This document shows positions 1 to 28,603 of a stretch of 28,603 nt of DNA, piece after piece. How positions within the stretch are numbered: position 1 is the stretch's first letter; each line of letters starts with the position of its first letter. The DNA is taken from positions 1-28,603 of the forward strand of contig DIEQ01000012.1 of assembly GCA_002418705.1 (NCBI GenBank), in the 5' to 3' direction. The position numbers were made by a program, and so were the translations under genes. The DNA is from Mageeibacillus sp. UBA5770 (lineage in GTDB: Bacteria; Bacillota_A; Clostridia; Saccharofermentanales; Saccharofermentanaceae). The notes under the pieces were generated by a model. That model worked only from the letters and a program-made list of their open reading frames with translations, had not been told where the DNA came from and did no database searches.

Positions 1-191
1 GCTGGGATTTTATGAAGAAAATGCTGGTCCATCACCCCTCAATTAAATTCTGCCACACTACTTCGTATTGATCTTACATCAGTGCCCCTCTGATTTTCAT
101 CATTTGTTGCTTTTGCGTGCCCATTATTCCTCTTATTTGGAGCCTTGTAATTGATCTTAAGCAGCGTTATAAGGGTCCAACTTTTGATTAG

Positions 192-232
192 ATTTTGCCA
201 GATTGATAGTTTTTTATGCTGAAATAAAAAAG
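192..232 (+). repeat. Leader repeat copy D, upstream of the RuvB-like gene
   Basis: One of four related leaders of about 41 bp in this window. It reads ATTTTGCCAGATTG, then AGTTTTTT, then AATAAAAAAG, and ends 13 nt before the GTG start of the RuvB-like gene. The same order (TGCCAGA, a T tract, an A tract ending in G, then a start codon) is found on the minus strand at 4454-4495, 5193-5233 and 5787-5827. TTGCCA could act as a -35 element, but no convincing -10 follows at the right distance. It may be a shared operator or a 5' UTR element. The alignment was made by eye. Confidence 0.6.
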
Positions 233-245
233 TGGAGTATGGACT

Positions 246-1211
246 GTGGAAGAAAAGAGTGTTAATGAAATCAATGATTGCACAGCTCCCTGTGTGATCG
301 AGCATTTTGTTGGCCAGGAACGGGTCAAACGGCAGGTTAGGACGGCACTGGAAGCGGCATGGATGGATGGCAACCGTCTGCCGCATATGATTTTTGCAGG
401 TCCTCCCGGTGTAGGAAAAAGCCAATTGGCGGCAATAATAGCCAAAGAGATGGGCGTAGAACTCATCGAGCAACTGGCTCAGAATCTCAGAGGCATTTCC
501 GAGGTGCAGGCCTTTTTGCTTCAAGCCAAGGAAAAGGCGGTTCTATTAATCGATGAGATTGACCAGCTTCCCAAAACCCAGCAGGTGACTTTGTATCGTG
601 CCCTTGAAAACGGCAAGATTTTCATCACCTCCGGCCAGCGAAAAAGTGTTACGATTAGCCTGGAGCCGTTTACCCTGATTGCCTGCACAAATTTCCCGGA
701 GTTTCTCTTAAAACCGCTCCAAGACCGATTTAAGATGACGTTGCCATTTACGTATTACTCTGATACAGAAATTGAAACCTTATTGCGACATCGTGTTCAG
801 CATTTGAAATGGGAAATTGTGGAAGGCGTCTACGCCGCCGTTGCCCTGCGGAGTCGCGGGACACCTCGAATCGCCTTGAAACTTCTGGAAAGTGCTCGCC
901 GAACAGCACGGGCCAATGGGGATTCAACCATTACAATTCAGCATCTGGAGATGACCTTGGAAATGGAAGGCATTGACTCTGCGGGATTGACCCTTGAAGA
1001 ACGGCATCTGTTGTCGATTGTCCATCAGCACAATAACCTGGTTCGATTGAATGTAATAGCGACGTGTATGGGACAAAGCAGTAGGAGCATCAGTACAAAT
1101 TTAGAGCCGTATTTGATACGAACGGGTCTTTTAACCAAAGATCCGAAAAACGGCTGTCGAGCCTTAACGGAAAAAGGGCTGAACTATATTCAAGAGAATC
1201 CTGTGGAGTAA
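246..1211 (+). CDS. RuvB-family AAA+ ATPase (accessory paralogue)
   Basis: A 321-aa protein that aligns along its whole length with RuvB, the hexameric motor that drives Holliday-junction branch migration. Visible parts are Walker A GPPGVGKS (52-59), Walker B LLIDEID (100-106), a sensor-1/arginine-finger segment with LQDRF (158-162), the sensor-2 motif RGTPRIA (204-210), and a C-terminal winged helix (about 250-315) with the EPYLIRTGLL signature of RuvB. The start is GTG at 246, with GGAG about 8 nt upstream. Its stop lies 6 nt before the next gene. No ruvA or ruvC is nearby, so this is probably a mobile-element paralogue and not the housekeeping ruvB, which is why I give no symbol. It could have been co-opted for element recombination or replication. 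A degenerate relative is encoded at 2816-3601. Confidence 0.85.
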   Translation: MEEKSVNEINDCTAPCVIEHFVGQERVKRQVRTALEAAWMDGNRLPHMIFAGPPGVGKSQLAAIIAKEMGVELIEQLAQNLRGISEVQAFLLQAKEKAVLLIDEIDQLPKTQQVTLYRALENGKIFITSGQRKSVTISLEPFTLIACTNFPEFLLKPLQDRFKMTLPFTYYSDTEIETLLRHRVQHLKWEIVEGVYAAVALRSRGTPRIALKLLESARRTARANGDSTITIQHLEMTLEMEGIDSAGLTLEERHLLSIVHQHNNLVRLNVIATCMGQSSRSISTNLEPYLIRTGLLTKDPKNGCRALTEKGLNYIQENPVE

Positions 1212-1217
1212 ACTCTA

Positions 1218-1715
1218 ATGAAAGAAGACTACATTCCCGAATTTGTATCAATCCCCACAATGTGTTCCCTGATGGGTATTTCCCGTTCCCGCTATTATCA
1301 GCTTTTGACGGGTTCTTTCATTCTTCCGCCGATTTATTCATTGGAAAATAAACGGGCTTACTTCACTCGCGAGATGGCGGAGCGAAATATTGCTGTCATC
1401 CGTAACAACTGTGGTCTGAACGGCAAGATTTGCCTGTTCTATAATACGAGCAGGCGAACAGGATCTTCACCTGTCAAGCCTGCAAAGAGCAGAGAACAAA
1501 GACCTAAATCTGCCTCTGAAAATAAGAACCCGTATCAAGACCTGATTGACAGACTGGATTGTTTGGGTTTATCCGATGTCAAATCCTCCCAAATCGAAGC
1601 TGTTTTGAAGGAAATCTATCCTGAAGGCATCCAAAATGTAGACGAAGGGGAGGTGTTGAAAAGCCTATATCGTGCAATTGTTAAACAGAATTCGACAGAT
1701 AATCCGGACAGATAA
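1218..1715 (+). CDS. Helix-turn-helix (excisionase/MerR-like) protein
   Basis: A 165-aa protein. Residues about 9-60 look like an excisionase/MerR-type winged HTH: a helix ending SLMGISRSRYYQLL, followed by a strand-rich wing and the segment RAYFTREMAE. Residues 75-105 are basic and low in complexity, probably a linker. The C-terminal part (about 107-165) is acidic and helical, and I do not recognise it. The gene starts 6 nt after the RuvB-like stop, with GGAG 8 nt before the ATG, and is followed after 39 nt by a tyrosine recombinase, so the three genes look like one transcript. A role as a recombination directionality factor or as a regulator of the recombinase is inference. Confidence 0.55.
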   Translation: MKEDYIPEFVSIPTMCSLMGISRSRYYQLLTGSFILPPIYSLENKRAYFTREMAERNIAVIRNNCGLNGKICLFYNTSRRTGSSPVKPAKSREQRPKSASENKNPYQDLIDRLDCLGLSDVKSSQIEAVLKEIYPEGIQNVDEGEVLKSLYRAIVKQNSTDNPDR

Positions 1716-1754
1716 GTGTGAATATCTATCCAGTTCCCGTAGGAGATTATTCAA

Positions 1755-2693
1755 ATGTTATCCAATTTCAACTCAGAAAGCATCGAAAATTCGATAGATA
1801 ATGCATTTCAGGGACTCCCGATGGTCAAACAGGAGAAAAGTTTTATTCTCCAGTTTCTCACCTCGAAGGATTACTCTGGGCATTCCGTCAAGGCAATCCT
1901 GTTCGACCTGAAAAAGTTTCTCCAGTATTTCACCACGGCAAATCAGGAGCCGTTCGATGTTCAAAGGGTGACAGCGATGGATTTGGCAGGGTTCAGGAAA
2001 GATCTCCGTCAGAATCGGCAACAGGCTGTTTCGACGGTCAATCGGGCATTGGTTTCTGTCCGCCGATATCTGGACTGGTTGGCGGATCAGGGCGTAGTGA
2101 AGGCAAACGTCGCCAAGACCGTCAAAGAACTCAAACGCCAGCGACCTGTTCCCAAGGGACTGGAGCGTTCAGAGGTCAGGAAACTCTTTCGGGAGATTGA
2201 ATTGAGGGATGATACTCGAAGTCAGGCAATCTTTTCCCTCTTCCTGCATACCGGGTGTCGAATTTCAGACCTTTGCCAGATTCAGATTCAGGATATTATG
2301 ATGTCAGAGCGTTCTGGGGCGGTCATTTATCGTAATGGAAAAGGCAATAAGGAGCGTACCGTTCCGTTGCCCGTGCCGGTTCGTAATGCCCTCAAAGCGT
2401 ATCTGGAAATCCGGCCACCGATTTCATCCCGTATACTATTTGCGGGGGAAAGAGGCATATTGAGCGATATCGGTATTCGTGCCCTGTGCCGGAAATACAG
2501 TGCGATCTGTGGTTTTAAGATTCATCCGCACCTGCTCCGGCACACCTTTGCCAAGGCGTATTTACAGAATACGAATAATGATTTGGTAGGACTGGCGGGA
2601 ATCTTAGGCCACAGCGATATCAATACCACACGAATTTACTGTGAAAAAGATATAAAGCAGGTCGCTGAGCAGATCGACAGGGTTGAATACTGA
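1755..2693 (+). CDS. XerC/D-like tyrosine recombinase
   Basis: A 312-aa site-specific recombinase of the usual XerC/D size. An N-terminal SAM-like core-binding domain covers about 25-120 and the catalytic domain about 135-305. The catalytic set is present: R169 in HTGCRISDL, K196 in GKGNKERTVP, H259 and R262 in HPHLLRHTFA, H286 in LGHSDINTTRIY, and the nucleophile Y295. It breaks and rejoins DNA through a 3'-phosphotyrosine. The start is ATG at 1755 with GGAG upstream. It is the last gene of the RuvB-like/HTH/recombinase group and faces a convergent operon. It is a different lineage from the phage-type integrase at 15473, so it may serve dimer resolution or a second integration event and not excision of the whole element. 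Confidence 0.88.
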   Translation: MLSNFNSESIENSIDNAFQGLPMVKQEKSFILQFLTSKDYSGHSVKAILFDLKKFLQYFTTANQEPFDVQRVTAMDLAGFRKDLRQNRQQAVSTVNRALVSVRRYLDWLADQGVVKANVAKTVKELKRQRPVPKGLERSEVRKLFREIELRDDTRSQAIFSLFLHTGCRISDLCQIQIQDIMMSERSGAVIYRNGKGNKERTVPLPVPVRNALKAYLEIRPPISSRILFAGERGILSDIGIRALCRKYSAICGFKIHPHLLRHTFAKAYLQNTNNDLVGLAGILGHSDINTTRIYCEKDIKQVAEQIDRVEY

Positions 2694-2815
2694 ATACCTG
2701 TTGCCCAGATCCCCTCTATTTGCTTTATATTTTATTATAGAATAAATGATCTCCCCTTGACCCTACCCTTCATACCCCCTTGAAGAAATCAATTTAAATT
2801 TTAAATCTCAATACT

Positions 2816-3601
2816 TCAGAATGGTATACCTTCTCCAAAAGGAGGATAAATCCCATAGGTTAGCATTTTCGCCTTTTTGACTGTCTCTAAAGTTAAACAA
2901 TCTGCCAGTTCCGCCCTGATCAGAGTAATACAATTTCTCAGCAAATGTAAAACTGCATCCATATTTAAGGGATGAATTTTAACAATCTCATCTATCACTC
3001 TATTTTCATACACAACTCCACAGAACTGCAATATCTGATGAATGAGTTCTTTTAGATTCTCCGCCGAAAAAGGTTCTATAACAACAGTATGATCGACTTC
3101 TTTGAGAATGGATGGAGCTACTCTCTGAGCATCCTTTGCAGTCAGAATGATTAGTCCATTACAATAGACTGTCCTATCAATCATATTGGTCATATAATTA
3201 TAGTATGTGCATCTCCCTTCCCTCATGTATCGCCAGAGAACGGACTCTCCATATTTTGTCAACTGGTCTACATCAATGATCAGATATGCCGTAGGTATGA
3301 TGCTACTATTAAAGAATAAGCTGGAATTGTATCCGTTTTCCAGATGTATTCCGGAACATTCTCGAACTTCCTCAATCTGGAGGGAGTTGATATAGGCTTT
3401 TGCAAGGAGTCTGCCATCCCCCAAAATAAGGGCTGAGGGAAATCTTTTCCCTGGACAGAGGTAGTTGTTGCTATGGATCGAATCGACTATCTTCCGGAGC
3501 AGAGTGATACCCTCTCCACTGAGGCCGTTAAGATTCCACAGGTGGCAGTAGTTCTCAAAATCCTCCAGTTCATAGGTTTTGTCAATTTTGATTTTCTTCA
3601 T
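2816..3601 (-). CDS. Degenerate RuvB-like AAA+ protein, predicted ATPase-dead
   Basis: A 261-aa protein with the layout of the RuvB-like protein at 246-1211 but without its catalytic residues. The Walker A position reads SALILGDGRLLAKAY, with no GKS/T. The Walker B position reads LIIDVDQLTKYG, where the active paralogue has LLIDEIDQLPKT, so the catalytic Glu is Val. The sensor-1 region LIILTAKDA is recognisable, the arginine-finger segment is replaced by LKEVDHTV, and the PRIA sensor-2 Arg is lost. The C-terminal lid helices align by eye, and there is no winged helix. The ATG overlaps the stop of the HAD gene by 4 nt (ATGA), so translation is coupled. It may be a non-catalytic partner or clamp-loader-like subunit. 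That role, and the homology itself, are inferred by eye. Confidence 0.5.
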   Translation of the reverse strand: MKKIKIDKTYELEDFENYCHLWNLNGLSGEGITLLRKIVDSIHSNNYLCPGKRFPSALILGDGRLLAKAYINSLQIEEVRECSGIHLENGYNSSLFFNSSIIPTAYLIIDVDQLTKYGESVLWRYMREGRCTYYNYMTNMIDRTVYCNGLIILTAKDAQRVAPSILKEVDHTVVIEPFSAENLKELIHQILQFCGVVYENRVIDEIVKIHPLNMDAVLHLLRNCITLIRAELADCLTLETVKKAKMLTYGIYPPFGEGIPF

Positions 3602-3975
3602 TCGTCAATCAACTTTGTGGTCGTTTTACTTCCGATCCACTTCTTTTCTGCAAAATCAAAGTTTCCTGGCTCTCTGGATTTAAAGACTGTAATGGTCTCC
3701 GGCAACATCAGGAAATACTCATCGGTATCCTCGAACAGGATGGTGATATTGTGTTTCAGTATATATTCAGCCTTGTCTGCCGTCAGAACCAGTTTGTTAT
3801 ACCTTATCCCCAAGACATCCAGCTCCTGCTCGGTGTTCTCCCTGTCGGACTCATCCCTGTTCGTGAGCATTACGATGTCGTGCTCAGGAATGAGCAGATA
3901 TGTCAGAGCTCGAAAGAATTCAACACTGTTCTTGCTCGCTGTAATGGTATTATCAAGATCGATTGCTATTTTCAT
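3598..3975 (-). CDS. HAD-superfamily phosphatase, nucleotidase-like
   Basis: A 125-aa small HAD hydrolase. The nucleophile motif DLDNT is at residues 6-10 (D6 and D8). Motif II is MLTNRDESD (about 36-44), the conserved Lys lies in LTADKAEYI (about 64-72), and the acidic motif is LFEDTDEYF (about 79-87). There is little or no cap domain, as in the short 5'-nucleotidase-like HADs that phages and plasmids carry for nucleotide or nucleic-acid-end metabolism. AAAGGA lies 7 nt before the ATG. It overlaps the downstream degenerate AAA+ gene by 4 nt. The substrate cannot be told from sequence. Confidence 0.75.
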   Translation of the reverse strand: MKIAIDLDNTITASKNSVEFFRALTYLLIPEHDIVMLTNRDESDRENTEQELDVLGIRYNKLVLTADKAEYILKHNITILFEDTDEYFLMLPETITVFKSREPGNFDFAEKKWIGSKTTTKLIDE

Positions 3976-4044
3976 TGTGTATTCCTTTAATTTATTGGCA
4001 TTGGCTCAACGGCTTTTCTGTCCAGTACAAATCCCGCTCAACAC

Positions 4045-4299
4045 TCAATCCAAGGGGCCGCGAACCTGCTCTAATTCAGAAAGCATCACATAGCCCAACT
4101 CACCTTCAGGACAAAGATGAGATATAACTTTTGCAAAGAACATCCAATCGCCATCTGGCTCTTCTGAGCCTTCGAGTATGAACCACATGAATGATGAGTC
4201 TGGTGTAAACAGCTTAATAATTACAAGAGGGTCTTCAACTTGCTCTTGACTGTAGAGTTTTGGAAGAGTCTTTTTGATTTCTTGAGTGAGCAATTCCAT
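4045..4299 (-). CDS. DUF2958-like plasmid/ICE protein
   Basis: An 84-aa protein that matches my memory of the DUF2958 family. It has a start like MELLTQEI, a central KLFTPDSSFMWFI, an acidic SEEPDGDWMFFA stretch, and the hallmark ending SELEQVRGPL. The family is common on conjugative plasmids and integrative elements and has no established function. The start codon follows the stop of the 46-aa gene after a single base, so the two are coupled. It supports the mobile-element reading of this region. Confidence 0.75.
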   Translation of the reverse strand: MELLTQEIKKTLPKLYSQEQVEDPLVIIKLFTPDSSFMWFILEGSEEPDGDWMFFAKVISHLCPEGELGYVMLSELEQVRGPLD

Positions 4300-4300
4300 A

Positions 4301-4441
4301 TTAAACTTTCCGAATTGATTGGATTTTAGCTTCCGGATAACGGGTTTGGAGAAGTTGTCTCGCCTGATAAGAGTTGGCCGCGGTTACAAGTTCTTGATAA
4401 TATTTCCCATTGATTAAGAAATGGATTTCAAAAGTACACAT
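4301..4441 (-). CDS. Small 46-aa accessory protein
   Basis: A short gene with a clear ribosome-binding site (AAAGAAAGGAA, about 7 nt before ATG). The protein begins MCTFEIHFLINGKYYQ and ends AKIQSIRKV, with the helix-like segment SYQARQLLQTRYPEA between. The predicted pattern is two strands, a helix and a strand, as in small plasmid-borne proteins with an NGKxY...AYQAKxL pattern. The stop is one base before the DUF2958-like start, which argues that it is real. Its 5' leader is copy A of the leader repeat. Function unknown. Confidence 0.7.
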   Translation of the reverse strand: MCTFEIHFLINGKYYQELVTAANSYQARQLLQTRYPEAKIQSIRKV

Positions 4442-4453
4442 GGTTTTTCCTTT

Positions 4454-4495
4454 CTTTTTGATTTTACTGTAAAAAAATAGCGATCTGGCAGGAAT
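4454..4495 (-). repeat. Leader repeat copy A, upstream of the 46-aa gene
   Basis: On the minus strand this reads ATTCCTGCCAGATCG, then CTATTTTTTT, then an A-rich tract ending in AAAAAG. The SD and ATG of the 46-aa gene follow. It begins right at the stop codon of the upstream membrane-protein gene. It is the most divergent of the minus-strand copies, with single-base insertions relative to copies B and C, but the spacing of its blocks is kept. Confidence 0.55.
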
Positions 4496-4995
4496 CAGTC
4501 CCCTTTGACTGCTCCTTTAATCAGGCAGACCACTCCAAGAGCCGGAAGATGGAGTAATCCTGGTGTCAATGTCAAGCACCCCGGATGAAAGACCCAAGAG
4601 GGACAGACGTAATTCTCGCTGTTGCGATCGTTCATGGCATACACCTGATAATCATAATAATAGGTGTATTCACTTTCAAAGTCGTGCAGATTATAAACAC
4701 CCAATGACACGCTGTTTTGGGGATCGAGTTCATAAATCAGAGATATAACGTTGGGATCTTCGATTTCTGTATAAGCATAAATTCGTTTTGACATCCAGCT
4801 ATCAGGTAAAGACCAATAAACACAACATGCAAAAATAAAATAGACTCCATTTGCCAGAACTCCTGCCCAAAATCCTTTAGAAAAGGGAAGGAGGCAGAAA
4901 ATCAACCACAGAATCCCAAAGACACTGAAAATACCTTTTATGCTCCACATTTCATAAGCGATTCCAGATGGTAAATCCAAGATTACAGCTAACAT
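4495..4995 (-). CDS. Small membrane protein, unknown
   Basis: A 166-aa protein with hydrophobic segments at about 20-40 (GIFSVFGILWLIFCLLPF) and 44-64 (FWAGVLANGVYFIFACCVYW), and a third weaker one near the C-terminus (LLHLPALGVVCLIKGAV). Between them is a soluble, Tyr-rich stretch of about 80 residues, probably on one side of the membrane. GGAGG lies 8 nt before the ATG and inside the end of the 60-aa gene upstream, so the two are co-translated. I recognise no family. It belongs to the minus-strand accessory operon. Confidence 0.65.
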   Translation of the reverse strand: MLAVILDLPSGIAYEMWSIKGIFSVFGILWLIFCLLPFSKGFWAGVLANGVYFIFACCVYWSLPDSWMSKRIYAYTEIEDPNVISLIYELDPQNSVSLGVYNLHDFESEYTYYYDYQVYAMNDRNSENYVCPSWVFHPGCLTLTPGLLHLPALGVVCLIKGAVKGD

Positions 4996-5001
4996 TTTCT
5001 T

Positions 5002-5184
5002 TTACCTCCGATTGTATAAGTAGGGTTGATAAGAACCGTTTTTGTCTTTTTTAGAATCTTCATTCTCCTCCAAAATGTCATAATCTTTAATCAAGATAGA
5101 GATATTAGCAGGTCTCTTTTCGATCTGAACAATTCCCCTATGAACACTTATCACAACATCATATTTTTTGGATTTCTTTGCCAT
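5002..5184 (-). CDS. Small 60-aa accessory protein
   Basis: The protein starts MAKKSKKYDVVISVHRGIVQ, continues with a segment containing ILIKDYDILEENEDS, and has a charged C-terminal tail. A strand-rich core followed by IKDYD and acidic residues resembles small phage and plasmid proteins that carry a conserved DYD. That resemblance is from memory and weak. Its leader is copy B of the leader repeat, which starts right after the stop of the 180-aa gene. The membrane-protein gene follows after 6 nt. No function can be assigned. Confidence 0.6.
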   Translation of the reverse strand: MAKKSKKYDVVISVHRGIVQIEKRPANISILIKDYDILEENEDSKKDKNGSYQPYLYNRR

Positions 5185-5192
5185 ATTGAGTT

Positions 5193-5233
5193 CTTTTTTT
5201 ATTGGGCTGGAAAAAATGATACTCTGGCAGAAT
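5193..5233 (-). repeat. Leader repeat copy B, upstream of the 60-aa gene
   Basis: On the minus strand: ATTCTGCCAGAGT, three variable bases, ATTTTTT, four variable bases, then CCCAATAAAAAAAG. It is ungapped against copy C, with 34 of 41 positions identical. All differences fall in the two variable blocks of 3 and 4 bases. The start codon lies 8 nt further on. TCTGCCAGA is an imperfect palindrome around its central base. Confidence 0.7.
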
Positions 5234-5775
5234 TAGACCTTCACTTCTTCCATAGAATCAACAATGGATTTAGCTTCCTCCATACACCCTTCTTGACCAT
5301 AAAATCCCCAGCACGAATCTCCGTCTTTATCAATCTGATATCCATATATTTCTCCCCTGAGAAATTGGTCATAGGTCTGTACTTCTGCTTCCGCAATATC
5401 ATGAGCACGTTTTTTCAGCAAAGAAAAGAATTTCTTAGCTCCGAATTCTGATAGCATTTTCTGTCTGCGGATTATGACAAACCCAACTTGTCCTGAGTCC
5501 CACGGACAACTGAATGGGGACAGGGAAATAGTGATACCAGAATGGTCATAAAGATAAAGTGGGAGAACAATATCGCCACATTTTCTGACTTCTTTTGCAG
5601 CAGTGATGCAGTCCGATCCTGAATGGTAGTTAAAACCCTTGTCGCCCAGTGAGTATCTCCGATGACAACAATGAAATTCTGCTATATTGTCCCATGTCCG
5701 AGGACTTTCAGCACAGTCATCAGGAAAGATGTTAATAATGTGATTTTTATAAGTGGTAGTCTGAACTGGTTCCAT
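5233..5775 (-). CDS. Conserved phage/ICE-type hypothetical protein
   Basis: A 180-aa protein with a pattern I have seen in many phages and integrative elements. It has an N-terminal YKNHIINIFPDDCAESPRTW followed by DNIAEFHCCHRRYSLGDK, then LPLYLYDHSGITIS with PFSCPWDSGQVGF, and a C-terminal VQTYDQFLRGEIYGYQI leading to SCWGFYG. The strongly conserved CPWDSGQVG core and acidic, aromatic residues suggest a compact enzyme or binding fold, but no function is established to my knowledge. AAGGGA lies 8 nt before the ATG. This is the first gene of the minus-strand operon that runs down to 2816, and it is preceded by leader repeat copy C. Confidence 0.7.
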   Translation of the reverse strand: MEPVQTTTYKNHIINIFPDDCAESPRTWDNIAEFHCCHRRYSLGDKGFNYHSGSDCITAAKEVRKCGDIVLPLYLYDHSGITISLSPFSCPWDSGQVGFVIIRRQKMLSEFGAKKFFSLLKKRAHDIAEAEVQTYDQFLRGEIYGYQIDKDGDSCWGFYGQEGCMEEAKSIVDSMEEVKV

Positions 5776-5786
5776 TTTATTTGTCC

Positions 5787-5827
5787 CTTTTTTTATTGGG
5801 GAACAAAAAATAGAACTCTGGCAGAAT
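5787..5827 (-). repeat. Leader repeat copy C, upstream of the 180-aa gene
   Basis: On the minus strand: ATTCTGCCAGAGT, TCT, ATTTTTT, GTTC, CCCAATAAAAAAAG, then GGACAAATAAA and the ATG. It is the near twin of copy B (34 of 41 identical). It lies about 150 bp from the next gene upstream, so it is well placed as the regulatory head of the operon that runs from 5775 to 2816. Confidence 0.7.
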
Positions 5828-5977
5828 GGAGGGGATATTTTCTATATATCAATTGCATCAGAATTAGACACATATTGTGTGTCTCTTCCAGATTCACCAG
5901 AATCGTCCAGGATTGATTCCTTCCTATGCCCCCTCCAAAAGAGACCGATAGCTTCTTTCAACTAATCCAGGACGATC

Positions 5978-7744
5978 CTACACTGCTATAGCCAGATAGC
6001 AGTTCCCTCTTATACTAGCAATATGATTACCGACCTTTTTAATCAGCCCTATGGCCTGCAAAACCTGAAGAATTCTATGACACTTTGCTCTGTGGCATCC
6101 AGTGCCGTAAACACACTGGAATATACTCTGAATCCGTTGATAACTGAACGAATGCCGGATTACTGCATCCCTGTTTTTATCTAATTTATTTGACTTGACT
6201 ATCGAGTAATAAATCAAGGCCAGTTCTTCTATCTTCAGGTTGTATGATTTCTTTTTACCTTTTTCCCATTTTAACACAATCTCTGGATTCAGATGGTCTG
6301 ATATAAGCTTTATATATTCATCCTTTTTCTGTTCCCAGTCCTCTAAATGAAATCCGCATTTAGCAAGATCAAACTTTTTAGTGATAAACTTATGACAATA
6401 TTTAAACCGAGCAATACGCTTTTTACTGGTTAAACTTGGATCTGTATTCAGTCCCTGTAATACATACTCATTTATCGCTTCTTCAACTGTTGGGACTCTT
6501 TGGAGATATAAACTGTAATGCCAGTAAAATATACCTGTTTTTCGCTTGGTATCCTGTTCAGACAGTAATTCCTTGATTGTCTGCTGATAATCAAGTTTTC
6601 TATTCTTTTTAGACCTATTCTTCCAGTAGTCATATAAGCTGTAATCTGTATTGAGAATATCACTCCATGAGATCTGCTGAGCACTGTTTTGAGTCAACGT
6701 GTTGACTGGGGGGGAACACACTATAGAAAGAGTAGTATTCTCTGGTTGTTTATTATTCATTTCCCCAGAAATTAAACCATACATCTCATTTTTAAGAGTA
6801 TGAAGAAGTTTTGTGAAATAAGTGTATTGATAATACAAAAGATTCTGAAACTGAATAATATCACTTATATTACATGAATGAGGATCTGACTGATTAAACC
6901 GGGGAAATTTAAAAGCTTGAGATCGTTTGATCAGAATATATTTATGATTCAATTTAGGAGCATAGATTTCGATGTTTTGATCTCCGTTAGTATCTGTTAT
7001 AAATTCTTTAATATCCTCTGTATAAGGATTTTCATTAACCAATGAAATTAGACTGGGAAGTCCGCAGGGGATATCTAACGAAGCTTGAAAACCTGACTGG
7101 TTCCTTTTGCTGTTTAGCAGTGTAAAGAGTTCTTTAAATGTTGTAATAACATCAGAAATATGTGTATTGCATGGATATGCAACCTTGATATATCCATGTC
7201 TACCGGCGAAATTTGAAGAGGGTTCCCAGTACGACTGCTCAAAATAGGACTTTTTTAACCAGTTTTCAACTGCCTGAGCATCTGTTTCTCCGTCATGAGC
7301 ATCAATATCTACCCCCAGCAGTAAAACATGATATTGACCCTTGTAGGATTTTTTAGAAGTTATAACTCCCAAATCACCAGAAAAGGTGAGATTAGCAGCT
7401 TGGGTAGCAGAAGAACCATACCCCTCAGAATGAACAGCATTATATTTGCAGCGATAATAGTAGGTCTCCTGCTGAGTCAGATGTAAATACATATTACGCT
7501 TTGTCATATAAGAGGGTTTGAAAGATGAGTTTCCGGATAATACGGAAGCGAGTATGAAGTTTTTATTCAGGGGATAGACACCAGAGATGGTATCAATAAT
7601 CTGTCCTTCGTCATTCATAATATGATTTTTAATCTTAATCGAGCAGTCCAATGGGTGAAAAAAGTCTTTTAAAGTGTACCAGCCAGCTTCAACTTCCTTT
7701 GAATACTGTTTTCTTGAGTGCCTGTTAAATGATATTTTATTCAT
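5978..7744 (-). CDS. Predicted primase/replication-initiation protein
   Basis: A 588-aa protein. I place the start at the ATG at 7744, because GGAAAGGAA lies 4-6 nt upstream. An in-frame ATG 15 nt earlier (7759) sits inside that ribosome-binding site. Residues about 140-230 carry HVLLLGVDIDAHDGETDA (acidic pair D146 and D148) followed by an aromatic YWEPSSNFAGRHGYIKVAYP segment. This pattern resembles the archaeo-eukaryotic primase-like cores of plasmid and ICE replication proteins, where a DxD pair binds metal. The C-terminal 65 residues look like a winged helix (IFQCVYG...CHRILQVLQAIGLIKKVG). The middle is long and unassigned. An intrinsic-terminator-like hairpin sits in its leader. Assignment to the primase superfamily is inference by eye. 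Confidence 0.5.
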   Translation of the reverse strand: MNKISFNRHSRKQYSKEVEAGWYTLKDFFHPLDCSIKIKNHIMNDEGQIIDTISGVYPLNKNFILASVLSGNSSFKPSYMTKRNMYLHLTQQETYYYRCKYNAVHSEGYGSSATQAANLTFSGDLGVITSKKSYKGQYHVLLLGVDIDAHDGETDAQAVENWLKKSYFEQSYWEPSSNFAGRHGYIKVAYPCNTHISDVITTFKELFTLLNSKRNQSGFQASLDIPCGLPSLISLVNENPYTEDIKEFITDTNGDQNIEIYAPKLNHKYILIKRSQAFKFPRFNQSDPHSCNISDIIQFQNLLYYQYTYFTKLLHTLKNEMYGLISGEMNNKQPENTTLSIVCSPPVNTLTQNSAQQISWSDILNTDYSLYDYWKNRSKKNRKLDYQQTIKELLSEQDTKRKTGIFYWHYSLYLQRVPTVEEAINEYVLQGLNTDPSLTSKKRIARFKYCHKFITKKFDLAKCGFHLEDWEQKKDEYIKLISDHLNPEIVLKWEKGKKKSYNLKIEELALIYYSIVKSNKLDKNRDAVIRHSFSYQRIQSIFQCVYGTGCHRAKCHRILQVLQAIGLIKKVGNHIASIRGNCYLAIAV

Positions 7745-7769
7745 ATATTTCCTTTCCAAAAAATAGAAA

Positions 7770-7798
7770 GCCCAAGATAGGTTTGGACTACCTTGGGC
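7770..7798 (-). promoter_or_regulatory. Hairpin plus T-tract in leader of the replication-like gene
   Basis: On the plus strand the arms are GCCCAAGATAG and CTACCTTGGGC with a 7-nt loop. This gives 11 pairs with one G-U when read as minus-strand RNA. On the minus strand the stem is followed by TTTCTATTTTTT and then directly by the ribosome-binding site of the gene starting at 7744. The form is that of an intrinsic terminator placed just before a start codon, as in attenuation. A simple RBS-sequestering or mRNA-stabilising stem is also possible. Confidence 0.5.
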
Positions 7799-7900
7799 GG
7801 CGGAAAGGAACTTATTACATCAAATATTTTCAACTATATAGTTTTTAATCGGCATAACTATGAGTTCATCAATAATCCCTTGCCTCATGGTTAATATTTT

Positions 7901-7924
7901 ACAGAGCCAAACCTCTGTTTTTAT
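7901..7924. terminator. Weak bidirectional hairpin after the zinc-ribbon gene
   Basis: ACAGAG and CTCTGT flank a 6-nt loop, with TTTTATT following on the plus strand and TAAAATATT on the minus strand. It lies about 30 nt past the stop of the zinc-ribbon gene on the minus strand. The stem is short, so at best it is a weak terminator. Confidence 0.3.
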
Positions 7925-7955
7925 TACTTCATATTAACTGGTTCAAAATCCTTTT

Positions 7956-8321
7956 TTATTCTTCAATATTTTGACTAATCAATTCGTCAAATTCTCGTCG
8001 TTGTTGTTCCTCATAATCCTGTTGGGCCCGAATCTGCTCAAAATACTCATTTTCTTGTCTTTGACGCTCATCTTCACTCAAGCTGAGGTACCATATCAAC
8101 TCTCCTTCGGTTTGTAGGGGATCACTGCGGTGGTAGATCATTGTTCCGCAGTCGGCGCAGCAGAAACCGTAATTGACTCCCAGTGAGTGATCCTCATTTA
8201 TGATTGAGGGGGAGTAGTAAATAGTCCCATCATGTTGGATCTGAACTGGCATAGTACATTTGACATACTGCTGGTAGCTCAATTTTGATGAGTTACACTT
8301 GCTACATTGAAAATTTCTCAT
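7956..8321 (-). CDS. Zinc-ribbon protein, unknown
   Basis: A 121-aa protein with two cysteine knuckles: CSKC (C6, C9) near the start and CCADCG (C54/C55, C58), together a typical split zinc ribbon. The C-terminal 45 residues are very acidic and Gln/Glu-rich (ERQRQENEYFEQIRAQQDYE), probably a charged helix. It may bind DNA or RNA as an accessory or regulatory protein of the element. AGGAG lies 9 nt before the ATG. A strong hairpin with a T tract (8346-8382) is in its leader. No family is recognised. Confidence 0.6.
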   Translation of the reverse strand: MRNFQCSKCNSSKLSYQQYVKCTMPVQIQHDGTIYYSPSIINEDHSLGVNYGFCCADCGTMIYHRSDPLQTEGELIWYLSLSEDERQRQENEYFEQIRAQQDYEEQQRREFDELISQNIEE

Positions 8322-8345
8322 AATTATTTCTCCTATAAAAAATAA

Positions 8346-8382
8346 GACCCAGCGTCACCCTGTCGAACAGTGACACTGAGTC
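8346..8382 (-). promoter_or_regulatory. Hairpin plus T-tract in leader of the zinc-ribbon gene
   Basis: On the plus strand the arms are GACCCAGCGTCAC and GTGACACTGAGTC, continued inward by TGT and ACA after a 2-nt bulge, with loop CGA. As minus-strand RNA this is a long stem with two G-U pairs. It is followed by TTATTTTTTATAGGAG and the ATG. The order stem, T tract, SD, start matches the leader at 7770-7798. It looks like a terminator/attenuator in front of a gene. Confidence 0.5.
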
Positions 8383-8687
8383 CATAAATCGAAATCAATC
8401 GATAATTATTGTATTTTCTCGACAGAAAAAATGATTACAACCCCATAAAAATGCTTCGTCTATATATACATATCGAAATCTGGTGAAAAAAAGCTCACGA
8501 ATCCGGCTAGAAAAATCAGAAAAATTTAAAAAAAGTGAAGATTCTTTTTGCGGGTAAAGAGAAGGTTGTCTAAAAATGGACAAGGCTGAAGACTCCATTG
8601 AGCATATTTACACAAAACTTGACAATCCCAGTATAACTCATTTTAATATAGTCGCTTAGCAAAATCGTTGATTTTGGGAGATTTTTC
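8383..8687 (+). promoter_or_regulatory. Intergenic region with promoter and small hairpin for the 648-aa gene
   Basis: A divergent intergenic stretch. A candidate sigma70-type promoter is TTGACA at 8619-8624 with TTTAAT at 8642-8647 (17-bp spacer; TAATAT two bases on is the alternative). A perfect small inverted repeat CAAAATC-GTT-GATTTTG (8660-8676) lies between it and the GGGAGA ribosome-binding site. It could be an operator or an RNA stem near the RBS. A 67-codon minus-strand frame at 8395-8598 has no ribosome-binding site and I do not call it. Confidence 0.45.
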
Positions 8688-10634
8688 ATGGATATCTGGA
8701 ACAAAATGTTTGAGGGTATACAGAACCAATGGGGGCCTTGTAGTCTTCCTATCTACCCTAAAGTCTTTGATATTAACAGAATGCTTGAACAGAGTCATAG
8801 CCAATCATTACTTTCTTTTATTAAAGAATATTTAATAAAACATGATAACCTGTCTTATTTATATGCACTAAATGCTGCTTGTATGGAAGTTATTGAAGAA
8901 TCGGTCCGCCAGATAGAATATACAGGTGAAGAATCATCGCAAGACCTTGAAAATATTGTTGCTATAAACCTTGAGCCTTTTCCAGAGATTGTTTCGATTA
9001 TTGATATTGAGGCCTTAAAAAAAGAGATATCTGAAGTAGCAGAAGATAATCACTGGTCTGATGAAGGATTAGTTACCCCATTGAATATGTGTATATTGGG
9101 GCAGCTTTCTTACCATATCCAGAAAACCTTGGAAAATTCAGAATGTAATCCTCTAGATAAAGCTCATGCGTATATGTGCTCATTGACTATTGGTAATTAT
9201 AGACGGTTTGATTATGAATCATTTACATATCAATTAAGCAGAAAAGTTGAACTTAATGAAACAATCAATAACTTCATACCTTACCTGCAACAAGAAGCTT
9301 CAAACAGAGAATCCTTATATGCAGTTCGTAATTGGTACGAAGCCGAAGTATTAAGACTTATTCAATGGACAGATATTGGAAATATTGGTGAACAGGTGAA
9401 GGAATTTTGCAATTCCATACAAATCAATCATCCCACTCCAATAAACAGTGACTTCGATGAGTCTGTATGGAAATATCTAAATGTACCATTTGCGCTGTTC
9501 CGTTCTGACTTCGCACTACGATCTCTACACGATAAACTTGTGAAGTACCTATATGCCTGTCAGTTGTGGCTACAAAACTGTCCATTGGAAGCTCCTGAAG
9601 GCACAACTGATTTATTACATCTTTCAAAAATGATGATTTCTGCGATATATCTATTTGGTGTTTATCGATTAGGCATAAACGAATATGATAACGCTACAAT
9701 TGAAGATGCTGGGTCATATCTACAAACATATCAGCTACCTGATGCCGCATTTTTTCATGAAAGCTTCCCGTATTTTAATTATCTTGAGTTAAATGCGATG
9801 GCTGCACATGCTTTATGGATATCAGAAGCACATGGATGGAAAAGATCCGTACAAAGAATCTGTGACTGGATTATAGGGGAACTTGATATCTATGGAGTAT
9901 GGTATCCTGTTCGCTTTGATCAGACAGGATATACAACCTGTTTGATGTTAGATACAATTGAATTGCTGGAAGAAAACAGTCGAATTACATTTGATATTCC
10001 CGCTCATAAAAAGAAAACGAAATGTATTAGTGATTCTTCTGCGGAACATTCTATAATCTACAATGTTGTAAATAATATCAGCATTGAAACTATGCAGAAT
10101 ATATTTGGGGAAACGAAGGCAACGAAAACAAAAAAGAAGTCGAAAAGGGAAACTTCAAAACAAAGTCAAGACTCCGAAGATACATCTCAGAAGTACACAA
10201 AATGGAAAGATCGTGATCAAGCTACGATCCTTCTTGATTATAGCAAGAATACCTTGGTGATTTATTTTGTACACAAAGATTGTAAGCCTGGAAAACTTCC
10301 AATAAATAGTGGTGATAGATTGCATAAACTATTACCTTTTATGAAGGATCGTGAAGTAAAAGCTATGGATATCGTAGACTATTTTGATGGATCAGATAAG
10401 GCAGACAAGATCATAAGGGATTGTAATATATCTTTAAATCGCAAAATAGGACAGATTGGACTTTGCTACTGGGAAGGCTTTGTCGAAATCCTTGGACGGA
10501 CCAAAAGGGGAATATATCAAAGCTTTGTTCCAATCAAGACAAAAGAAGAGTACGAGCGGGATTATATAAAAAGCCAAGAACGTTGTGAATATGATAAATA
10601 TGAAAATCAAAACAATGATTTTAAAGATGACTGA
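8688..10634 (+). CDS. Large orphan protein (648 aa), unknown
   Basis: A mostly helical, soluble protein with no transmembrane segment. Residues about 1-350 form helix-rich sequence without a motif I recognise. Residues about 365-435 (AAHALWISEAHGWKRSVQRI, then GVWYPVRFDQTGYTTCLML) resemble helical-hairpin repeats of alpha/alpha-toroid folds, as in terpene-cyclase-like or glycosidase-like domains, but lack their catalytic motifs. A Lys/Ser-rich linker (about 450-505) leads to a C-terminal domain of about 140 residues that may be a winged helix. It has its own promoter-like region and stands alone between two divergent or spaced groups. It could be cargo such as a defence or regulatory protein. 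I cannot assign it. Confidence 0.6.
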   Translation: MDIWNKMFEGIQNQWGPCSLPIYPKVFDINRMLEQSHSQSLLSFIKEYLIKHDNLSYLYALNAACMEVIEESVRQIEYTGEESSQDLENIVAINLEPFPEIVSIIDIEALKKEISEVAEDNHWSDEGLVTPLNMCILGQLSYHIQKTLENSECNPLDKAHAYMCSLTIGNYRRFDYESFTYQLSRKVELNETINNFIPYLQQEASNRESLYAVRNWYEAEVLRLIQWTDIGNIGEQVKEFCNSIQINHPTPINSDFDESVWKYLNVPFALFRSDFALRSLHDKLVKYLYACQLWLQNCPLEAPEGTTDLLHLSKMMISAIYLFGVYRLGINEYDNATIEDAGSYLQTYQLPDAAFFHESFPYFNYLELNAMAAHALWISEAHGWKRSVQRICDWIIGELDIYGVWYPVRFDQTGYTTCLMLDTIELLEENSRITFDIPAHKKKTKCISDSSAEHSIIYNVVNNISIETMQNIFGETKATKTKKKSKRETSKQSQDSEDTSQKYTKWKDRDQATILLDYSKNTLVIYFVHKDCKPGKLPINSGDRLHKLLPFMKDREVKAMDIVDYFDGSDKADKIIRDCNISLNRKIGQIGLCYWEGFVEILGRTKRGIYQSFVPIKTKEEYERDYIKSQERCEYDKYENQNNDFKDD

Positions 10635-10701
10635 TTGATATATGGTATGAATTCCAGCCAATTTTATATACATCTCCCCAAAAACTGTTGCCGTTATTCG
10701 G

Positions 10702-10857
10702 TTTTCCCCCTTTCAAAAAGCATATTTCCCTCCTTTTGAGGGACCTGACTTAAAATTTTTCTAAATACACGTAACACTTTTATATACAATAGCATACAGG
10801 CAATCTCTGTTTGGCTTTTTTTCAGTTTTCCCTCCAATATCACTCATTTTCCCTCCA
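10702..10857 (+). repeat. Repeated TTTCCCTCC motifs upstream of the methyltransferase
   Basis: TTTTCCCTCCA occurs at 10826-10836 and 10847-10857, exactly 21 bp apart. TTTCCCTCC occurs at 10725-10733 and TTTTCCCCC at 10702-10710, 23 bp apart. All four have the same orientation. Spacing near two helical turns suggests binding sites for one protein on one face of the DNA, such as operators or iterons. The copy at 10725 also forms a small hairpin TCCCTC-CTTTT-GAGGGA (10727-10743). This fills most of the 298-bp gap 10635-10932. An imperfect inverted repeat with GCAG/CGAA and TTCG/CTGC arms lies at about 10878-10900. Confidence 0.45.
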
Positions 10858-10932
10858 GTGGACAAGATTTTACAGGAGCAGGTCGAACAGTTCGGTCTGC
10901 CCTGAAAATGGAATCCTGTTTTAAGGGAATAA

Positions 10933-12573
10933 ATGATGAATACTAGCAGTGTTGTTAAAGTTGACAAATCCAAATCAGTGCAGGTTGGCACCAAGGGCAA
11001 AATCCCATATGTCCTAGTAGGGAAAGATGAGAATGAACTTCTGACTGATGCACCCGATGCCCTCACCATTAGCATTGCAAATGGTGACCTCAATAACATG
11101 CCGACTGTTCTCTGTGAGTTGGCTGGGATTATGCCGCCTGATCAGAGGGCATATAGAATTCTTGAGCAATCAATGTTACGTGATGGAGTATTGCATCCTT
11201 TGATTGTTGCGATAATTGATGGAAAAGTGGTGCTCTTGGACGGACATATGAGGCAGGACATTATTGTTAAGCATGGGATTCAAGACTTCAAAATTCGTTT
11301 CATTGCTATATCTTCAATTGAAGAGGCCCGTCAGTGGATGATAGAACACAGCAATACCTATCGGCAACTTAATTTATTCCAAAGAATCGAAATATTATTA
11401 AAACAAGAGCCGCACCTAAAAAAATTAGCGGCAGAAAATAAAAAGCTAGCGGGCAAGCTGAAGGGGGATTTGTCTAAATCAGACAAACCTTTTATCCCCA
11501 TAGATTGTTTAAAGATAATTGCTGAACAATCAAAAACGAGTAAGCAAACTGTAGATGATGTACGCTATATCCTCAGACACGGAAAGCCTAATGAAAAACA
11601 AGAATGTCGTGAAGGCAAAACAAAAATCGGTACTATGCGATGTATTATCCGCAATCGAACCGAATCTTCACCCAAATGGAAAAATGATCATAATGCTGCA
11701 CATGACGATGTAAATTATGACAACCCTGATGACGGAAAATACCTGGGCCAGGTGATTAATGATGATTGCATTAATATCCTGAAAAAAATGCATCTTGATG
11801 GTGTCGATTATATCCATTTAGTTGTATTCAGTCCGCCATATTTTGGCGCAGGAAAAGACTATGGTCCCGATTATAAAGAATTTGCCACCTACGATGAATA
11901 CATCTTCTTTTTAGTCGAAGTGATCTATCGGCTCCAGTTACTTGGACCGAACGGTATGCGTATCTGCATCAATATTGCCGAGTTAACTCGAAAAGAGTCC
12001 AAGGATACTGAAGACTTCCAATATCCTGTCGCTGCGGATCTTATTAACAAGGTACACCAATTGAACCGGGAAAAAGATGACTGCGATCTTCGGTTGCTTG
12101 GGGAATTTCATTGGTACAAGAATAGTTCTGGAGGTAAACAAACACTTGGATCTTTCTCTCCTAATAAACCTGTGATCCGAGGTGATTCTGAAAAGATATT
12201 GGTATTTGTTAAAAGCCAAAAGCACTTTGATAACATCGACGAGAATGCAATCATTGAAAAGTGCAAGAATCCTGAATGGCTTTTGACAAAAGATGAATAT
12301 ATGAAGTATACACTTCAGACTTGGCAAATACCCGTAAACACAGATAAGCACCGTCATCCTGCGAAATTTCACCAGGAAATCCCGTATCGGTTAATTAAGC
12401 TGCTGTCATACCCTGGCCAGACCATCTGCGATTGTTTTTGTGGCTCGGGCAATGCCTTGGTTGCGGCAAAAAGATTAGGCAGGAACTGGATCGGCGTGGA
12501 CCAAAATCCTGCATATTGCCAGATGTCAAAAGATCGGCTGGCTGAGTTGGATAAGAAAGAAGGTGTAGCGTGA
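10933..12573 (+). CDS. ParB-like domain fused to a DNA methyltransferase
   Basis: A 546-aa protein. Residues about 75-150 form a ParB/sulfiredoxin-like nuclease domain with LLDGHMRQDIIVKHG. A ParB-type HTH region follows (about 155-215, IDCLKIIAEQSKTSKQTVDD). Residues about 268-540 are a class-beta methyltransferase: catalytic motif IV SPPY (300-303) precedes the SAM-binding motif I CDCFCGSGN (499-507), and the end is GRNWIGVDQNP. SPPY is usual for N4-cytosine enzymes, while N6-adenine cannot be excluded. It methylates DNA using SAM. No restriction endonuclease is adjacent, so it looks like an orphan methyltransferase protecting or regulating the element. AAGGGA precedes two tandem ATGs. The stop overlaps the GTG start of an MT-A70 remnant. 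Confidence 0.82.
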   Translation: MMNTSSVVKVDKSKSVQVGTKGKIPYVLVGKDENELLTDAPDALTISIANGDLNNMPTVLCELAGIMPPDQRAYRILEQSMLRDGVLHPLIVAIIDGKVVLLDGHMRQDIIVKHGIQDFKIRFIAISSIEEARQWMIEHSNTYRQLNLFQRIEILLKQEPHLKKLAAENKKLAGKLKGDLSKSDKPFIPIDCLKIIAEQSKTSKQTVDDVRYILRHGKPNEKQECREGKTKIGTMRCIIRNRTESSPKWKNDHNAAHDDVNYDNPDDGKYLGQVINDDCINILKKMHLDGVDYIHLVVFSPPYFGAGKDYGPDYKEFATYDEYIFFLVEVIYRLQLLGPNGMRICINIAELTRKESKDTEDFQYPVAADLINKVHQLNREKDDCDLRLLGEFHWYKNSSGGKQTLGSFSPNKPVIRGDSEKILVFVKSQKHFDNIDENAIIEKCKNPEWLLTKDEYMKYTLQTWQIPVNTDKHRHPAKFHQEIPYRLIKLLSYPGQTICDCFCGSGNALVAAKRLGRNWIGVDQNPAYCQMSKDRLAELDKKEGVA

Positions 12574-12707
12574 ATACATACCCAATCATCTATGTGGATC
12601 CTTCGTGGGCGTATGACAGACCCATGCTCCGATTCCCATACCCAACGATGATTAACCTATGTCAGTGTATATCTCTATATTCAACCTGTGTTAATAAAAA
12701 TCGTTAA
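12570..12707 (+). pseudogene. Truncated MT-A70 adenine methyltransferase remnant (45 aa)
   Basis: A GTG start overlaps the stop of the ParB-methyltransferase (GTGA), as in coupled phage and plasmid gene pairs. The peptide begins MNTYPIIYVDPSWAYD and soon reaches FPYPTM. In MT-A70-type N6-adenine methyltransferases the order is a strand, the catalytic DPPW, a short loop and then hYPTM followed by the rest of the domain. Here DPPW is DPSW, the loop is shortened, and the frame ends at codon 46 with no continuation downstream. I read it as the N-terminal stub of a deleted MT-A70 gene. A real short ORF is unlikely but possible. Confidence 0.6.
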
Positions 12708-12733
12708 CAATATATTTTGAAAGGATGTGAATT

Positions 12734-13099
12734 ATGTCAAAGAACAAAACAAAAAGAGTGTATGTGGTTATTAACAGCGACAATCGACTTGAAATCGAGG
12801 CAATCTGCGTCAGCGAAGAATCTTTGAAAAAATACCTGAATGAAGAACGCCTTGTGCCTACGATTGAGAGGGTAAAAACATTCGCAGATGAGGAATACGA
12901 AATATCTCTCCATATACCCAAAATGAAATATGAGGTGTTATATGCTGATATCGATATCGCCAGAACAAAATCAGCAACATACCCAAAGGTGTGGGTTGGA
13001 TATGGCGATCCTTACGAGGGAGTGTACTTTTTCGAGACCAAAGATGAGGCAGAAAAATGGGCGGCCAAGATTGATATTGAAGATTGCCCCCAGAGTTAA
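12734..13099 (+). CDS. Unknown 121-aa protein
   Basis: A small soluble alpha/beta-looking protein that begins MSKNKTKRVYVVINSDNRLE. The middle contains YEISLHIPKMKYEVLYADID, and the end has VYFFETKDEAEKWAAKID. The last segment is typical of small proteins where an acidic helix packs on a sheet. GAAAGGATG lies about 9 nt before the ATG. It lies at the head of a run of small unknown genes (12.7-15.1 kb) on the same strand. No family is recognised. Confidence 0.55.
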   Translation: MSKNKTKRVYVVINSDNRLEIEAICVSEESLKKYLNEERLVPTIERVKTFADEEYEISLHIPKMKYEVLYADIDIARTKSATYPKVWVGYGDPYEGVYFFETKDEAEKWAAKIDIEDCPQS

Positions 13100-13146
13100 T
13101 AACCGTTCGTAAATACAAGTTGCGGTAATGGGAAAGGAGGTCAATT

Positions 13147-13167
13147 ATGAAAATTAGATCCGGGTAA
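13147..13167 (+). other. Very strong ribosome-binding site before a 6-codon ORF (probable frameshift)
   Basis: AAAGGAGGT (13133-13141) is the best Shine-Dalgarno sequence in this part of the window, and it lies 5 nt before ATG 13147. That frame stops after six codons (MKIRSG). Dropping one A from the AAAA run at 13150-13153 would continue the start codon into the open frame that includes 13175-13615, giving MKLDPGKYQMTILKD and onward. Either the gene is frameshifted, or the short ORF is a leader peptide, or the base is a sequence error. Confidence 0.5.
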
Positions 13168-13282
13168 ATATCAAATGACTATTCTTAAAGACATTCAGGT
13201 ACAGAGGAGTCAAATAAGAAAACAGTGCTGGCTGTACCAGCAAAATATTCTTTTGCCTTATTGGCAGAAAGGAAGTGTTCAA

Positions 13283-13615
13283 ATGAAGAATGATTTAACA
13301 AAAGAACCCATGTGGAGTGATGTATGTGATATGTTTGATATCGAAAAGGTTAAACGAACTCACAGTAATTTGAGTAATCCTTTGTTTCCAGTGGCGCACA
13401 GGCTGGAGCATCATCTTGAAAGGGATGCAAAACCATCCGCAGAAACACTGTCTCTCACAAATCGCTTTTTCAACTTTTTTCAAAGAGATGATTCGGTTTC
13501 TGATGCAAGGAGATATTTGTTCGTTCTTTATAGTGAAGATTATAGCAAATTTGCACTGAAGATGATGCTGTTAGTTCAAATGATCATCAGCGAGTATCCT
13601 GAATACTATTACTGA
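13283..13615 (+). CDS. Unknown 110-aa protein, possibly the 3' part of a frameshifted gene
   Basis: The frame is open from about 13151 to 13615. I give ATG 13283 as the safe start, because GAAAGGAAG lies 7 nt upstream. The protein from there starts MKNDLTKEPMWSDVCDMFD and ends IISEYPEYYY. It is helical, with no motif I recognise. The upstream open part (KLDPGKYQMTILKDIQVQRS and onward) reads like protein too. A strong ribosome-binding site at 13133-13141 would serve it if one base were missing from the A run at 13150-13153. A hairpin terminator follows at 13623. Confidence 0.5.
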   Translation: MKNDLTKEPMWSDVCDMFDIEKVKRTHSNLSNPLFPVAHRLEHHLERDAKPSAETLSLTNRFFNFFQRDDSVSDARRYLFVLYSEDYSKFALKMMLLVQMIISEYPEYYY

Positions 13616-13622
13616 TGCAATG

Positions 13623-13660
13623 GGGGGAGATTCAATATCAACTCCCCCTCTTATTTATAT
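13623..13660 (+). terminator. Hairpin terminator after the 110-aa gene
   Basis: A perfect 7-bp stem GGGGGAG / CTCCCCC (13623-13629 and 13642-13648) with a 12-nt loop is followed by TCTTATTTATAT. It lies 8 nt after the stop codon at 13615, on the transcribed strand. The T-rich tail is interrupted, so termination may be partial. Confidence 0.55.
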
Positions 13661-13708
13661 CCAGAAAAGTTCAGTTGTTGTAAACATTTTATGGAAAGGA
13701 TAACAAAA

Positions 13709-14104
13709 ATGATGAAAAAAAGAAAAACGAAATATGAATATACAGAAGAGCAGTTAGTGTGTCTGGCAAAAGTTGGAAATCGATGGCAAAAGTATGATAA
13801 AGACCGTGTCTACTTTGATGTAGAAGATGTCCTGCACTGGCTCGGATATAGATGGTCTTACTATAATACAGGCAATGTCAGCTCTGCGAGTTTAAACGGA
13901 GAGAAGATCAGCAACTATTCTTTTAACAGAACTTACGCTTCGATTGAAAAGGTATGGTACGATGTGAGTGAGGGATGTTATATGTTTTATCTTGATGTTG
14001 TATCAAGATATACACCGAGTTTATCAGATACCATAGATGCCATCGAAAAGGCAGCGGCAGTCATAGAAGAACAGAAACCAACTCTTAATCAGGTTGATAA
14101 TTGA
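13709..14104 (+). CDS. Unknown 131-aa protein
   Basis: A start at ATG 13709 is preferred, because GGAAAGGA lies 8 nt upstream. An in-frame ATG at 13691 overlaps that ribosome-binding site. The protein begins MMKKRKTKYEYTEEQLVCLA, and has an aromatic middle (YFDVEDVLHWLGYRWSYYNT) and a C-terminal helix (DTIDAIEKAAAVIEEQKP). The pattern of Tyr and Trp residues suggests a small beta-rich binding domain with a terminal helix. No family is recognised. It sits between two other small unknown genes on the same strand. Confidence 0.55.
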   Translation: MMKKRKTKYEYTEEQLVCLAKVGNRWQKYDKDRVYFDVEDVLHWLGYRWSYYNTGNVSSASLNGEKISNYSFNRTYASIEKVWYDVSEGCYMFYLDVVSRYTPSLSDTIDAIEKAAAVIEEQKPTLNQVDN

Positions 14105-14207
14105 GCGGAGCTTATGGATATCTAAAAGAGCAACTATCTGAAATCGACAGAGTGTAGAATTGTATCAATACAAAAGTTAAATAACAGAATTAGAAAGGAA
14201 CATGTTA

Positions 14208-14351
14208 ATGAGTAAGAAAAAAACAAAATGCGTGTTGCCCTCCGAACAATGGTTGAAAAAAAACGGACTTAAAGAATTAGTCAGGGTAATGAAAATGCAC
14301 CCTGAAAAATTTGCTCATATCCAACAAGAAATAAACTTACAAGAAAGGTGA
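14208..14351 (+). CDS. Small 47-aa accessory protein
   Basis: AGAAAGGA lies 8 nt before ATG 14208. The protein begins MSKKKTKCVLPSEQWLKKNG and contains LVRVMKMHPEKFAHIQQE. A pattern of LPS.xWL.xNG...L....xxPExFAHI is one I associate with small proteins near plasmid and phage integration genes, but I can name no function. It ends 8 nt before the next gene, and its last codons contain that gene's ribosome-binding site (GAAAGGTGA), which supports it being translated. Confidence 0.6.
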   Translation: MSKKKTKCVLPSEQWLKKNGLKELVRVMKMHPEKFAHIQQEINLQER

Positions 14352-14359
14352 AGTAAAAT

Positions 14360-15082
14360 ATGGAACCATTAAAAAGCTTAAAAAATAATATTATCGCGGA
14401 TGCTCTTTCAAAAGAATCTGGTGTTTTTTCTCGAATTGAGGCAGCTACGCCTGCGATAAAAACCGGAAAATTATCAATGATAATATCCTTCCAAGGAATG
14501 GAAAAAATATGCATTCCATCACATGAATTAAATGTAAATGCAAAAGTTACGGGATTAAGTGTCAGATCAGCAGCAACAAGGATAATAGAGTATGACTTTG
14601 AGCACCCATCACAAATCGAAAAGATGTTACTTGAGTGTGCTTGGGCTTTAGGGTCGGCATTTTTACTACGTTATCAGTTTTATCCTTACCAAAGCGATAA
14701 AGGATGGACAGGGCGAGAACCGGGGGCGGGCATAACGAGATTGTTCGAAGGCAGTCCATATCACCTTGCTTTTAGTGGGAGTTTAAGTGTTGGGGAAACA
14801 GATCCAGCATTGACTGATTTGGCGATAAAGCATGGGTATTGGTTGTGGGATTTCAAACCGACTTTCAACCATCATCTGCCAGAGGCAGATAACCCAATAT
14901 GGAAGATGTGGTATGCAGAGGATCCAACTCGAAATCAGAGCGGTGGAAGAGACACAGAATTACCAAACTGTGTAAAAGTGCAATCAATGGAACAGAGACA
15001 AGAAAACGGAATAATCGGAAGACTGACAGACTATGATTTAACGCGAATGTATGTTGAAGAGAGTATTCTTCGTAACGAGTAA
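14360..15082 (+). CDS. Unknown 240-aa protein
   Basis: A soluble protein whose first 100 residues hold hydrophobic helices and strands (LSMIISFQGMEKICIPS; IEKMLLECAWALGSAFLLRY). The second half is rich in Trp, Gly and Pro (KGWTGREPGAG; HGYWLWDFKPTFNH; PIWKMWYAEDP). There is no transmembrane topology that I would defend and no recognised motif. The gene starts 8 nt after the 47-aa gene and precedes the excisionase-like gene by 36 nt, so it may be element cargo expressed with it. Confidence 0.55.
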   Translation: MEPLKSLKNNIIADALSKESGVFSRIEAATPAIKTGKLSMIISFQGMEKICIPSHELNVNAKVTGLSVRSAATRIIEYDFEHPSQIEKMLLECAWALGSAFLLRYQFYPYQSDKGWTGREPGAGITRLFEGSPYHLAFSGSLSVGETDPALTDLAIKHGYWLWDFKPTFNHHLPEADNPIWKMWYAEDPTRNQSGGRDTELPNCVKVQSMEQRQENGIIGRLTDYDLTRMYVEESILRNE

Positions 15083-15118
15083 TAGTCTTAAATGTCAGCT
15101 TAGAAATACTCTTATATT

Positions 15119-15406
15119 ATGAAAGATAACCAAGAAACAATTAAACATTCTCTCTGTCCCTACCCTGTCTATCTCCCGGACGGTCGACCGGCCCCCTTGA
15201 TCCTCACCGAGGAGGAGTTGCTTTTTCTGCTCCGGCTCGATAAAGACTCAGGGGGACCCAAGACCCCGGCATATACACTTGCTTATTACCGTAAACAGGG
15301 ACTACGTGGAATCCAGATCGGAAAGCGGATGAGGTATTACCTTCCCGATGTTGTCGAATTTCTGGATAAACAATCGGATTGGACGAACCGGAAGAATATT
15401 TCATAA
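15119..15406 (+). CDS. Excisionase-like helix-turn-helix protein
   Basis: A 95-aa protein. The core (about 29-85) follows the MerR/excisionase-type winged-helix pattern: LTEEELLFLLRLDK, then a helix TLAYYRKQGLRGIQI, a basic turn GKRMRYY and the helix PDVVEFLDK. Such proteins bend attachment-site DNA and set the direction of integrase-mediated recombination. The gene sits 66 nt upstream of the phage-type integrase in the same orientation, the usual xis-int order. No good Shine-Dalgarno sequence precedes the ATG, so the start is less certain. Confidence 0.7.
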   Translation: MKDNQETIKHSLCPYPVYLPDGRPAPLILTEEELLFLLRLDKDSGGPKTPAYTLAYYRKQGLRGIQIGKRMRYYLPDVVEFLDKQSDWTNRKNIS

Positions 15407-15472
15407 TTCCACTTCGCAGCCCTCTCGTGCAGCGGTAAAGTATGCCCGTCAATTTATTAAGTTTGGTGATAT

Positions 15473-16711
15473 ATGAAATTTAGACACGGTATTACAATTG
15501 TTAAGGATAGCCGTCCCGGTCGTCAAAAACCGTGGTTAGCCCGTTGGTTTGGAGAATATGATCTGCGTACCGCCTCCAAGAAACGCCATTGTCGTTCGTT
15601 TTCCCGCCAGTCAGACGCTGAGAACTATGCCCGAAAATTACAGGATGAGCTGGACTCCGGCATCACCACAGAAAACAGGGAAATCACCCTACAGGAACTC
15701 TGTGAGAAGTTCTTCAAATGCAAACAGGGGAAAAAGCACTCAACCTGCATTGGTTACGGACAAACCCTTTCTCATTTTCAGGAGCATTTCCATCCCAGTA
15801 TCCCGATTCGAAAAATTCGGCAGGAAGATGCGGAACTATACATCCAGTCGGTTGGATTCAAAAACAATTATCACGCCAGAAAGAAAACAGAAATCTCCGA
15901 ATCCACACGAGCCAGACATCTACGTCATTTGAAAGCCCTGTTCAACAAGGCGGTGGAATGGGACTATCTTACAAAAAATCCCTTCAAATCAATCACCCTT
16001 GGGAAAATCAGAGTCAAGCCTTGGTATTACCTCAGTCCTGATGAATTCAAAAATATCCTGCGAGTCCTTGATAACCTGCCGATTAATCCCAACAGGGCTG
16101 AGCAGGATAGGCACAGAATCATCCGTCTCAAGGCGTTTTACCTCACGATGTATACAACAGGGCTTCGATTCGGGGAAGCCGTCAACTGCACTTTCACGGA
16201 CAACATTAATCTTGAAGAAAGAACCATACATCTGTTTAACAGGGAAGGCACAGACCAAATGCCCTCATTCGATATGAAAGATTATGAGGCACGGACTATT
16301 TATCTGCCGGATATCACGATTGAGGTACTGAAAGAGTTGGAAAAGATTGCGGACAGTCCCTATGCCTTCTTAAATAAAGATATCTGGCTCCGTGTTCAAG
16401 GCAGATGGAGGAATATCAGAAATGAAGGCAGAGAAAAAGAGTGGAGCAGTAAGGAAATGATGGGGTCGGCAAACCATGCATTTCTGCGATACTGTAAAAA
16501 AGCAGGGATTCAGACCGTTAAGAAACTCCATCTCCACTGTCTGAGAAAGTCCTATGGCACGAATATGGCACGGCTGAACACGCCTCCTAAAACTCTTCAG
16601 GAATGGATGGGGCACTCCTCCCTGAACGTTACGATGAATTATTATGTACAAAACCTCGATGAGAATAAAAAGAAGGCACTGGAGAATTTGAATGGCTTGA
16701 TGTCTGGGTGA
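15473..16711 (+). CDS. Phage-type tyrosine integrase
   Basis: A 412-aa integrase with three parts: an N-terminal arm-binding-like region (about 1-65), a SAM-like core-binding domain (about 70-180), and a catalytic domain (about 185-405). Catalytic residues are R232 in TTGLRFGEAV, a Lys candidate K269, H355 and R358 in HLHCLRKS, H381 in MGHSSLNVTM, and the nucleophile Y390. It inserts and excises the element by recombination between att sites. The integrase gene usually lies at the end of such an element. No duplicated att sequence could be found by eye. The nearest tRNA gene is 4.8 kb downstream, beyond the signalling operon. Confidence 0.9.
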   Translation: MKFRHGITIVKDSRPGRQKPWLARWFGEYDLRTASKKRHCRSFSRQSDAENYARKLQDELDSGITTENREITLQELCEKFFKCKQGKKHSTCIGYGQTLSHFQEHFHPSIPIRKIRQEDAELYIQSVGFKNNYHARKKTEISESTRARHLRHLKALFNKAVEWDYLTKNPFKSITLGKIRVKPWYYLSPDEFKNILRVLDNLPINPNRAEQDRHRIIRLKAFYLTMYTTGLRFGEAVNCTFTDNINLEERTIHLFNREGTDQMPSFDMKDYEARTIYLPDITIEVLKELEKIADSPYAFLNKDIWLRVQGRWRNIRNEGREKEWSSKEMMGSANHAFLRYCKKAGIQTVKKLHLHCLRKSYGTNMARLNTPPKTLQEWMGHSSLNVTMNYYVQNLDENKKKALENLNGLMSG

Positions 16712-16715
16712 GGGG

Positions 16716-16730
16716 GTCGAGGGTCTCGAC
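16716..16730. repeat. Inverted repeat just after the integrase
   Basis: A perfect GTCGAG-GGT-CTCGAC inverted repeat starts 4 nt after the integrase stop. It is a candidate recombinase core or arm site, or a weak hairpin, as no T tract follows. The rest of the stretch to 16928 holds a second hairpin with TCCGCT and AGCGGA arms (16898-16903 and 16912-16917), which could end the minus-strand operon. Confidence 0.35.
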
Positions 16731-16928
16731 AGGATGATGGAGGAATAGGGAATAAACATTATCTATTTTGTGAGTCATCCAGAATCCCCATTGCGAGTTT
16801 ATTAATGTTTTTTATTTCCAGTAAACAAGGCCTCACAGTCCATAGTTTCTTACAGACGACCTATTTGGCACTATACACAAAAGCTAAAACATCCGTTTCC
16901 GCTCTGGAGTTAGCGGATTACAATTCCG

Positions 16929-18527
16929 TCAAGAATACTGCAACCCATCTTTAGTTGGGGTGAACGTCACTTGATCTGCAGATACCCTGTTAACTTTTCC
17001 ATTCGCGGATTTTAAATAGACTAATCCTGATTCCATACCAATAGTTAAGCCTATATCAGCAGGCAGAATGTCCATATTATCATATCCCAATTCTTTCAGA
17101 TTGTTCCTGAGGAATTCGATTGTAGAAACAATGGCACTGGCGTTATCGAACCCATTTACGCTTGGGCAAATGGCTCTCATTTGGCTGGCACTGGCATGCT
17201 CCAGCCCCCACTCCGAAACCAGTACAACAAGTTTGTCATTATTACTGCGTCCATGTTTTTCCAGCTCGACCGCCATTTGTTGTACTAGTCTCGCTAGACC
17301 TGTGAGATACAGATGCCCGCCTGCCCTTTGCTTTATCTGGGCGCTTCCAATATGAAGAACGGAGATCTTCGTTTTCATATCACCCGCAAGAATAAATGGA
17401 AAATCCATAGCAGGATTGCCATGATCATATATAGAATCACCAAGAATGACGGTCTGGCAAGAACTGTCTACGACACCCTTGGTCTTTCCTTTGTTACAAG
17501 ACAGAACCAAACCTCTCGAATCGCTATCCCATCCAACTTCGCCGTGATTTGTCGCGAACGACCTAACACTTAGTGATCGAAACGCCCCTCTCTTGTCCGT
17601 GTAATCAATCACAAGTTCCTCTTTGTTGTTCTCAGGAAGAATTTTGGAAGTAACGTTTGCCTGAGCCATTTCCCCAAGCATCCTCCGAGTTGATGGATTA
17701 CAGAGAAAAGAAGCGGGGGCATTGGCCTGATATCGGCAGGCAATATATTCGAATACTCCTCCAATGTGGTCAGGGTGATTATGAGTAACAATACATGTTT
17801 CAACATCCTTAACTGATATCCCAAATTCTCTGAGAATCTTTAGAAATCTAAATCCCGGATCGACTACAACGACACGATTCCGATGCCTCTCTTTACATAC
17901 AGGGAACACCATAGCATACGCACCGCCAGGTACATCGAAAAAACTGGGATACCACGAGTTCCAGCGTCGAGCCACCACAAAGAGCGGCTCTTTAACATTC
18001 TTGAAAACGAAGTTCTGCTCCGAAATATTTGAGGTATAATAAACTTCAATTATATCTTCGTGATTTTTGACCTTATTATCAATAATATATGCTGAAATAG
18101 CGTGATTAATTTCTATGTCAGTTTTACCTTGGTTTATCGGAGAGAGAATTACTTCCGCAACAGACGCAAGCAGATCCATTTCTTCGGGCTTTTGGAACAC
18201 TCGTGCCGCCCCAAGCTTTTGAAAACTGGTTTTGTCAGCCTCATCGCTCACATATGCGCTCAAGACGATAACGGGAATAGGCGGATTACCATGCTCCTTC
18301 TGACGTAAAGTTCTTAGAAATGTCAATCCATCCATTTTAGGCATTTTCTTGTCGAGGATAATGCAGTTACAGGACCAATTACGTTTTTCGAGCAAACAAA
18401 GCGCTTCTTTCCCGTCTGATGCTTTGATGGCATCCCAGCCTATATCACTAAAGTGCGCACAGATTTGTTCTCGAATCACTTTGATATCATCAACAATAAG
18501 TATGGTTCGCTTACAGGATTTCGGCAT
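16929..18527 (-). CDS. Response regulator: REC domain fused to a metallo-beta-lactamase-fold hydrolase
   Basis: A 532-aa protein. The receiver domain (about 7-128) has the acidic pair D13/D14, the phospho-acceptor D59 in IILDKKMP, S90 and the conserved K113. After a linker, the metallo-beta-lactamase domain (about 185-445) has THNHPDH (248-254) for two metals, a further His in ATNHGE (H328) and the bridging Asp in LGDS (D364). So the output is an enzyme and not a DNA-binding domain. Phosphorylation would switch a hydrolase, whose substrate (nucleotide, RNA or small molecule) cannot be read from sequence. The gene starts 3 nt after the histidine-kinase stop, so the two form an operon. No signal peptide is present, so it acts in the cytoplasm. 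The last 75 residues are unassigned. Confidence 0.8.
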   Translation of the reverse strand: MPKSCKRTILIVDDIKVIREQICAHFSDIGWDAIKASDGKEALCLLEKRNWSCNCIILDKKMPKMDGLTFLRTLRQKEHGNPPIPVIVLSAYVSDEADKTSFQKLGAARVFQKPEEMDLLASVAEVILSPINQGKTDIEINHAISAYIIDNKVKNHEDIIEVYYTSNISEQNFVFKNVKEPLFVVARRWNSWYPSFFDVPGGAYAMVFPVCKERHRNRVVVVDPGFRFLKILREFGISVKDVETCIVTHNHPDHIGGVFEYIACRYQANAPASFLCNPSTRRMLGEMAQANVTSKILPENNKEELVIDYTDKRGAFRSLSVRSFATNHGEVGWDSDSRGLVLSCNKGKTKGVVDSSCQTVILGDSIYDHGNPAMDFPFILAGDMKTKISVLHIGSAQIKQRAGGHLYLTGLARLVQQMAVELEKHGRSNNDKLVVLVSEWGLEHASASQMRAICPSVNGFDNASAIVSTIEFLRNNLKELGYDNMDILPADIGLTIGMESGLVYLKSANGKVNRVSADQVTFTPTKDGLQYS

Positions 18528-18530
18528 ATT

Positions 18531-20945
18531 TCAATCTCCAATTGTTTTCAGTGGGAGTATTACACGGAATGTAGCCCCACCGCATTTATTCTTTGGGTCA
18601 TGTTCAATTTTCCCATGGTTGCTATCGGTTATTCTCTGAATCCAAAAGAGCCCCATCCCCATTCCTCCTTCAATTCCCTTTGTCGAGAAATAAGGGGTTC
18701 CCAAGTGCTTTTCCGTTTCAGCGTCAATTCCATTTCCATCATCTGCAACCTCCACTATGAATCTTTCTTGATCAATAGCCTCCAGACGTAGAACGACCCT
18801 TCCAGGTCGACGTGCTTCTAAAATCGCATCGTGCGCATTCCGTAGCAGATTAATCAATATCGTCTGGAATTCACTTTTATTCATTCTGACTTCGATAGAG
18901 CTCTTGATGAAATCAAGCTCAATATTGTTGTTCTTAAAACGCTCCTTTACAATGGCGGTAATCTGCTCTGCCATTTCATCGGCATGGAAAGTTTCCACTT
19001 TCTGCTTGCGATCGCGAATTTCTCTAAAGTTCTCAATTGCACTAGTTGCAAGATTAACCTGCTTGGACAGGTCTCTCCCGAGAAGTCGTATTTGGGGGTC
19101 CGAGGCAAGGTTCCTAATTCGTGACTCAATAACCTGAATGCCTTGCAAATATGTGTTAAACTCGTGAGCAATTCCAGAAGCAAGAAATCCCATCTCTGCC
19201 GCGCGTAGCATGAGACCTAAATAAGATTCATTATCATACTTCACGCTAATGGCAATCAGTCTTCCGATTAAGTCAAAGAGACGCTCATCGCTCTCCGTAA
19301 AATAATAGGGGATGACATTTTTATTCTCGACTTTCAAGACTCCAATATCCTCATCTCCAATTCTTAGCGGTATTGAGTACAATGATTTAAATTTTCTTTC
19401 AGCACTTCCATCGTATACGATATCGTCCCATTTGCCAGGTCCTTTTCGCTCAGCGCTGTCCGCCAGGTCCTGGTATGATCGGATATTGAACGACCGATTT
19501 TTTTGCAGGACAAGACATGTCAGACCAGTTGATTTACGGTAATCTTGGTATCCAAACCCCTTCAACTTGTTCTCCTTATCCTCATCGATTCCCACAATTG
19601 CACGTAACGACAGATTTCTTTGATCCGTAACGACAAAAAGCGAACAGAATTCTGCGTGTAGGAGACGACGACATTCAATCAGTAGGCTTTTAAATAGTTT
19701 TGGGTGACCAAATTCTCGAAGCAGTATCTCGGATATGGCTGGCAATGCTACGTCATAACGCCTCTTTTCGATGCGTTGTGAAACCACAAGGTTTGCAAGA
19801 ACGCCTGCCATAACATTAATCTGACGCTCATCAATTTGGTCGAAATATTGATACTTGGCCTCAACAGTTCGATTCTCGCACTTTAGAACACCGATTGGCT
19901 TGTCTCCAGCAAAAAGTGGGGTCATATACACACATTTGAAATCTTGTTGTGCTTTAGCATTACCGCCGTAAATTAAAGCATCCCAATTCCCTTTGTGATG
20001 ACCTTCGGAACTGCCCAATAGCTCCTCATAGCTTCGTGCATTAAATGGTTTTTTACGGTAAAGAACCCAGGGAGTTACACCTTGACCTATTTTTGAGGGA
20101 TCATAGTTTCTCAAATCGTAAGAAGGTATATGGGGTATCTGTTCGTAGTGCAGAGTGCTTTTTTCTTTTCCTCTCTCTTCAGAGATTCTTTCAAGCGTTA
20201 AACTATCTCCTTGCTCATCAACCAGGAACAAGGCACATTTTTGAGCATTCATAATTGTGCGAGTATAATCAAGAAACTCTTGTAAAACATCGTCAGTGAT
20301 TTCTATATCGTTATCTTTGATTTCAGGTGAAACATCTTTTTTACTTACTTCGGGAAGAAACTGTCCGGCTATATCAGAAAGAGATGTACAAAGTCTGTCA
20401 TTTTCGGCATAGGCACTGGAGGATCTTTCAAAGGCCAAACGTACAGCATAGATAAGAGCGTCAACTTTTCCTCCATCAAGAACGTCGGAGGCAGATTGCG
20501 GAACTATAAGAAAACCGATTGTTTGATTTTGGCTATCAATTATCTTAGTTGCACACATATTGGGAGTAAGATCGCTAAATGAAGCATATGATAGTCGGAG
20601 TTTATCTCGCAGTTGAGGATCATTGTCAATCTGGAAATCCACTTTTTGTTGTTTTGTCAAAAGATCTAAGGTCGGACTCTGATTTAAAGATATCTCTATG
20701 ATAGAACACGGTTCCGGATCATAGATCGTTCCGCCTGCGTAAACCCAGAAACTCAGTTCATTCTTTTCGGGCCCAGAATAGAAACGTCGAATAAGAAGGA
20801 ATGCCTGATGCAATTTCCAGTGACACGCGAATCTGCGAATAAGTTCATGCTGACCTGGATGGGGGTCTGCATGGGGATCTTGTACTTGAGAAAGGTCGCA
20901 CACTACCTTCATGAGATCTATAGCAAGGAACTCGATAGGGTTCAC
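18531..20945 (-). CDS. Soluble sensor histidine kinase with duplicated GAF-like domains
   Basis: An 804-aa protein. The N-terminal part (about 1-195) is a poorly conserved sensor-like domain. Two GAF-like domains follow at about 215-390 and 400-570. They carry a matching insert (NARSYEEL and KGNWDALIYGG in one; NIRSYQDL and GKWDDIVYDG in the other) and the same strand ending IGVLK.EN, so they are an internal duplication. The phospho-acceptor is H594 in GIAHEFN. N703 lies in LLRNAHDA, and DDGNGI (735-740) and GGMGMGL form the ATP site. The start is GTG at 20945 with GGAGG upstream; the overlapping ATG is followed at once by a stop codon. No membrane segment is present, so it senses a cytoplasmic signal. 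Its partner is the REC-hydrolase directly downstream. Confidence 0.85.
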   Translation of the reverse strand: MNPIEFLAIDLMKVVCDLSQVQDPHADPHPGQHELIRRFACHWKLHQAFLLIRRFYSGPEKNELSFWVYAGGTIYDPEPCSIIEISLNQSPTLDLLTKQQKVDFQIDNDPQLRDKLRLSYASFSDLTPNMCATKIIDSQNQTIGFLIVPQSASDVLDGGKVDALIYAVRLAFERSSSAYAENDRLCTSLSDIAGQFLPEVSKKDVSPEIKDNDIEITDDVLQEFLDYTRTIMNAQKCALFLVDEQGDSLTLERISEERGKEKSTLHYEQIPHIPSYDLRNYDPSKIGQGVTPWVLYRKKPFNARSYEELLGSSEGHHKGNWDALIYGGNAKAQQDFKCVYMTPLFAGDKPIGVLKCENRTVEAKYQYFDQIDERQINVMAGVLANLVVSQRIEKRRYDVALPAISEILLREFGHPKLFKSLLIECRRLLHAEFCSLFVVTDQRNLSLRAIVGIDEDKENKLKGFGYQDYRKSTGLTCLVLQKNRSFNIRSYQDLADSAERKGPGKWDDIVYDGSAERKFKSLYSIPLRIGDEDIGVLKVENKNVIPYYFTESDERLFDLIGRLIAISVKYDNESYLGLMLRAAEMGFLASGIAHEFNTYLQGIQVIESRIRNLASDPQIRLLGRDLSKQVNLATSAIENFREIRDRKQKVETFHADEMAEQITAIVKERFKNNNIELDFIKSSIEVRMNKSEFQTILINLLRNAHDAILEARRPGRVVLRLEAIDQERFIVEVADDGNGIDAETEKHLGTPYFSTKGIEGGMGMGLFWIQRITDSNHGKIEHDPKNKCGGATFRVILPLKTIGD

Positions 20946-21490
20946 ATGACACCTCCATTCTTTATGTCAGCAATTTTCCCACACCTATAAGCTATTCTAT
21001 CTCCATCCAACTAGTTTATAGTCTTACCAACTAAGAAACCGGAAATAATTACACTTATTAACATATCCATTCACATTTATCCAATTAATAATCATCTTTC
21101 ACTGGAAAAAGTGTGCTTCATATTTTCAGGTGGATTTTAAAGCTGAGACTAAATAAGTGGTCAGGTACATTTTTCGCCCATTTCTCGCTTCATTTTATTC
21201 CTAACACTTATTCCCATCCTTATATAATATTCGCAACCTAATTCCACTCCCTTTCAACCATAATTTGTCCTTAAAATAAAATCATAAATACTATTGTGTA
21301 TTTTAAAAGGAATATCTTCTGATGGAACAGATTACAATCTCCCTACAACCCTACCCACCTGCTCCCTACTCAAAAGACAGACAGACTCTCTGTTCTCCAG
21401 ACTACACCCCTACTCACTCAGCACTGAAAACCAGAAGCTCAAAGACGCTGTGGTGACGCTGGGAGATAAGAAGAGGAGTTTAAAAGTAGG
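20946..21490. other. Intergenic stretch without a convincing gene
   Basis: AT-rich sequence upstream of the histidine kinase. It holds GGAGG for the kinase start (20953-20957). I see no clear promoter, no tRNA-like repeat and no att-like copy of the downstream tRNA. A frame at 21294-21539 (+) would need a TTG start without a ribosome-binding site and runs through the tRNA terminator, so I do not call it. The low information content suits decayed DNA at an element border. Confidence 0.4.
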
Positions 21491-21533
21491 GATAAAAAGA
21501 AAAAACCTCATTTCTGAGTTAGAAACGAGGTTT
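21490..21533 (-). terminator. Rho-independent terminator of tRNA-Val
   Basis: Read on the minus strand, a 13-bp stem with one mismatch (arms AAACCTCGTTTCT and AGAAATGAGGTTT, loop AACTC) is followed by TTTTTTCTTTTT. It begins 6 nt past the 3' end of the tRNA gene. It is a textbook intrinsic terminator. Confidence 0.85.
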
Positions 21534-21539
21534 CTTTAG

Positions 21540-21613
<74 letters not shown>

Positions 21614-21908
21614 TAAGATCAATTAAATTAAGCTCTTAATTCAATTTTAGGCTGTTCATTTGGTGACTGCAGCCGTACACGCAAATTGATGTTATAATCA
21701 GAATTGTTCAAATCAAGATTACAACCCAATTTATTAGCCTTGTCAGGAGGATCACTCATACCAAATAACAATAATAAGTCGGAAAACGCGTTCCGGCAAA
21801 TTTTTACTAACCCTACACAAAACAGGTCAATATTGCAAGAAAATAAAGGGCAAAATCTTATTGGATGCGGCAAGGTGACATTTTTGGAAATTTGTAGATT
21901 TACTTTTC

Positions 21909-21936
21909 TTGACAAAAATCGGCGTTAATCTACAAT
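21909..21936 (+). promoter_or_regulatory. Sigma70-type promoter of the PspA/AAA+/vWA operon
   Basis: TTGACA (21909-21914), a 16-bp spacer, then TACAAT (21931-21936). It is a near-consensus match in the right orientation and about 215 bp before the first large gene of the operon, so transcription should start near 21943. Confidence 0.6.
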
Positions 21937-22150
21937 AATGACAGACGATTTTTTGAAACGGAGGAGATTTGTTTTGATCTTAATTAAGGAGGGCCGAAAG
22001 GTTATAGATGACCCAACGGTTCCCCGGGAGAAAAAGAGTCGATTTTAAACGTGGCTAAAGGAGGTAACTCGTTGCTGATAAGATGGTTAAAAAAAGAAGT
22101 CTCAGTTGGCAAGAGTTTGGAAACAATAACTTCGTCTGAAAGACGCAGGG
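21937..22150 (+). promoter_or_regulatory. Operon leader with three Shine-Dalgarno sites and short ORFs
   Basis: Between promoter and first gene are strong ribosome-binding sequences, each with a short frame. GGAGG at 21960-21964 precedes TTG 21974 (24 codons, to 22048). GAAAGG precedes ATG 22008 (16 codons, to 22058). AAAGGAGGT at 22057-22065 precedes TTG 22072 (31 codons, to 22167), which overlaps the start of the 283-aa gene. The stop of the second frame lies inside the third ribosome-binding site. This may be a leader controlling translation or relics of a decayed gene. The gene at 22151 itself has no good ribosome-binding site, so coupling to the third frame is plausible. Confidence 0.4.
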
Positions 22151-23002
22151 ATGCAGGCAGGATTTAAAGACTACATTTATGAGGCCTTTAACGCCCGGCC
22201 GCTGGGAATGCTGATTCCGCCGAATTGGATTGGGTTGGGACTTGTCGGGATGCTGGGATTCCTTTACCCTGGTTTTTGGGTTTTGGGAGCAGGATTGGAG
22301 ATTGGATATTTATTTATGATGTCCAACAATCCTCGGTTTCAGCGAATTGTCAAAGCTCAACTACAAAGCCAGACACACCGGGAACAATATACCAAATTAC
22401 AGGGATTAATCAGCCAATTGGAGGCCGACCAGCAGCAGCGATACCATGCCCTTGAAGATCGCTGCCGGGGGATTCTCAAGCAGCTTTCCTTTTCGGATAA
22501 TTCGGCGGCGGCTTCTGCCCAGGGAGAAGGACTTCGCCGGCTTTTATGGATTTTTTTGCGATTGCTTTTAACCCGTCAGGCTATTTTGCATGCACTCCAG
22601 GAATCGCTGGGGCATGGGTCTAAATCATTGGATATACGAATTAATGAACTTAACGAAAAACTGAAGGCCCAGGCGCTGGGTGACAATCTGCGAAAGAGTT
22701 TTCAATCGCAAGCGGATATTCTTCGCCAACGAAAAGAAAAACAGAACGAAGCCCGAGAAAAACTTGTCTTTTTGGAAGCTGAATTGGTTCGCATCCAGGA
22801 GCAGGTTGAGTTGCTCCGTGAACAGGCGGTGATTTCGACCGGGTCTGAAGTTGTTTCCACCCGGATTGACTCTATCGCAGAGACATTGGGCGATACCACG
22901 CGGTGGATCAAAGAGCAGCAGCAAATTTACGGCGGGATTGAAGATCTGCTCGAAGAGCCTCCGCCGCTTTCTGCCGCTCCAATCGAAAGGCAATCACAAT
23001 GA
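22151..23002 (+). CDS. Membrane-anchored coiled-coil protein of the PspA/AAA+ operon
   Basis: A 283-aa protein. Residues about 24-57 form a hydrophobic hairpin (PPNWIGLGLVGMLGFLYPGF, then an apolar stretch ending in MM). A cytoplasmic helical region follows, with a second apolar patch at 129-140 (RLLWIFLRLLL) and a long coiled coil at about 160-260 rich in Lys, Glu and Gln. It ends in a Pro-rich tail. It could tether the AAA+ ATPase encoded next to it to the inner membrane. The two genes overlap by 4 nt (ATGA), so they are co-translated. The start ATG has no good Shine-Dalgarno sequence and may be coupled to a leader ORF. The family is not recognised. Confidence 0.7.
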   Translation: MQAGFKDYIYEAFNARPLGMLIPPNWIGLGLVGMLGFLYPGFWVLGAGLEIGYLFMMSNNPRFQRIVKAQLQSQTHREQYTKLQGLISQLEADQQQRYHALEDRCRGILKQLSFSDNSAAASAQGEGLRRLLWIFLRLLLTRQAILHALQESLGHGSKSLDIRINELNEKLKAQALGDNLRKSFQSQADILRQRKEKQNEAREKLVFLEAELVRIQEQVELLREQAVISTGSEVVSTRIDSIAETLGDTTRWIKEQQQIYGGIEDLLEEPPPLSAAPIERQSQ

Positions 23003-24729
23003 AAACGCAACTGCCGCCTTGGGCAAACGAGATGTGCGATTTGTTCCGCTCCGGCTCAACCTCGCAGTTTATCCTGCATGGCAATGTATTCGATGTCGTT
23101 CCCGCTGTCTTATCCAAAGGGCCGGCGGCATTATCCCTGCAGGAATACCTGCAGGAGGTTATGTTTGCCGGATATGACGTGGTACTTCGTTATGACAGGG
23201 GAAAAGGCATTCGCGCTGTCCGCGGGGAAAAAGACTGGTCGGAATGGTTTGAGCAGGTCAGCGGATTGGGTGCCGGGATGATGTCCAGCGTTCGCGAACC
23301 CGGCAAAGCGCTGGAGCTGATTGACCGGTATCTGCTGCGTACGCTGAATCTGCAGGCGATACAAAATCCCGAAGCAGGGCAGCGTAAAATAGCCGTTATT
23401 ATTGATTTCGCCGAGTTTGTCGTACCGCAAGGAAATTCGCTTCAATTGGGCGGTGAGTTCAGCACCAATGTCGTTAAGACCCTTGGTTGGGCCAATGACC
23501 CCGCGATTCTAAGGTCAAACATCGTTACCGTCCTGATTACGGAAGGCCTGCATGATTTGAATGAACTGGTCGTCGAAAATCCTCACAGTACAAAACTGAA
23601 GATTCCCTTGCCCGGCGAAGACGATGTGCGGGAATACCTGCAGATGCTTGTTGAGCAGACGTTTCCGGACTTGCCGGACAAATGTGATGTTTCGATGGAT
23701 ATTCTTGCTCGCCGACTGACAGGCTTGAGCCGGGTAGGGGCGCGAACGGTGCTTTCGCTGGCATTAAAAAAGGACGGACGAATCACCGCCGACTGGCTCA
23801 GCAAGATGAAAAAGAACCTCATTGAGCGGGAGTGCCAGGGGTTGCTGGAGTTTCTTGAATCCCCTTACACCCTGGATCATGTTGCCGGCCATGAAGCCGC
23901 CAAAACATGGCTTCGTGAAGATACAACACTGCTGCGCAGAAACGTCTACCATGCTTTGCCGATGGGGTATCTGATTACCGGCAGGATCGGAACCGGCAAA
24001 ACGTTTGTTGTGCAATGCTGGGCCGGTGAACTTGGAATTCCCTGCCTGGTGTTCAAGAATTTTCGCGACCGCTGGGTTGGCGCAACCGAATCGAATCTTG
24101 AAAAAATATTTGCCATTTTACATGCACTTGGACAGGTTGTTGTTTTTGTAGATGAGGCCGACCAGGCCGCCGGCAAACGCGAGAGCGGCGATGGCGACAG
24201 CGGCCTTTCCGGGCGCATTTACGCAATGCTGGCAAAAGAAATGTCCGATACTCGAAATCGCGGACGGATTATCTGGGTTTTCGCGACAAGCCGGCCGGAT
24301 TTGCTGGAAGTGGATTTAAAACGACAGGGAAGACTGGATGTTCATATTCCTCTTTTTACACCGCAGGGTAGTCAGGAAATGCGGACATTATTTTGTGCCG
24401 TGGCAAAAAAACTCCGCTTTCCGTTGACCGAACAGGATATTCCCGACCTGCCGGAAAAGATGGTTTTGGGCGGCAATGAAATAGAAGGCGTTCTGGTACG
24501 GGCGTTGCGACTTTATGAACTGGCGGCGGACCCCAAGCCTTCGTTGAAAGATGTTTTAGCTCAGACAATAAATCAGGTGCGTCCCAACGCCCATACCAAA
24601 AAGCTGGAATATATGGATCTTATCGCCGTCCGGGAATGTACGGACGAGCGGTTTTTGATTCCGCAATTTCAGAATATCGCTCCCGAACAACTGGAACAGC
24701 GGATCGAGGAATTGAGGAGATTTGTGTAA
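22999..24729 (+). CDS. Classic AAA+ ATPase with N-terminal degenerate domain (Ycf46-like)
   Basis: A 576-aa protein. The C-terminal AAA domain (about 288-530) has Walker A GRIGTGKT (328-335), a pore-loop-like FKNFRDRWVGATESN (about 352-366), Walker B VVFVDEAD (381-388), and the sensor-1/arginine-finger region ATSRPDLLEVDLKRQGRLD (429-447). This is the FtsH/Cdc48/Vps4 branch that pulls proteins apart with ATP. The first 260 residues look like a degenerate P-loop/AAA-like domain: IAVIIDFAEFV (131-141) takes the Walker B place, and there is no Walker A. That arrangement is like Ycf46-type ATPases. Given a PspA polymer gene in the same operon, a Vps4-like remodelling role is an attractive inference. 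It overlaps the gene before it by 4 nt and ends 1 nt before the next. Confidence 0.82.
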   Translation: MKTQLPPWANEMCDLFRSGSTSQFILHGNVFDVVPAVLSKGPAALSLQEYLQEVMFAGYDVVLRYDRGKGIRAVRGEKDWSEWFEQVSGLGAGMMSSVREPGKALELIDRYLLRTLNLQAIQNPEAGQRKIAVIIDFAEFVVPQGNSLQLGGEFSTNVVKTLGWANDPAILRSNIVTVLITEGLHDLNELVVENPHSTKLKIPLPGEDDVREYLQMLVEQTFPDLPDKCDVSMDILARRLTGLSRVGARTVLSLALKKDGRITADWLSKMKKNLIERECQGLLEFLESPYTLDHVAGHEAAKTWLREDTTLLRRNVYHALPMGYLITGRIGTGKTFVVQCWAGELGIPCLVFKNFRDRWVGATESNLEKIFAILHALGQVVVFVDEADQAAGKRESGDGDSGLSGRIYAMLAKEMSDTRNRGRIIWVFATSRPDLLEVDLKRQGRLDVHIPLFTPQGSQEMRTLFCAVAKKLRFPLTEQDIPDLPEKMVLGGNEIEGVLVRALRLYELAADPKPSLKDVLAQTINQVRPNAHTKKLEYMDLIAVRECTDERFLIPQFQNIAPEQLEQRIEELRRFV

Positions 24730-24730
24730 A

Positions 24731-25393
24731 ATGGGATTGCTGGAGAAATTACAGGCTCTCGGCTGTCAATTGAAATTGGTGCAGATGATTCCCAAGACAT
24801 CGACGACCCCGGAGAAAATTGAGACGCGAAGCGTCACCTTGCAGGAATTAACCACCGAACTTCAGGCTGAAAATGTTCGAATATTGGCCGAATCGCCGGT
24901 TGAACTGACAATCGCATTTGAGAAAATTTTTGCAACAGCGGGGATCATCCCTCAGTCTAATAAATGGACGATAGAGCGTTTAAATGAGTTGCTGCGCACT
25001 GCGCCTTTCAATAAAATGGATCCGAGGGGCCTTCAAAAGGCAGTGTTGGAACGATTGGCGGCCGAGAATGTATCCACGGAAGATATTATCAAGGATGCGT
25101 TGGCAAAAGATCAGGCATTGGATGCATTTGAGACGTTTATCGGCAAAAAGATGAAAGACCGATTCTCTGCCAGGCAAATGCGTCTGATGGAGATAGAAAA
25201 ACAAATAGGAGTGCTTGAGCAGGAGAGAAATCGATTGCAGCAGGAGGATCGCGAAGAGCCTTTGCGGTTATCTGAGTGGCACACACGGAAGCAAATGTAT
25301 GAGAAAGAAATATTGGAAAGCGTGGATTTTCTGATGAACTGCAATGAGCACAATTCAGGAAAAAGTAGATCTGCGCAGGGTATTACTGAATAG
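24731..25393 (+). CDS. Coiled-coil protein of the PspA/AAA+ operon
   Basis: A 220-aa protein from ATG 24731 (MGLLEKLQALGCQLKLVQMI). GAGGAG lies about 12 nt upstream, inside the end of the AAA+ gene. A TTG three codons earlier (24722) is a less likely start. Residues about 30-130 are helical with a winged-helix-like feel (WTIERLNELLRTAPFNKMDP). Residues about 135-195 form a charged coiled coil (MRLMEIEKQIGVLEQERNRL). No transmembrane segment is present. It may be an adaptor between the AAA+ ATPase and PspA, judged only from its place between their genes. The family is not recognised. Confidence 0.7.
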   Translation: MGLLEKLQALGCQLKLVQMIPKTSTTPEKIETRSVTLQELTTELQAENVRILAESPVELTIAFEKIFATAGIIPQSNKWTIERLNELLRTAPFNKMDPRGLQKAVLERLAAENVSTEDIIKDALAKDQALDAFETFIGKKMKDRFSARQMRLMEIEKQIGVLEQERNRLQQEDREEPLRLSEWHTRKQMYEKEILESVDFLMNCNEHNSGKSRSAQGITE

Positions 25394-25427
25394 AAAAGGA
25401 CACACATTTCCTTTGAAAGGATGAAGT

Positions 25428-26192
25428 ATGGCGATTTTGGCACGGGTAAAAAGATTGTTTTCAGGCTTTATCAGCCTTTTCATCAGTGGTATTGAGAAAC
25501 GCAATCCGGAAGCTTTGATAGAGGCGGCTCGTCAGGAGTTCCGCGATCGAATGGCTCAGTATAATCTGGCGCTTGCTCAAATGGCAGGGATCGCCGAGCG
25601 TCTCAAGGCACAAATCACGATGAAAGCCAATAAGGCCAAGGACCTTGAAAGACGCATTATGGCCAATCACCAGGCGGGAAACCTTGAATTGGCCGGAAGT
25701 CTGGCACGCGAACTGCAGGAACTCCGTTCCGACCTGGAGACGGATACCCGGGAATTAAACGATACCGAAGAAGCATATCAAGGCAATCTCCGTCAGGCAA
25801 AAGTGGCTCAAAAAGAATTCGAAGATAAAATTCGCCGACTGGATAAGCAGTTATCGCAGGTCAAAATTAAGGAAGCTCAGGCCGAAGCGGCCAGCGCTTT
25901 GGGAAATGTGGCATTCAAAGTCGGGGATATGGGCGACACAATGAAAACGGTTGAGGAAGTGCTGGCCAAGCGGTATGAGGTTTCCGCCGGCAAGGCCAGA
26001 GTCGCCAAGGATATCGTCGATATAGAGCATGTTCGTGAAAAGGAAAATGAACGAAAGGCGCTGGAGCAGAATGCCTTGGCGGAATTTCTGGCAAGCCAGG
26101 GTATTCAGGCGGCGGCTGCGGCGCCGGCTCCAAAAGACTCGATTATGAATAAAGAAATAGGTCCCGCCCAACAAAGCGGTCAGGGAAGCTGA
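25428..26192 (+). CDS. PspA/IM30 (Vipp1)-family protein
   Basis: A 254-aa protein. The N-terminal amphipathic helix (about 2-24, ARVKRLFSGFISLFISGIE) is the membrane-binding helix of the family. Long helical hairpins follow (about 27-150), with the typical spaced Ala, Gln and charged residues, and then a further helical region to about 225. The last 30 residues are an Ala/Pro-rich tail not usual for PspA. PspA and Vipp1 are bacterial members of the ESCRT-III superfamily. They polymerise on the cytoplasmic face and protect or remodel the inner membrane. AAAGGATG lies about 6 nt before the ATG. No pspB, pspC or pspF is nearby, so it is not a classic psp operon. An intercistronic hairpin follows the stop. 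Confidence 0.88.
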   Translation: MAILARVKRLFSGFISLFISGIEKRNPEALIEAARQEFRDRMAQYNLALAQMAGIAERLKAQITMKANKAKDLERRIMANHQAGNLELAGSLARELQELRSDLETDTRELNDTEEAYQGNLRQAKVAQKEFEDKIRRLDKQLSQVKIKEAQAEAASALGNVAFKVGDMGDTMKTVEEVLAKRYEVSAGKARVAKDIVDIEHVREKENERKALEQNALAEFLASQGIQAAAAAPAPKDSIMNKEIGPAQQSGQGS

Positions 26193-26220
26193 GTTATCTA
26201 TTCCGGATGGATAGGATAAC
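26193..26220 (+). promoter_or_regulatory. Intercistronic hairpin after the PspA gene
   Basis: GTTATCTATTCC and GGATAGGATAAC form a stem of about 11 pairs with one bulged G. It starts right after the PspA stop codon and no T tract follows. It is more likely an mRNA processing or stability element, setting PspA level against the downstream periplasmic genes, than a terminator. Confidence 0.4.
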
Positions 26221-26266
26221 GGTGCGGGAGTTTAAATATTGAAACAGGGAAAGGATAAGGTGACTT

Positions 26267-27991
26267 ATGGAATCGCAGGAACGTAAAATTACACCCTTTG
26301 GCATGATTATCTCGGTCTTATTGATTTTCGGGCTGGTCGGCCTCGGCGCCTATATGGTTTGGGATCGCTATATGGCTCAGCAAAAGTTGCCTGTCATGGG
26401 CGAAAACGCAGCGCCGCAAGCGGAAGCTGCCCGTGTTGAAGAGCCGGATACCACTGGCGTAACGACAGTTAAGGAATATAAATATGTTCCTGCCGAGCGT
26501 CTTTCGGCGGTTAAAGGTGTCAGTCAGTACAAGTGGGACGCCGATCAGAAGGTTCTTCGCTTTTCATACAATGTCTGGGCCGGATGGCTTCCCGTCATTG
26601 CCGCCAATAAGGGAATAAAACCCAATGACGAAAGCGTTTTCTTTAAGAAATATGGGTTTCGCGTTGAGATGGTTCTGATGGACGATCCGGTCACCGCCCG
26701 CGATGCCTTTGCCGCCGGTGAAGTGCATACCTTGTGGGGAACTGCGGATATGATTGTCCTTTTTGCCCCGGAACTCATCAGGGATTCGCGTACTTCGCCG
26801 CGTGTTGTTCAGCAGGTGGACTGGTCCAACGGAGGCGACGGTATTGTGGTGCGAAATTCAATCAAGTCCGTTGCGGATTTACGCGGCAAGACCATTGCGC
26901 TGGCTCAAAACTCGCCGAGCGAATACTATTTGACCTCGCTGCTGCTCAGCGCCGGCATGAAACCCGCCGATATTCGCGCTAAATATACGGCTACGGCATT
27001 CGAAGCCGCGGCGGCGTTTGTCGCGGATAAATCTGTGGATGCCTGCGTTTCGTGGGCGCCCGATATTTATAATATTCCTGATCGTGTTGCCGGAACGCGG
27101 ATATTATGCAGTACCGCTGAATCCAATAAGCTGATCGCAGATGTGTATGCTGTTCGTGCGGATTTCGCCAAGGATCATCCTGAAGTTGTGGAAGGGCTTG
27201 TGGCGGGGATTTTCGAAGGTATGGATTTGGTTAAGGAAAAACCCGAAGAAGCCGCCAAATGGATGGCAGACGCCTTTGGAATGAAGCCCGAAGAAGTTAT
27301 GGGTATGAGAAACGACGCCCATCCGACGAATTTTGCGGAGAATGTTCAGTTTTTCCTGAATGCTTCCAATCCTACCAATTTTGAACGCACCTGGCAGAAT
27401 GCCAGCTATGTGTATCGGGAACTTGGCAGAATTAACAGTCCCGTGCCGTTTGATCAGGTAATGGACTTTACAGTCATTCAAAAGCTGCAAAAGGCGGGGA
27501 CGTTTGATCATCAAAAAGATGAAAGCGTAGCGACCTTTACACCCGGCAGTTATAAAGTTATTCAGGCCGAGTCGCCTATTCTGACGCAGACAATTCGCAT
27601 CAATTTTTATCCGAATTCGTCGAATCCCTATGAGGCTGCACGGGACAAATTCGGTAATGTTGTTTCGGGTAAATTATACGATCCCGGTGTGGACGCCACA
27701 CTGGAACAGGTCGCTCGTTTATCCGGGCAATTTGACCGGGCCGTTATTTTGATTGAAGGCCATACGGATTCGAGCATGCAGGGACGCGTTCCTATGCAGG
27801 CCGTGAAGGATTTAAGCCTTGCCAGGGCAGAAGCGATCAAACAGTCGCTGATTGACAAATTTAAATTTGATCCGAATAAGCTTATCGTACAGGGGGTCGC
27901 CTGGGATAAACCGGCCGATTCGAAAGATCCGTTAAACCATGCGCTGAACAGGAGGGTTGAAATCAATGTCTATCCGCCCGAACAACAATAA
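26267..27991 (+). CDS. Membrane-anchored solute-binding protein fused to an OmpA-like domain
   Basis: A 574-aa protein. Residues about 11-32 form a signal anchor (FGMIISVLLIFGLVGLGAYM). Residues about 95-435 are a periplasmic solute-binding domain of the NitT/TauT (SsuA/THI5-like) type, with YNVWAGWLPVIAANKG at the start, the hinge-region phrase VADLRGKTIAL, and a helical C-lobe. From about 445 to the end is an OmpA-like peptidoglycan-binding domain: IRINFYPNS, then IEGHTDSS, LSLARAEAI, and the terminal NRRVEI. So one protein binds a ligand and the cell wall. No ABC permease or ATPase gene is nearby, which suggests a sensor and not a transporter. Its last 26 nt overlap the vWA gene. Confidence 0.85.
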   Translation: MESQERKITPFGMIISVLLIFGLVGLGAYMVWDRYMAQQKLPVMGENAAPQAEAARVEEPDTTGVTTVKEYKYVPAERLSAVKGVSQYKWDADQKVLRFSYNVWAGWLPVIAANKGIKPNDESVFFKKYGFRVEMVLMDDPVTARDAFAAGEVHTLWGTADMIVLFAPELIRDSRTSPRVVQQVDWSNGGDGIVVRNSIKSVADLRGKTIALAQNSPSEYYLTSLLLSAGMKPADIRAKYTATAFEAAAAFVADKSVDACVSWAPDIYNIPDRVAGTRILCSTAESNKLIADVYAVRADFAKDHPEVVEGLVAGIFEGMDLVKEKPEEAAKWMADAFGMKPEEVMGMRNDAHPTNFAENVQFFLNASNPTNFERTWQNASYVYRELGRINSPVPFDQVMDFTVIQKLQKAGTFDHQKDESVATFTPGSYKVIQAESPILTQTIRINFYPNSSNPYEAARDKFGNVVSGKLYDPGVDATLEQVARLSGQFDRAVILIEGHTDSSMQGRVPMQAVKDLSLARAEAIKQSLIDKFKFDPNKLIVQGVAWDKPADSKDPLNHALNRRVEINVYPPEQQ

Positions 27992-28603
27992 GGGATCAGC
28001 CAGAAATCTGCCGGTCATTATTTTCGGCATTATAGTTGTTCTTGTGCTGATCAATCAATTGAACAGTCCCCAAAGGCACAGGCATGGCTCTACGCCTGTT
28101 TCGACGGGATCTGCTCCTGCGGTGACAAAGCCTGCCATGAATCCGCTTCTGGAGATGCTCAATGATTCCTCCGGGCAGATGAAAACTCCAAGCGAGGGCA
28201 TTGCCATTGGTGTTGCTATTGACGTTTCCGGAAGTATGAACGACAGCGTCAAAGACACCGATGGGCTTGTACGACCCAAAATAGAAATTGCCCGCAGGTG
28301 TGCATTGGATATTTTAAAACAGGCCGACTCTTTTGCACGCGGACATGAGGATCAGCACATTGAAGTCGGGATATTTGAATTCAGTTCGCGTCAGAATCGG
28401 CCGTCATGCCGACAAGTGATACCGTTTGGTCCGATACAGACCGCCGCCGCCGACCAAGCTGTCAAGAGAATGCAGCCGGAGGGCGGAACTCCCATCGGTG
28501 ATGCCATGATTACGGTCAAGCAGAAAATGAACGCCACAGCATTGAGCCGTCAGCATTTGCTTGTAATTACAGACGGCGAAAATAATCAGGGGTATGATCC
28601 CGG
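27966..28603 (+). CDS. Membrane-anchored von Willebrand A-domain protein (3' end outside the window)
   Basis: The partial gene gives 212 codons before the window ends. The start ATG 27966 lies inside the end of the OmpA-fusion gene, with GGAGG 10 nt upstream. The protein has a short basic N-terminus, one transmembrane segment (about 15-30, LPVIIFGIIVVLVLIN), a Pro/Ser/Thr-rich linker, and a vWA domain from about residue 78. The metal-ion-dependent adhesion site is intact so far: DVSGS (86-90), T175 in GGTPIGDA, and D203 in ITDGEN. The domain would face the periplasm and bind a protein partner through a divalent metal. It is the last visible gene of the operon. Confidence 0.85.
   Translation, partial: MSIRPNNNKGSARNLPVIIFGIIVVLVLINQLNSPQRHRHGSTPVSTGSAPAVTKPAMNPLLEMLNDSSGQMKTPSEGIAIGVAIDVSGSMNDSVKDTDGLVRPKIEIARRCALDILKQADSFARGHEDQHIEVGIFEFSSRQNRPSCRQVIPFGPIQTAAADQAVKRMQPEGGTPIGDAMITVKQKMNATALSRQHLLVITDGENNQGYDP

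Follow-up and report, generated by a model that had tools for sequence, protein, structure and literature searches.

PspA and Vipp1 are relatives of ESCRT-III, and the inhibition of PspF by PspA in the classic Psp response is established. The relevant passage of Liu et al. 2021 (PMC8281802) describes it as not clear whether PspF is the counterpart of Vps4 or an equivalent ATPase exists for Vipp1, and that of a 2024 structural paper (PMC11746142) suggests chaperones or PspF for polymer turnover. A closely similar gene set appears in Ravi et al. 2024 (PMC11237479), whose passages on it report from genome context a PspA together with an AAA+ protein containing a dead N-terminal AAA domain, a transmembrane (TM) protein, an ABC importer and a solute-binding/OmpA protein, mention Snf7 homologues with TM, and already propose ATP-dependent remodelling. 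The association of PspA, AAA+ and importer is therefore not new. A preliminary description of the present locus, which knew of no functional description, agrees with the literature searched on that point, but both the gene set and the remodelling idea are in print in those passages.

The locus is located in a 28,603-nucleotide stretch of DNA from Mageeibacillus sp. UBA5770 (contig DIEQ01000012.1), referred to here as the window. An ORF check of the window confirmed the gene calls and identified six same-strand ORFs at 22151-28603 (Table 1). The junctions claimed in the preliminary description match the DNA: genes 1 and 2 overlap by 4 nt (22999-23002), the stop of gene 2 at 24729 and the ATG of gene 3 at 24731 leave a 1-nt gap, and genes 5 and 6 overlap by 26 nt (27966-27991). 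The single promoter proposed for the six genes has a candidate, TTGACA-16-TACAAT; this is weak evidence because the scanned stretch contains three promoter-like sites, about as many as shuffled sequences give (mean 2.7). Domain and profile searches bore out the AAA+, PspA, solute-binding-OmpA and vWA assignments of genes 2, 4, 5 and 6, respectively, whereas genes 1 and 3 matched no domain family above its cut-off. The domain search found no pspB, pspC or pspF family among the six genes, as had been stated.

Table 1. Features of the six-gene locus (positions in the window).
Feature	Position	Strand	Remarks
Promoter candidate, sigma-70-like	21909..21936	+	Upstream of operon; consensus scan, 11/12 matches to consensus positions
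Gene 1, TMcc	22151..23002	+	Predicted membrane hairpin (about residues 24-59) and coiled coil, 283 aa
Gene 2, AAA+ ATPase	22999..24729	+	576 aa; two AAA domains in tandem, D1 degenerate, D2 active-looking
D1 region of gene 2	22999..23832	+	About residues 1-278; AAA-like fold without P-loop
Walker A of D2	23980..24003	+	GRIGTGKT; K334 kept in 98/98 aligned AAA+ sequences
Gene 3, cc3	24731..25393	+	Coiled-coil protein directly before pspA; start codon read from DNA
Gene 4, PspA/IM30 family	25428..26192	+	ESCRT-III superfamily; 254 aa
PspA C-terminal tail motif	26151..26165	+	K-E-I-G-P, residues 242-246
Gene 5, solute-binding/OmpA	26267..27991	+	TM anchor, NMT1/SsuA-type solute-binding domain and OmpA domain
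Gene 6, vWA	27966..28603	+	TM and vWA domain; cut by window end

The gene 4 protein by itself matches the PspA_IM30 model at 1e-5 with 25.7 bits, below the 33.9-bit cut-off. The assignment to PspA holds because a profile of 55 family members matches solved Vipp1/PspA chains at 2e-24; the alignment to the Vipp1 chain spans profile positions 2-227, corresponding to the helical core. Both coiled-coil proteins were considered as a second ESCRT-III protein, and hhalign against PspA gave 4.9% for TMcc and 2.7% for cc3. A simple hydropathy count detects one hydrophobic stretch in TMcc. Its AF2 model (pLDDT 89.0) contains helices at residues 24-38 and 41-59 followed by long helices, matched nothing in Foldseek at an E-value below 0.15, and gave helical matches of middling Z in structure comparison. 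Relatives of TMcc and cc3 occur in 53/81 and 19/81 loci, respectively, the window included.

The gene 2 product is a classic AAA protein (PF00004, 7.9e-22). It models as a tandem D1-D2 protein that resembles Rix7 and p97, with a Vps4-like D2, no N-domain and a D1 domain that lacks the P-loop. D2 is a classic AAA domain with intact Walker A and B motifs, its arginines and an aromatic pore loop (W-V-G), and comparison of the model fold agrees with the Vps4-like motor proposed in the preliminary description. The relationship between D1 and D2 is carried by the fold comparison, as profile homology alone is weak (probability 0.7%), though collinear. No MIT domain is observed in the model; residues 1-278 model as a degenerate AAA domain instead of the MIT domain that would precede a single AAA domain, and the protein was not filed as Vps4 for this reason. 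A Vps4-type MIM contact is therefore inapplicable. A PADLOC match to IetA (2.8e-10) falls within the shared AAA region, and a defence (Iet) reading was dropped, with no second Iet protein matched among the eight proteins scanned.

In most AAA-linked PspA proteins a loose linker leads to a C-terminal K-x-[LIM]-G-P tail. To our knowledge, this tail is not a known MIM. The tail accompanies the AAA+ protein in two genome draws, even when their genes are separated, and is mostly absent from related PspAs of AAA-less genomes; the motif was defined after alignment A4 had been seen, which contained six of the nine second-draw positives and many of the first-draw ones. With two variant patterns, G-[GAS] and an ending K-[ST]-[LM], both also set after the data had been seen, the counts rise to 35/39 versus 6/44. 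Five AAA+ genomes have only the G-[GAS] variant and six only a K-T-M/L ending. Exceptions to the association are G454, G523 (a linked AAA+ but no tail motif), G323 and G477 (tails ending in ISSAFDEK), G167 (tail motif present, AAA+ not detected) and four AAA-less genomes with KQIGAG. PspA is present in 35 of 36 AAA+ genomes (Fisher 2e-20), but Fisher values take no account of kinship and do not serve as proof here; an alternative table (41/42) is biased in that the deeper AAA+ search covered PspA genomes only. A tree of 61 PspA bodies contains only two independent contrasts in AAA+ presence, and the tail change agrees with AAA+ in 1.7 of the two on average (1.5 for the strict motif). On this tree G352, G379 and G421 lie close together, and so do G309 and G321. 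Two contrasts are far too few for a test, so shared descent may account for much of the correlation between tail and AAA+.

The operon, in our judgement, is slightly more likely than not a bacterial counterpart of the ESCRT-III/Vps4 pair, in which the AAA+ protein grips the PspA tail and turns the coat over. PspA would polymerise on the inner face of the inner membrane, and TMcc would help to keep the D1-D2 protein, presumably a hexamer, at the membrane. The AAA+ protein would grip the flexible K-x-[LIM]-G-P tail, and PspA subunits would be threaded or unfolded through the D2 pore, leading to coat turnover. In many lineages, but not all, this core could be coupled to a cassette for import or sensing, made up of the solute-binding/OmpA and vWA proteins together with a permease and an ABC ATPase. 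A more specific version is possible but tentative: a nucleotide-free D1 ring could be a dedicated receptor for the PspA tail, a pairing functionally analogous to the MIM-MIT contact, and the operon a complete bacterial equivalent of ESCRT-III/Vps4 whose ATP-driven PspA coat turnover is switchable by an inner-membrane importer/peptidoglycan sensor.

The importer genes have to be considered in this assignment. The preliminary description had excluded an ABC permease and, on that basis, a transporter, but this is an artefact of the window, which ends inside gene 6. In L002, a close relative with the same gene order, the gene 6 relative is 284 aa long, a permease starts 3 nt after it and an ABC ATPase is next; by analogy, importer genes probably also lie past position 28603 in this genome. 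Genomic neighbourhoods were compared in 25 AAA+ loci with 5 kb flanks, picked mostly for divergence. In the set of 81 sequences, greedy longest-ORF calling had picked up the AAA+ gene in 61 loci only and was replaced. PspA and TMcc are the most constant neighbours of the AAA+ gene, and the importer is optional. PspA with a linked AAA+ is kept as a gene set well beyond close relatives, which bears out the preliminary description on this point. The preliminary description also conjectured that ligand binding at the peptidoglycan controls the coat; the importer is not core, because nine of the 25 loci have only PspA and TMcc, and no other partner family, beside AAA+. Six of the 25 loci contain no known partner near AAA+.

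An arrangement in which the AAA+ protein acts on the membrane importer, as a segregase for its assembly or quality control, with PspA as a stabilising platform around the importer and not a substrate, appears unlikely. It would suit the importer genes that often separate pspA from tmcc-aaa (e.g. L031, L049, L105 and L122), and the co-occurrence of SBP-OmpA with AAA+, found at 1e-60 in 21 of 26 SBP-OmpA genomes of the 297 draw (24 of 26 with a deeper search) and in 9/13 of the 248 draw. The nine loci with AAA+, TMcc and PspA alone argue against it, as do the same composition in L042, L064 and L078, 12 PspA-TMcc pairs whose fetched stretch contains neither AAA+ nor importer genes, and the location of the conserved tail, which is on PspA and on none of 54 SBP-OmpA proteins.

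It is decidedly unlikely that PspA instead regulates an AAA+ protein serving another client, with the tail as an inhibitory or docking peptide. The inhibition of PspF provides a precedent, and the co-occurrence of tail and AAA+ suits docking as much as substrate handling; however, no other client common to the loci was found among the families clustered, the D2 fold and W-V-G pore resemble a Vps4-type threading motor, and PspF is an NtrC-type AAA+ according to the passages of PMC11237479, whereas the AAA+ of this operon is a classic AAA. An ordinary taurine/sulfonate-type ABC importer operon, merely co-transcribed with envelope-stress genes and containing no linking machine, is very unlikely: the L002 permease has its top score with the TauC permease model and the ATPase with the taurine ATPase model, although below equivalog cut-offs, but the core of AAA+, PspA and TMcc recurs without the importer, in several gene orders and across phyla, and the complete set stays clustered even where AAA+ identity to the window is down to 32-33% (L121 and L122).

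On the ESCRT-III/Vps4 reading, the operon would offer one defined candidate motor, and one defined handle on PspA, for disassembly of bacterial PspA coats, reducing the question of PspA polymer turnover to a two-protein test. If the reading is true, bacteria too would have evolved, or retained, a link between an ESCRT-III-type polymer and a classic AAA motor.

The operon shares with archaeal and eukaryotic ESCRT-III/Vps4 systems an ESCRT-III-superfamily polymer protein beside a classic AAA motor with a tryptophan in the pore loop. It differs in its bacterial hosts, in the importer cassette, and in an AAA+ protein that is a tandem D1-D2 without MIT in the model, compared with the one AAA domain of Vps4. 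Unlike the Rix7/NVL and p97/Cdc48 unfoldases, the AAA+ protein has no N-domain and its D1 lacks the P-loop. PspA is common to the classic Psp system (pspFABC), but pspB, pspC and pspF are missing here and the AAA+ is not NtrC-type. The FtsZl1/vWA/OmpA systems, as described in the passages of Makarova and Koonin 2010 (PMC2875224), likewise place vWA and OmpA-domain envelope proteins by a cytoskeletal-type polymer protein, whereas the six genes encode no FtsZ-like protein or GTPase and contain PspA and AAA+ instead. The operons of Ravi et al. 2024 (examples OGG56892.1 and AEY64321.1), as far as their published description goes, are alike in PspA, a TM-segment protein, an AAA+ with an inactive N-terminal AAA and a solute-/peptidoglycan-binding fusion, in the ABC genes that adjoin in relatives, and in the remodelling hypothesis. 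The main text of PMC11237479 gave no match for vWA or von Willebrand, and the passages concerned contain neither cc3 nor the C-terminal tail, nor the co-distribution of tail and AAA+ or the AAA-less PspA-TMcc pairs. If the Snf7 homologue with TM in those passages is TMcc, the two accounts differ in that no profile homology between TMcc and PspA was found here. Added here to that description are the tandem D1-D2 model, PspA and TMcc as the most constant neighbours, and the K-x-[LIM]-G-P tail.

The six same-strand ORFs of the operon were read in the window sequence with a 4-nt overlap, a 1-nt gap and a 26-nt overlap, all as given in the preliminary description. A Pfam scan of the six genes identified AAA in gene 2, NMT1 and OmpA in gene 5 (the solute-binding protein SBP-OmpA) and vWA in gene 6 above the Pfam cut-offs; no family reached the cut-off for gene 1 (TMcc, a predicted membrane hairpin with a coiled coil) or gene 3 (cc3, a coiled coil). 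Gene 4 matches PspA_IM30 at 1e-5, under the Pfam cut-off, and its proposed identity as PspA is settled by a profile built from 55 gene-4 relatives, whose best match to solved Vipp1/PspA chains is at 2e-24.

Gene 6 is interrupted by the window end, and the vWA gene of the related locus L001 is likewise interrupted by the contig end. In L002, a close relative with the same gene order (TMcc-AAA-cc3-PspA-SBPOmpA-vWA), the vWA gene is followed after 3 nt by a BPD_transp_1 permease gene that overlaps an ABC ATPase gene. TauC and taurine-type models give both products their highest scores, though under the equivalog cut-offs. The operon had been described as not a transporter; because the window ends inside gene 6 and the importer genes come next in L002, that statement depends on the cut.

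The AAA+ protein has at least 7996 relatives at E values up to 1e-3 among the 7999 scored candidates listed. Scanning a single genome for each species yielded 113 stretches. Of these, 95 were relatives, and the 80 best were retained. These best 80 of 95 include Acidobacteria, Planctomycetes, Gemmatimonadetes, Chlorobiales, Gammaproteobacteria, Krumholzibacteriota, Fibrobacter and others, and the closest among them are L001 and L002 (80% identity), from Phycisphaerales and Sedimentisphaerales MAGs. In the L001 MAG, two overlapping frames make up pspA in an otherwise ordinary operon (a frameshift or an assembly error).

Genomes were also drawn regardless of the system from the class of G001 (248 genomes) and the phylum of G009 (297 genomes), with both draw centres carrying the system. 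The AAA+ protein was found at 1e-60 in 10/248 and 36/297 genomes, SBP-OmpA at 1e-40 in 13/248 and 26/297 (together with AAA+ in 9 and 21 genomes, respectively) and PspA (PF04012, 1e-5) in 28/248 and 87/297. In the phylum draw, every AAA+ genome but G392 contains PspA (35 of 36). When the 52 PspA genomes lacking a first AAA+ match were put through a deeper search, six more full-length-like AAA+ proteins emerged (G279, G300, G323, G399, G432, cut by a contig end, and G454, weak), which co-occur with PspA by construction since only PspA genomes were searched deeper. In the class draw, PF04012 detects PspA in seven of the ten AAA+ genomes, and the family's own profile detects it in two more (G062 and G067).

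Gene clustering of 81 sequences (the 80 loci and the window) gave counts that are lower bounds owing to many short contigs: AAA+ 81, PspA 58, TMcc 53, SBP-OmpA 52, ABC ATPase 40 (including some ABC ATPases outside the operon), permease 28, cc3 19 and vWA 9. Among the 35 loci flanked by 6 kb on either side, 32 have PspA, 30 TMcc, 27 SBP-OmpA, 20 the permease, 17 an ABC ATPase, 9 cc3 and 4 vWA. Thirty further AAA+ loci, chosen mostly for divergence, were fetched from the 46 AAA+ genomes of both draws; the 25 with 5-kb flanks contain PspA (18), TMcc (16) and SBP-OmpA (8), and six show no partner family at the thresholds applied. Four of these six (G309, G321, G352 and G421) have a tailed PspA elsewhere in the genome. 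The partnerless relatives are L111, L112, L116, L117, L119 and L128, with a weak ABC ATPase some kb off in L116 and L117. Therefore, PspA, TMcc and AAA+ form the core, with the importer and vWA as optional additions, and some distant relatives of the AAA+ occupy other gene contexts. Co-occurrence of PspA with AAA+ extends across phyla.

In 12 genomes (L211-L214, L216-L218, L221-L224 and L227), PspA and TMcc are paired with neither AAA+ nor importer genes on the stretch fetched, and the deeper search detected no full-length AAA+ in these genomes. The PspAs of these pairs fall within one well-supported clade of the PspA tree and have altered tails, such as KQI-x-AG. Second PspA copies in L288 (G079) and L292 (G161) are near the system PspA by profile (236 and 238 bits) and end without the tail; the deeper search found no AAA+ at 1e-30 in either genome. 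In the same search, the other AAA-negative genomes of the class draw gave partial AAA+ matches only, of FtsH- or Ycf46-like size, or none. PspA has another context in L219 and L220 (G323 and G477), where its tail ends in ISSAFDEK; in L219, the next gene product after PspA is a 941-aa protein that weakly matches ABC ATPases.

The 55 aligned system PspAs consist of a body, a variable linker and a C-terminal K-x-[LIM]-G-P tail, in which G245 and P246 are each conserved to at least 90%. In the best 80 loci, 52/58 AAA-linked PspA ORFs carry [KR]-x-[LIM]-G-P within their final 34 residues, versus 2/826 other genes. The six misses are the L001 upstream frame and the L004 first copy, which look like odd reading frames, and L015, L043, L075 and L078. 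Among phylum-draw genomes with a readable tail (none was read in G279 and G284, both with AAA+, or in G452 and G456), the motif occurs in 24/39 with AAA+ versus 2/44 without. The two AAA-less positives (G288 and G537) have other system genes on short contigs. Counting variant patterns too gives 35/39 versus 6/44, and the counter-examples, AAA+ genomes with neither motif nor variant, are G523, G323, G477 and G454.

In the class draw, the motif is present in 9/9 genomes with AAA+ versus 1/21 without (the G103 tail comes from a masked fragment); six of the nine positives sat in the pattern-defining alignment, which leaves only G098, G113, G067 and the 21 negatives as new cases. In G167, the sole AAA-less positive, no full-length AAA+ was matched; its PspA is of the system type and stands alone on the contig. 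Second or third PspA copies from 9 of the 21 AAA-less genomes, including the system-type second copies of G079 and G161, all lack the motif, although one copy is cut. The tail is kept where PspA and AAA+ are separate, ~1 megabase apart on the same contig (G352, G379 and G421) or on different contigs (G309, G321 and G098). Because AAA+ presence gives two independent contrasts only in a tree of 61 PspA bodies, the correlation between tail and AAA+ cannot be separated from descent on present data.

On the simplest reading, a Vps4-like motor would grip PspA by its C-terminal tail; the analysis itself shows conservation, co-distribution and a modelled AAA+ fold. The AAA+ protein would bind and unfold PspA, and TMcc, modelled as two short helices within a hydrophobic stretch, with long helices after them, may provide recruitment to the membrane. 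The importer may also exert control.

Elsewhere in the window, one region has features of an integrated mobile element, in which two more ORFs were scanned and matched no family. A two-gene pair separated by 3 nt is divergent from the operon, and its GAF-GAF-HATPase protein shares no family with the genes of the 80 loci in the clustering.

Coordinates of features in the window and in related loci
Feature	Sequence	Position	Strand	Region
Candidate mobile-element region	window	246-16711
RuvB-like helicase	window	246-1211		mobile element
Tyrosine integrase	window	1755-2693		mobile element
DNA N6/N4 methylase	window	10933-12573		mobile element
Tyrosine integrase	window	15473-16711		mobile element
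Response regulator fused to metallo-beta-lactamase-fold domain	window	16929-18527	minus	two-gene pair (16929-20945)
GAF-GAF-HATPase (histidine-kinase-type) protein	window	18531-20945	minus	two-gene pair (16929-20945)
tRNA-Val	window	21539-21613
pspA in two frames	L001	12393-13144
Other PspA context	L219 (G323)	3529-7154
Other PspA context	L220 (G477)	7695-10145

In the parts of Popp et al. 2022 consulted, the pspA neighbours in Acidobacteriota are band-7 and HTH, with no such AAA+ among them. No experimental study of the PspA/AAA+ pair was found in open-licence PubMed Central by title and abstract start. Of the 19 places in Ravi et al. 2024 (PMC11237479) that contain motif, tail, C-terminal or two record names, 12 were consulted and none concerns such a PspA tail; the main text of that paper has no match for vWA or von Willebrand. 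The tail is a specific, testable candidate handle, of which no description was found in the literature searched. The association itself was already reported by Ravi et al., who proposed ATP-dependent remodelling linked to solute transport. The system is of a known kind, present here as a variant with vWA and cc3.
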